From NCBI GenBank assembly GCA_016190245.1, contig JACPQY010000041.1, positions 1-45,878 of the forward strand: a stretch of DNA of 45,878 nt. The letters are read 5' to 3'. Shown here piece by piece: positions 1-45,878 of this stretch. How positions within the stretch are numbered: the first letter of the stretch is position 1; the number at the start of each line of letters is the position of its first letter. A program made the position numbers and the translations under genes. This DNA comes from Nitrospirota bacterium. Lineage in GTDB: Bacteria; JACPQY01. The notes under the pieces were generated by a model. It saw nothing but the letters and a program-made list of their open reading frames with translations. It did no database searches and had not been told where the DNA came from.

Positions 1-1898
1 CCTTGAGGCAGGAAGGCGTCCTGGCGGTAGAGCCAGATCGTGGCCCCGACCGGATCGACCATGGCGAGGAACGCCTCCAATTCGGTCCGCTCCATCGTGG
101 TGTAGATGGTCACGCGGTCGCCCGCGGAGCCTTCCACCAGCGCGAGATGGACGGCGACGAGCCCGTCCACGGGAACGGGTGTGAAGGATTGCATGAGGAT
201 GGGTGGCGGCTCGCTTCCCCCAGGCTCGAACCCGGTCGGGAGGAACAGCGCCACGTCTTCGATGATCCCGCCCTCATCGTTGGGCAACTGGTCGAAGTCC
301 CGGCCTTGGTAGGAGAGCGGGGATTGGGAGAGGACGTATCCGGTTGGGCTGGTGGTATCCGGCGTCAGCGCTGGGGGGAAGATGAAGCCCGTCACGCCGG
401 TCAGGCCGCCTGTCTCGGCAAACGCGAGAGGGAACGTCCGGCTATTGACCGTCACCGTGCCCGCCTCGCTGGAGGTGCCCGAGACGAGGGTGCTGAGGCG
501 GTTCGTCACGAGCCAGTCCGGAGGCTCCGAAAGGGTGAGAGTCGGTGGCAGCGTGTCTATCGAAAAGGCATACGGTCCCGCTGTGCCCACATTCGGGGCC
601 TTGTCGGAAATCGTCGCCTCGATCGTGTGCTCGCCGTCGTTGAGGGGGTTGGTCGGGACGAAGATCGCCTCCGTGGGGCCGATCCGATCGGGCGTGAGAG
701 GGAGCGGCGTTCCATCCAAGAGAATCGCGAGCGAGGAGAGGTCGAGACCGGAGGAGGGCTCGGGGTCGGAGTAGACCACGCGGATCGTGGGGAGGTTGTT
801 GGGGACGAACGAGCCCGGGATCGGCTCGGCGATATCGATGAAGGGTGGCGTAACGTCGAAGAGGTAGGTTCGGGAGGTCTCCGTGCGGTTGCCGGCGAGG
901 TCCTCGGCCGTGATGGCGAAGAGGTTGGCGCCGCCGGAGAGGGGGAAGGTGGCGGAGAACGAGAGGTCGGGAAGCAGGGGGATCGGGAGATCGTTGATGG
1001 AGAGGGTGGCGGGCTCGGAAAGCGAGCCGGCGATCTCGACCTCGGGGGAGGGCGAGGCGAAGCCGTCCGGCGGGAGGAGCGAGACGAGCGCGGGGGCCGT
1101 GGTGTCGATCGTCAAGGCGTTGCCGTCCACCACCTCCGAGTCGATCAGCTTGATCTTGGCCTTGACCTCCTGCCGGGCAGCGACGAGGGCGGCCTCGAGG
1201 GCCTCGATGAGGGGCCGGATCTTGTGGCGCAGGGCCTTGCCGATGCCGTCCACGCGGACCTCAGCCCGCCACGAGCCCTCACCACGCCCTTTCCTTCTCT
1301 TCTCGAACTTCGATTCCAGGCCGATCGTGGCGTTGCGCTCGCCTGCGAGGGCGTCGATCGAGTCGTCGAGGCGGGACCGCGCCTCACCGGAGAGCGCCCC
1401 TTGCTTGATCCGCTCGCGGAGGAAGAAGGCGAGGACGGTGGAATCGTAGTCCCCATCGGGAAGGAGTCGGCCGGTCTCGTCGTTGCCATCGAAGGCCGTT
1501 TCGGTCTGGACGCGAACGGAGCGGTCATGGGTGCGGGGGATTTCGGAGCGGGCGCGGAGTCGGCGGACGTCATCTCCGATCACGGCTGTCGCGGCAAAGT
1601 AGAACGACGCCCGGCCATCATCGCCGTCGTCTCGATCGTGGTCCCGGGCGTGCAGGCCGTCCACTGCCTTCACCACCGCTTCCACAGCTATCGTTGAAGC
1701 ATCCAGGCGGCCATCCGCATTGGGGGAGAAGGGGTTGGGATCGGCGGTCACGCCCGTCACAAGCGACTTGCGCCCGGGTGGCATCTCGCGCGGGGGATGT
1801 TTCTTGCCCGGCCCGTGCTGATCGCTGTTGTGGGCCAGCGCGAATGGGATCAGGAGAACGAGTGCAATAAGGACGAGAAGCGAACGGGCCCGTCTCAT
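1..1898 (-). CDS. Secreted Ig-like domain protein, C-terminus beyond the window
   Basis: The reading frame runs from ATG at 1898 off the left edge, so about 632 codons are visible and the C-terminus is missing. It opens with a signal peptide: two arginines, a leucine/isoleucine-rich core, then LIPFALA before HNSD. A DPNPFSPNADG stretch follows, as found before Ig-like or FlgD-like modules of bacterial surface proteins. A charged helical region of about 200 residues comes next, then at least two repeats starting DTTAP or DTLPP, typical of bacterial Ig-like domains (SLLPPDGFASP, ITAEDLAGNRTE). I infer an exported, surface or extracellular structural protein; no catalytic motif is seen. An antisense frame covers most of it, but the signal peptide and domain pattern support this strand. 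Confidence 0.75.
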   Translation of the reverse strand, partial: MRRARSLLVLIALVLLIPFALAHNSDQHGPGKKHPPREMPPGRKSLVTGVTADPNPFSPNADGRLDASTIAVEAVVKAVDGLHARDHDRDDGDDGRASFYFAATAVIGDDVRRLRARSEIPRTHDRSVRVQTETAFDGNDETGRLLPDGDYDSTVLAFFLRERIKQGALSGEARSRLDDSIDALAGERNATIGLESKFEKRRKGRGEGSWRAEVRVDGIGKALRHKIRPLIEALEAALVAARQEVKAKIKLIDSEVVDGNALTIDTTAPALVSLLPPDGFASPSPEVEIAGSLSEPATLSINDLPIPLLPDLSFSATFPLSGGANLFAITAEDLAGNRTETSRTYLFDVTPPFIDIAEPIPGSFVPNNLPTIRVVYSDPEPSSGLDLSSLAILLDGTPLPLTPDRIGPTEAIFVPTNPLNDGEHTIEATISDKAPNVGTAGPYAFSIDTLPPTLTLSEPPDWLVTNRLSTLVSGTSSEAGTVTVNSRTFPLAFAETGGLTGVTGFIFPPALTPDTTSPTGYVLSQSPLSYQGRDFDQLPNDEGGIIEDVALFLPTGFEPGGSEPPPILMQSFTPVPVDGLVAVHLALVEGSAGDRVTIYTTMERTELEAFLAMVDPVGATIWLYRQDAFLPQ

Positions 1899-2000
1899 CC
1901 GATCAGGCCTTGAACGGGAGTGTGTGCGTGACCCGGGCTGGGTGGAGACCTGCGTGAGACTGTGTGCGTGCGGGGCGAGGGGGCTTGCGCGGGTTGTCTG

Positions 2001-2028
2001 TCCGCCACGGCGGAAAGCCCGCGACTAC
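2001..2028 (+). repeat. Palindromic repeat motif, copy 1
   Basis: TCCGCC-AC-GGCGGA (2001-2014) forms a 6-bp stem with a 2-base loop and is followed directly by AAGCCCGCGACTACC. A second copy lies at about 44699-44740, where TCCGCC-GT-GGCGGA is followed after 12 bases by AAGCCCGCGGCTACC. Two copies with the same hairpin core and the same right flank indicate a dispersed, non-coding palindromic repeat family. Confidence 0.55.
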
Positions 2029-2107
2029 CGAAGAACCTGGGTGTGGGGGGGGGGGACGTGCCGAGCGATTCAGGTCTCACTTGAACCATGTCAGCCATCA
2101 TGTTGGA

Positions 2108-2160
2108 CAAGAAATCACATGTGGCGTAATTTGTCAAGTTCATAATTGGTCATTGGTCTT
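2108..2160. promoter_or_regulatory. AT-rich divergent promoter area (candidate)
   Basis: This is the only AT-rich patch in the spacer. A perfect TTGACA is present on the minus strand (2137 down to 2132), pointing at the gene at 1898, but no good -10 lies at the expected distance. On the plus strand CATAAT occurs at 2141-2146. I infer a promoter region from composition and position only; neither promoter is precise. Confidence 0.3.
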
Positions 2161-2236
2161 TGCGATCGAGGTGAACGGGGGGCCCAACCGGAGTGGGCGT
2201 CCCATATCCGTAATCCGTCGGCAGGCGACCGTGTCG

Positions 2237-2420
2237 CGTAGGGACGCACCTGGGCAAGGAGCCCTGGTGCCACGAGATGAAGCCCCGCAGGATGCGGGGC
2301 ATGTTACGTGGCATTCCTATGCGTCCGAAAAGACGGACCGATGAGAATCGGTCCCTACGAAGAGCACGCACCCGTCGGGTGCGCTCCCCTGACAGGGAAA
2401 TCCGCCGTTGTCTACGGATT
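2237..2420. repeat. Cluster of short hairpins with terminal inverted repeats
   Basis: CGTAGGGAC (2237-2245) and GTCCCTACG (2351-2359) are exact 9-bp inverted repeats bounding about 120 bp. Inside or just beyond lie GCCCCGC-AGGAT-GCGGGGC (2282-2300, 7-bp stem), GGACCGAT-GAGA-ATCGGTCC (2335-2354, 8-bp stem), CGCACCC-GTC-GGGTGCG (2367-2383, 7-bp stem) and AATCCG/CGGATT arms (2399-2420). Four nearby stem-loops with no coding potential look like a MITE- or REP-type element. No transposase is nearby, so any mobility would be in trans. Confidence 0.5.
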
Positions 2421-2478
2421 AAGGTCGTCTTTGCCCCGTTGCGCTGGGCCGGGGGGGGCGGGTAAAGTGAGCGGTCGG

Positions 2479-3423
2479 ATGACCCGCATCTTTCTGGCCC
2501 TGCTCGTGTTCCTCGCGTCATGTGCCGGAGAGCGATCCTCCCGGGGGGGGGCCGAGCTGTTCGTGAGCAACTTCTCGGGAAGCGTCGTCTCGGTTTTTGA
2601 TGCCGCGGCTTCGGGAGATCAAGCCCCGCTCCGCCGGTTTTGGAGCCCGGGCCGAATGGAATCGCCGTGGGGGCTTACGCTGGACCGGGTACGGGACGAA
2701 CTCATCGTGGGAAGTTGGGGCAACAACTCGATCCTTTTCTTCGGCCTCGACGACTCCGAGTCGGCAAAGCCTCATCGAGCGATTGCCGGTCCGGCCACGG
2801 GTTTTGACGGATCGAAGGCCACGTGTCTGTCGCCCGACGATGCACAACTCTTCGTCGTCAACATCTTCGGGGATGCGATCCGCATTTTTGACCGCACGTC
2901 CTCGGGAGATGTGGCACCGATCCGCACGATCTCGGGGCCGCAAACGGGATTGAGCATGCCGGATGCCGCCGCGGCCGTTCCGGACCGGGGGGAACTCGCC
3001 GTGTCCAACTGGGGAGGGAAGTCCATCCTGTTTTTCTCCCTTAATGCCACGGGGGATGTTCCGCCGGTCCGCATGCTTTCCGGCCCCGTCTCCGGGATCG
3101 AGCTGCCGGAAGGCGTCGCCATCGACGTGGTGGCGTCGGAGTTATACGTCATCAGCTCCTTTGACGACTCGGTCGCCGTGTTTCCTCTCGGGGCGAGCGG
3201 GGATATGGCGCCCGTGCGAAAGATCGTGGGGTCGCGGACAGGCATCCGAGCCCCCATGGGGATCGCGCTCCACGGAGATGAAGTCTACGTTGCGAACCTG
3301 GGGGCGGATTCTGTCGTGGTTCACGCCAAGTCCGCCTCGGGCGATGTTCCGCCCCTGCGGACGCTGGCGGGGGATCGAACAGGACTCGCGGAGCCGGCGG
3401 GGATTGTGCTTTCGGTCGAGTAG
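2479..3423 (+). CDS. Beta-propeller lipoprotein (NHL/YncE-like)
   Basis: A 314-residue protein with a short lipoprotein signal peptide (MTRIFLALLVFLASC, lipid cysteine 15). The mature part is about six repeats of one pattern: SGD(V/M)APxR, a GP-x-TG turn, a P-x-GI strand, then ELYVxN and DSIxVF strands. This is typical of NHL/SMP-30/YncE-like beta-propellers. Such proteins bind ligands or act as scaffolds at the membrane; no enzyme motif is visible. I chose ATG 2479 because it puts the signal peptide at the N-terminus; GTG 2467 would add four residues, and longer starts place the signal internally. The next gene starts 7 nt after the stop, so it probably shares a transcript with the GMC redox pair. 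Confidence 0.75.
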   Translation: MTRIFLALLVFLASCAGERSSRGGAELFVSNFSGSVVSVFDAAASGDQAPLRRFWSPGRMESPWGLTLDRVRDELIVGSWGNNSILFFGLDDSESAKPHRAIAGPATGFDGSKATCLSPDDAQLFVVNIFGDAIRIFDRTSSGDVAPIRTISGPQTGLSMPDAAAAVPDRGELAVSNWGGKSILFFSLNATGDVPPVRMLSGPVSGIELPEGVAIDVVASELYVISSFDDSVAVFPLGASGDMAPVRKIVGSRTGIRAPMGIALHGDEVYVANLGADSVVVHAKSASGDVPPLRTLAGDRTGLAEPAGIVLSVE

Positions 3424-3430
3424 GGGCGAG

Positions 3431-4048
3431 GTGCGTCCAGACCCAGGTCAGCCGGATCGCGAGCACCTCTCCACCGCGGCCGAGACGAGGAGAAGGTTCA
3501 TCTCCCTGCTGGCCTGTTCCCTCGTGGGCGCCTGTCTGCCTTCGAAGGGAGGCGGATCTAGGGGGCCCGGGAAGCCGGCCTACTGTCTCGAACCCGCCGA
3601 TCACGCCAAACGAACTCTGGAGGCCCTGATCGACACGGCTATCCCCGGATCGCAGGACGATCCGAGCGGAGCGCCCGGCGGTGTGGAGGCGTGCGTCTTG
3701 AGCACCTTCTACGATCCATTTTTCAGCCTCGAGTACGCCGTCCCCGTTGTCGTGGGCGACGTGGACTCAGCGGCGAAGAGGATGTTTGGACGTCCTTTTG
3801 CCGATCTCGGGCTCGCCGAACGAACGCAGGTTGTCCTGGAGAGGGAAGGCCAGGACGTCCAGGCCGCGGGCTTCTCCGTCTACAGCCTTGTGTTCGCCTT
3901 TTTCCGGCTCGCCTTCTACAGTGGCGTGTTGACCGACGTGGGGCCGGAGTTGGCGGGCTTCCCGGGCCCGAATCTAGGCTATCGCGGCCGTTCCTCCCAC
4001 GGCCTCGATCTGGCGAAGGAAATGACGGAAGACGGAAGCCTGCCGTAG
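3431..4048 (+). CDS. Tat-exported gluconate 2-dehydrogenase subunit 3-like protein
   Basis: A 205-residue protein starting at GTG 3431, 7 nt after the propeller stop, with GGGGCGAG as ribosome site. The N-terminus carries a twin-arginine motif RRRFIS (20-25), a hydrophobic run and a possible lipobox ending at Cys35, suggesting export folded through Tat and lipid anchoring. The mature part (AKRTLEALIDTAIPG, then FAFFRLAFYSG and GPNLGYRG) matches the gluconate 2-dehydrogenase subunit 3 family. That family forms the small subunit of membrane-associated GMC dehydrogenases and helps export the large subunit by hitch-hiking. The GMC oxidoreductase starts 13 nt downstream, as expected. No cytochrome c subunit gene is adjacent. 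Confidence 0.82.
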   Translation: MRPDPGQPDREHLSTAAETRRRFISLLACSLVGACLPSKGGGSRGPGKPAYCLEPADHAKRTLEALIDTAIPGSQDDPSGAPGGVEACVLSTFYDPFFSLEYAVPVVVGDVDSAAKRMFGRPFADLGLAERTQVVLEREGQDVQAAGFSVYSLVFAFFRLAFYSGVLTDVGPELAGFPGPNLGYRGRSSHGLDLAKEMTEDGSLP

Positions 4049-4061
4049 CAGCGGAGCCGAG

Positions 4062-5546
4062 ATGGCCGAGCGAGTTGATGTTTGCGTGGTGGGTTCCGGC
4101 TTCGGCGGGGCCGTGGCGGCGCTGCGCGCGGCGGAGCGCGGTCGGTCCGTCGTCGTCCTCGAAAAGGGGAAGTACCTGATGGGGCGGGATCTGCGCCAGA
4201 CGCAGGACCCGAAATACTTCCTCTCCCTTGCCCATACGCACTGGGGTGGCAACGTGGCGGTGGTGACCGGGAAATGCGTCGGTGGAGGATCCGTTCTCTA
4301 TGGCGGCGTTTCCCTCAAGGCCCCGAGTGAGGCTTTCGATGTGGTGGACCGATCCACGGGAACGAGGTCCTGGCCTGCGGTGATCGACAGGCAGGCACTT
4401 GGGCTGTACTACCAGCGGGCGGAGACCATGCTTGGCGTGAATCGCCTGCCGTGGTCCCAGATCCCGAAAAAGGGCGGCGTCCTCGCCCGGTGGCTGGACA
4501 ACCTGGGCTACACGTGCGAGCGCGCGCCCTACGCCATCGTGGATTGTCTGGAGTGCGGGTGGTGCACCTACGGTTGCATCTACGACCGGAAGCAGAGTCT
4601 CACGCTCAATTACATCCCCCAAGCCGAAGCGCGGGGCGCCGAGGTGCGGCCGGAGTGCAATGTGCGAACCTTGTTCTCTCTCCCTTCGACGTCGCTGCCG
4701 TACCGATTTGGAGTCGAGTACCGCGATGCGAGCGGGGCTCTCCATGGGATCGAAGCCCGTGTGCTCGTCGTGGCGTGCGGAGCGATCGGGACGCCCGCCC
4801 TTCTCCTGCGATCGCGGTCCGGTCTGCCGGCGGAGATGAGCTGGACGCACGTGGGTTCGAACCTGACGCTGAGCGGCGACAACCTCTACGTGGCGCTCGC
4901 GCCCGAGGACGGACTTCTCCCCACGACCTACCAGGGTCGAGAGGATGGGGGCGTGATTTCGTTCGCCTTCTGGAGGGAGAAGAAATTCATGCTGGAAATC
5001 GTCACGTTGTTCCCGGGCCAAGCCGCGGCGATCGGGCTTGCCCGGCCCGGAGCACCCGAACCCTCCCGGTGGGGGATCGCGAACAAGGACCTCATGAAGC
5101 TCTGGTCCACACGGATGCTGTTCATCGGTACGATCGGGATCACCCCGGGCGACGGGCGCGTGGACATCGGCTCCACAGGCGAGCCGACGCTTGTCTTCGC
5201 GCCGAGCCCGGAGCTGAACGCTTTCAACCGGGACACCTACGAAACGGTGAAGATGATCGTCGAAGGAAATGGCGGGGAATTGATTGGATCGAGCTTCGAG
5301 GGTCCCCTTTCGGCGGTGGGCGCGGGGTCCGTCCACCCGCTCGGCTCTTGCCGCCTGGGCGACGACCCTGCGACCTCCGTGGTGAGCGGGCGGCCCGGTG
5401 ACTTTGGCGAGGTGTGGGGCGCTCCGGGATTGGTCGTCACGGACGGTAGCGCGTGCTCCGCTGCACTCGGGGTGAACCCTTCGCTGACAATCGCCGCTCT
5501 GGGGGAGTGGATTGCCGAGTCGGTCTTTACAAAGTATTTTCCGTAG
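4062..5546 (+). CDS. GMC-family FAD-dependent oxidoreductase
   Basis: A 494-residue flavoprotein. The N-terminal dinucleotide-binding motif GSGFGG (11-16) is followed by an acidic strand end (VVLEKGK). CVGGGSVLYGG is the second FAD-contacting loop of GMC enzymes. At the C-terminus HPLGSCRLG (His425) and NPSLTIAALG (Asn472) supply the catalytic His/Asn pair of GMC oxidoreductases. A cysteine cluster DCLECGWCTYGC in the middle resembles cholesterol-oxidase-like and long-chain alcohol dehydrogenases of this superfamily. It has no signal peptide, so export would rely on the Tat-bearing partner just upstream. Substrate is unknown; an alcohol, sugar or sterol oxidised in the periplasm is likely. 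The thioesterase gene converges 42 nt downstream. Confidence 0.88.
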   Translation: MAERVDVCVVGSGFGGAVAALRAAERGRSVVVLEKGKYLMGRDLRQTQDPKYFLSLAHTHWGGNVAVVTGKCVGGGSVLYGGVSLKAPSEAFDVVDRSTGTRSWPAVIDRQALGLYYQRAETMLGVNRLPWSQIPKKGGVLARWLDNLGYTCERAPYAIVDCLECGWCTYGCIYDRKQSLTLNYIPQAEARGAEVRPECNVRTLFSLPSTSLPYRFGVEYRDASGALHGIEARVLVVACGAIGTPALLLRSRSGLPAEMSWTHVGSNLTLSGDNLYVALAPEDGLLPTTYQGREDGGVISFAFWREKKFMLEIVTLFPGQAAAIGLARPGAPEPSRWGIANKDLMKLWSTRMLFIGTIGITPGDGRVDIGSTGEPTLVFAPSPELNAFNRDTYETVKMIVEGNGGELIGSSFEGPLSAVGAGSVHPLGSCRLGDDPATSVVSGRPGDFGEVWGAPGLVVTDGSACSAALGVNPSLTIAALGEWIAESVFTKYFP

Positions 5547-5588
5547 CGGCCCAGCGCCTGCCCGGGCGGCGAGGACTCGAACCGGCCC

Positions 5589-6041
5589 TCAGAACGAGAG
5601 CTTGTAGGAGAGCGACGCGTCCGCCACCAGCGTGCCGTCCGGCGTGCGGACCTCGACGAAGAGGAAGATCATGCTCCGGCCGCGCCTTCGCACCACGGCT
5701 TCGGCGATGCAATCCAGTCGGATCACGGGGCTGACGAAATGCGTGTGGAGATCTATGGTGACGAGCTTCCGGGGGATCTCCTTCACTCCCGAGAAGATGG
5801 CCGACACCACCACCGTGTCGATGAGGCTCACGATCGCACCGCCGTGAACGAGTCCCGCGGGCTGGTTGAGTTCCGGTCGGTAGGGCATCCGCATGCGCGC
5901 GTAGTCTTGCCGGACCTCCTCCAGTCGGAGGCCGAGGAGCGTGGGGAAGGGCGCGTCGGACATCCTTTCCTTGAAGTAGGCCTCCACCTCGGGGGCGAGG
6001 GAGGCGTGGTCGGAGGCTTGGATCCTCATCGCGCGGGCCAT
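5589..6041 (-). CDS. PaaI-like hotdog-fold thioesterase
   Basis: About 150 residues. The motif NQPAGLVHGGAIVSLIDT is the signature HGG helix region of the PaaI/YbgC-like hotdog thioesterases, which hydrolyse acyl-CoA esters. The rest (DLHTHFVSPV, AEAVVRRRGRSMIFLFVEV, GTLVADASLSYKL) fits the five-stranded hotdog sheet. The start is uncertain: in-frame ATGs lie at 6068, 6041 and 6029, none with a clear Shine-Dalgarno sequence; I chose 6041 for family-like length. It lies 60 bp downstream of the diiron protein on the same strand, so the two may be co-transcribed, perhaps in acyl-chain metabolism. Confidence 0.8.
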   Translation of the reverse strand: MARAMRIQASDHASLAPEVEAYFKERMSDAPFPTLLGLRLEEVRQDYARMRMPYRPELNQPAGLVHGGAIVSLIDTVVVSAIFSGVKEIPRKLVTIDLHTHFVSPVIRLDCIAEAVVRRRGRSMIFLFVEVRTPDGTLVADASLSYKLSF

Positions 6042-6101
6042 TGTAGCGGAGCGCCGGCACCCCGCCATTGAAAACCGCCCGAGATCAGTTCTCGCTGGGC
6101 C

Positions 6102-7283
6102 TCAGGCGGCTTCTTGCGCCGGGCGGGCGGAGAAGACGTCCTCCCCGAACACCTCTTTCTCGATCTCGAGGATGTCGGACCGGATCGAGCCGTCGTGGAG
6201 TTGGGTGTAGTCCTGGTAGCCGTTGAAGCGCTCGGGCTCGAAGGCGCGCACGCAACTATTGAAGAGGAGGTTCGTGAGGGCCATCACCTTTTCGCGCGGC
6301 GCGACGATGGGCAGGCCGGAGTTTTCGGCGAGCCTTGAGGCCTTCGCGAGGAAGCGGCCGAAGAAGGCGAACACATCGATCCCCAGCGTATCGAACGCCG
6401 GTTTGTAGTCCCAGATCAGCCCGATCGCCGGGAAGAGCAGGCGCTCGCGCCGCATCCGCGGCCGGAGACCGTGGGTCACCTCGGGCGGGATCCGGCCCGA
6501 TTCGTAGTAGTTTTTCGGGAAGCCGACGTGGCGCGACTCATCCAGGTGAAATTCGGCAAACACGTGCCGCAGGCCGGGCACCTCGGCGAATTGGGCAAAT
6601 AGACTGGTGGCCCAGCTCTCGAGGATCACGTTCATGCCGAAGAGGCGGGCGTAGGGCTCCGCGCGGGCGATGCGTTCGAAGAGGATGTACGCCGAGTCAC
6701 GCAGCGGCGGACTGCCCCCAAGCAGTCGCGTCATCTCGCGCAGCACGAGGAAGTGCTTGGCTTCCTCCATCACCTGCATCGCCATGCCCATCTTCGAGCC
6801 TGTGCCGGATACGAACGGCAGCAGCGTGGCGCTCGTGTAGAGGGCGTAGGCCTCCCCGTGCGCGATGAGGGAGGTGATGTCGAGGATGGCCTGGCGTTGC
6901 TCCGGCGAGAAGGCCTGGTCGAATTCGCGGCGGACATCGGAGGCGGACACGGTATTCAGGAGCGAGCGCGTTTCGTGGCGCTGGGTTTCCTCTCCCACGC
7001 CGGCCTTCTCGAGGGCGGACGCATCATGGAAGCCGAGGAAGGGGGCTTGGATTTCGGCCTTCCAGATGTGACGCAATCCCTTCTCGTAGACTCGGGTCGT
7101 GAGCTCGTGCAGGTCCCCGCCCCGGAAGCCGTGCTCGCGATCGTCGTAGGAGGTGACCTGATGGCGTTCGAGGCGTCGCCGCCAGCGCGGTTCGAACCCG
7201 CGATAGATCCGGGCAAGGACGGGGCCGCCGTGCATGAATCCACTCCAGGCGAGTTTCTGTCGAAGGGAGCTTGGATCATTCAT
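6102..7283 (-). CDS. Ferritin-like diiron protein (oxygenase/desaturase-like)
   Basis: A 393-residue, mostly helical protein with a complete carboxylate-bridged diiron ligand set: Glu144 (AHGEAYALY), Glu174xxHis177 (EEAKHF), Glu222 (ILESWA) and Glu249xxHis252 (DESRHV). This is the pattern of the ribonucleotide reductase R2/acyl-ACP desaturase/AurF-like superfamily, whose members activate O2 for oxidation, desaturation or aldehyde chemistry. The exact reaction cannot be read from the sequence. No signal peptide is present, so it is cytoplasmic. A perfect palindrome sits inside a candidate promoter 107-124 bp upstream (7390-7407), suggesting repression by a TetR-type regulator. The thioesterase follows on the same strand. 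Confidence 0.8.
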   Translation of the reverse strand: MNDPSSLRQKLAWSGFMHGGPVLARIYRGFEPRWRRRLERHQVTSYDDREHGFRGGDLHELTTRVYEKGLRHIWKAEIQAPFLGFHDASALEKAGVGEETQRHETRSLLNTVSASDVRREFDQAFSPEQRQAILDITSLIAHGEAYALYTSATLLPFVSGTGSKMGMAMQVMEEAKHFLVLREMTRLLGGSPPLRDSAYILFERIARAEPYARLFGMNVILESWATSLFAQFAEVPGLRHVFAEFHLDESRHVGFPKNYYESGRIPPEVTHGLRPRMRRERLLFPAIGLIWDYKPAFDTLGIDVFAFFGRFLAKASRLAENSGLPIVAPREKVMALTNLLFNSCVRAFEPERFNGYQDYTQLHDGSIRSDILEIEKEVFGEDVFSARPAQEAA

Positions 7284-7383
7284 GCTTCACCTCCGGGATG
7301 GGACTTGACTTGATGGTTGGGGCACGCGACTCGAGGGGCGCGTTGTCAACGGATTCCTGAATGCATTTAGCCGCCTGCATGAA

Positions 7384-7413
7384 ATCCTATGACTGGCTGA
7401 CCAGTCAGTTGCA
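7384..7413 (-). promoter_or_regulatory. Candidate promoter with operator filling the spacer
   Basis: On the minus strand TGCAAC (7413-7408) and TAGGAT (7389-7384) are separated by exactly 18 bp, and those 18 bp are the perfect inverted repeat TGACTGG-TCAG-CCAGTCA (7407-7390). It points at the diiron gene starting at 7283. A palindrome between -35 and -10 is the usual operator position for TetR-type repressors. The palindrome is seen; promoter and regulator type are inferred, and no regulator gene is adjacent. Confidence 0.45.
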
Positions 7414-7437
7414 GGTATGTTGGCTGACATATATGGA

Positions 7438-7459
7438 GTTGTCAAGTCAACAATTGTTG
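7438..7459. promoter_or_regulatory. Overlapping palindromes in the divergent spacer
   Basis: GTTG-TCAAGT-CAAC (7438-7451) overlaps the perfect 12-bp palindrome CAACAATTGTTG (7448-7459). They lie midway between the divergent diiron and RRM genes in AT-rich sequence, so they may be operators. The rest of the 7284-7767 gap holds no gene I can support; a 64-codon frame at 7361-7555 has no ribosome site or recognisable domain. Confidence 0.35.
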
Positions 7460-7551
7460 CCCAAGGCCTATCTCGAGTTCGCGAATCGAACCCGGAGCAT
7501 GCTTCGTGGACCCTGGTCTTTTCAGCAGGTCAGGAGCATCTTTCATTACAG

Positions 7552-7579
7552 TTGACTTTCGTTGACGCTTGGGTAATAC
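7552..7579 (+). promoter_or_regulatory. Sigma-70-like promoter of the RRM gene
   Basis: TTGACT (7552-7557), a 16-bp spacer and TAATAC (7574-7579) form a good sigma-70-type promoter reading toward the RRM gene. Transcription would start near 7586, giving an unusually long 5' leader of about 180 nt before ATG 7768. Confidence 0.55.
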
Positions 7580-7699
7580 TGTCGCCCAGTTCAGATCCCG
7601 AGGGGGATGTATCCTACCGAAGCGATCTCGACGACGCAGCCTCCGGCGGGCCTCTTCCCAGCTAAGGCAAGCGTAAACAATGGAAGGGAAGAGAGCCAT

Positions 7700-7751
7700 C
7701 CCCCGGCAGAGGGGGGTCGAGTCGCTCGCACCGGTGAGAGCCGGACGAGCG
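7700..7751 (+). promoter_or_regulatory. Structured 5' leader of the RRM mRNA
   Basis: Two stem-loops precede the ribosome site. CCCCC-GGCAGA-GGGGG spans 7700-7715. A compound hairpin at 7723-7751 has outer arms CGCTCG/CGAGCG and inner arms CCGG/CCGG around a TGAGAG loop. The strong ribosome site AAAGGAGG (7756-7763) starts 4 nt after the second hairpin. RNA-binding proteins of this size are often cold-induced or self-regulated through their leader, so a control element is plausible but inferred. Confidence 0.4.
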
Positions 7752-7767
7752 TGACAAAGGAGGCCAC

Positions 7768-8106
7768 ATGGCCACGAAACTCTATGTAGGGGGACTTCCC
7801 TACAGTACTACCAGTGAAGATCTGCGCGCGTTATTCGAGCAGGTCGGAGCCGTTCAGTCCGCCAACGTCATCACCGACCGTATGACCGGAAAGTCCCGGG
7901 GATTCGGTTTTGTTGAGATGGGGACGGAGGAGGAAGCCAAGGCGGCGATCTCCCAGCTCAACGGCAAGAACCTTGACGAGCGCACGATCACGGTGAACGA
8001 GGCGCGTCCGCAGGCGCCCCGCGACGGCGGCGGCGGCTTCGGCGGCGGTCGAGGCTTCGGCGGTGGCGGTCACCGTCCGGGCGGCCGGCCGCGTCCGCGC
8101 TGGTAA
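7768..8106 (+). CDS. RRM-domain RNA-binding protein, glycine-rich tail
   Basis: A 112-residue protein consisting of one RNA recognition motif and a Gly/Arg-rich tail. RNP2 is LYVGGL (5-10) and RNP1 is KSRGFGFV (42-49), both intact with the aromatic residues that stack on RNA bases. The tail from about residue 88 is GGGFGGGRGFGG-like and ends RPRPRW. This matches the small bacterial Rbp family of cyanobacteria and many proteobacteria, which bind RNA and are often cold- or stress-induced. The start is set by AAAGGAGG 4 nt upstream of ATG. A strong terminator follows at 8166, so the gene is monocistronic. Confidence 0.93.
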   Translation: MATKLYVGGLPYSTTSEDLRALFEQVGAVQSANVITDRMTGKSRGFGFVEMGTEEEAKAAISQLNGKNLDERTITVNEARPQAPRDGGGGFGGGRGFGGGGHRPGGRPRPRW

Positions 8107-8133
8107 CGGGAACTTTCTAAGCGTCACGCCGGT

Positions 8134-8147
8134 GGGCGGATCCGCCC
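8134..8147. repeat. 14-bp perfect palindrome after the RRM gene
   Basis: GGGCGGATCCGCCC is a perfect palindrome located 28 nt after the RRM stop and upstream of the intrinsic terminator. It could form a second 3' hairpin protecting the mRNA end. No T-tract follows it, so it is not a terminator alone. Confidence 0.35.
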
Positions 8148-8165
8148 GCCGGCGGAAGTTCCGAG

Positions 8166-8204
8166 GGCGGGAGAGGCGAGAAGCTTCTCCCGCCTTTTCT
8201 TTTT
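8166..8204 (+). terminator. Intrinsic terminator of the RRM gene
   Basis: GGCGGGAGA (8166-8174) pairs perfectly with TCTCCCGCC (8186-8194) around an 11-base loop, followed at once by TTTTCTTTTT (8195-8204). It ends RRM transcription just before the nsrR promoter. Confidence 0.88.
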
Positions 8205-8225
8205 CTCGAGCCTTTCGCGCCCCCC

Positions 8226-8255
8226 TTGACACCTTTCTATAAAGATGTATATTGT
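8226..8255 (+). promoter_or_regulatory. nsrR operon promoter
   Basis: A perfect TTGACA (8226-8231) is followed after 18 bp by TATTGT (8250-8255). The -10 lies within the NsrR operator, so a bound repressor would block RNA polymerase. The transcript would start around 8262, about 27 nt before ATG 8289. Confidence 0.7.
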
Positions 8256-8267
8256 ATACATCTTTAT
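8239..8267. promoter_or_regulatory. NsrR operator, 29-bp perfect inverted repeat
   Basis: ATAAAGATGTATA (8239-8251) and TATACATCTTTAT (8255-8267) are exact inverted 13-bp arms around TTG. The core AAGATGTATA...TATACATCTT closely follows the known NsrR site, which has AAGATG(C/T)AT half-sites in inverted orientation. It covers the -10 of the promoter driving nsrR, indicating autorepression relieved by nitric oxide. Confidence 0.85.
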
Positions 8268-8288
8268 CATGGAATCGGCACCACTCCC

Positions 8289-8774
8289 ATGCATCTGACT
8301 CACTACACGGACTACTCTCTCCGCGTTCTCATCTACCTGGGTGTGAGCGCTTCCCGCCCCGCCACCATCCGGGAGATCGCGCGGGCCTACGCCATCTCCC
8401 GCAACCATCTGATGAAGGTGGTGCATCGGCTGGGGCGGCTCGGCTACGTGGAGACGACTCGAGGTCGCGGCGGCGGGCTCCGGCTCGCGCGCGATCCGGG
8501 CTCCGTGAACCTGGCCGAGGTGGTCCGGCGGACAGAGGAGAGCTGGAAACTCGTGGAGTGCTTCGATGTGGCTGAGAACGGGTGCCGGATCACGCCCGCA
8601 TGCGAGCTGAAACGGGCGCTGGGCGAAGCCCTGCAAGCCTTCTACGCCGCGCTCGGGCGACACACACTGGCGGATGTCCTGAGCCGCCGCACGGAGCTGG
8701 GTACGCTCCTGCTCGCCGACGAGCGGAGAAAGAGCGGCCGCCAAGCCCGCCCAAAACCAAAGGAGGCATCATGA
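8289..8774 (+). CDS. nsrR: Nitric-oxide-sensing Rrf2-family repressor NsrR
   Basis: A 161-residue Rrf2-family regulator. The start MHLTHYTDYSLRVLIYLG matches the NsrR N-terminus; the helix-turn-helix follows (IREIARAYAISRNHLMKVV) with the wing GRGGGLRLA. Three cysteines, Cys91, Cys99 and Cys105 (the last in TPACELKRAL), match the Fe-S ligands of NsrR, which loses DNA binding when its cluster reacts with NO. ATG 8289 is chosen over an upstream frame start because the upstream codons lie in the promoter/operator. The next gene overlaps its stop by 4 nt (ATGA), so they are translationally coupled. The palindrome in its own promoter indicates autoregulation. Confidence 0.92.
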   Translation: MHLTHYTDYSLRVLIYLGVSASRPATIREIARAYAISRNHLMKVVHRLGRLGYVETTRGRGGGLRLARDPGSVNLAEVVRRTEESWKLVECFDVAENGCRITPACELKRALGEALQAFYAALGRHTLADVLSRRTELGTLLLADERRKSGRQARPKPKEAS

Positions 8775-9469
8775 ACGCGACCCCAACGATTGTCGACGTG
8801 CGCGCGATCCCGCCCCGGGAGCGCCACCCGCAGATCTTCCGGACGTTCGACGGCCTTCCGCCGACGGGAGCGTTTCTGCTCGTCAACGATCACAACCCCG
8901 TCCCTCTGTTGCACCAGTTCCGATTTGAGCGGCCCCATGCCTTCGAGTGGTGGCCGCTGGAGCAGGGTCCCGAGGTGTGGCGGGTGCTGATCGCAAAGCG
9001 GGCCAAGGCCGAACCCGAGACGATCGGCGGCTACCTGGGCGGAGACCACCGCCGTATCGAGGCGCTGTGGGATGACTTCCGGGCGCGGTTGAACGCCGAG
9101 GACCTGCCCGGGGCGCGAGAGAGATTTGGAGAGTTCTCGCTCGGCCTGCATCGCCACATCGAGATGGAGGAACGCATCCTCTTCCCGGCCTTCGAGGAGC
9201 GCACCGGCATGTCTGGCGCGGGGCCGACGGTGGTGATGCGCGACGAGCACGAGGAGATTCGCAGGCTCTTGGAGGCGATCGAGACCGGTTTGGGGCGCGA
9301 GGGCGGAGTCGCAGCGGCCCGTGACGCCGTCTCCTCGCCGTGCCGCGAGCTGGCCGATCTCCTCAACTCGCACGATCAGAAGGAGGAGGGCATCCTCTAC
9401 CCCACTACCGATCAGTTGGTGGACGCGCGAGCCAAGGCGGACATGGTGCACCTCATGCGCGCGATCTGA
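8771..9469 (+). CDS. DUF2249-hemerythrin protein of the NO-stress operon
   Basis: A 232-residue, two-domain protein. Residues 8-72 (VDVRAIPPRERHPQIF, DHNPVPLLHQF, WPLEQGPEVWRVLI) are a DUF2249 domain. Residues from about 80 on form a hemerythrin four-helix bundle with the expected ligands: GDHRRIE, LHRHIEMEERILFP, DEHEEI and SHDQKEEGILYP. Non-haem diiron hemerythrins of this type bind O2 or NO and in the YtfE/RIC group help repair NO-damaged Fe-S clusters; the cysteine-bearing RIC N-terminal domain is absent. ATG 8771 is preceded by AAAGGAGG and overlaps the nsrR stop, which places it under NsrR control. Confidence 0.88.
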   Translation: MNATPTIVDVRAIPPRERHPQIFRTFDGLPPTGAFLLVNDHNPVPLLHQFRFERPHAFEWWPLEQGPEVWRVLIAKRAKAEPETIGGYLGGDHRRIEALWDDFRARLNAEDLPGARERFGEFSLGLHRHIEMEERILFPAFEERTGMSGAGPTVVMRDEHEEIRRLLEAIETGLGREGGVAAARDAVSSPCRELADLLNSHDQKEEGILYPTTDQLVDARAKADMVHLMRAI

Positions 9470-9483
9470 GGCAGGATGATCTT

Positions 9484-9504
9484 CGCCCGATGTGAAATCG
9501 GGCG
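9484..9504 (+). promoter_or_regulatory. Stem-loop after the hemerythrin gene
   Basis: CGCCCGAT (9484-9491) pairs perfectly with ATCGGGCG (9497-9504) around GTGAA, 15 nt after the stop. No T-tract follows, so I read it as an mRNA-stabilising or attenuating hairpin rather than a terminator. It may set different levels of the genes before and after it. Confidence 0.4.
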
Positions 9505-9614
9505 CTCCGGGAACCCTCGCAACCAAGAGGTCCCTTTGCCGGCGGATTGGGGATTCACCAGGAGCAGTACCGCCCGGCCTCGGGGTGCGGTAGAATCGGG
9601 ACCGAGGAGGACAC

Positions 9615-9671
9615 ATGCGATCGGGAGTGGCAAAGGAGCGGCACGCTGCACTCGGAAAGGGAGGTGTGTGA
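9615..9671 (+). CDS. 18-residue coupled leader peptide (candidate)
   Basis: ATG 9615 opens 18 codons encoding MRSGVAKERHAALGKGGV, then TGA at 9669-9671. A strong ribosome site GAGGAGG (9604-9610) lies 4 nt upstream. The stop overlaps the GTG start of the ferredoxin gene (GTGA, 9668-9671), the same coupling geometry used elsewhere in this window. TAGAAT at 9591-9596 could be a -10, but no -35 supports it. The peptide resembles nothing I recognise; its likely role is to load ribosomes onto the ferredoxin start. Confidence 0.4.
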   Translation: MRSGVAKERHAALGKGGV

Positions 9672-10201
9672 CGGGCCGCCTCGCCCAGCCGCCCTGTTTC
9701 GCCTACGTTGACGCGGGGCTCTGCGTGGGACGCGCGGTGGGGGCGGGGGTGGGTCTGTGCGATATCTGTGTTCAGCTCTGTCCGGACGTGTTTGCCAAGC
9801 CATCTCCCGGTGCGTGCGCCTGCGTTTCGTGCGACGACGTGGACCGCCACTTGGACCGCGTGTTCGACGCCGTCCAGGCATGTCCGGCGGGCGCGATTCA
9901 GCTTGTCCATCCTGGGAGTGCCGGCTGGCTCAGGGCGGAGGCGGTGCTCAAGCTTCTCCCCCACAGCGTGCCCGCCCGCTGTACGGGGTGCGGCCTGTGC
10001 GTAGAGGCCTGCGAGCCGGGATGCATCGAGATCGTTGGTGGTGTGGCCGTGCTGGCCAGGCCGGAGTTGTGCGCCAGCGAGGAGGACTGCGTGGCCTCAT
10101 GCCCGGAGAATGCGATCCGCATGGTCTGGATGCCCGGCGGAGGAGAGCGCTCGGTGGGCCTTTGGCGCGATCCGACGCCTGCCCTGTGGCGGTCCGCCTG
10201 A
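9668..10201 (+). CDS. Multi-cluster ferredoxin-type iron-sulfur protein
   Basis: Starting at GTG 9668 gives 177 residues with two ferredoxin parts. The N-terminal part resembles a single-cluster ferredoxin (CDICVQLCPDVF, later VQACPAGAI). The C-terminal part is a 2[4Fe-4S] module with CTGCGLCVEACEPGC and a second set ending EDCVASCPENAI. It probably carries electrons for NO reduction or Fe-S repair, given the NsrR-hemerythrin genes upstream and NnrS 54 bp downstream. GGGAGG lies only 3 nt before GTG, closer than usual, but the overlapping 18-codon leader ORF would help initiation. A longer frame from 9476 exists but its first 64 residues have no domain. Confidence 0.78.
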   Translation: MTGRLAQPPCFAYVDAGLCVGRAVGAGVGLCDICVQLCPDVFAKPSPGACACVSCDDVDRHLDRVFDAVQACPAGAIQLVHPGSAGWLRAEAVLKLLPHSVPARCTGCGLCVEACEPGCIEIVGGVAVLARPELCASEEDCVASCPENAIRMVWMPGGGERSVGLWRDPTPALWRSA

Positions 10202-10255
10202 GGCCCAATCCGGGGGCGCGCTGAACTACCTGCTCGGGCGCGGGCGCGGGTCGTG

Positions 10256-11389
10256 ATGGCGGAGACGAAGAAGGCGAGACCGCTCCACCGGCCCCTTCTT
10301 GTCCTCGGCGTGCTGTCGTTGATGGCCGGGCTGTGGGCGGGGCTTCAGCGACTTGGCTGGGGCGCGCCGGGACTTCATCCGCAGTGGGCGCTCCTTCACG
10401 GGCCGTTCATGGTCTGTGGATTCCTGGGGACGCTCATAGCGGTGGAGCGGGCCGTTGCGCTCGGCCGACCGCTCGCCTACGTTGCGCCGGCCCTCTCCGC
10501 TGCAAGTGTGGCGCTGATGCTGGCGGGTGTGCGGCAGGACGTCACCGCCGCCGTCGCGGCTGCGGCTGCGACGGGGCTGACGGGGACCTACGGCATAATC
10601 TTTCAAGCCCAGCCCGCTTGGCACGTGGTCACGATGACGCTGGGTGCGGCTTCATGGTTGGTGGGGGATGTCGTGTGGCTTGTCGGCAGGCCCTTTTTCG
10701 AGGCCGTGCCTTTTTGGATGCTTTTTCCGGTCCTCACGATTGCGGGGGAGAGACAGGAGATGTCGAAGTGGACGATGCCGACGCTTAGCACGGCGTCGGG
10801 CGGGGCGGCGCGGCTCGCCGTGGCACTCCGGTGGGCGGTCTACGGCGTGGCGCTCGCCCTGCTGCTCGGAGGTGCCCTGGCCACCCTATGGAAAAGGGAT
10901 GTGGGACCGCGCGTGGGCGGGGTGGGACAGGTGATCTTCGCGTTTTGGTTCTTGACCCATGACATCTCTGGGAGGACCTTCGGGCGCGGCGGGCTGCCCC
11001 GCTTCAGCGCCCTCTGCGTATTGTCCGGTTTTGTTTGGCTCGCGATCGGCGGCGTCCTGCTCATCGAGGCAGGGGGGGCGGCCGCGGGGCCGCTCTACGA
11101 CGCGGCCCTGCACTCGGTGTTCCTTGGATTTGTCTTCATGCTCATCTTCGGCCACGCCCCGATCATCTTCCCGGCCGTGATGGGCCACGCGATCCCGTTC
11201 CATCCCCGCTTCTACGGTCACGTTGTACTTCTCCATGCCTCGCTCATCCTTCGCGTGGCCGGGGATCTTGGAGGGGAGCCTGCCTGGCGACTATGGGGCG
11301 GGCTCGGCAATGCGGCGGCGATCGTGATCTTCTTCGCGAACAACATCGCATCGGTCCTCGCCGCCCGCAGGGCGAGGCTCGGAGCGTGA
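10256..11389 (+). CDS. nnrS: NnrS-family haem-copper membrane protein
   Basis: A 377-residue integral membrane protein with about 12 hydrophobic helices. Conserved NnrS histidine motifs are present: HGPFMVCGFLG near residue 44, LHSVFLGFVFMLIFGHAP, and RFYGHVVLLHASLILRVAGD. NnrS proteins bind haem and copper and protect against nitric oxide, lowering formation of dinitrosyl iron complexes; they are typical members of NsrR or NnrR regulons. GTG 10253 is an alternative start one codon upstream; neither has a good ribosome site. It is the last clear gene of the NO operon. A small frame overlaps its stop by 4 nt (11386). Confidence 0.87.
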   Translation: MAETKKARPLHRPLLVLGVLSLMAGLWAGLQRLGWGAPGLHPQWALLHGPFMVCGFLGTLIAVERAVALGRPLAYVAPALSAASVALMLAGVRQDVTAAVAAAAATGLTGTYGIIFQAQPAWHVVTMTLGAASWLVGDVVWLVGRPFFEAVPFWMLFPVLTIAGERQEMSKWTMPTLSTASGGAARLAVALRWAVYGVALALLLGGALATLWKRDVGPRVGGVGQVIFAFWFLTHDISGRTFGRGGLPRFSALCVLSGFVWLAIGGVLLIEAGGAAAGPLYDAALHSVFLGFVFMLIFGHAPIIFPAVMGHAIPFHPRFYGHVVLLHASLILRVAGDLGGEPAWRLWGGLGNAAAIVIFFANNIASVLAARRARLGA

Positions 11390-11679
11390 GAATCGTGCAT
11401 TGGTTGGCAATCGGTCTGGGCGTGGCAGCTTGGGGGCACAACGCGCGGCCGGCCCACGCCGGTTGGCCGGTGACGTTCGTGCCGTCCAGGGTGTTAGGAT
11501 CTGAAGAACCTGCCAAAGACCAGGTCTTCAAGGTTCGTTTGAAAAAATGGACCAAGCGCTGCGGGGTCAGCTCTGTGCGTCGCGCGAGACGCAGTCTCGC
11601 GGTTTCCGGTTGCCACGCGTTGCCTCCCGGTTGGGTGAAATCCCTCCCCAAGACTTGTATAATCGGAGTTGCGACATGA
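11386..11679 (+). CDS. Possible small exported protein after nnrS
   Basis: GTG 11386 overlaps the nnrS stop (GTGA) and opens 97 codons. The first 25 residues look like a signal peptide (WLAIGLGVAAWG then PAHAGWP). The remainder is basic and has no domain I recognise. An 8-bp perfect hairpin CGCGAGAC-GCA-GTCTCGCG (11583-11601) lies within it, and its end runs into the promoter of the following toxin-like gene, which argues that the 3' half may be non-coding. Treat it as a coupled small exported protein or a chance frame. Confidence 0.3.
   Translation: MRIVHWLAIGLGVAAWGHNARPAHAGWPVTFVPSRVLGSEEPAKDQVFKVRLKKWTKRCGVSSVRRARRSLAVSGCHALPPGWVKSLPKTCIIGVAT
11658..11663 (+). promoter_or_regulatory. -10 element of the toxin-antitoxin-like pair
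   Basis: A perfect TATAAT lies 26 nt before the chosen TTG start (11690). The -35 is poor (GTGAAA at 17-bp spacing). A transcription start near 11670 rules out the longer frame start at 11669. Confidence 0.5.
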
Positions 11680-11689
11680 GGAGTCTCGA

Positions 11690-11974
11690 TTGCAGTTACG
11701 ATTCTACATCGAACCGGGGACAGGCGAGCCGCACATACTCCGGCACGGTGTCCAGGAGGACGAGGTCGAGGATGTTCTGGCCAAGCCGGGCGAAGACCGA
11801 CCGGGCCGGGAAGGTTCCCGGGTGGCCATCGGGCAGACGCGCGCAGGCCGGTACCTGCGTGTCGTCTACGTTCCCGATCTGGAACCCGACAACGTCTTCG
11901 TCATTACCGCCTACGACCTCAAGGGCAAACCACTGAAGGCCTATCGGCGTCGCCAGCGGAGGCAGAAGAGATGA
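11690..11974 (+). CDS. BrnT/DUF4258-like small protein, putative toxin
   Basis: A 94-residue basic protein. The TTG start at 11690 is preceded by GAGGAG with 6-nt spacing; a TTG at 11669 is too close to the predicted transcription start. The order RFYIEPGTGEPHILRHG, EVEDVLAKPGED, GRYLRVVYVPD, VFVITAYDLKGKPLKAYRRR follows the RelE-fold BrnT/DUF4258 type: an early His, a helix with VEDVL, then strands ending in a basic tail. I infer an mRNA-interferase-like toxin. The neighbour overlaps by ATGA, the usual toxin-antitoxin arrangement. No toxicity residue can be assigned with certainty. Confidence 0.65.
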   Translation: MQLRFYIEPGTGEPHILRHGVQEDEVEDVLAKPGEDRPGREGSRVAIGQTRAGRYLRVVYVPDLEPDNVFVITAYDLKGKPLKAYRRRQRRQKR

Positions 11975-12171
11975 CCAGGCAGACCAAGTTCCCGCCCGGC
12001 TGGGACGAAGACCGTGTTCGCCGGGTTCTCGCGCGCTACGAAGAGCAGACGGAGGACGAAGCCGTGGCGGAAGACGAGGCCGCCTTCGAAAGCCGAAGAC
12101 AGACCTTCATGCAGGTGCCCACTGATCTCGTCCCTGCGGTCCGGGAACTCATCGCCAAGCGCCAGGCCTAG
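11971..12171 (+). CDS. Small acidic protein, putative antitoxin
   Basis: A 66-residue protein whose ATG overlaps the stop of the toxin-like gene (ATGA). It begins FPPGWDEDRVRRVLARYEEQ, continues with the acidic EDEAVAEDEAAFE and ends in VPTDLVPAVRELIAKRQA, probably a helical C-terminal segment. Small size, strong acidity and coupling to a basic RelE-fold-like protein suggest the antitoxin of the pair. No classical DNA-binding fold is evident, so self-regulation is uncertain. The 178 bp that follow before the SNase gene hold nothing I can support. Confidence 0.6.
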   Translation: MTRQTKFPPGWDEDRVRRVLARYEEQTEDEAVAEDEAAFESRRQTFMQVPTDLVPAVRELIAKRQA

Positions 12172-12349
12172 CTCGTCCATGAGCCGACCCGCGGGCTGGC
12201 CACGGGCTCCACTCTATGCACGAGACGCGCTCCCGCCGTTTCCTGTTGCCCTCGCGCTCCGCGGAAGCTAGTTCCGGTCCGGCCGGGGTGGCGGGCCGGG
12301 CAGGAAATGTTCAGTGTACGGTGTTGACCCCATTGCGCCGGGTTGGGTC

Positions 12350-12865
12350 TCAGTCGCCGCAGGGCGGCTCGGGGCAGAGGCCCCACAGACCGCGGTGGGA
12401 GGTTCTTGCGGAGTTCTCCAGTGATTGGTAGTCCGCCACACGGTCGTTGCCGTTCGGGGGGATGTGTAGGACGCAGGCGTAGCCGCGCTCAACGAGGAGT
12501 GCATTGACGCTGCGGTCCTCGATGGAGACGTAGGCGAGGAGGCGACCGTAGCGGTCACGGCACTCTTGGTCGTATTCCAAACGGATGGCGCGGCCTTCGA
12601 CGAGCTGCCGATTGTAGGTGCCCGCCTCCGACCCGAGGCATTCTTCCTTGCCGGGGGTGGTTTCCGGGGTATCGGCCAGGAGGTAGCGGACGCTCTCACC
12701 GGTATCGAGGCGGACGGTGTCGCCATCTACGACTTCACTCACCACGGCGGTTTCGGGGCCGCACTCCCGGGTGAGGTGTTCGGGGCCGCACGCGGCAGGG
12801 GCAGAGAGCAGAAGGGGAAGTGAAACGAGAAAGACGAGGCGGCGGGCGGCGGGACGCAGGCTCAC
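12350..12865 (-). CDS. SNase-like (thermonuclease) lipoprotein
   Basis: A 171-residue protein with a lipoprotein signal peptide ending in SAPAAC (lipid Cys26) and one staphylococcal-nuclease fold. The family landmarks are present: VVDGDTVRL, the arginine and acid of VRYLLADTPE, and the second arginine loop DRYGRLLAYV, followed by LLVERGYA and the SHRGLWG end. Such enzymes cleave DNA and RNA with calcium. A surface-anchored form would degrade extracellular nucleic acid. GTG 12865 overlaps the stop of the lamin-tail lipoprotein upstream (GTGA), so the two are translationally coupled. Longer frames place the signal peptide internally. Confidence 0.85.
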   Translation of the reverse strand: MSLRPAARRLVFLVSLPLLLSAPAACGPEHLTRECGPETAVVSEVVDGDTVRLDTGESVRYLLADTPETTPGKEECLGSEAGTYNRQLVEGRAIRLEYDQECRDRYGRLLAYVSIEDRSVNALLVERGYACVLHIPPNGNDRVADYQSLENSARTSHRGLWGLCPEPPCGD

Positions 12866-15801
12866 GGGCAGGCGGCGTTGGGAGTGCCGGGCGTGCCCGC
12901 GTCGCCCTTGCCGTAGGACGGGGTGCCGGGACACCAGGCGTCATCGTCGTCGTTCCCGGACTCGCTCGTCGAATCGGGATCGAGTTGGGTGGATTTTCCC
13001 TCGGTGGTGGCGGTGTAACTGATCGCGTCGAGGACGCTGCCGCCGAATCCGACAAACAACCCGCCGGATGAGTTCAGAATGCTGAACGTGAAGGTGTGTT
13101 GGACGCTGGGGAGGCCGCCGTTGACGTTCGAATCGGTGGACCGTGAGAAGACCACGTGGGTACCCGCCTCCGCGTGGAGGCAGTTCGTACTCGAAAGCGT
13201 GGCCTTGACCGTGGGGGGGGTCGTCCCGAGCTCGAGCCCGTTGAGATCCAGGGCGGACGCCGCATAGACCTCGAACCACTCGCCGTTCGAGTCCGTCACT
13301 GCGCTCGGGTTGGCCATGAATTCGGTGATGACCAAGTCGCCGATCGAGGGCGGAACGAGAGGCCGCGGCGCCCCGTTGTCCAAGCATGTCGAGCCTCCCG
13401 CCGGCGGGCAGGCCGGATTTGGTGCACCCGGCGAGCCGAGGTCCCCCTGACCGTACCCGGTGGTCGAAAGGCACCAAGAGTCGGCCGCGTCATTGCTCGT
13501 GGGGTCGGTGTGCGCCGGATCGAGCGCCCACGATGCCCCTGCGGTGGGAGAGGAATAGGTGACGCGGTCGAGCATGGCGCCCCCGTGCCCCAGGATCAAC
13601 GACGCGTTCGCGTTGACGAGGCTGAAGTTGAAGAGGTGGTCCACCTTGGGAAGCCCGCCATTGACGCTGGAATCGGTGGATCTGGCGAAGACCAAGCGTG
13701 AGCCCGCGGGTGCCTCCAGGCAGTCGGCGGAAGCCAGCGTGGTCTCCACGGTCCCGTCCTCGGTTGAAAGCTCGATCCCGTTGAGATGGATCGTTCGGGT
13801 GACGTACGCCTCGAACCATTCGCCGCTCGTGTCGGTGACGACATTGGGATTGGCCATGATCTCCGTGATGACGAGATCGCCGGGTTGGGGTGGGATGGTG
13901 GGCACGGGCGTGCCCTCGTCATCGCACGAAGTCTGGGTAGTGCCCGCGCACGCGGCGTTGGCTGTGCCGGGCGAGCCGAGATCAGCTCCTCCCAGCGCGG
14001 CCCCGTACACCAAGGTGGCCGGGCACCACGCGGCGGCGGCGTTATTCTCCTCTTCGTCGAGGTGAGAGGGGTCCAGCGTCGTCGCCGTGCCGGGCGTGGC
14101 GGCCGAGTAGGTCGCCGCATCGAGAAGCTCGCCCCCGATCCCGAGCGAGAGCGCGCTCCCCGAATTCGCGAGGGCGAAATTGAAGAGATAGTTCACGGCA
14201 GCCAAGCCGCCGTTGACGAGGGAATCGCTGGAGCGGGCGAACACCAGGTAGGTTCCCTCCTCAGCGCTGAGGCAGGCCTCGGCATCGAGAGTGACTTTGG
14301 GATCCTCGGGATCGAGACCGATCTCCAGACCGTTTAGGTCTATGTCGGAGGAGACATACACCTCGAACCATTCGCCGTGGGCATCCGAGACGGAGAGCGG
14401 ATCGGCCATGATTTCGGTGATGACGAGATCGCCGGGGCGGGGCCGGCGCACAGGCCGTTTTCCCCCCTCGTCCTCGCAGAGGCTCTCGGGTGGCATAGCG
14501 CACGAGACGTTCGGCGCTGCGGGCGTGCCGAGGTCGCCATCGCCGTAGGGCGAACCGGCGGCGCACCAGGTGCCGGGCTCGCCGCTTTGTTCGGGGGTGA
14601 GACGGTCGCGATCGAGCTGGGTTGCCTCGCCCGGCGCGGTCGGCCCATACTGGACTTGGTCGAGGATGATGCCCCCGTAGGACAGCGCAACGTCGCCGCT
14701 GGGGTTCGCGAGGCTGAAATGGAAAAGGGCGTCCGGGGGCGGGAGCCCGCCGTTGAGCGAGCCGTCTTCCGAACGGCCGAAGAGCAGGTATCTCTCGGCC
14801 TTCGCCGGGAGGCAGTTGTCGCTCTGGATGAGAGTTCGATCCGGATCGGATAGCGGCCCCGCACCCACGCCGTTGAGGTCCACGCTTCGCGCCACGAAGA
14901 TCTCGAACCACTCGCCCTGCGCGTCGGCTGAGGCACCAGGATCGGCCATGATCTCGGTAATGATGAGGTCGTCGGGCGCAGGGGGCCGAACGGGTCGCGG
15001 TTGTGCCCCGTCGAGGCAGGTGAGCGGTGAGGCGGATGGACAAGGGTGATCTTTGTCGCAACCTTCATCCACGCCGGTGGGAGGGCAGGCGTCGCCCTGA
15101 GCGCACTGGGCGTTGCGCGCGGCCGCGGACTGTGCGCACGGCTCGTTGGGCTCGTTCGGAGTGCCGGTGGAGCCTTCCGCGTACTCGCGCGCGGCGGCAC
15201 ACCACCGACCGGGATCGTCATTCGCGACCGCATCGGGGACGGCCGAACCGTCGAAGCCGAGGGCGAGTCCGTCTTTCATCTCCGCGTATTGCACCTCGTC
15301 GAGAGTCACTTCCCCACAGCGCAGGGTGAGACGGCCACCCTCGTTCACCAAGGCGCCGAGTTCCTCGCCATAGGCGAGGCGGACGACCCCGTCGGCCCCG
15401 CCGGCTGCGGGGAGGCGGCCGAGGGCGACGTATTCGCCGGGCAGGATACTGCCGGTTCCGATTGCCGCCGCGCGTTCGTCAGCCGCGTCGAGCGGCCGGA
15501 GCGTGAGGGAGAAACGGCCGGGATCGAGCGTCCATGGGGACGCGTTGAAGATCTCAATCCACTCGCGCCCGGCATCCGGCCCGTCCGGATTGGCCATGAT
15601 CTCGGAGACGGCCAGATCTCCGGGGAGGAGGCGCGAACAATCGGCGGGAAGGAGTTGGTGGGGTGCGGTACCACAGGCAGCGAGCAGGAGGCCCGTGGCC
15701 CAGGTCCTGTAGGGCCTGTGCGGACCAAGCCTGGTTCGCCAGTTTGGACTCGGCCCCGAGCCGGCCGCCGGCCCAGCGTTCTCCCCCCCCTTGCCCCTCA
15801 T
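12862..15801 (-). CDS. Lipoprotein with five lamin-tail domains
   Basis: A 979-residue protein with a lipobox-like LLLAACG (Cys43) after an arginine-rich stretch. The mature part is five tandem lamin-tail (LTD) domains. Each starts near PGDLVITEIMADP (the first copy reads LAVSEIMANP), then GEWFEVY and DLNG, and ends in a shared block with FNFSLANS, LD-x-VTY and WC...YG.GDLGTPGAPN. Domains 2 to 5 are more alike than domain 1, indicating recent duplication. LTD domains in bacteria are extracellular and often accompany nucleases and competence proteins, which fits the SNase gene coupled to its 3' end. The start is the only in-frame ATG near the signal; a GGAGG lies a rather long 13 nt upstream. 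Confidence 0.82.
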   Translation of the reverse strand: MRGKGGENAGPAAGSGPSPNWRTRLGPHRPYRTWATGLLLAACGTAPHQLLPADCSRLLPGDLAVSEIMANPDGPDAGREWIEIFNASPWTLDPGRFSLTLRPLDAADERAAAIGTGSILPGEYVALGRLPAAGGADGVVRLAYGEELGALVNEGGRLTLRCGEVTLDEVQYAEMKDGLALGFDGSAVPDAVANDDPGRWCAAAREYAEGSTGTPNEPNEPCAQSAAARNAQCAQGDACPPTGVDEGCDKDHPCPSASPLTCLDGAQPRPVRPPAPDDLIITEIMADPGASADAQGEWFEIFVARSVDLNGVGAGPLSDPDRTLIQSDNCLPAKAERYLLFGRSEDGSLNGGLPPPDALFHFSLANPSGDVALSYGGIILDQVQYGPTAPGEATQLDRDRLTPEQSGEPGTWCAAGSPYGDGDLGTPAAPNVSCAMPPESLCEDEGGKRPVRRPRPGDLVITEIMADPLSVSDAHGEWFEVYVSSDIDLNGLEIGLDPEDPKVTLDAEACLSAEEGTYLVFARSSDSLVNGGLAAVNYLFNFALANSGSALSLGIGGELLDAATYSAATPGTATTLDPSHLDEEENNAAAAWCPATLVYGAALGGADLGSPGTANAACAGTTQTSCDDEGTPVPTIPPQPGDLVITEIMANPNVVTDTSGEWFEAYVTRTIHLNGIELSTEDGTVETTLASADCLEAPAGSRLVFARSTDSSVNGGLPKVDHLFNFSLVNANASLILGHGGAMLDRVTYSSPTAGASWALDPAHTDPTSNDAADSWCLSTTGYGQGDLGSPGAPNPACPPAGGSTCLDNGAPRPLVPPSIGDLVITEFMANPSAVTDSNGEWFEVYAASALDLNGLELGTTPPTVKATLSSTNCLHAEAGTHVVFSRSTDSNVNGGLPSVQHTFTFSILNSSGGLFVGFGGSVLDAISYTATTEGKSTQLDPDSTSESGNDDDDAWCPGTPSYGKGDAGTPGTPNAACP

Positions 15802-15863
15802 ACTCGAACGATCCCCTCCTTCGAGTCGACCCCCTTACCGGTGTGGCCCGTTCCGCAGAAGGC

Positions 15864-18800
15864 TCACGGGAGTTCGGCGAGGTAGGTGAACGGCCCGCCC
15901 TCGCGCTCGTCGTACCACAGGACCAGCTCTCCCGTGTTCTGGTGAAACCAATCGACGCCGGCCAGATGGGCCGTGATCTGCTGCTCGGGACACGCCATTT
16001 CGATCGAGTCGAGCAGGCAGGCGTAAACGTCCAGATTGCTTTGGCCGATCTCCTCGGCGGACGCGTTGCGATAGTCCACCCATGTCAGCAGACCATCCCG
16101 CAGGTGCGGCATGACCTGGGAGGAGGTCTGGGTCACGACCCCGCGGTTGGGACAGCCGCCTGTGGTGGGATCGAATCGGCACCCGTAGATGTCGGTATTG
16201 GCATCGCCGCCGCGGAAGTCCAGCCAGACCACGAAGCTTCCCCAGATCGAAGGAAAGATCTGACCGTAGGTATCCGTTGTCAGCCGGTGTTCGACCTCGG
16301 TGGTCAGGTCGTAGAGATAGACGTCGTAGCTGTTGCCCCGCCGGTCGGACCAGACCACGTAGTTCCCGGAGACTTGGGGGAACGGCTCATACCCGAAGAT
16401 GGGTCTCGGGAGGTTTTCGGCGATGACCTTCTTGGGGCACGTACCAGCCACCGGATCGAAGGTGCAGGCGGCGACGGAGGGGCGGCCGGTATCGAGCAAT
16501 GGATTCACTTCCGTCCAGACGACAATCGTTCCAGAAACTGTCGGCTGGTACTCGTCGAGCACGGCGTCGGTCGCGATGGGATATTCCAAACCCGTGACCA
16601 TGTCGTACAGGTACACATTGAGGTTCCCGCTGTCGTCTTCGACCCAGACCAGGCGGTCACCTGAGAGTGCGGGCTCCCTCTTGGTTGTGCCTGGCTGTCC
16701 CGCTGGGAGTTCCAATTGGTTCTCGCACAGGCCGGTGTCGGGATTGTAGGTGCAGGTGAACAGCGCATCGCCATTGTCCTCGCGCGAGACCCAGACGATC
16801 CGGTTTCCCTCTCCGGAAAAGTTGTTGGCTTTTGTGGGGGGATGGGTCTGGGAGAGCTCCGTGAAGCGATTCAGCTCGATTCCCACCAACCCGAGATCCT
16901 GGGCCTGCATCCCGTTGGTGGATGTGACAAGAGCGCGGACTAGATAGGTGCCGGTGGGGAGGCCACCGAGCTCCCAGGTGCCCAACGGACCGAGCGAGGG
17001 AACGGGCGTGGCCACAGGCGGCCCGATGGGCGTGAACTCGGCGGGGGCAAGTCCCAGTCCGTGGAACAGTTGGTACTGTTCGAAGGGGATGCCGGCGGGC
17101 GAGGTATCGGCAAGCCCCTCGATCACGACGCTCGACTGTTCGCTGCTGATGAAGTTGGACCCCGACGGTGAGCCCACGAAGGCAACCGCCGTGTTGAAGT
17201 AGGGTGACAGGTTGTGTTGTCGGGCGGCGGCGTCGATGTCGGCGAAATCGGGCGTCAGGTCCGTGAGATCCCCGTTGTCGTCGTCCGCGAGAAGAACGTC
17301 GATGACGGCGTCGGGGATATCGAGGGAGTTGGAGAGGAGGCGTGGGATCAGGAGTTCCTCGGCGAGGGCCACGCCCTCCGGCTCGCCGTGCGTGCGGGCG
17401 AGGTTTTCCCGCAGGTGCCAGGCGAAACCCGCCCATGCCTGCCCGAGGTTGTGGGATTCGTCGAAGCCGCTCCAGGGAAACTGGTAGGCGTTGTCTGCCG
17501 TCCGCACGAACGTGCCCTCGCCGAAGAAGTTTTCACCCGACAGCGGCTGGCCGGTCGCGAAGGTAGCGATCAGGTCGCCCCATCCCTCGCTGAGGCCAGA
17601 CTCGGTCATGCCGCCTGCCATGTCGTCGGCGAAGTGGCCGTACTCGTGGTAGATGACCGTATCGTAGGCGGGGTTGATGCACCACTGGTTGGGAAACAGC
17701 CAGTACCCCGGCAATTTCCCCTCCAACCTGAAGTCAAGAGCCGAGCTCTCGTACGAGGCGTTGCAGGTGGGGGCCGTGTTCACGGTTGCAGGGATGGGGA
17801 TGTCGAGCCCTGACAGGGGGATGGGGAGCCGCCCCTGAATCCAGTCGTGGACGAAGTCCGCGTGGAAGTAGGCGTCCACCTGGGCGGTGTCCTCGTCGTT
17901 CGCGCCCGACTCGTTGAACAAGAGGCGCAGTGGGATGCCTGGCGTGCCGAGGGCACTCAGGCTGAGCGTTGGGCCGGCGGCGTTCTCCACCTGCACCCAG
18001 GAACCGGTGAGGGTCGCTGTCACCGTTGCCGGCTCTTGGATTTGCGGGAATCGAAAGAGACCGAGCAGGTGGGTGAGCGTGGTGAAGGTGCCATGGGGTG
18101 TCGTCGCCTCGACCTCGAGGTGTTTCAAAGGGAGCCGGTCGAAGCCTGCTGAGGAGACCGGGTCGAAGAGGTACCCCTTGCCGCGGACATCGCCGAAGAC
18201 GTAGGAGGGGCCGGGCTCGGATTCCGCGATGGACGCTTGCGACTCGATGTAGACCTTTGGGTCGAACAGCCAAGCCGCCCCGGGGTCCGTGGCGTCCTCA
18301 TCCACGAGGGCATGCAACTCCCCGTCCTTCGCCGAGCCCATCTCGCGCAGGCGACGAAGCCGGCCCCCGACGAGGGCAACGAATCGGCGGATCTCCGCCA
18401 GCGAAGGCGAGCGGTCCGGAGGCAGACCTAGAATCTTGGCTGCTCTCGCCCTGAGAACCCTATCTGCTTGGGGGCTTCGTCGTGGTAGATCCAGTTTGGG
18501 GTAGAGGTTGGCCGCCGCCGCGAGCACGGTAGTTCCCCGCCGGTCCCTCCGGACAGTGAGGTGGGCGCGGCCACCCCAGAGTGGGAGACCATCGTCGGTT
18601 TTCTGGATGAACTGGACGTGGACGAGATCGCCCTGGCCGGTCCGAAGGGGTATCTCAGCGAAGTAGTCTGGCTCGAGGGCCACGGGCCCGCGCAGATCTT
18701 CCGCGGCCAAGTATTGGAGTGCGGCCTCGGCGAGTTCCGTGCGGTTCAGCGCCCGATCTGAGAGGGTTCGAACCGGTCCGTTGGATCGGTTTCTTCCTTT

Positions 18801-18971
18801 TCCCAGGTCGTCGAGCCGCAGGGGACGGGGCTTGGCGGATCGGCTGGGGCCGGGGGGGGTCACGTAGGGATCTTGGATGGCGTGCGCCGGTTGAGGCTGG
18901 AGACCCACCAGGAGAAGGAAGAGGAATCCAACCATCGTTGCCGCTTCTTTTCGAGATGTGCGGGCTGTCAT
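15864..18971 (-). CDS. Secreted M36/thermolysin-like metalloprotease with TolB-like propeller
   Basis: A 1035-residue exported protein with a signal peptide ending QPAHA. An FTP-like propeptide region follows (LAAEDLRGPVALEPDYF, GLPLWGGRAHLTV). The catalytic domain has VDAYFHADFVHDWI, the zinc motif HEYGH (His442, Glu443, His446) and a third ligand Glu462 in SEGWGD, the gluzincin layout seen in fungalysin (M36)-type enzymes. The C-terminal 350 residues are TolB/WD40-like propeller repeats (YVVWSDRRGNSYDVYLYDL, SFVVWLDFRGG). ATG 18971 is preferred over longer frames because it starts the signal peptide, has AGGGG upstream and lies 26 nt after the VCBS gene stop. Likely an extracellular protease activated by propeptide removal. 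Confidence 0.85.
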   Translation of the reverse strand: MTARTSRKEAATMVGFLFLLLVGLQPQPAHAIQDPYVTPPGPSRSAKPRPLRLDDLGKGRNRSNGPVRTLSDRALNRTELAEAALQYLAAEDLRGPVALEPDYFAEIPLRTGQGDLVHVQFIQKTDDGLPLWGGRAHLTVRRDRRGTTVLAAAANLYPKLDLPRRSPQADRVLRARAAKILGLPPDRSPSLAEIRRFVALVGGRLRRLREMGSAKDGELHALVDEDATDPGAAWLFDPKVYIESQASIAESEPGPSYVFGDVRGKGYLFDPVSSAGFDRLPLKHLEVEATTPHGTFTTLTHLLGLFRFPQIQEPATVTATLTGSWVQVENAAGPTLSLSALGTPGIPLRLLFNESGANDEDTAQVDAYFHADFVHDWIQGRLPIPLSGLDIPIPATVNTAPTCNASYESSALDFRLEGKLPGYWLFPNQWCINPAYDTVIYHEYGHFADDMAGGMTESGLSEGWGDLIATFATGQPLSGENFFGEGTFVRTADNAYQFPWSGFDESHNLGQAWAGFAWHLRENLARTHGEPEGVALAEELLIPRLLSNSLDIPDAVIDVLLADDDNGDLTDLTPDFADIDAAARQHNLSPYFNTAVAFVGSPSGSNFISSEQSSVVIEGLADTSPAGIPFEQYQLFHGLGLAPAEFTPIGPPVATPVPSLGPLGTWELGGLPTGTYLVRALVTSTNGMQAQDLGLVGIELNRFTELSQTHPPTKANNFSGEGNRIVWVSREDNGDALFTCTYNPDTGLCENQLELPAGQPGTTKREPALSGDRLVWVEDDSGNLNVYLYDMVTGLEYPIATDAVLDEYQPTVSGTIVVWTEVNPLLDTGRPSVAACTFDPVAGTCPKKVIAENLPRPIFGYEPFPQVSGNYVVWSDRRGNSYDVYLYDLTTEVEHRLTTDTYGQIFPSIWGSFVVWLDFRGGDANTDIYGCRFDPTTGGCPNRGVVTQTSSQVMPHLRDGLLTWVDYRNASAEEIGQSNLDVYACLLDSIEMACPEQQITAHLAGVDWFHQNTGELVLWYDEREGGPFTYLAELP

Positions 18972-18997
18972 GTGTACACCCCTGCTTGTGTTTCGGA

Positions 18998-21457
18998 TCA
19001 TCGTGCGGCCCGGCGAGCGCCGCTCTGGCCGGCAATGTTGATGAGCACGCCGATCGTCCGATCGAGCCATTTGCCCAGCACCGGGTGGGCAGTGGCCACG
19101 TCGGGGGCGCCGTCGCCGTTGAGATCGGCCACCGTGAGGGCTTGCGTGTTTCCCACGCCGTAGCTGGGAGAAGCCTGTGCGAAAACCGCGCCGCCTGCGT
19201 TGAGGAAGACCGTCACACTCGAGGAGCCATCCGCGGTTAGGAGGTCGGGATCCCCATCGCCGTCCACGTCAGCGGTCTCGATGTACAAGTGCGGGTTTCG
19301 AGTGGGATAGATGTTCGGCGCAAGGAAGGTGCCGTCGCCTCGGTTGAGGAGGACCGAGACGCCGCCCGTTTGGCCGGCCACGGCAAGGTCCACCGCCGTG
19401 TCGGCATTCAGGTCGGCGGCTGTGACGCTCCAGGCGCCGCGGGTCGCGGCGTAGTGCACGGCTGGCGAGAAGGATCCGTTGCCCGTATTGAGGAGGACGG
19501 AGACGGTGCCGTCCAGAGAGTTGCAGGTGGCGAGGTCGTTGTGACCGTCCGCGTTCAGATCGGCCGACACGATGGAAACCGCGAGCCTACCCACGGGATA
19601 CGTCTCAGCCACTTTGAAGATCCCGTCCCCCCGGTTAAGGAGTGTGGTCACTTGGCCGTCTAGCTTGCGGTCAGCCGTCGGCGAGAAAGACTCTGTCTGA
19701 CCCGCGGCATAGGATCTCCAGGATTCAATTAGCTCATGCGCCTTCCCCGGGGGAGTGCCCGGGGTCCATGCGAAGGGCGATACCGTGGCCAGGTCAAGGT
19801 CGGTGTCGCCGTCCATATCCAGCACGGTAACCATCCAAGGTGGGTGGGGGAGGGCGTAGTTCTCAGCGCTCCCGAATCTGCCGTTGCGTTGATTCAGGAG
19901 AACAGAGGAAAAAAAGGTGTTGTAGCTGGCGGCCGCCAAGTCCGACCAGCCGTCTCCGTTGAAGTCGCCTGCGGTCACGGACTGCACGCCTTCGGGGACA
20001 TCGTAGGCCGACGGGGGCCCGAACGTACCTTGGCCCTCGTTGTTCAGGACGGAGATGGTGCCGCTCCCGTTGTCTGCCGTGGCGAGGTCGAGATCCCCGT
20101 CATGGTCCACGTCCGCGGCCGTCACCGATGCGGGGGCGATCCCGCTGCGATAGAGAGGGGCCGTGACGAAGCTGCCGTCGCCCGGGTTGAACAGGACGGA
20201 GAGGGACCCGGTGCCGGGGACGCAATTGTCCACGAGGGCGACGTCTTGCGCGCCGTCGAGATTGACATCTCCCGCGGCGATGGAGCAGGGTTCCGGTCCC
20301 ACGCGGAAAAACCGGGGTTCTGCGAATGTCTTCCCGCCCTCGTTCGCGAGGAGCGAGACCGTTTCACTCCCTTGGTCCGCTGTCACGAGGTCGGGCAGGC
20401 CGTCGCCCGTGAAGTCGGCGGTAGCGAGCCACGCGGGCTCGTCCCCCGCGCGGTAGTCCTTCCGGGTCGGTGGGAGGCCGGCGCCTACATTGGTGAGCAG
20501 AGTGATGGTGCGATCGCCGTTGTTGGCGGTGGCGAGATCCATCCACCCATCCTTGTTGGCGTCGAGGGCCACGACGGCGTACGGCCACTTTCCTACAGCG
20601 ATCCGCTCCCGCTCACGGAATGTGCCGTTCCCGCGATTCAGCAGGACGTCAACGGAGTCCCAGGAGAGGCTGGTTACGGCCAGGTCGTTCCAGCCGTCGT
20701 TGTCGAGATCGGCGGCCGTGATCGAGAGGGGGCTGACGTCCACCTCGTAGAATATCGCCGGCAGGAAGGTCCCGTCGCCTCGATTCATCAGAACCGCAAC
20801 GAGGGAGTCGTAGTAGGGGTGGCTCCAACTGAGATGGTCGGCGACGGCCAGATCCGGCGCGTGATCTCCGTTCAAGTCGCTCACCGAGACCCACGAGGGA
20901 CCGTCGTACGTGGGGTAGGACTTGGCCCGTCCGAAGGTGCCGTCTCCGTGGTTCAGGAGGACGGAAACGGCGTCGCTTCCATAGTCGGCGGTGATGAGGT
21001 CAGCGGCCGAGTCGCCGTTCACGTCGGCGATGGCCACGTGCCGAGGCTGGATGCCGACGGGGTAGGCGATCTCGTGGCCGAAGTGGTTCCCGCCGACGCT
21101 CATGGCCACGGTCACGGCGTTCACCTCCCAAGCGGTGGCGGAGAGATCCGGAAACCGGTCGCCGTTAAGGTCCCCCAGGGTGACGGCGTTGGCATAGGGC
21201 GGGGCGGGGTAGACTTGGCGTGCAGGCCAGAAGAGCGCGCCTGAGGGTGGCGGCATGACCGGTGTCGCAGGACCGAGCGTGGGGATGGAATCGGGGCGGT
21301 GGGCAGCCTCGGGGGTGGGTGAGCTATCGTGGGCTGAGATGGACCCGGCGGAGAGGGCCCACCCCGCGCAGAGGCAGGCGGCGATCAGGCGCCACCTCCC
21401 GGCGGACGAACCTTCGGATTTGGCGGCAGGCGCGAAAGAAGCAGCTATTCTTGCCAT
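18998..21457 (-). CDS. Secreted VCBS/FG-GAP repeat protein
   Basis: An 819-residue protein with a signal peptide (LIAACLCAGWALSAGSISA). About 13 tandem VCBS/FG-GAP repeats fill the rest, each reading roughly ADLNGDG-x-DLA(T/V)AD then VSVLLNRGDGTF. The DxNxDGxxD loops bind calcium as in integrin-alpha-like propellers; 13 repeats are enough for two propellers. Such proteins act in surface adhesion or binding of polysaccharide or protein; no catalytic domain is present. AAAAGGGG lies upstream of ATG 21457. It is followed after 26 nt by the metalloprotease gene, so the two are probably co-expressed as secreted partners. Confidence 0.87.
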   Translation of the reverse strand: MARIAASFAPAAKSEGSSAGRWRLIAACLCAGWALSAGSISAHDSSPTPEAAHRPDSIPTLGPATPVMPPPSGALFWPARQVYPAPPYANAVTLGDLNGDRFPDLSATAWEVNAVTVAMSVGGNHFGHEIAYPVGIQPRHVAIADVNGDSAADLITADYGSDAVSVLLNHGDGTFGRAKSYPTYDGPSWVSVSDLNGDHAPDLAVADHLSWSHPYYDSLVAVLMNRGDGTFLPAIFYEVDVSPLSITAADLDNDGWNDLAVTSLSWDSVDVLLNRGNGTFRERERIAVGKWPYAVVALDANKDGWMDLATANNGDRTITLLTNVGAGLPPTRKDYRAGDEPAWLATADFTGDGLPDLVTADQGSETVSLLANEGGKTFAEPRFFRVGPEPCSIAAGDVNLDGAQDVALVDNCVPGTGSLSVLFNPGDGSFVTAPLYRSGIAPASVTAADVDHDGDLDLATADNGSGTISVLNNEGQGTFGPPSAYDVPEGVQSVTAGDFNGDGWSDLAAASYNTFFSSVLLNQRNGRFGSAENYALPHPPWMVTVLDMDGDTDLDLATVSPFAWTPGTPPGKAHELIESWRSYAAGQTESFSPTADRKLDGQVTTLLNRGDGIFKVAETYPVGRLAVSIVSADLNADGHNDLATCNSLDGTVSVLLNTGNGSFSPAVHYAATRGAWSVTAADLNADTAVDLAVAGQTGGVSVLLNRGDGTFLAPNIYPTRNPHLYIETADVDGDGDPDLLTADGSSSVTVFLNAGGAVFAQASPSYGVGNTQALTVADLNGDGAPDVATAHPVLGKWLDRTIGVLINIAGQSGARRAAR

Positions 21458-21619
21458 GGCAGGGTTCCCCTTTTCAAACCCGCCACTCTTTTCGCGCGCC
21501 TTCCCTGGCCTACCTACCGGGCCAAGCGGCTACCACCTGGCCGGTGCCCACTACGCTACGTCATAGTCCGAGTGGGGCAAGAGCGCAAGCGAAAACGGGC
21601 GTCTCGGACGCGGGGGGAG

Positions 21620-22498
21620 TCAGGAGCCGGTGCCGGTGGTCTGAACCCAACAGGCCTTCGTGGAGAAGGGGGTGCTGCCGACCTGGAGTTGGATGCAGCC
21701 GTCGCATCCGCCGAACGTGCCGCTGGCGGTCACGCTGCCTTGGGTAACCTGTAGCGTGCCGCTTGTGGGCTCGATCGTGCAGGTGCCGGGCTGATAGACG
21801 GCCTGGGCCACGGAGATCGAGACGGAGGCCCCGGAGGCGGTGACCGTTCCGGACAGGTTCAGTGAGTAGCTGTCGTCTGTGTAGTTTGTCAGGGTGGTTG
21901 CCCCTGCGGTCATGGCAAGGGATTCGGTGAGGTCGAGGCTGTACGTAGTGGATGCCTGCTGGACGCTGCCCTTCATCGTGAGGCTGAGCGTCGCCCCCGC
22001 GAGGGAGGCATCCGTGCTCCCGTTGACGGTGGAGGTGCCGTTCGAGAAGTTGGCGAACGCCATACCGTAGGAGACTTTCTGGAGCGTGACGGTTCCGGTT
22101 GAGGTGATCGAGCCGCTGAAGGTCTGGCCCTGGCGAGTCTGGCAGCCCGTCCCGTAGTCCAGGATCAACTCGAACGTGCCGTTTTCTTTGCTGTAGGTGG
22201 TGGAGGTCTGCGGGCATGTCGTCTTCGATTCCAGGGCAGGGGCGGCCCTCACGCCGGCGCGGACGCCCTCATTGACGCTCTGGGTGGTGGCGCTGGACGA
22301 GGTGGAATAGAGCATGGCCGCCTCGGTGCTGCTGTTGAGGGATTCCTCCTGGGCCGTGGTGGTGGTCGCCGACGGTGTGGCATCGGCCGCGGTGGTGTCG
22401 GCGGCGGTCGTGGTTTCCTCTTCGTCGCTGCATCCCGCCAGAAGGGCAAGCGACGTAACGAGAACTCCGAGAAGAGCTGCGGCCGGTGAGCGCATCAT
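21620..22498 (-). CDS. Lipoprotein with Thr/Ser-rich linker
   Basis: A 292-residue lipoprotein; the lipobox ends LLAGC (Cys23). A threonine/alanine/acidic linker follows (SDEEETTTAADTTAADATP), typical of surface-tethered domains. The rest is rich in Ser, Thr, Gly and alternating hydrophobic residues with few charges, consistent with a beta-sheet domain, and has paired cysteines (TTCPQTS, GTGCQTRQG, GTCTIE, GGCDGC). I do not recognise the fold. The first of two adjacent ATGs (22498) has GGGAGG 4-5 nt upstream and overlaps the peroxiredoxin stop by 4 nt, so translation is coupled. Confidence 0.75.
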   Translation of the reverse strand: MMRSPAAALLGVLVTSLALLAGCSDEEETTTAADTTAADATPSATTTTAQEESLNSSTEAAMLYSTSSSATTQSVNEGVRAGVRAAPALESKTTCPQTSTTYSKENGTFELILDYGTGCQTRQGQTFSGSITSTGTVTLQKVSYGMAFANFSNGTSTVNGSTDASLAGATLSLTMKGSVQQASTTYSLDLTESLAMTAGATTLTNYTDDSYSLNLSGTVTASGASVSISVAQAVYQPGTCTIEPTSGTLQVTQGSVTASGTFGGCDGCIQLQVGSTPFSTKACWVQTTGTGS

Positions 22499-22998
22499 GG
22501 TTCCTCCCTTGAGATTTTCTCCAGCACCTTGAGCAGGGTCTTGTTTCGCGGGCGGCTGAGGGCGTGGGCCCCGACGTGGCTGAATCGGACCACGCCTTTC
22601 TTGTCGATGATGAACATGGCGGGCTCGAAGTAATTGTCCTTGAAGATCTGGCGATCGATCCATTCGATCGGGTTGCCCTTGGCCTCTTTCACGCCGTAGG
22701 CCCGGCTCAGGGCCATCCCCGCGTCGGAGGCGAACTTGAAGGGCAGCTTGAAGCGGCGCGCGAACCGTTCGCTCTCTTCGCGGTGGTCCACGCTCACCGC
22801 CACTATCTCGGCGTCGCACTTCCGTATCAGCTCGTATTTTCGCGCCAGGAGTCCCATCTGCACTTGGCAGAAGAGACACCAGTAGCCGCGGTAGAACACC
22901 AGCACGATGTTCTTGTTTCCGAGGAGGGGCGCCAGAGCTGCCATCGCCTCCGGCGAGCCCTCCCCCGGCGCCGGGGCGATCTGTCCCTCGATGATCAC
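22495..22998 (-). CDS. Peroxiredoxin/AhpC-TSA family protein
   Basis: A 167-residue thioredoxin-fold protein starting at GTG 22998. VLVFYRGYWCLFCQVQM has a CxxC pair (Cys41, Cys44) at the start of the first helix, as in AhpC/TSA-like redoxins of the atypical group. FASDAGMALSRAYGV and FEPAMFIIDKKGVVRFSHVG are the usual peroxiredoxin strand-loop-strand blocks. It likely reduces peroxides or disulfides; no signal peptide, so cytoplasmic. A TATAAG (23015-23010, minus strand) just upstream could be a -10, but no -35 fits. The lipoprotein gene is coupled to its 3' end. Confidence 0.85.
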   Translation of the reverse strand: MIIEGQIAPAPGEGSPEAMAALAPLLGNKNIVLVFYRGYWCLFCQVQMGLLARKYELIRKCDAEIVAVSVDHREESERFARRFKLPFKFASDAGMALSRAYGVKEAKGNPIEWIDRQIFKDNYFEPAMFIIDKKGVVRFSHVGAHALSRPRNKTLLKVLEKISREEP

Positions 22999-23075
22999 GT
23001 CTGATTCCGCTTATAGCCCACCCGGATGGATTTTTCTACACCTCGCGCGCCTGTCAGAAGCTGGAGGGAAGCCGC

Positions 23076-23894
23076 CTACAAACGCGCCACGTCAACCAGG
23101 ATCAGGGTGATATTGTCCAGGCCTCCGACGACCTTCGATTTCTCGACCAACTCATCCGCGACTTCCTCGACCTGCTCGCGCTTGAGGATCTCCAGGATCT
23201 CGTCCGCCCGCAGCATGTTGGTCAGCCCGTCCGAGCAGAGCAGGTACCGGTCACCTTCACGGAGCTCGATGCGGAAGACATCCGCCTCGACATTCGCCTC
23301 GAGGCCGACCGCGCGGGTGACCACATTCTTGAGGTGGTGGTAGTCCGCCTCCTGCGCGGAAAGGCGGCCGGCACGGACCTGCTCGTGGACCCACGAGTGA
23401 TCCTCGGTCATCTGTCGCAATTCGCCCTCGCGCAGGAGGTAGGTTCGGCTGTCGCCGATGTTGCCGATGTAGGCGGCGGGGTTCACCTCCTCCTTGGGAT
23501 CGATCCACAACGCGGTGAGGGTGGTCCCCATGCCTCGGTAGATGGGGTGCTCCTCGGCGAACTTGATCACGGTGTGGTTCGCCAGTTGCATGGCGCGCTT
23601 CAGCGTTTCCTGCCGGGGGTCGCGTGGCGTCTTGGCGAGGGCCTTGGTGAGGCGTTTCAGAAAAGGTTGCCGCTGGGTGGTTTCCCAGTCCGCGGAGGGT
23701 TCCTCTTTGGACATCTGCCGCATCACGTCCTCGAGAGCCTTGAGGCTGACTTGGCTGGCGACGCCGCCGCCGACGTGGCCCCCCATGCCGTCCGCTACGG
23801 CGTACAGGCCCAACTCTTCGCTCACGACAAAGGCGTCCTCGTTCTTCTCGCGCCAGTTCCCGATGTCTGTTCGGGCCGTGTGCCGGAGGATCAT
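23076..23894 (-). CDS. PP2C-family Ser/Thr protein phosphatase
   Basis: A 272-residue PPM phosphatase. The metal-binding motifs are in order: REKNEDAF (NED, 18-20), ADGMGGHVGG (35-39), GNIGDSRTYLL, LLCSDGLTNML and GGLDNITLILV. This is the Stp1/PrpC type that removes phosphate from Ser/Thr residues and opposes Hanks-type kinases using two Mn or Mg ions. An insertion of about 50 residues after the second motif (QMSKEEPSADWETTQ) is larger than in PrpC. No kinase gene is in the window. The gene starts 8 nt after the PmbA-like stop, within the nadK-recN run. Confidence 0.9.
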   Translation of the reverse strand: MILRHTARTDIGNWREKNEDAFVVSEELGLYAVADGMGGHVGGGVASQVSLKALEDVMRQMSKEEPSADWETTQRQPFLKRLTKALAKTPRDPRQETLKRAMQLANHTVIKFAEEHPIYRGMGTTLTALWIDPKEEVNPAAYIGNIGDSRTYLLREGELRQMTEDHSWVHEQVRAGRLSAQEADYHHLKNVVTRAVGLEANVEADVFRIELREGDRYLLCSDGLTNMLRADEILEILKREQVEEVADELVEKSKVVGGLDNITLILVDVARL

Positions 23895-23902
23895 GCGTCC
23901 GT

Positions 23903-25309
23903 CTAGTTTCCGCTGATGTGCATCTCGGAGATGAGGAGTGAGGGCGAGCCGTACGCGCCCATGAAGCGCAGGTCGGAGCCGACGGCGGCCACGCCGCGGA
24001 AGAGCCGGGCGAGGTTGCCGGCGATCCCGAACCCCCTCACGGGGCCGGACGGCTTTCCCTTGACGATCGAGCGGCCCATCGCGCCCAGCGAGAAATCCCC
24101 GGAGATGGGATCGGCGGTGTGGAGCCCGATCACCTCGGTGATGAACACGCCTTCCCCGCACTCCGCCAGAAGCGCCGAGGCCTTGAGTGTGCCCGGCTCG
24201 ACATGAAGGTTGGAGACCGAGAGCACAGGCGGCGATTGCGAGGAGCCCCGGCGCGCGTTGGCCGTCGAGGCGCGGCCGGTCCTGCGCGCCCAGTAGGTGT
24301 CGCACAGGTGGTTACGGAGCGTGCCCCTCTCGACGACGGGGGTTCGGCGGGAGACCACTCCCTCGGCGTCGAAGGGCGCTGCGTTGGAGCCGCGCGTCTC
24401 GATGCCGCTGTCCACGAGGGTGATTGCCTTCGCCATGACCGGGCGCCCCAGTATATCTCCCCACAGAGATTTTTTCTTTACGACGTTCTCGACATGGAAG
24501 GACGGGGCGAGGAGGGAAAGGAACTGGGCGGCCACCTGATTTTCAAGGACGACCGGACCCTGCCCCGTTCGGGGCAGGGTGCCTCCGAGGCGCTCGGCGG
24601 CCCGCCGGCCCACCCGTTCCCCCAGGCCCTCGGGGTCGAGGTCGGAGAGGCGGACGGAGAAGTCGAAGTCCCAGGCGCTCTCCGAGTCGGCGCCCTTTTC
24701 CGCCACGGCCATCACGCTGAGGCTGGCGTACGTTTTGGCGTAGCTGAGTTGGAGGCCGTTGGAGTTGAACAGATACACGGTGCCGTAGAGTTCATCGTAC
24801 GAGGCCTTGCGAACGCGCTGGACGCTCCGGTGGGCGCGCAGCGCCGCCGCCTCCATCTCCATGGCGAGGCCGATCTTCTCGTTCACGCCGGTGGCGGGCA
24901 CGGCGGGGTCGAAGAGGTCCAGCATCGGCAGGGGCGCGGTGGAGGGATGGGGGAGGCCGTAGTGCTCGTCCGGGTCAAGGCAGCGGGCCGTTTCGGCGGC
25001 GGATCGCACCGCGCGCCGGAGGCTCTCCGGCTCCAGGAGCGTGGTGTAGGAGAAGCCCATCCGCCGGTCGAGGAGGATGCGCACCGCCACGGTGGCGGTC
25101 TCCGCCCGTTCGTGCGAGTGGAGGCGGCGCGACTTGATCTCGATCGTGCGCTCGGCAAGGTGGTTCATGTAGATTTCCCACTCGGCGGCGCCGAGACGTT
25201 TGGATTCGACCAGGACGGCCTCGATCACGCGCTCGACGGTGCCTTCGTCCAGACCTTGCGCCGGGGGGGGGGTCCGTGTCGGCCGGGCGGGGGTGCGAGC
25301 GGCGGTCAT
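23903..25309 (-). CDS. PmbA/TldE-like peptidase-modulator family protein
   Basis: A 468-residue member of the TldD/PmbA family. Family features are EIKSRRLHSHERAETATVAV near the N-terminus, GRSIVKGKPSGPVRGFGIAG and the closing DLRFMGAYGSPSLLISEM. TldD/TldE pairs act as heterodimeric zinc proteases that process small peptides and modified peptides. The TldD-type HExxxH is absent, so this is the non-catalytic PmbA/TldE side, and no TldD gene lies in the window. ATG 25309 overlaps the stop of the GNAT gene (ATGA). A run of ten Gs on the plus strand lies in its N-terminal coding region (PPP), a risk point for sequence error. Confidence 0.85.
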   Translation of the reverse strand: MTAARTPARPTRTPPPAQGLDEGTVERVIEAVLVESKRLGAAEWEIYMNHLAERTIEIKSRRLHSHERAETATVAVRILLDRRMGFSYTTLLEPESLRRAVRSAAETARCLDPDEHYGLPHPSTAPLPMLDLFDPAVPATGVNEKIGLAMEMEAAALRAHRSVQRVRKASYDELYGTVYLFNSNGLQLSYAKTYASLSVMAVAEKGADSESAWDFDFSVRLSDLDPEGLGERVGRRAAERLGGTLPRTGQGPVVLENQVAAQFLSLLAPSFHVENVVKKKSLWGDILGRPVMAKAITLVDSGIETRGSNAAPFDAEGVVSRRTPVVERGTLRNHLCDTYWARRTGRASTANARRGSSQSPPVLSVSNLHVEPGTLKASALLAECGEGVFITEVIGLHTADPISGDFSLGAMGRSIVKGKPSGPVRGFGIAGNLARLFRGVAAVGSDLRFMGAYGSPSLLISEMHISGN

Positions 25310-25758
25310 AGGTCCCGGATCAGCGCGACTTCGCGGCAGTCCTTGAACCGCTCGCAGTAGATGCAGTCGCGCCAGACTTTCTGCGGGAGGGTCATCTTCT
25401 CCACCGCTCGGAAGCCGGCGCGCGCGAAGAACTGCGGATGGTAGGCGAGCGCGAACAGGCGGCGGAAGCCGAGCCGTCGGGCCTGGCGGATGCAGCGGCG
25501 CAGGAGCTTGATGCCGAGGTCCTGTCCCCGGTGGGCCCGGTCCACCACGAGGGAGCGCACCTCGCACAACTCCGGGGAATAGATCTTGAGCGAGCAGGTG
25601 CCGATGAGCTTGCGAGAGCGGTTGGTGACCACGAGGAACGTGGGAAGGTCCTTGGTGATGTCGTCGGGCGTGCGCGGAAGCACCTGCCGGACGCTCGACG
25701 CCTCCTGGATGAGCCGGTGGATCTTCGGGATGTCCGCGGCGGTCGCCGATCGAATCAC
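25306..25758 (-). CDS. GNAT N-acetyltransferase, short ArgA-like
   Basis: A 150-residue single-domain GNAT. The acetyl-CoA loop is VVDRAHRGQDLGIKLLRR (R/QxxGxG/A type), followed by FFARAGFRAVE. The C-terminal TLPQKVWRDCIYC and FKDCREVALI, with three clustered cysteines, matches the small ArgA-like N-acetylglutamate synthases of some bacteria, although no arginine gene is nearby, so substrate is uncertain. GTG 25758 overlaps the recN stop (GTGA) and its own stop overlaps the PmbA start, so all three are translationally coupled. Confidence 0.82.
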   Translation of the reverse strand: MIRSATAADIPKIHRLIQEASSVRQVLPRTPDDITKDLPTFLVVTNRSRKLIGTCSLKIYSPELCEVRSLVVDRAHRGQDLGIKLLRRCIRQARRLGFRRLFALAYHPQFFARAGFRAVEKMTLPQKVWRDCIYCERFKDCREVALIRDL

Positions 25759-27466
25759 GTCTTGCCCCCGCGCGCGGACCGCAGCAGCTCGGCGGCATAG
25801 GCGCGGGCTTTCTCGGTGATGGTCTCCCCGCCCAACATCCTCGCCAGTTCCTCGAGGCGGTCGGCGGATTGGAGGGGGTGGATCTCCGTGACGGTCCGGC
25901 CGCGCACGGGGCGCTTGCGCGCCTTAAGGTGCTGGTCCGCGAAGCAGGCGATCTGGGGGAGGTGCGTGATGCAGATGACCTGATGGCGCCGCGCGAGTTC
26001 GCGCAGTTTCTTTCCCACGGCCTCGGCCGCCGCTCCACCGATCCCCGCATCCACTTCGTCGAACACCAGTGTGACACCTTCCTTTTTCTGGGACAAGGCG
26101 TTTTTCAAAAGGAGCATGAGGCGCGAGGTCTCCCCCCCCGAGGCCACCCGCGCCAGTTCGCGGGGGGGCTCGCCGGGGTTGGCGGAGAAATAGTAGGTGG
26201 CTGTTATCGGTGAGTCGCCCGAGAGGAGCCACGCGCCGGCGAGTTCGAGGGCCGCCCCTTCCCCCCCCCGGTCTCCGGCCACGCGGCGGCCACCTCCACC
26301 GAGAAGGCCGCCTTCGCGAGGCCGACGGCCCCGCAGCCCGCCTCGATCTCCCGCGCCAGCTTCCGCGCGCCCAGATGGCGCCGCTTGAGCAGATCCTCGC
26401 ACGAGGCAACGAATTCGATCCAGGCCTGCCCGAACCGTCGGGCCACCTCTTCCCGGTCCTCCGCGGCCGTGGAGAGCTTCTCCAGTTCGGCGCGCCCCTC
26501 CTCGAGCGTTCGGAGCACCCGGTCCAGTGTGCCGCCGTACTTCTTCTTGAGGCGGTCGAGATCGTGGAGCCGCTGCTGCGCGGCTTCGAGCCGCGAGGGG
26601 TCGAACTCCAGACGGCTGAGATAGCCGGAGAGGTCCCGCGCGGCCTCCTGGACGAGGCTCTGCGCCGAAGCAAGCGCGTCGGCCGTGGAACCCAGGCGAG
26701 GGTCGATCTGCGTGAGAGGGCGGACGGCCTGCACGGATTTCCCGATCTTCCCCACCACCGCCTCATCGGACGAATAGAGCGCCTGCTCCACCTCGCCGAG
26801 AGTGGAGGCCATTTTCTCGCTGTTGGCCATGATTCGAACCTCGGCCTCGAGCGCTTCGTCTTCTCCCGGTTTCACCTGGCCGCGTTCGATCTCGCCGGTC
26901 TGGTAGGTCAGAAGATCGATGCGCTCGGCACGGGTTCGCGCGAGCCGGTCGAAATCGCGCAGTTCCGTGTAGAGGCGCGACGCGGCCTGGCGCCGATCTT
27001 CAACAGCCCTCGCATCCTCGTCCAGGCCCGCGAAGTCGTCGAGGTAGGCGAGCTGGCGCGCGGGAAGGGCGAGGTCCATGTATTCGTGCTGGCCATAGAG
27101 CCCGACGAGCCCGCGCCCCAGGCCCTCGAGTTGCGCGAGGGTGCGCGTTTCGCCGTTGATCTGAATGCGCCCGCGGCCCTCCCGGCTGAGTCTCCGCCGC
27201 AACTGGATCGTGCCGTCGGACTGGGCTGGATGCACCGACTCCCTGGGAGGCCCCTCCAGGCCGAAAACGCCCTCCACCACGGCCTCCTCGCACTGGGCGC
27301 GGATCAGGTCCGGGTGGGCTTTCGCGCCGAGGAGGATTTCCAGCGCGCCGATGAGGATGGACTTGCCGGCCCCCGTTTCGCCGGTGATCACACAGAGGCC
27401 GTCCTCGAACGTGAGGGTCAACTCATCGACGAGGGCGAAGTCCTTGATGTGGAGTTGCTTGAGCAT
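25755..27466 (-). pseudogene. recN: RecN DNA repair ATPase with one frameshift
   Basis: The two parts of RecN lie in different frames. The first frame starts at ATG 27466 (MLKQLHIKDFALVDELTL), has the Walker A GETGAGKSI (29-37) and the coiled-coil arms, and ends soon after AAWPETGGG. The second has YFSANPGEPPRELARVASGGETSR (signature), LVFDEVDAGIGG (Walker B) and a normal C-terminus. The switch falls in nine Gs (26261-26269 as C on the plus strand). Adding one G, or removing two, joins the halves into about 570 residues, normal for RecN. RecN is an SMC-like ATPase in double-strand break repair. Intact flanking sequence argues for a homopolymer error or slippage site rather than old decay. Confidence 0.88.
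26261..26269. other. C9/G9 homopolymer at the recN frame break
   Basis: Nine consecutive Cs on the plus strand (Gs on the coding strand) separate the two recN frames. Upstream reads ACC-GGG-GGG-GGG-AAG and ends at a stop 16 codons later; the conserved downstream frame needs the last G to begin GAA. Ten or seven Gs would restore it. Confidence 0.85.
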
Positions 27467-27491
27467 CACCCCGCAGTGGGCGACAGGTGAG

Positions 27492-28364
27492 TCACCTCTC
27501 GCCCCATCCGAGCTTGGTTCGCAGAACCGTGAATGTGTCGGGGCAGGTGTGATTGAGCCGGATGACGCGCACGTCCGAAGGCGACCGCCGGACTTCAAGC
27601 ACGTCGTTGGAGGACATCTCGCAGTCCACCTGCCCATCCAGCGTCAGATGAACCTGCGAGGTCACCTTCGTCCTCAACGAGATCCGAACGCTCGACTGCT
27701 CGGGGAGCACGAGCGCGCGGTTGCTCAGCGTGTGGGGGCAGATGGGGGTGAGGACGAGGCAGTTGACCGACGGAACCACGATCGGCCCGCCGGCGGCCAG
27801 TGAGTAGGCGGTGGAGCCGGTCGGCGTGGCGAGGATCAATCCGTCCGACCTGTAGGTGGTGAGGTGCCGTTCGTCCACGGTGGCCTCGATTTCCAACATC
27901 CGCGCGATCGCGCCTTTCGTGATGACGGCATCGTTGAGGACGGTTTCCGACAGGGCGGTGCCCCCTCCGCGAACCAGGCGGGCGGCGAGCCGCATCCGAG
28001 AAAAGATTTCGTAGTCCCCGTGCGTGAGCTGCTCGAGGGCATGCGTCATGCTCTCCAGGGGAACCTCGGTGAGGAATCCAAGACTGCCCAGGTTGATCCC
28101 CAGGACGGGCACGCCGGACGCGCCTGCCACACGAGCTCCCCACAGGAACGTGCCATCCCCGCCGAGGACGAGGAGCACGTCGGTCCCCTCACTCAAGAGG
28201 TTGCCTTCGGGAACGCCATCACGCCCCAGGGCCACACCAGTCCGCCGCTCCAGCGTGACCCGAACCCCGTGGGCGGTAAGCCAATCGGCGGCCTTGCGCG
28301 TGGCTTCCGCCGCGGCCGCGAGGTCGTGCTTGGCGAGGATCGAAACCGCGGAGATCTTCTTCAC
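27492..28364 (-). CDS. nadK: NAD kinase
   Basis: A 290-residue NAD/polyphosphate-ATP kinase that makes NADP from NAD. The catalytic GGDGT is at 68-72 (VLGGDGTFLWG), the substrate NDAV at 144-147 (LNDAVITKG) and the ATP-binding ATPTGSTAYSLAAGGPIV follows, then the C-terminal LTLDGQ. Length is normal. The start is GTG 28364, giving MKKISAVSILAKHD; the ribosome site is weak. It heads the minus-strand run nadK-recN-GNAT-pmbA-PP2C, with recN 25 nt downstream. nadK next to recN is a conserved bacterial pairing. Confidence 0.93.
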   Translation of the reverse strand: MKKISAVSILAKHDLAAAAEATRKAADWLTAHGVRVTLERRTGVALGRDGVPEGNLLSEGTDVLLVLGGDGTFLWGARVAGASGVPVLGINLGSLGFLTEVPLESMTHALEQLTHGDYEIFSRMRLAARLVRGGGTALSETVLNDAVITKGAIARMLEIEATVDERHLTTYRSDGLILATPTGSTAYSLAAGGPIVVPSVNCLVLTPICPHTLSNRALVLPEQSSVRISLRTKVTSQVHLTLDGQVDCEMSSNDVLEVRRSPSDVRVIRLNHTCPDTFTVLRTKLGWGER

Positions 28365-28462
28365 GTCGGGGACACCCCTACGGGCCGAATAAGTATCACA
28401 TGACCCCGGTGGTGTCTATGCAACCGCCGACTTGCCGACGGATCGAGAAGGACGCGCGTCGC

Positions 28463-28491
28463 TTGCTCAGGGATGGTGCCCAAGCTATCAT
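28463..28491 (+). promoter_or_regulatory. Promoter of the CHASE2-cyclase operon
   Basis: TTGCTC (28463-28468), a 17-bp spacer and TATCAT (28486-28491) form a fair sigma-70-type promoter. The leader to GTG 28657 would be about 160 nt. No palindromic operator overlaps it. The rest of 28365-28656 holds no gene I can support; a frame from 28400 runs into the cyclase and has no domain. Confidence 0.5.
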
Positions 28492-28656
28492 GCAATCCTC
28501 CTCGAAAGGCTCCGGAACCCGGGCTGCGTCTCCCGACGTCCCGGACGCCTTGGAAGAGATCATCCGGTGGAACGAAGAAACCTTCCGGCACGCAGCTGAA
28601 CCGGACGGCCCCCTCTGGAACGAGTCCCACGCGAAAACCCGCCCGAGCGGCCGGCG

Positions 28657-30414
28657 GTGCCTGCGCGGCGAGGCAGGAGCAACGGACTCCTCGCCGCTTC
28701 CGCCCTCATCTCCCCCGCCCTTTTCTTTCTCCTCTCGCTGCCCGGCCTGAGTTGGGTGGACGAGAAGAGCCGCGATGTTCTCGTATGTTTACACCGGGAT
28801 CTCGAACAGTCCCGAGAGGCCACACTGCTCTATCTGGATGAGGAAACCTACCGAGCCTATGGCCTGCCCCTGTCCGCCTGGACCGGGCCGCTGGCGGAGT
28901 TGGTTGATCGGCTGGTCTCCGAAGGCGCGCGCGCCGTGGTTTTCGATTTCCTGATCCTGCCGGCCGATCCTTCAGCGGCTTCCACCCTGCCCCTGGCGCG
29001 GGCGCTCGCGAGGGCATCCGCTCAAGGCGTCCCCGTGATCGTCGCCTCCGAGCTTGCCCCGAACGGCACGATCAAGTACCCCTATCCCCTCGTCCGCCAG
29101 GCGGCCGCTGCGACGGGGTTCTTCAATCTCAGCCCGTCGAGTGACGGCGTGGTCAGGCAGCAGGAAATGCACATCCAAACAGAGGAAGGACCGCTCCTTT
29201 CGCTGGCCTCGGCGGCCTACGCGAGCCTCGCCGGCCTGTCGCCGGAGGACTTCCGCAAGTCCTTTCCGAAAAAGATCCGCCTCAACTTCCGGCCGAGAGG
29301 AGCTTTTCAGTCCGCGTCGATCCTGCGCTTCATGCGGGAGAACGCCGACCCTGCCGTGCGAGGCCGAACCGTGTTTGTGGGCCCTTCTCCGGACTTCCTG
29401 TCGGACATTACCGCGACCCCTTTCAACATCCTCGGAGACGAGCCGGGAGACCTCTACTCCGGCTTGGAGATCCACGCGACCACGTTCACGAACCTCTCGC
29501 AGAAAAGCTTCATACGCGATCTGCCTGGAACCGAGACGGCCGCCCTCCTGATCGTGGGGACGGTGATCCTCTTTTCTCTCGGCGCCCGCCACTCGACGCG
29601 AAGGCTTGGCCTGCTCCTCGGCGGTCTCGGCCTGATCCATGTTTCAGCGGCACTTTTCGCCCTGAGGCACAACACGGGTCTGCCCGTCCTGTCACTGCTT
29701 GTCCCGTGGACGGCGCAGGCAGGGGTTTCGGTTGGGATACGCTTCTGGGTTCTCGACCGGAAGAAACGCGCTCTTGAGAAGGCGTTCGGGCGCTACGTGA
29801 ATCCTCTGCTTCTGGCCTCGATCCTGGAGAACGAAGACGAAATAGACGAGTCGGGGAAAATGGTGGAGGCCTGCATCCTCGTCACCGACCTCAAAGGATT
29901 CACGACCATCTCCGAATGGATGGACCCCCGAGACCTCGTGGCCATGCTGAACGAGTATTTCGAATGGACGACCCAGATCATCCGGGAGGAGGACGGTCTC
30001 GTCCTCAGTTTTCCGGGGGACGCCATCTTGGCCGTGTTCGGTGTGCCGGTTGCCGCGGGCGACTGCGGCGCGTCTGCCGCGCTCAGGGCCGCCCTCCGCC
30101 TGTGGTCGGAGGCCGAACGAAGGAAAGTCAGTATCCACGTCGCGGTCTCAAAGGGCCCTCTCGTGATCGGAAGGATCGGAAGCCGGTTCAAAAGCGACTT
30201 CACGGTCATCGGCGACACCGTCAATACGGCCTTCCGCATCGAAGCCTACTCGGACGACAAAGGTTTGGTACTGACGGAGAATGTGCTACTATCCGCGACG
30301 CGGGAAACAGCCCGGCTGTGTGAGTACATCGAGACCAGCGAGGTCCAGGTAAAAGGGAAAGGGAAGGCCGTGGCGATTGTGAAAGTCACTCCTGTCAAGG
30401 GAGGTGGAACGTGA
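28657..30414 (+). CDS. CHASE2 sensor-class III nucleotide cyclase
   Basis: A 585-residue membrane enzyme starting at GTG 28657. One N-terminal membrane helix (LISPALFFLLSLPG) leads to a periplasmic CHASE2 domain (about 40-285: VLVCLHRDLEQ, AVVFDFLIL, SASILRFMRE). Three membrane helices follow (about 288-365), then a cytoplasmic class III cyclase domain. Catalytic parts are visible: metal Asp in LVTDLKGFT, the second in LSFPGDAILAVFG, and VIGDTVNTAFRIEA with the Asn/Arg pair. The usual purine-selecting lysine (KF.GDA) is Ser here, so cAMP or cGMP cannot be assigned. The stop overlaps the next GTG (GTGA). It probably converts an envelope signal into a cyclic nucleotide. Confidence 0.88.
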   Translation: MPARRGRSNGLLAASALISPALFFLLSLPGLSWVDEKSRDVLVCLHRDLEQSREATLLYLDEETYRAYGLPLSAWTGPLAELVDRLVSEGARAVVFDFLILPADPSAASTLPLARALARASAQGVPVIVASELAPNGTIKYPYPLVRQAAAATGFFNLSPSSDGVVRQQEMHIQTEEGPLLSLASAAYASLAGLSPEDFRKSFPKKIRLNFRPRGAFQSASILRFMRENADPAVRGRTVFVGPSPDFLSDITATPFNILGDEPGDLYSGLEIHATTFTNLSQKSFIRDLPGTETAALLIVGTVILFSLGARHSTRRLGLLLGGLGLIHVSAALFALRHNTGLPVLSLLVPWTAQAGVSVGIRFWVLDRKKRALEKAFGRYVNPLLLASILENEDEIDESGKMVEACILVTDLKGFTTISEWMDPRDLVAMLNEYFEWTTQIIREEDGLVLSFPGDAILAVFGVPVAAGDCGASAALRAALRLWSEAERRKVSIHVAVSKGPLVIGRIGSRFKSDFTVIGDTVNTAFRIEAYSDDKGLVLTENVLLSATRETARLCEYIETSEVQVKGKGKAVAIVKVTPVKGGGT

Positions 30415-31241
30415 GTCCCGGCACAACTGTCATTCTGTTGTGGTTGATCCAATGGAGCAGTCTGATCTCGGGCGACGCAAACCAGCTCACGCTCATGCGG
30501 GCAGGCAGGAAAGTGCCGCTGGAGTTGATGGCTGAGTTGAAAGAGAAAGACACTCTTGAGTTCAAGGGCGGAGGGGCGACGATTTTCTTTTCTCCCGACC
30601 GGTTCGTGACGTTCAAGGGGTCGGGCACGCTGGTCCTTGCCGATCAGAATCGCTGGAAAACGGAGGGCGATCTCAAGGCCGAGGAAGAGAAGGTGGCGGA
30701 CAAGGGTCTGGCCAAAGTGTTCTCCAAGGAAACGGCTACCGCCATAGGCGGAGCCTATTTCCGCTCCGGAGGTCTTCTCACGCGCCTCGCGTACCCCGTC
30801 TCCGTGGCGGTTGAAGAAGTCGCGCCTTCGTTCCGATGGCGGGAAAAGACGGTGGGCAAGGTGATCTTGAACGGGCCGGAGGGCAAGGCGGCCCTGTGGG
30901 AATCACCGGTCGCGGGCACCGGGCTCGACTATCCATCCGGCTCTCCGCCGTTAAGGGGAGGGCAGAGCTACTGCTGGGAACTGACGGATGCCAAGGGCGC
31001 TTCCCTCGAGACGGCATGTTTCCGGGTCGTGGATGACGAGGGCGCGAAGAACCTCGCGGCGATCCGGTATTCAATCGAGACGGCCGATCCCGCCCGGAAG
31101 GAAGGTCTCTGTCGCGTGGGGGTCTCCTACCTGGTGCGCGAGTCGCGCCTGGATGCGGCCCGCGACCTGCTGGAGGCGTGCCCCTCTTCGGGGCAGGTGC
31201 GAACGATCAAGGACTCCGTCGAGAAACGACTCGGGCTTTGA
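30411..31241 (+). CDS. FecR-like exported protein of the CHASE2 operon
   Basis: A 276-residue protein; GTG 30411 overlaps the cyclase stop and has GGGAGG upstream. It starts with an uncleaved or weak signal (TTVILLWLIQWSSLISG). The next 70 residues (RAGRKVPLELMAELKEKDTL, FKGGGATIFFSPDRFVTFKG) look like a FecR-type beta-sandwich. The middle (PSFRWREK, ALWESPVAGTGLDYPSG, PLRGGQSYCWELTDA) resembles the all-beta domain found next to CHASE2 proteins in cyanobacteria, with a TPR-like helical end (ESRLDAARDLLEAC). I infer a periplasmic partner of the CHASE2 sensor. The stop overlaps the TTG of the caspase gene. Confidence 0.65.
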   Translation: MSPGTTVILLWLIQWSSLISGDANQLTLMRAGRKVPLELMAELKEKDTLEFKGGGATIFFSPDRFVTFKGSGTLVLADQNRWKTEGDLKAEEEKVADKGLAKVFSKETATAIGGAYFRSGGLLTRLAYPVSVAVEEVAPSFRWREKTVGKVILNGPEGKAALWESPVAGTGLDYPSGSPPLRGGQSYCWELTDAKGASLETACFRVVDDEGAKNLAAIRYSIETADPARKEGLCRVGVSYLVRESRLDAARDLLEACPSSGQVRTIKDSVEKRLGL

Positions 31242-32992
31242 GCAGGAGCACCGTCGGGCGGCTGTGGCTTGTCGCCGGCGTGTGGCTCGGATTGTTTCCC
31301 GCGTGCCTCCACCTTCGACCCGACTCCACCGGCGCCGTGCGCCCGGTTGACTTGGGGCGCTCGTCCACCCACACGGCCTTCGAGATGGTCTCGGCCCCCA
31401 CGGCCGGAGATCCCGTCTTCCGATACAAACTGCAGCGGTACAACCTGAAGCGCGTCGGCTACGAAGAAGAAGTCGAGCCCAGAATCCAGATGACGACCGC
31501 GGGGTGGATCGTGGCCGGGTCCGCCTGGGCCCTCGCGTTGGGCGGCGGCACCTACCTGCTGGCCGAGGGCACGAGAAACGGGAAGTCGGACCTCAAGTCG
31601 TGGGGTTCGGTCGCTCTTTTCGCGAGCGACGCCGTCCTGGCCGGGACGCTCGCCTTTCGTCTCTTCGGCCACGGAAGGAAGTTGAAACCAAGGTGGGTGT
31701 ACATCGACCATTCCGACCGGAACGTGGTGGACTCCGTGTCCGCCGCCACCCTCGCGCCGGTGGAGGTGCGCTTGAAGGCCCCGTCAGGAGAGCAGGCGTT
31801 CCCCCTGTCCACGGACCTGGAGGGTGTGGTGGAGATTCCCATCCGCGACCTTGAGCCGTACCTTTCCGCCGGAAAGCCCACACCGGCCAAGCTCGTGTAT
31901 CCCCACGACGACAAGACCTACACGAACTTCGCGGTCGGCACGGATGTCGCATCCGGTCCGGCCCTCACATTGCTCAAGCCGAACGAAGAGTTTGTCCAGG
32001 TGGATGACGAGGTGATCGAGATCTCCGCCCTCGCCAACGATCCCGTCGGGCTGCGCCACCTGGTGGTGCTCGTCAACGGCAAGAAGCAGCTCGACTACGA
32101 ACCCAAGGCTGCGCAGCGCGAATATGCTTTCAATGCCGCGGTCAAGTTGAATCCGGGGCTCAACGTGCTGCGCGTGCGCGCCCAGGGGCGGACCGGCTCC
32201 ATCGAGCGAATCGTTCACGTCGAGCGGTCCACGTCGCCCCCGCAGGTCTATGCGGTGTTCGTCGGCATTTCGCAGTACGCCTCGCTGCCGCCCGTCGGCT
32301 TCGCGGCGGAGGACGCGCGCGCCCTTCACGAGCTCACGACCCGGAAAGGCCTGGTCGGATCGGCCAACGCCTTCCTCCTCGTCAATGAGGACGCGACGCT
32401 GGAACGGGTCCGCGAACTCCTGGGCACGGAACTGAAGCAGCGTGCCACCCCCAACGACGACGTCGTGGTCTACTTCGCCGGCCACGGCGCGACCGAGAAG
32501 GATCCCGCGGCCCCGGACGGCGACGGTTTCGCCAAGTACATCGCGCTCCACGATACGCGCCCCGGCTCGCTCTATTCGACGGCACTCCCCATGGAGGAGA
32601 TCCGCACGCTGTTCGAGCGCATCCGGGCCAGGAACGTCCTGTTCCTGCTCGACACCTGCTACTCGGGCGGCGGCGGTCGGACCATTTCCAAGTCGGTGGG
32701 CAAGTTGTCGGACGGCTTCCTGAACCGTCTGGCCGAGGCCAAGGGCCGCGCGGTCATGAGCTCCGCCGGCCCGCTCGAGGTGGCGCGCGAAGACCCGAAA
32801 CTGAAACACGGGATCTACACCTTCACGCTCCTGGAGGCCCTCGACGGCAAAGCGGATCTCAATGATGACCGCGTCCTCACGGTCGAGGAGCTTCACACAT
32901 GGATCTCCGGCCGCGTCCGCGAGTTGACCGATGGGAAGCAAACCCCGACCCTCAGGGGGACGCTCGACCTCACACTCAGACTCGAACCATGA
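31238..32992 (+). CDS. Caspase-like (peptidase C14) lipoprotein
   Basis: A 584-residue protein. TTG 31238 overlaps the FecR-like stop and gives a lipoprotein signal ending LFPAC (Cys23). An uncharacterised N-terminal region with a hydrophobic hairpin (about 85-140) and an Ig-like domain (ALTLLKPNEEFVQVDDEV, LVVLVNGKKQLDY) precede a caspase domain from about 335: YAVFVGISQYASLPP, catalytic His416 in VVYFAGHGA, and catalytic Cys474 in LFLLDTCYSGG, then FTLLEALDG. The dyad is complete, so it should be an active cysteine protease or caspase-fold effector at the membrane. The downstream gene overlaps by ATGA. Confidence 0.87.
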   Translation: MSRSTVGRLWLVAGVWLGLFPACLHLRPDSTGAVRPVDLGRSSTHTAFEMVSAPTAGDPVFRYKLQRYNLKRVGYEEEVEPRIQMTTAGWIVAGSAWALALGGGTYLLAEGTRNGKSDLKSWGSVALFASDAVLAGTLAFRLFGHGRKLKPRWVYIDHSDRNVVDSVSAATLAPVEVRLKAPSGEQAFPLSTDLEGVVEIPIRDLEPYLSAGKPTPAKLVYPHDDKTYTNFAVGTDVASGPALTLLKPNEEFVQVDDEVIEISALANDPVGLRHLVVLVNGKKQLDYEPKAAQREYAFNAAVKLNPGLNVLRVRAQGRTGSIERIVHVERSTSPPQVYAVFVGISQYASLPPVGFAAEDARALHELTTRKGLVGSANAFLLVNEDATLERVRELLGTELKQRATPNDDVVVYFAGHGATEKDPAAPDGDGFAKYIALHDTRPGSLYSTALPMEEIRTLFERIRARNVLFLLDTCYSGGGGRTISKSVGKLSDGFLNRLAEAKGRAVMSSAGPLEVAREDPKLKHGIYTFTLLEALDGKADLNDDRVLTVEELHTWISGRVRELTDGKQTPTLRGTLDLTLRLEP

Positions 32993-34917
32993 CCTGCTCG
33001 CCCTGGTCCCGAGTGACCCGATCCTGCCCGGTCTCGAGTCGAACCCGGCCCGCCGGGCACGGGTTCGGACCTGTCTTGTTGCTCCTCTTCGTCCTTTCGG
33101 GGCCGACGACCACGTCCTGCGGCGCGGCCGCTTTCTTCACGACGGAAGAGGCGGTCAAACCCTCGGAGGCGCTCAATCCCAACGTCACCATCCGGACCGG
33201 CGATCACGTGCACGTGTTTCCCAAGACTTTCGTTGCCAACGCCGAGCTACTGGCTTCGCACGACAGAGCCGATTGGGAGAAGGCCAGGGAGTACTTCAGG
33301 AAGGCGCAACAGGATCCGAGCATCGCCTCCAACTCGGCCGCCTATGGGGAGTTCGCCGCCGATTTCCTGATCACCCTGGACGACCTGAACGAGGTGACGA
33401 CCTCCATACTGAAGCTGTTCGGGATGGAGGGAGCGCCCGCAAGAGACGTCTTCTTCTCAAATCCTCCGTCGTTCGACCTGCCCTCTCCGGCCCCCGCCCG
33501 CCGGCATCCCGCGGGGGACATGTCCCACGGTGTGATCGAGGACATCATGAACATCTACCTCCTCAACACCATCAACAAGAACATCCCAAGGCTCGACGCG
33601 ATCCTCGGAACCGAGGACTTCATGTTCCCCGCCAAGTCCGTCACGCTCGGTTTCTCCGCGGCCGGCGTCACGGCGGCCGGCGAGTTTGTCGGCTATCACA
33701 ACAAGGCCGTGGCGCTCTACCTGCGCGATCTCCTCTACCTCATCGGCATGGCGTCGAACGCGGTCACATCCCTCCGCTTCAATTCCATCAACCTGATCAA
33801 ACAGGCCACCTCGGGCCTGAGCATCACGGCCATGCTGGACAGCTTTTTCGAAGGGAACGGAGGCAAACAGACCACGCGCATCCTCAACAGCGATCCCACT
33901 TTTCTCACCTTCTTTCCCGAGCACCTGTCGCAGGTGAAAGACCTCCTGTTCGCCTACCTCCTCGCATCCGGAGTCAATGAAACCGTGCTCAACGACGACC
34001 CAGGGCACTATGCCGATTCCTTCATGGCTTTCCTGGATGCGGAGGGCTACCTCAACCTTCGGAGCACGGGGGAGGCCACGGCCACAAGCGGCGTCTTCCG
34101 TCTCGGGAAAATTGACCCGACGGCGACGAGCGGAGCCTCCGAGGCCCTTCGGCTGCACCTGGCCGATCCCGCGCGCCACCCCTACGTCAACGCGGCTGAG
34201 ATCTTCGGACCGCTCCTCGGCAACCTGTCCGCCGGTTTCAACTCGATCGTATCGCAAGCCGTGGTCTCGTCGCTGACCTCGGGGGCGGGGGGCAGCTCGG
34301 AAAACACGGAGATCGCCTTGAACGGCCTCCTGGATACGGTCGCGTCTCTCGTCGAATTCGTCTCCGGCGTCCAGCTCGGCGTCAACAAGAGTGTCTTCTA
34401 TGTGGACCTCCACCAGCTTTTCAGGTCCATCGAGAATCTGAGGAACTATCTCCCCGCGTGGACACGACCGCCGGGCTCCAACGAAGGGTATTTTTTCGAA
34501 GAGTTCGAGTGCGGCCTCAAGGCTCCGAGCAGCGCGCTCAAGATCGCGTGCCCGCCCGGCGAACCTCTAACCGATTCCAGCCATTTCTCGGAAGTGCCGT
34601 TGGATCAACTGGGCGTCGGAACCCTGGAAATCGGCGGCCTGCGCACCGACGATCCGGACTTCGCGACGCTGTGGGGCGAGGGCGCGCCGAAGGATGGGAA
34701 GAAATCTCCCTACGGCCACTTCCTCTGGCAGGACCCCGGGTTCGGTGCGGCCGTCTGGGTGGACCCCACCGCGCTGGACTGGAGTCGGTTCGGAGTGACT
34801 CTTCCACCTGGGACCACCGTGCCCTGCGGCGTGAAGCCGGAAATGCAGCAGCTTCGCGGCCCCTCCGGGGTGTGCTTGATGAATCTCCTGGTGGACGTCC
34901 TTGCCGTCGGCAGTTGA
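32989..34917 (+). CDS. Large unknown exported protein of the caspase operon
   Basis: A 642-residue protein whose ATG overlaps the caspase stop (ATGA). A signal-type segment lies at about 25-45 (GFGPVLLLLFVLSG, then TTTSCGAAAFF, possibly lipidated although the lipobox is poor). The mature part is largely helical (KAREYFRKAQQDP, LLNTINKNIPRLDAILG, GYHNKAVALYLRDLLYLIGM), with a glycine/Ser-rich stretch GAGGSSENT and two cysteine pairs near the C-terminus (ECGLKAP...KIACPPG, PCGVKP...GVCLMN). I recognise no family. Tight coupling to the caspase suggests a substrate, inhibitor or membrane partner. Confidence 0.75.
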   Translation: MTCSPWSRVTRSCPVSSRTRPAGHGFGPVLLLLFVLSGPTTTSCGAAAFFTTEEAVKPSEALNPNVTIRTGDHVHVFPKTFVANAELLASHDRADWEKAREYFRKAQQDPSIASNSAAYGEFAADFLITLDDLNEVTTSILKLFGMEGAPARDVFFSNPPSFDLPSPAPARRHPAGDMSHGVIEDIMNIYLLNTINKNIPRLDAILGTEDFMFPAKSVTLGFSAAGVTAAGEFVGYHNKAVALYLRDLLYLIGMASNAVTSLRFNSINLIKQATSGLSITAMLDSFFEGNGGKQTTRILNSDPTFLTFFPEHLSQVKDLLFAYLLASGVNETVLNDDPGHYADSFMAFLDAEGYLNLRSTGEATATSGVFRLGKIDPTATSGASEALRLHLADPARHPYVNAAEIFGPLLGNLSAGFNSIVSQAVVSSLTSGAGGSSENTEIALNGLLDTVASLVEFVSGVQLGVNKSVFYVDLHQLFRSIENLRNYLPAWTRPPGSNEGYFFEEFECGLKAPSSALKIACPPGEPLTDSSHFSEVPLDQLGVGTLEIGGLRTDDPDFATLWGEGAPKDGKKSPYGHFLWQDPGFGAAVWVDPTALDWSRFGVTLPPGTTVPCGVKPEMQQLRGPSGVCLMNLLVDVLAVGS

Positions 34918-34963
34918 ACATCCGCGTTGAAAACAACTCGCGCCCGTGAGAAAAGCCCTGGCG

Positions 34964-35995
34964 ATGAGGCGCGGAAGATGGGCAATTGCTGTGGCCCTCG
35001 TGCTCGGAGGACTGCCGGCCTGCGAGGGAGAGCGCCGAGATGAGACCACCGGCTGCCTGTGCCGCGGCTGGACTGATCACGCGGCGAATCCCCTGATCCA
35101 GCCGCCTCCCGGCGAACCCATTGTCGCCGATCCGACAGTCATCCTTCCGGAAGCATCCCCCGATGGTCATTGGCACCTCTTTGCCCACAGCCTCCTCGGC
35201 ATTCGCCACTACGTTTCGGAAGATGGCGTCGTCTGGGAGGCCGCGCCGGGCCGGCAACCTCTGTTCGCGGGAGCACGACCCTACGTCTATCGTGAGGCTG
35301 GAACCTACTACCTTCTCTATGAACTGTTCAGTGGCGTGACTCTCGGATCGTCCACCCTCAACATGCGCTCCTCGACCGATCTCAGGCAGTTCGGCGAAGC
35401 CACCACCATCCTCCAGCCGACCCTCGACTGGGAGCGCGGCTTCCAGTCCACCAACGGCAATCCATTTCTAATGAAGGTGGGAGACGAGTACTGGCTCTAC
35501 TACAGCGCGGACGGCGTGCTCCAGCCAGACACCGGCTTCTCCGAGCCCAAACACATCGGGCTCGCGCGCGGATCGGCCGTGACGGGCCCGTACGAGAAAC
35601 TCGACCGGCCGCTGCTGGGACCTTCGGCGACCGACCCTTTCGCCAATCAGGCAGCGGGCTCGATCAAAGTGTTCGAGGAGAAATGGCGCGGCTTGTGGCT
35701 CGCGTTCAACAACGGCATCTACGTGGACGCAGAGGGCCACTCGCGTTCCGCCATCCGTCTGATGACTTCATCGGACGGTATCGAATGGACCCCCCTTTGC
35801 ACCGCCCCTGTCGTGAGCCCCGAGGGGGAAGGCTGGAAGCGGGCCTTTGTGTATGCGTTCGACGTGAAGCGCGTGGGGCGCGAGCTGTGGATGTACTACA
35901 ACGCGCGCGACGGCTGGCGCGAAGGGGTGGAACGGATCGGTCTGGCGACCCATGGGGCGCCGGACGATCTGTCGGACCTTGACGCCTGCCCGTAG
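34964..35995 (+). CDS. Five-bladed beta-propeller lipoprotein, GH43/GH130-like
   Basis: A 343-residue lipoprotein with lipobox GLPAC (Cys20). The fold is suggested by a repeated pattern of glycoside-hydrolase propellers: VADPTVILPE, GHWHLFAHSLLGI, RPYVYREAGTYYLLYE, NPFLMKVGDEYWLYYSADG, HIGLARGSAVTGPYEKL and RELWMYYNARDG. Families GH43, GH62 and GH130 share this layout. Acidic residues are present at plausible sites (the Asp of VADP, the Glu of LYE), but I cannot assign a catalytic triad, so this may be a sugar-binding or uncharacterised hydrolase. GTG 34946 would add six residues; neither start has a good ribosome site. It lies 46 nt after the caspase-operon gene and may be its last member. 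Confidence 0.72.
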   Translation: MRRGRWAIAVALVLGGLPACEGERRDETTGCLCRGWTDHAANPLIQPPPGEPIVADPTVILPEASPDGHWHLFAHSLLGIRHYVSEDGVVWEAAPGRQPLFAGARPYVYREAGTYYLLYELFSGVTLGSSTLNMRSSTDLRQFGEATTILQPTLDWERGFQSTNGNPFLMKVGDEYWLYYSADGVLQPDTGFSEPKHIGLARGSAVTGPYEKLDRPLLGPSATDPFANQAAGSIKVFEEKWRGLWLAFNNGIYVDAEGHSRSAIRLMTSSDGIEWTPLCTAPVVSPEGEGWKRAFVYAFDVKRVGRELWMYYNARDGWREGVERIGLATHGAPDDLSDLDACP

Positions 35996-36001
35996 GCCCG
36001 C

Positions 36002-36826
36002 TCACCCCGAAGCGGGGTTTTCGATGATCCCCTTGAGGATCTCGAGGGCGCGCAGGCAGTAGAGCCCGTCCTCCACGCGTTCGTCGAACGAGTACCGGAT
36101 CGTCAGGATGGGACGCACGACCGGCTGCCGATCCGGGCTGACCACCACCTCGTCCCGCGCTTCTCCCGCCATCATGAAGATGGGCGTGTTGCCGTACTCG
36201 AAGAGGTGATGAAAGGGGGCCTGCATGCCGATGCTGCCGATGTTGGTGATGAAGATGCTGCTGAACATCGGATCGTTGCGAATGAACGCGGAGGGGAGGA
36301 GCCCGAGCCGGTCGAGATACCGCGCGAGCCTCGTGAGGAGAGCCAGTAGATACGTGGGCAGCCGGAACAGGACCGAGAGTTCCTTGTCCGTGGCGCTCGG
36401 CCGGTCGCTCCGGCCTTCGGTGACGCCGCTCTCGATCCGCCGGGCGAGTTCCTCAAGCGACAACGAGGGGTCGATCTCGCGCTTGATCGCCACGAGGGAT
36501 CCGGAATCCGACATCGCCTTTTTGGCGCTGAACGAAACCCAGATCCCGCGCCGCTGGTAGATTCGGCCACCGGCCGTGAACCGGTTGAGCCTCGGCCGGG
36601 CGTGGATCGTCCTCACCGCCGCCCAGATCAGAAGATGGAGGATCGTGAGTCGAAGCCCGGTTCGCTGCCGGAACGATTCCATGAACTCCAGCGTGCGCGT
36701 GACGTCCAACTTCTGCTCGAAGTAGACGATCGACTCGTTCCTCCCCCGCATGATGAACGGCATGATCCGGCGCGTGAGCGACAGATCGCTCACGTAGTCT
36801 CCGTCCGACCGCCAGCGCAGAGGCAT
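36002..36826 (-). CDS. E2-like acyltransferase (CAT superfamily)
   Basis: A 274-residue protein consisting only of a chloramphenicol-acetyltransferase/2-oxoacid dehydrogenase E2 catalytic fold; no lipoyl or E1-binding domain. RIMPFIMRGRNESIVYFEQ matches the N-terminal strand of the family, IFITNIGSIGMQAPFHHLFEYG the trimer and substrate region. At the active site DERVEDG (248-254) replaces the usual DHRxxDG: Glu takes the place of the catalytic His. I recall that DERxxDG is shared by a whole group of short E2-like proteins, so it may be a conserved variant, not damage. AAGGGG lies 9 nt upstream of ATG. No E1 or E3 gene is nearby. Confidence 0.75.
   Translation of the reverse strand: MPLRWRSDGDYVSDLSLTRRIMPFIMRGRNESIVYFEQKLDVTRTLEFMESFRQRTGLRLTILHLLIWAAVRTIHARPRLNRFTAGGRIYQRRGIWVSFSAKKAMSDSGSLVAIKREIDPSLSLEELARRIESGVTEGRSDRPSATDKELSVLFRLPTYLLALLTRLARYLDRLGLLPSAFIRNDPMFSSIFITNIGSIGMQAPFHHLFEYGNTPIFMMAGEARDEVVVSPDRQPVVRPILTIRYSFDERVEDGLYCLRALEILKGIIENPASG
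36005..36021 (+). terminator. Possible terminator of the plus-strand operon
   Basis: CCCCG-AAG-CGGGG followed by TTTT starts 10 nt after the propeller lipoprotein stop. It overlaps the last codons of the convergent E2-like gene, so its sequence is also constrained by coding. The stem is only 5 bp, so strength is modest. Confidence 0.4.
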
Positions 36827-36955
36827 GATGTCGCCCCTTGATTATCAGGCCCTCGCTGCATCCGCAACGGGCGACGCGCGCCGACCCACGGCGGCGTCCC
36901 GGTCTCGTCCCGTCTGCGTTGCCGGGATAGCCGGTCCCCGCTACCATGACCCCGC

Positions 36956-37996
36956 ATGGCGAGGAGGGCGCGAGAGCGGCTGGGGATGATTTCCACGGTG
37001 CCGCTCGCGATGGTGATCCCCATAATGGCCGGCCTAGGTCAGTCCTGCTCGGCCGCTCGAGTTGAGCCGGAGGTCGAACTTCCCGACGTCATGATGAATG
37101 AGGCTGTGGTTCCTTACCGCCCGGCTGATGCCGCGTTGCAGGGGAAAGCAGAGACCTATTGTGCCGAGTCTGGAATGAAGCGCGATGAGGTCGATTTCTT
37201 TCTCGGCTACCTGCCGTTGGCTGTCTTTGAAGCCCTGTGCGAGGGGATCGTCGGAGATGCTGAAATCGATTCGGTGCTGGGAGAACTGTTCGTCTCGGGG
37301 TACTTCGGTGGGGTGTGGTTGCGGGACGTTCTGGGCGCGAACGAGCCTTCAGGGGGTGGTGGGGCCGGCGGCTCCCTTGCCCTTGTGTCTCCGATTCTCG
37401 ATTCGAGCCGGGCGGGGATCGTTGCCGCCGGAGCCGCGGATTCCGGGGAGTTGATCGAGCGGGCGGGATCTGAGATCGAGTTCCTGCTCTCGCTCTACGG
37501 CTACAACCTCGGCTACCTGGAATACGTGTCCGCTCATCCGCCGCCGGGTTCGGCCGAGCCGGCGCCATTCGAATGCGCGAGCTTCCTTGGATGTGACTAC
37601 GCGGTCGTCCAGTTCGGTCCCCTCAAACGGTACGCCGCCCACCGTCCGAAATTGGAAGCCCCCCCGAATGCCGTCTGGCAGGAGGCGGAGGAGCGAGTCC
37701 GGCGGGCCGAATCCGTATCGCGCGAGACGGGGCGATCGGTATGGGAAGGGATCCTGGGTGCGAATTCAATGGCCGCCGAGCACTACCCCACCTTGCTCGA
37801 TCTGAGCCGGACGTATCTAGCCATTGCGGAAGCTGCGGTCTGGGCGAGCTTGGTGGGGTGGGCGGACCGGGATGCGATGGCTGCGGGATGCGGGCTGAGG
37901 ATGTCGGCCGGCTTGACGGCATGGTCCGGGAGCTACTTCGCGGGGCTCGCCTCTTCTCTCCCGAAGGGGACGTTTCCGCGCCTGACATGCCCCTGA
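36956..37996 (+). CDS. Unknown exported protein, possibly a lipoprotein
   Basis: A 346-residue protein with an arginine-rich start and a hydrophobic segment ending GLGQSC (Cys31), which may be a lipobox. The mature part has many cysteines (YCAESG, ALCEGI, FECASFLGCDY, AAGCGL, LTCP), a Gly-rich linker GGGGAGG near residue 130 and several predicted helices (WQEAEERVRRAESVSRETG, YLAIAEAAVWASLVGWADRD). I do not recognise the family. ATG 36986 is an alternative start. It is transcribed alone: the E2-like gene diverges upstream and FadL converges downstream. Confidence 0.65.
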   Translation: MARRARERLGMISTVPLAMVIPIMAGLGQSCSAARVEPEVELPDVMMNEAVVPYRPADAALQGKAETYCAESGMKRDEVDFFLGYLPLAVFEALCEGIVGDAEIDSVLGELFVSGYFGGVWLRDVLGANEPSGGGGAGGSLALVSPILDSSRAGIVAAGAADSGELIERAGSEIEFLLSLYGYNLGYLEYVSAHPPPGSAEPAPFECASFLGCDYAVVQFGPLKRYAAHRPKLEAPPNAVWQEAEERVRRAESVSRETGRSVWEGILGANSMAAEHYPTLLDLSRTYLAIAEAAVWASLVGWADRDAMAAGCGLRMSAGLTAWSGSYFAGLASSLPKGTFPRLTCP

Positions 37997-38116
37997 CCGG
38001 GCAGGGTCTCATCCTGCTCGCCCGTCCGGTCTTTCCGCGGGGTTGGAGTTTCCCGCGCATTTCCTTGTCGGTCCATCAAGACGCTCGCGCTGCGGCCCCC
38101 GCCGCGGGGGAGGGCG

Positions 38117-38152
38117 CTACTGTACAATGAACGGCCGTCCTCTGTACAGTAG
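38117..38152. repeat. 36-bp concentric palindrome
   Basis: CTACTGTACA (38117-38126) and TGTACAGTAG (38143-38152) are exact inverted arms. Between them, precisely on the same axis (38134/38135), is the perfect palindrome ACGGCCGT (38131-38138), with unmatched ATGA and CCTC on either side. Each arm also contains the palindrome TGTACA. A further partial CTGTAC lies at about 38214. The site sits between two convergent genes, with no T-tract. It could be a protein-binding or recombination site or an RNA hairpin with an internal loop. The rest of 37997-38267 holds nothing else I can support. Confidence 0.55.
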
Positions 38153-38267
38153 TCGTGATCGGGGCGACCGCACGACCGGAGTCCACCACCGGGGTCAGGC
38201 TTCATTCTCCATTCTGTACGACTTCGGCGCGGGGGGTGCGGCCACCACACCGTCACACGGCTTCCGG

Positions 38268-39794
38268 TCAGAACTCGTAGGCGGTGCCGAGCATGAAGAG
38301 GAAGGCCGAGCCCTCGTAGCTTCCGTCACCCACGGGGGAATCCTCGATCGAGTAGCCGAGGAGCCGCTCCATAACGTCGCGGTTCGCCTGGTCCACGCCC
38401 GTCATGCCGTTGAAGGCCGTGATGCGGCTCTCGGTGGATCGGCGGTCGAGGAGAAGATACGCCCCCGCGGAGGCATCGAGTCTCCAACGCCCCCATCGCC
38501 GTGAGAAGCCGCCGGTCAGGCCCAGCGTGGGCGCGTCGTAGGTCAGCGGTGTCAGGTCGCGCGCCGGCATGGCCTCCGGCTGATAGAGCACTCCTGCCCG
38601 CACGTCCGTGCGGTCCGACCACGCGTACTCCGCCCCCAGGCGGAAATCGAACACATCTTTCATTTCCTGAGGAATGACGCGCTCGGACAGCGTCAGCTCC
38701 TTCACGGACTGGCTCATGTCGAATCCCGAGAGGCTGACGCCGATCTCAAGGGGAGGTGAGAGGGGAATCGAAGGATCGTCCAGCTTGATCCTGAACTCCC
38801 TGAAGCGGCTCCACTGCCAGAGGTTCACGTCGGCCTCCGTGTACAGGCGGCCGAATCGCCAGCCGAGGCCGGTTCGGATCACGTTGGGAAGGGCGAGCTT
38901 CACGCGGGCGTCCTTTCTGGCGTCGATGTTCACGGGGTCCGTGCCGAACATCCCCATGCCGAGGATCTCGTTGAGGCGCGTGTCGAGCCGCGCGTCCAGC
39001 GTGCCCGTCATCTCCACATCGGCCCCGCGCTGATAGGCCGTGCCCGCGAAGAAGCGGCCCCGCTCGAAGCGAACGCCCGCGATGAACGAGGGCGCTCCGA
39101 ACTTGGCCACGTCCAACTCGGCCGTGCCCTCGCGGGCTGGGCTTTCCGAAGGGTGGGCGGATGACGTGATGGCCTGCCGATACCGCAGCGTGGCGCTGTC
39201 GAGGTAGAACGCTCCGCCGGCCGAAAGCCCCGCACCCAACTCAACCGCACCGCCGGCCATGAGGTAGTTCTCCGTCCTGGTCGCATCGAGGATCATGTAT
39301 CGCTGCGGGCCGTCATCGGGAAAATCGAGGAAGAGGGGTCCCACCGGCGTCATGAAACCGGCCCCGAGCGTGATGCGCCTCCACGGCAGAGGCCAGATGA
39401 AGAAGGCGGCGGGAAGCGGAGTCGGTTGTATCCCTTCGTTGGCCGCGGTTGGGTACGACGTGCCGTAGGGGTAGACGGTCGAGCCGCCCTCCGTTGCGCC
39501 CTCGGGCAGGGGCGCACGGGTGAAAGCGGAATTCCAGACGAGTCCCCCCAGCGAGAGGTAGGCGGTTCGCCGCTCGATCGCCGTGAGTCCGGCGGGATTG
39601 TAGTAGAGCGCAAACGGATCGCTCGCCCGCGCCGCGAACGCGCCGCCGCGCCCCATGGCCGCGGGGCCGTTGTCGGCGACGTACAGGCCGGATGCGTGGA
39701 GGCGTGGGGCGATCGCAAGGAGTGAACAGTGAACAGTGAGCAGGAAGACGGCCAAGCGGCAGCCGGATCCAGGGACAGACAACGAGCCCTTCAC
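38268..39794 (-). CDS. FadL/OmpP1-family outer-membrane protein
   Basis: From GTG 39794, 508 residues with a signal peptide ending APRLHASG. The mature N-terminus GLYVADNGPAAMGRGGAFAA, followed by DPFALYYNPAGL, is the FadL/OmpP1/TodX signature, in which the N-terminus plugs the barrel and the NPAGL motif is conserved. The rest shows alternating strands ending in aromatic residues, and the C-terminus is AYEF, the usual barrel-assembly signal with a terminal Phe. These 14-stranded barrels import long-chain fatty acids or hydrophobic compounds. A longer frame from 39866 adds residues coded by repeat-like DNA. Start choice is moderate. The hydrolase gene lies upstream across a hairpin element. 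Confidence 0.83.
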   Translation of the reverse strand: MKGSLSVPGSGCRLAVFLLTVHCSLLAIAPRLHASGLYVADNGPAAMGRGGAFAARASDPFALYYNPAGLTAIERRTAYLSLGGLVWNSAFTRAPLPEGATEGGSTVYPYGTSYPTAANEGIQPTPLPAAFFIWPLPWRRITLGAGFMTPVGPLFLDFPDDGPQRYMILDATRTENYLMAGGAVELGAGLSAGGAFYLDSATLRYRQAITSSAHPSESPAREGTAELDVAKFGAPSFIAGVRFERGRFFAGTAYQRGADVEMTGTLDARLDTRLNEILGMGMFGTDPVNIDARKDARVKLALPNVIRTGLGWRFGRLYTEADVNLWQWSRFREFRIKLDDPSIPLSPPLEIGVSLSGFDMSQSVKELTLSERVIPQEMKDVFDFRLGAEYAWSDRTDVRAGVLYQPEAMPARDLTPLTYDAPTLGLTGGFSRRWGRWRLDASAGAYLLLDRRSTESRITAFNGMTGVDQANRDVMERLLGYSIEDSPVGDGSYEGSAFLFMLGTAYEF

Positions 39795-39827
39795 GTTTTG
39801 AGTTGCTCGTTTCTCGATTCCCGCTTC

Positions 39828-39963
39828 ACCCCGCACCGGGGCACCGCGGGGCGTGTAACGCCCCAAGGCTTGCTGTGCCGCGCTTCACGGGACCGCGGGG
39901 AGGGGTCTCGTCCCTCCGAGCGAAGCCCGGGGGGTGAGGCCCCGTTCGAGCTTGGTGCGGGGT
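39828..39963. repeat. Large imperfect palindromic element with nested hairpins
   Basis: Terminal arms ACCCCGCACC (39828-39837) and GGTGCGGGGT (39954-39963) are exact inverted repeats. Inside lie GGGGCGT-GTA-ACGCCCC (39848-39864, 7-bp stem), GGAGGG/CCCTCC (39899-39917) and GGGG/CCCC arms around 39930-39944. The element fills the spacer between the hydrolase stop and the FadL start. It would form a 136-nt multi-branched RNA between two genes of the same strand. Confidence 0.5.
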
Positions 39964-42087
39964 TCACGGGACTCGATCGATTTCCGCCCGCCCCCTCACG
40001 AGAGCCGAGATCAGGAAGTCCGCCCCCAGTTTCGATCCTGCTTCCGATTCGAGCGGGTACGTGTGTCCCGTCTCGGAAGGCGAAGAGGGATCGGAAATCT
40101 GGACGAAACCGTAGGTCGCCCCGCTCGGTGCATTTCCGGCCAGCGGGAATGCGAGCGGATCGGGGGTGGTGAGCCCCGCCACTGGATGTCCGGGCGGATT
40201 CGGATTGAGGTGTGGCAGTCCGAAGGAGACGGCGAGAACCTCCGTGGAGATGTTGGTCACCGTCGTCTCTCCCGCAGCCTCGATCATGAGCGTCGAGTTC
40301 GCGTCGTTGCCCGGGAAGAACGGCTGGCGGTACTTGCCGATCGCGTACAGCGCGGGGTCGCCCCGGTCCACCAGCGTCTGCGCGAGGAGAAACAGCAGGT
40401 TTTCAGCGGCCGGGGAGTCGCTGTGGGCAAAGACGCTTGGGTAGATCGGCTCGCACTTGGATGCGCCCTTCAGGCCGGTCACGAGAACTTCCGGTGGACA
40501 GTTGTTGGCGAGGCCGAGAAGGAAGAGATAGCGGTTCGCGGCATCGCCCCGCACGAGTTGGGTCAGCTCCCCGCCGCCCACGTAGAGCACGGCCGCGCGG
40601 ATCGTCACGTCAATCGAGGTGTATCCCGAGCCGAGGATCCCGCCGAGCGATTCCCCCGCGTAGCCCTTTCGGCCGGTGTCGAGGCACCCGCGACCGCACG
40701 TAGGCAGGTCGGTCTCGCTGAGGGCGGGAATGGCCCGGTTCGAGAGCTGCCAAAGGTCGAGAAAGTTCTGCCGCAGGTTGTCGCGGGTCCGCGGCGGATT
40801 CGAGAAGTCGATGAGGTCCAGAACCCAACTCAGATCGGCCACACCGGGGTTTTCCCGGTATTCCGGCGACGCGCGGAAGCCATGCCTCATCGCGTCGATG
40901 GCGATCGAAGCCACTCCCGCCTCCGCCAAACGGCCGGCGAATTGGTGCCACTTGTCCTCCTTGAGTTTCTGCGCGCCGAGGCCGTGCTGGAGGATTGCGA
41001 CGGGATAGCCCCCCGCGGGTCGCGGCGTGGAGGGGATGACGAGGATGAACTCGATCTCGGACGTGCGGGTGGGGAGCGGGTCGCCGCGCTCGATGCGTGG
41101 GCGCATCAAGTCATCGGCATCGCGGAAGTCTATCGAGCGGAAGGTTCCCCGAATGAGATCTGCCGCGCCTGGAATAGAGCCGGCGATGGCCACCTGCTCG
41201 GCGTCCTGCAGGGTCCCGGCAGCGTGCGACTGGAGGCCCGACACCTCCGCAGCCGGCGCGGAACCCAGAAGACCGAGGGCGTTGAGGACGTCATCCGCAC
41301 CCGATTGGACGGTGAACTCGAAGGCGAGCGCGGGGTCGGAACCCGACGGTGTCAGGACTTCGCTGTGGAAGGCGCGCACGCGGGCGGCGGAGCGGGTGGA
41401 CCAGCCGTCGAGAGGAAACGAGCCGTCCACGAGTTCTCGGTAGGAGGGTGGCGCGCGCAGCCTTCGGCCTTCCCGATCCTCCAGCGAGGTCCGGAGTACC
41501 ACTGTGTACGAGTGACCTCCTTCGAGGGGGAGGAGTGGATCAATCAAAATCTGGTACCCCGAGGGTTCCCAGCCCGTGGAGAAGGGGACGCGGTGCTCAT
41601 CGAGACTGAAGGAACCGCCGGGCGTGAACGCGGTGGTGTCCAGGAGCCAGACCGTGCTCGCCGGCGTGGACGAGTCGGCGAGCGAGGGCAGGCTGGAGGT
41701 GTCGGCAGGAGCGGAGAGTCCGATCAGGATGGGGGATAGGAGACTGAACCCGTCCAACTCGTTCATCTGGCGGCGCATCGCCTCGAAGCTGAAGGTCCGG
41801 ACGATGGGCGAGAGGAGTTCGTGACCGATGATCGTGTCCGGCGTGGACAGCAACCTGTCGAGGTCGCGGTGAGCCCCCGAGCGGAGGCTAAGGCGCAGCC
41901 CCGTCCGCGTGGAGGGATCTTCGACCGTCAGCAGGTCGTCGGGAAAGGGGAGGAAACTGTCTGTCGCACCGCTCTCGATGCGGAAGGCGGGCTCGAAGGG
42001 GATGCGGTCGGATTCCGCGCACGAGAGGAGCGGAAGTGCGCAGGCGACAAGCGTTCGCAGGGGCGGGAAGAGAACGTGCCGAGGCAT
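39964..42087 (-). CDS. Alpha/beta-hydrolase lipoprotein
   Basis: A 707-residue lipoprotein, lipobox ALPLLSC (Cys23). The first 380 residues are beta-rich (FLPFPDDLLTVED, YTVVLRTSLEDREGR) like the N-terminal part of surface-exposed lipase-type proteins. The C-terminal half is an alpha/beta hydrolase: oxyanion region AILQHGLGAQ, nucleophile elbow GYAGESLGG (GxSxG), and an acidic site near GKYRQPFFPGND. It probably hydrolyses ester or lipid substrates at the cell surface; FadL downstream on the same strand could take up the products. ATG 42087 is used because it starts the signal peptide; the frame extends to 42246 across the promoter. No clear ribosome site is seen. Confidence 0.78.
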   Translation of the reverse strand: MPRHVLFPPLRTLVACALPLLSCAESDRIPFEPAFRIESGATDSFLPFPDDLLTVEDPSTRTGLRLSLRSGAHRDLDRLLSTPDTIIGHELLSPIVRTFSFEAMRRQMNELDGFSLLSPILIGLSAPADTSSLPSLADSSTPASTVWLLDTTAFTPGGSFSLDEHRVPFSTGWEPSGYQILIDPLLPLEGGHSYTVVLRTSLEDREGRRLRAPPSYRELVDGSFPLDGWSTRSAARVRAFHSEVLTPSGSDPALAFEFTVQSGADDVLNALGLLGSAPAAEVSGLQSHAAGTLQDAEQVAIAGSIPGAADLIRGTFRSIDFRDADDLMRPRIERGDPLPTRTSEIEFILVIPSTPRPAGGYPVAILQHGLGAQKLKEDKWHQFAGRLAEAGVASIAIDAMRHGFRASPEYRENPGVADLSWVLDLIDFSNPPRTRDNLRQNFLDLWQLSNRAIPALSETDLPTCGRGCLDTGRKGYAGESLGGILGSGYTSIDVTIRAAVLYVGGGELTQLVRGDAANRYLFLLGLANNCPPEVLVTGLKGASKCEPIYPSVFAHSDSPAAENLLFLLAQTLVDRGDPALYAIGKYRQPFFPGNDANSTLMIEAAGETTVTNISTEVLAVSFGLPHLNPNPPGHPVAGLTTPDPLAFPLAGNAPSGATYGFVQISDPSSPSETGHTYPLESEAGSKLGADFLISALVRGRAEIDRVP

Positions 42088-42164
42088 GCGGGGTGGCCGG
42101 ATGGTACCACGCAGGGCGTGGGTCGCAAGCCGGAGGGGGCATGTGCCGCGCTCGGGGTGATGTA

Positions 42165-42202
42165 GTGCATTAAGTACTATGCACGAACATAAATACAGCC
42201 AA
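42165..42202 (-). promoter_or_regulatory. Promoter and inverted repeat of the hydrolase gene
   Basis: On the minus strand TTGGCT (42202-42197), a 17-bp spacer and TAGTAC (42179-42174) form a promoter for the hydrolase gene. The inverted repeat GTGCAT-TAAGTACT-ATGCAC (42165-42184) covers the -10 and likely start site, which suggests an operator. The transcription start would lie near 42167, about 80 nt before the ATG. Confidence 0.5.
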
Positions 42203-42220
42203 TAAAGGCACACAGGGGAG

Positions 42221-42267
42221 CCACATGTGGAGAGATCACTTGACAAATAAACCTGTGCTGGTACAAT
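42221..42267 (+). promoter_or_regulatory. Promoter of the OmpA-like lipoprotein with upstream palindrome
   Basis: A consensus TTGACA (42240-42245), a 16-bp spacer and TACAAT (42262-42267) make a strong sigma-70-type promoter. The perfect palindrome CCACATGTGG (42221-42230) lies just upstream of the -35, where an activator could bind. The promoter lies downstream of an in-frame ATG at 42225, which excludes that start and supports ATG 42297. Confidence 0.7.
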
Positions 42268-42296
42268 GCCCGCAACTTGATATGGGAGGGCGAAAC

Positions 42297-43094
42297 ATGG
42301 CTACGGTAACGGTGACCTTGACCTGCCCCCGGGGGCACAGGGCGCTCCTTCCGGCGATCGGCCTCGCGGCCGCGCTTGCCGGGGGGTGCGCAACGGGAAG
42401 GGCGGCCCGAATGGAGGCCGCCCCCGCCATTGAGATGTCGCAGGCTTCAACCATCGTGGTGACGGTGGTTGAGCCTGGCTCCGAAAACCCGATGTCCGGA
42501 GTTGACGTGATCATCCGCGGCCCGCGGGACTTCGTGCGGACCACCGATGAATACGGCGAGTTGACCTTGGATTCCATGCCCGCCGGCGAGTACGCAGTGG
42601 CGGTGTCCATTGACGGTTTTCTGCCCATGGCGAAACGCGTGGCCGTAGGGCCGTCGCAGTTCCGGGAAGTGGTGATCCAGCCTGTAAGACCCGCCCAACC
42701 GTCGGTGTATCGAAGCCTGCCGAGCACCCAGCCCCTCCCGATCGAGGCGGACGCGGCCAGCGTGGTGCTTTTTGGGCAGGGCACCACGGCCATCAAATCC
42801 TCAGCCCTCCCCATCCTCGATGAGGTTTCCCACCGATGCCAGGAGCAGCCCGCGCTGGTGCTCGGCGTCATTGGTGAGGCGCCTCGGGCGGGTGGAGCGA
42901 GCGACTTGGCGCTCAAGCGAGCCATCGTGGTGGCCGACTACCTCGCCATGCAGGGTGTGGACCGGAAGCGCATCGTCCCGATGGCCGCGCGCTCCGGCCG
43001 CGCTCAGGAGCCACTTCAACTCCGGTCCGGTGCCAGGGGATCGGATCGGGTGGTGATCAGAGGTTTGCCGCTCGCTGCTGAAGCCGGCCTGTAG
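42297..43094 (+). CDS. Lipoprotein with carboxypeptidase-regulatory-like and OmpA-like domains
   Basis: A 265-residue lipoprotein; signal ends AALAGGC (Cys31). Residues about 50-125 (STIVVTVVEPGSENPMSGV, YGELTLDSMPAGEYAVAV) form a carboxypeptidase-regulatory-like beta-sandwich. Residues about 155-255 resemble an OmpA C-terminal domain (VLFGQGTTAIKSSALPILDE, LALKRAIVVADYLAMQGVDR), but the peptidoglycan-binding motif is degenerate: the usual NRRV is replaced by DRVVI. It probably links the outer membrane to the wall, or is a divergent relative. GGGAGGG lies 7 nt upstream of ATG 42297. It converges with the aldo/keto reductase, whose stop lies 12 nt away. Confidence 0.75.
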   Translation: MATVTVTLTCPRGHRALLPAIGLAAALAGGCATGRAARMEAAPAIEMSQASTIVVTVVEPGSENPMSGVDVIIRGPRDFVRTTDEYGELTLDSMPAGEYAVAVSIDGFLPMAKRVAVGPSQFREVVIQPVRPAQPSVYRSLPSTQPLPIEADAASVVLFGQGTTAIKSSALPILDEVSHRCQEQPALVLGVIGEAPRAGGASDLALKRAIVVADYLAMQGVDRKRIVPMAARSGRAQEPLQLRSGARGSDRVVIRGLPLAAEAGL

Positions 43095-43106
43095 AGCCTC
43101 CGCCCG

Positions 43107-44084
43107 CTAGCCGCTGGAAGCCGAGGGCGTGGCCAGCGCGCCCAAGTTCTCCTGCAGGTGTGCCTCACTTTTCATTCCGACCAGCGCCGCTGTCACACCG
43201 GGCTGAGAGAGAACGTACCGGAGGGCGGCCTGAGCCGGGGTCAAGCCGTCCGTCTGCGCCTGCGGGTGGGACGCGCTCGCGAGGCGTCCCTGAAGAAGAG
43301 ACGCCGAACTGAAAACCGCCAGCCCGTGATCGGCCGCCACGCGAAGCGGACTGCGCTGCCCCCGCTGGTTCCGGTGGCTTGCCAACTCGGTCATCGCGGC
43401 ATTCAGGGGCGCCTGGATCGCGGCGAATCGGTTTCGGTCTCCCCCGACTTCCCTCGCAATCTCACAGATCCGCTCCAGGTCAAGGAATCCCTCCGCCGAG
43501 GGATCCGCCCGGTAGCCGTTCCACGTGGCGGTTCCGTAGAAGCGCACCCGACCGTCGTCGGCGGCGCGCTCCAGTACTTCGAAGGCCCGGGCCAGGCCGC
43601 GTTCGAACTCGGACCGGTCCACTTCGTCGAGTTGCTGCTCGGGGTTATGGAGGTAGTAGAGATCGAGGGTCTCGACGCCCAGATTGTGTCGCGACACGTC
43701 GATCTGGTGGGAGAGGTAGCCAGGTGCGATGCAGTGGCAGCCTGCCACGATGTCCTCCGGCTTGACCAGCCCCGGCCGGAGGAGGGTTTCCTCGAACCAA
43801 GCCCGCGTCGAGCCGCGGTAGGCCGCATCGCCGGGTATGTACCCGCCCTTGGTGGAAACGAACACGGAGGATCGGGGCACGCCCTCCCGGCCCAGGCGCT
43901 CGAGCGCGCGCCCGATGGCACGCTCCGAGAGTTGCCGACGGTAGTTCACCGCCGTGTCGATCACATTGAGGCCCGACTTCACGCCGGCGACGATGGTAGT
44001 CTCGTACCCGCGGTCGTCCTCCGGTGTTTCCTCGCCCAGATAGGTGCCAATCCCCAGACGAGTGAGACGATCGAAGGTGAGCAT
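43107..44084 (-). CDS. Aldo/keto reductase
   Basis: A 325-residue NADPH-dependent oxidoreductase with a (beta/alpha)8 barrel. The catalytic tetrad fits: Asp43 and Tyr48 in VIDTAVNYR, Lys79 in VSTKGG and a His in LYYLHNPEQ. The C-terminal cofactor region VTAALVGMKSEAHLQENL is normal for the family. It reduces aldehydes or ketones; the substrate is unknown. AGGAGG lies upstream of ATG 44084. A TTGACT-17-TACAGT promoter is so close that the transcript would begin near the ribosome site, so the true start site may be a few bases upstream. Confidence 0.88.
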   Translation of the reverse strand: MLTFDRLTRLGIGTYLGEETPEDDRGYETTIVAGVKSGLNVIDTAVNYRRQLSERAIGRALERLGREGVPRSSVFVSTKGGYIPGDAAYRGSTRAWFEETLLRPGLVKPEDIVAGCHCIAPGYLSHQIDVSRHNLGVETLDLYYLHNPEQQLDEVDRSEFERGLARAFEVLERAADDGRVRFYGTATWNGYRADPSAEGFLDLERICEIAREVGGDRNRFAAIQAPLNAAMTELASHRNQRGQRSPLRVAADHGLAVFSSASLLQGRLASASHPQAQTDGLTPAQAALRYVLSQPGVTAALVGMKSEAHLQENLGALATPSASSG

Positions 44085-44101
44085 GATATGCCGCCTCCTT
44101 G

Positions 44102-44130
44102 ACTGTATTCATCTGGATCGCGCGAGTCAA
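44102..44130 (-). promoter_or_regulatory. Promoter of the aldo/keto reductase gene
   Basis: On the minus strand TTGACT (44130-44125), a 17-bp spacer and TACAGT (44107-44102) match a sigma-70-type promoter. The predicted start near 44095 falls within AGGAGG (44099-44094), leaving almost no leader, so either the leader is very short or this promoter is not the one used. Confidence 0.5.
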
Positions 44131-44131
44131 C

Positions 44132-44170
44132 ATGGGGTCGAGACCCCATCCGACATCGTCCGCGTATAAT
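44132..44170 (+). promoter_or_regulatory. trmL promoter with palindrome
   Basis: A perfect TATAAT lies at 44165-44170; the -35 at 17-bp spacing is poor (GACCCC). The palindrome ATGGGGTC-GA-GACCCCAT (44132-44149) covers the -35 area and may be an operator. Transcription would start at about 44177, at or one base before ATG 44178, implying a leaderless message. Confidence 0.5.
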
Positions 44171-44177
44171 GCGCTGG

Positions 44178-44843
44178 ATGCACGTCGTGCTCGTTGACCC
44201 CGAGATTCCCTGGAACACCGGGAACATCGGGCGCACGTGCGTGGCGACGGGAGCGACGCTGCACCTTGTGGGGCGGCTTGGCTTTCGACTCGAGGCAAAG
44301 GAAATCCGCCGCGCGGGGCTCGACTACTGGCCGCACCTCCGATGGCATCGGCACGAAGAACTGAATGCGTTTCTCGCCTCGATCCCTCCCGATGCGCCGA
44401 TCGCGTTCTTCTCCGCTCGGGCGCGACGGACCTATCTCGATGCGCCCTTTGAGCGCGGCATGTATATGGTGTTCGGGGGTGAGTCCGGCGGCCTGCCGCG
44501 TGGCATCCGCCGGCGGTTCTCAGACCGGCTCTACCGGATTCCCACGTCCCGCCGCGTCCGCTCGCTCAACCTCTCGACGGCCGTGGGCATCGTGCTCTAC
44601 GAGGCCCTGCGGCAAGTCGGACGGGGCGCGCGGAGAACGCTGCGCGATTCTGAGAGGGTCCCGCGCAGTGACGCGGGCTGCCTGCCCGCCGAAGTCCGTC
44701 CGCCGTGGCGGACTGGACAGGCGGGAAGCCCGCGGCTACCCCGAACGAGGATCCGTGGGAGGCGCATCCGTGGAACGGGGCACAGCAGGCTTCGAGCCTG
44801 CGGATCTCTCATGACAGGCATTCTTTCTGCTCGACGCTCTTAG
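44178..44843 (+). CDS. trmL: tRNA (cytidine(34)-2'-O)-methyltransferase TrmL with abnormal tail
   Basis: A SPOUT methyltransferase that 2'-O-methylates the wobble base of leucine tRNAs. DPEIPWNTGNIGRTCVATGA (8-27), VFGGESGGLP (98-107) and LNLSTAVGIVLYEALRQ (130-146) are the family motifs of the trefoil knot and S-adenosylmethionine site. Normal TrmL ends soon after residue 150; here the frame continues to 221 through palindromic repeat DNA (44660-44801), giving an Arg-rich tail with no domain. ATG 44178 fits the family start and the predicted transcription start; ATG 44169 overlaps the -10. The stop overlaps the convergent ppk2 stop by 4 nt. Confidence 0.87.
   Translation: MHVVLVDPEIPWNTGNIGRTCVATGATLHLVGRLGFRLEAKEIRRAGLDYWPHLRWHRHEELNAFLASIPPDAPIAFFSARARRTYLDAPFERGMYMVFGGESGGLPRGIRRRFSDRLYRIPTSRRVRSLNLSTAVGIVLYEALRQVGRGARRTLRDSERVPRSDAGCLPAEVRPPWRTGQAGSPRLPRTRIRGRRIRGTGHSRLRACGSLMTGILSARRS
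44660..44801. repeat. Hairpin repeat cluster inside the trmL 3' end
   Basis: Four perfect stem-loops in 142 bp: CCCGCG/CGCGGG (44660-44677), GTCCGCC-GT-GGCGGAC (44698-44713), GCGGG-AAG-CCCGC (44721-44733) and GCAGGCT-TCG-AGCCTGC (44785-44801). AAGCCCGCGGCTACC (44726-44740) matches the flank of the copy at 2001-2028 with one change. I take it as a dispersed non-coding repeat that has been read through by trmL. Confidence 0.55.
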
Positions 44844-45709
44844 TCCTTTTCCCGCATCAGCGACCGTTTCATCTCCACCAGGAGTTTCTTCTGCTCTCCG
44901 GTCAGCTTGGGATACTTGAGGTCGAGAGTATCGAGGGTTCGGACGAGGATGTCGGCCACCGCGAGGTGCGCGAACCACTTGTGGTTGGCGGGGATGATGT
45001 ACCACGGAGCGTGCTTGGTGCTCGTGGCAGAGAGCATCTTCTCGAAGGTATCCATGTAGTCGTCCCACAAGGCGCGCTCGGTCAGGTCGCTCTTCGAGAT
45101 CTTCCAGTTCTTCGCGGTGTCCTCCACGCGTGCCAGGAACCGCTTCTTCTGCTCACCCTTCGAGATGTACAGGAAGAACTTGAGGATCTGGTAGCCATTG
45201 TGGGTGAGGTACTTCTCGAAGCTGTTGATGTCCTTGTAGCGCTGCTTCCAGATCTTCTTGCTGAGGAGATCCTGCGGCATGCGGGAGTGTTCGAGGAACT
45301 CGGGGTGGACGCGGACGGTGAGCACCTCCTCGTAGTAGGAGCGGTTGAAGATCCCAATCTTGCCGCGCTGAGGAAGTGTGCGGCTCGTGCGCCACAAGTA
45401 GTCGTGGTTGAGTTCTCCGGAGGAGGGGGCCTTGAACGAGTAGACCTCGCACCCGGCGGGGTTGATGCCGGACATCACGTGCTTGATGGTGCTGTCCTTG
45501 CCCGCGGCGTCCATGGCCTGAAAGATGAGCAGCAGTCCCCAACGGTCGTCGGCGTAGAGCTTGTCCTGCAGGCGCGCGAGGCGTTGGATGTCGTCACCGA
45601 GTTTCTGCTTGGCCGCTTCGTGGTCCGTGTGCTTGCCGGTGTAGCTCGGGTCCACGTCCTTGAGGGAAAACCTTCGGCCGGGACGGACGAGGAAGTTGTT
45701 GAGGTTCAT
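44840..45709 (-). CDS. ppk2: Polyphosphate kinase 2 family protein
   Basis: A 289-residue PPK2 that transfers phosphate between polyphosphate and nucleotides. The Walker A-like AMDAAGKDST (65-74), the preceding LLIFQ strand, NRSYYEEVLTVRVHPE (lid and Walker B region) and KKRFLARVEDTAKNWKIS all match the family; length is typical of single-domain PPK2. The class and preferred direction (ADP, GDP or AMP) cannot be fixed from the sequence alone. GGGGGG lies 8 nt upstream of ATG 45709. It converges with trmL; the two stop codons overlap. Confidence 0.9.
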   Translation of the reverse strand: MNLNNFLVRPGRRFSLKDVDPSYTGKHTDHEAAKQKLGDDIQRLARLQDKLYADDRWGLLLIFQAMDAAGKDSTIKHVMSGINPAGCEVYSFKAPSSGELNHDYLWRTSRTLPQRGKIGIFNRSYYEEVLTVRVHPEFLEHSRMPQDLLSKKIWKQRYKDINSFEKYLTHNGYQILKFFLYISKGEQKKRFLARVEDTAKNWKISKSDLTERALWDDYMDTFEKMLSATSTKHAPWYIIPANHKWFAHLAVADILVRTLDTLDLKYPKLTGEQKKLLVEMKRSLMREKD

Positions 45710-45878
45710 TGGGTGTACCCCCCTTTCGATGGGATGGAGGAGGCGGCAGGTTTGCGCGTTTGATCCGTCAGAGGAGGGGCGGCCCCCGGGCCCAGCGGCC
45801 CCTTGGCGCCGGCTGCCCTCCTGCTGCTACATCGCCAAGCCACCGCGCCGAGGGTATCACGGGTGGGGGGGCCATGTC
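45710..45878. other. Upstream region of ppk2, right edge
   Basis: This GC-rich stretch carries the ribosome site of ppk2 and no supported gene. A 35-codon minus-strand frame from 45875 is GC-driven and has no recognisable product. No clear promoter is visible. Confidence 0.4.

Follow-up and report, generated by a model that had tools for sequence, protein, structure and literature searches.

The recN gene analysed here is divided between two reading frames at a run of nine G residues, which raises the question of whether the division is a sporadic slip, an evolved switch, a recoding site or the mark of an old pseudogene. The gene lies in a window of 45,878 nucleotides (the whole stretch of DNA analysed) from a Nitrospirota draft genome, G000 (3,293,575 bases, 86 contigs, 84.8% complete, 65% GC). 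It is encoded on the minus strand, from an ATG at 27466–27464 to a stop at 25757–25755, and its length of 1712 nt is not divisible by three. The tract (26261–26269) is C9 on the plus strand and reads GGG GGG GGG, in frame 0, on the sense strand, and frame 0 runs into a stop 63 nt past the tract start. The codon-usage path through the window switches frame no more than 6 nt from the tract. An NAD kinase-like ORF upstream of recN (27492–28364, minus strand) and a GNAT-like acetyltransferase ORF downstream of it (25306–25758, minus strand), both taken from the ORF list with their translations judged by eye, are intact.

A search with the RecN family profile TIGR00634 recovers the gene as two separate matches. 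Specifically, the 5′ part in frame 0 (26204–27466, minus strand, delimited by the profile and the ORF list), which comprises the Walker A lobe and the coiled-coil arms, matches profile positions 1–407 upstream of the tract with 298 bits and includes GETGAGKS, which we take to be Walker A. The 3′ part in the other frame (25755–26258, minus strand, delimited by the profile and an alignment to 27 intact RecN proteins) comprises the signature, Walker B and the C-terminal lobe; it matches profile positions 423–562 with 191 bits and carries ASGGE and LVFDEVDAGIGG. Both lobes of the family, the N-terminal one with Walker A and the C-terminal one with signature and Walker B, are present over two frames, and neither half reaches the family cut-off of 407.85 bits in one open frame. 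The division at G9 that the preliminary description reported is real, and the two profile matches lie in different frames. Every motif and both profile halves are intact, with no further lesion in recN, and the frame is continuous at a second G run in the gene (G8, 26132–26139, minus strand). The profile search of the G000 draft gave these two halves as its two matches and no second recN copy.

The preliminary description had attributed the break to a slip at the G run rather than to old decay, and this attribution is well supported, because both halves keep their profile matches and the break falls exactly at the tract. Its further statement, that everything on both sides of the tract is conserved, needs to be narrowed: both profile halves are matched, and such conservation argues against old decay of recN, but the residues that directly flank the tract form a variable loop. 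In an alignment with 27 intact RecN proteins, from 27 of 30 RecN loci (L017, L020 and L027 were excluded), this loop varies in length and sequence and leads from the second coiled-coil arm to the start of the conserved C-terminal lobe.

Relatives are represented by G001, the one other genome of the phylum in the search set, which belongs to the same family as G000. The recN of G001 is a single open frame of 569 codons, with 56% identity over the first half and no G run longer than 5, which argues against a conserved recoding site. In a profile search of 78 genomes, recN was matched in 73 and exceeded the family cut-off in 50; among the matches listed, adjacent halves in different frames occur in G000 only, and the recN of G056 is in pieces on two contigs. 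A scan of genome contigs for close strains gave 45 loci with a best identity of 37%, while plasmids gave nothing useful and viral contigs nothing.

To describe the tract in its genomic setting, we counted runs in 1,451,422 non-N bases of G000 (44%). This sample contains 157 G/C runs of at least 9 bases and one A/T run that reaches 9. The G/C runs number 656 at length 6, 147 at 7, 96 at 8, 63 at 9, 77 at 10, 14 at 11, 1 at 12 and 2 at 13, and the chance that a run is extended is 0.25–0.28 at lengths 2–5, 0.60–0.63 at lengths 7–9 and 0.18 at length 10. Relative to a synonymous-codon shuffle (60 rounds, 1,228 coding segments, 415,752 codons), sense G6 and G7 are depleted (303 versus 402 and 59 versus 121, respectively), G8 matches expectation (35 versus 36), and G9 and G10 exceed it (35 versus a mean of 12.1 and a maximum of 19; 37 versus a mean of 3.2 and a maximum of 7). 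Antisense C runs of at least 9 show no clear excess (30 versus 19.3, shuffle maximum 36). Of the 157 tracts of at least 9, 126 are on whichever strand of their stretch is richer in G, and the corresponding bias is weaker for runs of 4–5 (4628 of 7610, in a smaller sample of 0.81 Mb). Within the window, where long G/C runs are found at 2045–2055, 2543–2551, 25263–25272 and 26261–26269, the local excess is only mild (16 G8 matches versus a shuffle mean of 8.5, a number reached in 3 of 100 shuffles); the excess is clear genome-wide against the synonymous-codon shuffle.

Long G runs are also dense in G000 by comparison with other genomes. Overlapping G9 9-mers number 336 + 320, or ~199 per Mb, and only G042, with 519 in 1.8 Mb, is denser among the 78 genomes; the counts for G001 and G006 are 420 in 4.7 Mb and 208 in 2.6 Mb, respectively. 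G/C runs longer than 10 bases number 17 in the 1.45 Mb sampled, or 1.2 per 100 kb, and, according to the available text of PMC9262707, in only 18 of 1,598 complete genomes, one per genus, do homopolymers over 10 bases occur more than once per 100 kb. Some G tracts of G000 stand just 5′ of start codons (for example C63:76740, C56@20001:122990, C10:201007 and C37:11200), and such tracts could serve as long ribosome-binding sites.

We considered loss of mismatch repair as a cause of the tracts and set it aside. A MutS1 match was not found in the 84.8% complete draft, and MutL is present; one neighbour of the G001 mutS is likewise not found in G000 and the other gives weaker partial matches only, and an assembly gap explains the missing MutS equally well. 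G042, the densest in G9 of the 78 genomes, has neither a MutS1 nor a MutL match.

Frame breaks were sought both at the tracts and away from them, by the codon-usage path together with reading by eye, a procedure that breaks near gene ends may escape. Among the 157 tracts of at least 9, 92 are flanked on either side by 60 nt of one and the same coding frame, three coincide with frame breaks in conserved genes, and the remaining 62 fall at the edges of genes, in non-coding sequence or on a mixed path; 3 of the 95 in-gene tracts are broken. Besides recN (G9), the breaks affect a lipoate-protein ligase gene (G10, C2:26783–26792, corresponding to L123:6783–6792) and a DUF3089 hydrolase gene (G11, C10:202383–202393, corresponding to L160:2383–2393). 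The ligase matches LplA-B_cat positions 3–61 before the tract and 71–160 after it, and its G10 run falls in what we take to be the conserved SGGG motif. The hydrolase has its DUF3089 match before the tract; its C-terminal half has neither a Pfam match nor a plasmid match, and both halves match a single frame of 433 codons in G001. recN and the ligase share the sign of their frame offset, and the hydrolase has the opposite one.

Across 1,270 coding segments, the off-tract screen examined 589 same-strand junctions and flagged 25. Thirteen of the flagged junctions were judged by eye, and ten of these proved to be gene boundaries and three the breaks described above; no run longer than 5 lies near the remaining 12. 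With 13 of 25 flagged junctions inspected, no off-tract frame break was confirmed in 1.27 Mb of coding sequence, and five candidate places inspected by eye in the G001 sample all resemble gene boundaries. The confirmed breaks therefore cluster at G9–G11 (3 of 3, with none confirmed elsewhere), while the 92 of 95 in-gene tracts that are in frame indicate that selection generally outweighs slippage.

We conclude, with a probability of about 0.82, that the recN break is a sporadic slip of one base in a G9 tract of the slippage class, and not an evolved switch, a recoding site or an old pseudogene. The starting point would be a normal full-length recN, which a one-base slip in the nine-G run would put out of frame. 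The run would be one of several hundred G9–G11 tracts at slippage-prone lengths in G000, and the slip would be sporadic, as it appears to be in the two other genes broken at such tracts. We infer slippage as the cause of the break, and a sporadic slip explains the split, the tracts and the breaks with the least. Nothing supports an evolved switch, ribosomal recoding or rescue by RNA polymerase. In the GeneTack survey, as far as the available part of PMC3711429 describes it, singleton frame transitions are taken as indel mutations or sequencing errors, and the recN break falls into that singleton class.

The sporadic slip has two finer versions, which differ in where the slip would have arisen. 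For a slip in the data only, through PCR or sequencing slippage or a consensus miscall at G9, with recN intact in living cells, the chance is close to even. It accords with a draft in 86 contigs at this level of completeness and with 3 of 95 as a plausible miscall rate, and the accessible portions of two studies report that reads err at homopolymers of ~9–10 (PMC9262707) and that PCR slippage products increase from G8 to G11 (PMC4965091). However, 92 tracts of like length were assembled in frame and no off-tract break was confirmed among the junctions inspected, so the consensus of the assembly is good. The alternative version, a replication-slippage variant in vivo that forms the majority of the sampled population, with recN off and revertible by slippage, is a serious possibility at somewhat below even odds. 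The bimodal tract lengths with their sharp drop past 10 and the offsets of both signs at the three tracts speak for it, as do the three broken genes themselves, all of which are usually dispensable. Against it stand the presence of MutL, the missing MutS being perhaps a draft gap, and the proportion of tracts in frame, by which slippage is slow relative to selection; at a rate as low as 3 of 95, hypermutability of the tracts in vivo is suggested by their lengths, not by variation seen. The preliminary description had called an error likeliest and a change in vivo possible. Both stay candidate origins, but a slip made in the cell leaves a trace identical to that of one made in PCR or consensus calling, and the sequence alone does not separate them.

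Explanations that depart from a sporadic slip are all less probable. A decaying pseudogene in the lineage, with the G9 slip as its first lesion, would fit the fact that the sole recN found in G000 is broken, yet a second lesion is absent and the motifs and profile halves are intact, and we regard this reading as improbable. Slippage of RNA polymerase at the tract, restoring full-length recN, has a close precedent in the poly-A frameshifts of Blochmannia vafer, as presented in the available text of PMC3017870, but G/C runs are not prone to it in E. coli or Buchnera according to the published data in the accessible part of PMC5574713, which disfavour it at recN. Such rescue calls for an A or T run, and the run at the recN break is G; we consider it very improbable. 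Still less probable is programmed −1 ribosomal frameshifting at the heptamer G GGG GGG to yield full-length RecN. The heptamer conforms to X XXY YYZ in frame 0, and tandem slippage is possible on paper, but the site is not conserved, the recN of G001 having one frame and no tract, and the RNA from the tract onward, where a stimulatory structure would lie, folds no more stably than shuffles do (z = −0.51; 63 of 200 shuffles equalled or exceeded its stability). The intact G001 gene and the lack of a stable downstream structure led us to reject this mechanism. Phase-variable DNA repair, which the preliminary description had raised, finds no support of its own: the tract is missing in the sole relative compared, and hundreds of like tracts occur in varied genes. 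Phase variation of recN was not reported in the papers reached by a literature search, outside which most subscription journals lay.

The lesson from recN itself is modest, namely that, where a draft genome shows a gene out of frame at a long G run, this should not be taken for gene loss or for a repair switch. Of greater interest is the abundance of tracts in the genome. Because G9–G10 are several-fold above expectation, G6–G7 are below it, and the density of long runs is rare, G000 offers a natural setting in which to study how mononucleotide tracts in coding DNA reach and hold an equilibrium length. It is conceivable, though unlikely, that this uncultured phylum carries hundreds of G9–G10 tracts at slippage equilibrium, mostly in ordinary coding frames, and that housekeeping and repair functions, RecN among them, are constantly lost and recovered in its cells. 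If true, this would be contingency behaviour on a genome-wide scale, beyond the pathogens that are its usual study subjects.

Compared with known systems, the gene has all domains and motifs of the RecN family (TIGR00634) and differs from it in the two-frame split that leaves both halves below the cut-off. As described in the available text of PMC4965091, the phase-variable loci of Campylobacter have a tract profile of 257 G8, 214 G9, 431 G10, 77 G11 and 9 G12 and switch at rates near 1e-3 per division, and a C. jejuni genome has 29 tracts of at least 7, mainly in surface-modification genes, with switching observed. Like these poly-G/C contingency loci, as far as that account goes, the tracts of G000 are G8–G11 within frames, with a mode near 10, and a one-base change breaks the frame; the recN G9 is such a slippage-prone repeat within a reading frame, but G001, the sole relative compared, has no tract at the same place. 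Unlike the C. jejuni loci, the tracts of G000 number several hundred, include housekeeping genes, are nearly all in frame and are known from one assembly. In Blochmannia vafer, eight genes are frameshifted and 153 coding poly-A tracts reach at least 9 (available part of PMC3017870). With the poly-A tracts of Blochmannia and Buchnera, so far as these sources describe them, G000 shares a genome-wide mutational excess of homopolymers of which a few percent of the coding tracts are broken (3 of 95 in G000), whereas those are A/T tracts in reduced AT-rich genomes, with possible rescue by transcription, and those of G000 are G tracts in a genome of 65% GC.

Follow-up and report, generated by a model that had tools for sequence, protein, structure and literature searches.

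Bacterial caspases have mostly been discussed as death proteases, and to our knowledge no ligand has been established for CHASE2 receptors. Several described systems are close to the locus reported here. In Magnetospirillum gryphiswaldense, the gene of MtxA, a small exported protein with a beta region, an Ig-like part and TPR, adjoins that of a CHASE2 adenylate cyclase (PMC4439547). In the BiofilmReg operon of Burkholderia contaminans, a CHASE2 receptor is co-encoded with a periplasmic LysM-FecR protein and an unknown protein (PMC5192318). The CHASE2 receptor of Trichodesmium erythraeum is physically tied to a caspase in a caspase-CHASE2 fusion (PMC3501461, PMC2853523). A Nostoc cluster contains WD40, CHASE2 and DUF928 genes (PMC5587647), and EACC2 caspases can carry CHASE2 (PMC8195603).

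The window is the whole stretch of DNA analysed, 45,878 nucleotides of contig JACPQY010000041.1 from a Nitrospirota bacterium. At 28657-34917 it contains four overlapping genes forming one coupled unit (Table 1). The initial annotation had described these genes and their three 4-nt overlaps, and all of them were present where it had placed them. The window operon has a caspase, whereas none is mentioned at the MtxA locus in the accessible part of that paper. A CHASE2 receptor with a periplasmic partner is common to BiofilmReg and the window. However, the output of BiofilmReg is a histidine kinase, without a caspase, and gene 2 of the window is not FecR by sequence. The T. erythraeum fusion is one polypeptide with a caspase predicted to be cytoplasmic, whereas the window has separate genes, a cyclase output and a caspase predicted to be exported. 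In the Nostoc cluster, CHASE2 stands beside WD40 and a small partner as in the Nitrospirota WD40-caspase loci, but no Peptidase_C14 gene was reported there. The window caspase domain is similar to that of EACC1/EACC2, but its score against the EACC1-associated caspase model (NF047832) was 99.6 bits, below the curated cut-off of 140, no EACC or TRADD-N component was found at the window operon, and the window caspase, as noted, is predicted to be exported.

Table 1. Features of the four-gene operon and the gene downstream of it. G001 is a genome of a second genus of the same family; percentages are protein identities.
Feature	Position	Strand	Properties	State in G001
Gene 1, CHASE2 receptor (residues 23-305) and class III nucleotide cyclase (403-571)	28657..30414	+	585 aa, GTG start; Pfam	70%
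Stop/start overlap of genes 1/2	30411..30414	+	GTGA	4-nt overlap kept as ATGA
Gene 2, predicted secreted protein	30411..31241	+	276 aa	ortholog, 70%
Stop/start overlap of genes 2/3	31238..31241	+	TTGA	identical
Gene 3, caspase homologue, Peptidase_C14 338-575	31238..32992	+	584 aa, TTG start at 31238; Pfam, dyad	79%
Stop/start overlap of genes 3/4	32989..32992	+	ATGA	identical
Gene 4, predicted lipoprotein, mostly helical	32989..34917	+	642 aa, Cys44 conserved	ortholog, 66%
Fifth gene, GH43-like lipoprotein	34946-35995		28 bp downstream of gene 4	different gene there

In G001, the only other genome of the window's family in the comparison set, the order of the four genes is unchanged, each of the three junctions is again a 4-nt overlap, and the TTG start is kept. 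Therefore, the arrangement is not a matter of chance. The dN/dS values between the window and G001 were 0.11-0.19, which indicates purifying selection. The genes flanking the four differ in G001, so the operon is taken to consist of genes 1-4 only. Predicted promoters and terminators showed no excess over shuffled sequences. The flanks include NAD kinase-like and RecN-like genes, recognised by eye from the sequence.

The assignment of gene 1 as a CHASE2 cyclase was borne out by Pfam, in which CHASE2 (97.2 bits, cut-off 26.3) and Guanylate_cyc (61.9 bits, cut-off 21.9) were both above the cut-off. Hydrophobic segments at 10-34, 292-310 and 317-335 flank CHASE2 on both sides, and gene 1 thus joins both domains of a CHASE2 receptor nucleotide cyclase in one membrane protein. 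The metal-binding Asp411 and Asp455 and the transition-state Asn523 and Arg527 are present, and these four residues and Thr516 are the same in all 26 compared CHASE2 cyclases. The base-selecting Lys, found in 24 of the 26, is replaced by Ser451 in gene 1 and likewise in G001. Therefore, the product of the cyclase is uncertain, and gene 1 was not classed as a canonical adenylate cyclase in spite of Thr516. That gene 1 makes a cyclic nucleotide, as had been proposed, is likely rather than proved, and the product would probably be cAMP-like. The genome contains at least 12 matches to cNMP-binding domains, which are candidates, and four class III cyclases.

Gene 3 matched Peptidase_C14 with 49.6 bits (cut-off 21.4). 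With the TTG start, the dyad proposed earlier was found at exactly His416 (GHG, 415-417) and Cys474 (DTCYSG, 472-477). The C14 domain is the best conserved part of the protein (82% against G001), and both dyad residues are kept in G001. A signal peptide is followed by a candidate lipobox with Cys23, conserved in G001. The lipobox is imperfect, FPAC in the window and ALSC in G001. The lipid anchor suggested initially is probable, and the caspase is predicted to lie outside the inner membrane. Hydropathy showed a marginal hydrophobic hairpin (91-109/125-143), and an Ig-like region spans about 241-334. The caspase would be cytoplasmic if exactly one of the two weak segments were a true transmembrane helix. 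A search of genome contigs with two window-type caspases gave no match, and viral contigs likewise gave none.

Gene 2 had been regarded as a beta-sandwich, FecR-like partner of CHASE2. The FecR part of this proposal was not supported. Gene 2 had no NCBIfam match, and Pfam, with FecR (PF04773) and DUF928 included, gave none even at E values as high as 10. The hhalign probability against nine FecR proteins was 0.1%, a weak comparison with a query profile built from only two sequences. Gene 2 has an N-terminal hydrophobic stretch, and a low-confidence structure model (pLDDT 46) showed a beta-rich region at 27-94, a likely Ig-like region at 116-205 and a helical, TPR-like C-terminus at 209-273. 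With this model as query, the best Foldseek match was MtxA (4z29), which was not significant (E 0.14). In this model gene 2 would have the order of parts of MtxA, and like MtxA it has a CHASE2 cyclase as neighbour, but no sequence match to MtxA was obtained. An MtxA-like layout may be taken as a weak lead. The VIA rows for gene 2 span its helical end only, and their Z values are within the range of common helical arrangements. Gene 4 had no match in Pfam, NCBIfam or PDB, and its structure model was unusable (pLDDT 32). Among 241 genomes it was found only in G000 and G001, apart from one weak match of 92 aa (G015, E 0.004).

CHASE2 and C14 genes are recurrently linked in other genomes, and the output of the receptor changes. 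In Nitrospirota, 10 pairs were found within 5 kb against 1.22 expected, and 15 of the 17 pairs within 10 kb were on one strand. Of 80 caspase loci in named genomes, 9 had a CHASE2 gene at a distance of up to 10 kb, where about 0.5 would be expected; loci of Thermodesulfobacteriota and proteobacteria are among them. At one locus (L141), CHASE2 and C14 genes occur together with FecR, DUF4384 and CHAT genes. The wider sensor-protease module that had been supposed is upheld in these groups, but not as a general arrangement across bacteria, since only 2 of 111 caspase loci showed the linkage in a survey of mostly unrelated genomes. The linkage is patchy and enriched in Nitrospirota. In one pair (L107 in G323) the two genes are separated by 6 kb that holds other genes; this pair was left out as a module. 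Loss of the dyad in relatives would have spoken against the initial annotation; nearly all CHASE2-linked caspases have it. As a rule these caspases have a Sec or lipoprotein signal, and the linked loci often encode secreted WD40 or lipoprotein caspases. The window and G001 fit the Nitrospirota type in having a dyad-bearing, predicted exported caspase beside a CHASE2 gene. The DUF4384 partner gene of that type is missing from the window operon, where neither gene 2 nor gene 4 had a DUF4384 match in Pfam.

Apart from an unlinked paralogue in its own genome (L040), the closest relatives of the window caspase outside its family are two Nitrospirota lipoprotein WD40-caspases (L161 and L170), with 35-36% identity across the Ig and C14 regions (241-574). 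Both adjoin CHASE2-sigma-54 activators and not cyclases, so the output domain differs between loci that share the caspase and the periplasmic parts. The caspase therefore appears to go with the periplasmic sensor and not with the cyclic nucleotide. The clade also includes L040, which has no CHASE2 linkage. In the CHASE2 tree, the window CHASE2 did not group with the CHASE2 domains of the caspase relatives, and the pairing may therefore have arisen separately.

We propose, tentatively and at a little short of an even chance, that the operon encodes a module that senses the envelope, and that its caspase lies in the periplasm and feeds into the CHASE2 receptor as part of the input. The localisation, the proteolysis, the direction of signalling and the physiological role are what we infer from the sequences. 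The receptor would sit in the inner membrane, where periplasmic CHASE2 would instruct the cytoplasmic cyclase. The products of genes 2-4 should be in the envelope because they have N-terminal export signals, and would comprise a small MtxA-like multidomain protein, a caspase that is probably anchored by a lipid, and a lipoprotein that is mostly helical. When the envelope is damaged or an external cue arrives, the caspase may cleave or bind a signal protein, or else one of its partners, for example the product of gene 2 or gene 4. Its action would set the state of the receptor, and the cyclase would pass the signal to cytoplasmic cNMP-binding regulators. A precedent is MtxA, which is periplasmic, has Ig and TPR parts and is encoded next to a CHASE2 cyclase (PMC4439547). 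Counted against the model are the imperfect lipobox, the two weak hydrophobic segments of the caspase, the patchy linkage, the ungrouped CHASE2, the unlinked paralogue in the clade, Ser451, and the confinement of relatives of genes 2 and 4 to G001.

The CHASE2 cyclase could instead control, via gene expression, the amount or use of the caspase and the lipoproteins, and the caspase could remodel surface proteins or digest extracellular protein. The operon would then be a regulator simply grouped with its targets. Secreted caspase-fold proteases exist, for example the gingipains, and the secreted and lipoprotein caspases of the linked loci agree with such a role. Translational coupling fixes stoichiometry, but regulators are not usually produced in constant proportion to what they regulate, and a complex would be a better fit for one receptor with three proteins bearing export signals. 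We consider this reading unlikely.

Less likely still is an effector system, in which the messenger made by the cyclase would trigger the caspase and lead to cell death or arrest, as stress death or as a Pycsar-like anti-phage response. Caspases act as effectors in conflict systems (PMC8195603), and PADLOC models matched the domains (PycC, 8.5e-16; caspase, 6.8e-14), but these matches are generic at the domain level. No cNMP-binding domain, as required of a Pycsar effector, was found in genes 2-4 by Pfam, NCBIfam or PADLOC, and by eye the flanking genes are ordinary chromosomal ones and not a defence island. The direct link from cyclic nucleotide to caspase that the initial annotation implied is unlikely because the membrane is predicted to separate the cyclase from the caspase, and because related caspases pair with sigma-54 activators, which make no nucleotide. 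A non-proteolytic caspase that acts as a scaffold within the receptor complex is very improbable: its N-terminal regions, the Ig-like one included, could serve to bind partners, and pseudo-orthocaspases exist (PMC6426788), but the dyad and the C14 domain are the parts so well conserved.

A broader form of the envelope-sensing module is more speculative and somewhat unlikely. It would be an undescribed receptor class, in which an envelope caspase and small periplasmic partners proteolytically gate CHASE2 receptors with interchangeable outputs (cyclase or sigma-54 activator). If so, these caspases would be cell-surface sensors and not executioners. Since related sensor-plus-caspase operons occur in unrelated bacteria, caspases there may serve envelope signalling and not only cell death. 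Because exported, dyad-bearing caspases are recurrently linked to CHASE2 with different outputs, one testable hypothesis may cover both proteins, namely that the caspase generates or removes the signal read by CHASE2. The idea of a sensor-caspase is not wholly new, since cyanobacterial CHASE2-caspase fusions and CHASE2 near WD40 genes have already been reported.

The four open reading frames and the 4-nt stop/start overlap at each junction were borne out at the positions claimed in the initial annotation. In Pfam, gene 1 matched CHASE2 and Guanylate_cyc, gene 3 matched Peptidase_C14, and no match was obtained for genes 2 and 4, even at an E value of 10. The window assembly (3.29 Mb, 85% complete) represents an isolated lineage. 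Among the genomes drawn as relatives, only the sister genome G001 belongs to its family, and the rest are related only at the domain level. G001 carries the same four genes in unchanged order. All of its junction overlaps are 4 nt, with ATGA at the first junction and the TTGA (caspase start) and ATGA of the window at the others. Protein identities for genes 1 to 4 are 70, 70, 79, and 66%, with dN/dS values of 0.19, 0.13, 0.11, and 0.18. The neighbours of the unit are unlike on both sides in the two genomes. Therefore, the limits of the operon are set. Its gene order, coupling, domains, catalytic dyad, and conservation are established. The lipoprotein gene following gene 4 in the window is replaced in G001 by another, dipeptidase-like lipoprotein gene, as judged by a look at the sequence. 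A CRISPR-like array lies on the same G001 contig as the sister operon.

Coordinates of the operon genes and of other features observed
Feature	Location	Coordinates	Strand	Description
Gene 1	window	28657-30414	+	CHASE2-cyclase
Gene 2	window	30411-31241	+	small, putatively exported protein
Gene 3	window	31238-32992	+	caspase
Gene 4	window	32989-34917	+	helical putative lipoprotein
GH43-like gene	window	34946-35995		predicted lipoprotein, 28 bp 3' of gene 4
CRISPR-like array	L037 (G001:C53, about 33.2-35.4 kb)	17754-20000		~30 copies of GTTTCAATCCTCGCCCGACCCGAAGGCCGGGCGCAAT, mostly 71-75 nt apart
Second caspase operon	L040 (G000:C53, own genome)	4802-14137		ECF sigma factor, TPR-CHAT, caspase, PKD/YCF48-type lipoprotein-like giant
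Cyclase-caspase pair	L100 (G029:C42)	9526-11708		299-aa caspase gene 54 bp 3' of a CHASE2-less class III cyclase gene on the same strand
Caspase cluster	L141, L142 (G262:C1)	940000-979999		at least six caspase matches in ~35 kb, among CHAT, DUF4384, and FecR genes

Gene 1 is laid out as a hydrophobic segment, CHASE2, two or more hydrophobic segments, and the cyclase. All sequences in the alignment of 26 CHASE2 cyclases share Asp411 and Asp455 (metal-binding), Thr516, Asn523, and Arg527. The lysine that selects the base is kept in 24 of them, and Ser451 takes its place in the window and G001 only. These roles are the established ones for class III cyclases. In gene 3, the TTG start at 31238, the length of 584 aa, and the His416/Cys474 dyad agree with the initial annotation. 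The single addition from NCBIfam was a sub-threshold match to an EACC1-type caspase model. A signal peptide ending at the conserved Cys23, with an imperfect lipobox, is followed by an Ig-like region and then by the caspase domain, where conservation is highest (82% between the window and G001). There are weak hydrophobic segments at 91-109 and 125-143. Zero or two membrane passes would place the caspase in the periplasm and exactly one in the cytoplasm; the periplasm is its probable, predicted location.

The N-terminus of gene 2 is a hydrophobic stretch, and that of gene 4 resembles a lipoprotein signal with a conserved Cys44. The FecR likeness proposed for gene 2 was not borne out by sequence comparison, and this identity was rejected for want of sequence support. 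In its poor structure model (pLDDT 46), beta strands are followed by what is probably a second beta domain, and the C-terminus is helical. The best Foldseek match was the C-terminal Ig-TPR part of MtxA, at a non-significant E value of 0.14. MtxA is an exported magnetobacterial protein whose gene adjoins a CHASE2 adenylate cyclase gene (PMC4439547). Its layout, size, and gene context agree with those of gene 2, but sequence comparison gave no match between the two. Kinship with MtxA is thus a lead, and membership is not claimed.

Caspase-CHASE2 fusions (PMC3501461, PMC2853523), EACC2 caspases with CHASE2 (PMC8195603), and a WD40/CHASE2/DUF928 cluster (PMC5587647) have been published. Among the open-access papers to which the search was confined, none was found joining CHASE2, caspase, and adenylate cyclase, nor, under the phrases tried, one on a lipoprotein or periplasmic caspase.

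The CHASE2-linked caspases are spread over several clades of the caspase tree. Outside its own family, the window caspase stands closest in the tree to L161 and L170, Nitrospirota lipoprotein WD40-caspases (35-36% over the Ig and C14 parts). The set holding these three has 96% support and also includes the unlinked own-genome paralogue and one long branch. Both caspase genes come after a CHASE2 gene with a terminal sigma-54 activator domain, whose product is not expected to yield a cyclic nucleotide. A DUF4384 gene lies upstream (DUF4384-LPP20 in L170), and the CHASE2 and caspase genes of L170 overlap by 4 nt. The two systems both pair a CHASE2 receptor with a putatively exported caspase and differ in the cytoplasmic output, which makes it more likely that the window caspase belongs to the input side. 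As a periplasmic protease, it would by cleavage or binding set the CHASE2 state and hence the cyclase output. This output would be read by some of the cNMP-binding proteins of the genome, in which 12 matches were found. The rivals to an input-side caspase are that the cyclase controls a secreted protease and that the caspase is a non-proteolytic scaffold. A third rival, a death or defence effector with PADLOC matches at the domain level only, is disfavoured by the predicted topology and the sigma-54 variants, and because no cyclic-nucleotide sensor was found in genes 2 to 4. The CHASE2 domains of the window and the caspase relatives do not group in their long-branched tree, and therefore shared ancestry of the pairing is not established. 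The own-genome paralogue (L040) has 40% identity to the window caspase and a 4-nt overlap with its CHAT gene. A caspase gene also follows a cyclase gene in L100.

The wider CHASE2-caspase module that had been suggested is not general but stands out in certain lineages. Of 111 caspase loci, most of them taken from genomes unrelated to one another, only two had CHASE2, close to what was expected; the linkage is therefore not general. One of the two, G262, has an overlapping run of FecR-TPR, DUF4384, WD40-caspase, CHASE2-cyclase, TPR-CHAT, and WD40-caspase genes. In its phylum (taken as Nitrospirota), 10 of 118 genomes have CHASE2 and C14 genes no more than 5 kb apart (1.22 expected from densities). 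When the distance is extended to 10 kb, 17 pairs are counted (2.26 expected), 15 of them on one strand. The genomes span five families and so reflect fewer than ten independent events, and the Poisson values overstate the significance. When WD40-type caspases were used as queries against named genomes, 80 loci were obtained, nine with CHASE2 within 10 kb (about 0.5 expected), from Nitrospirota, Thermodesulfobacteriota/'Deltaproteobacteria', and proteobacteria; in one, CHASE2 is on the opposite strand, 7 kb off. Recurrence of the linkage is thus established. DUF4384 genes, found close to caspase genes in 26 of the 111 loci (L042-L160), were much more frequent neighbours than CHASE2. The G262 caspase cluster includes two nearly identical WD40-caspases.
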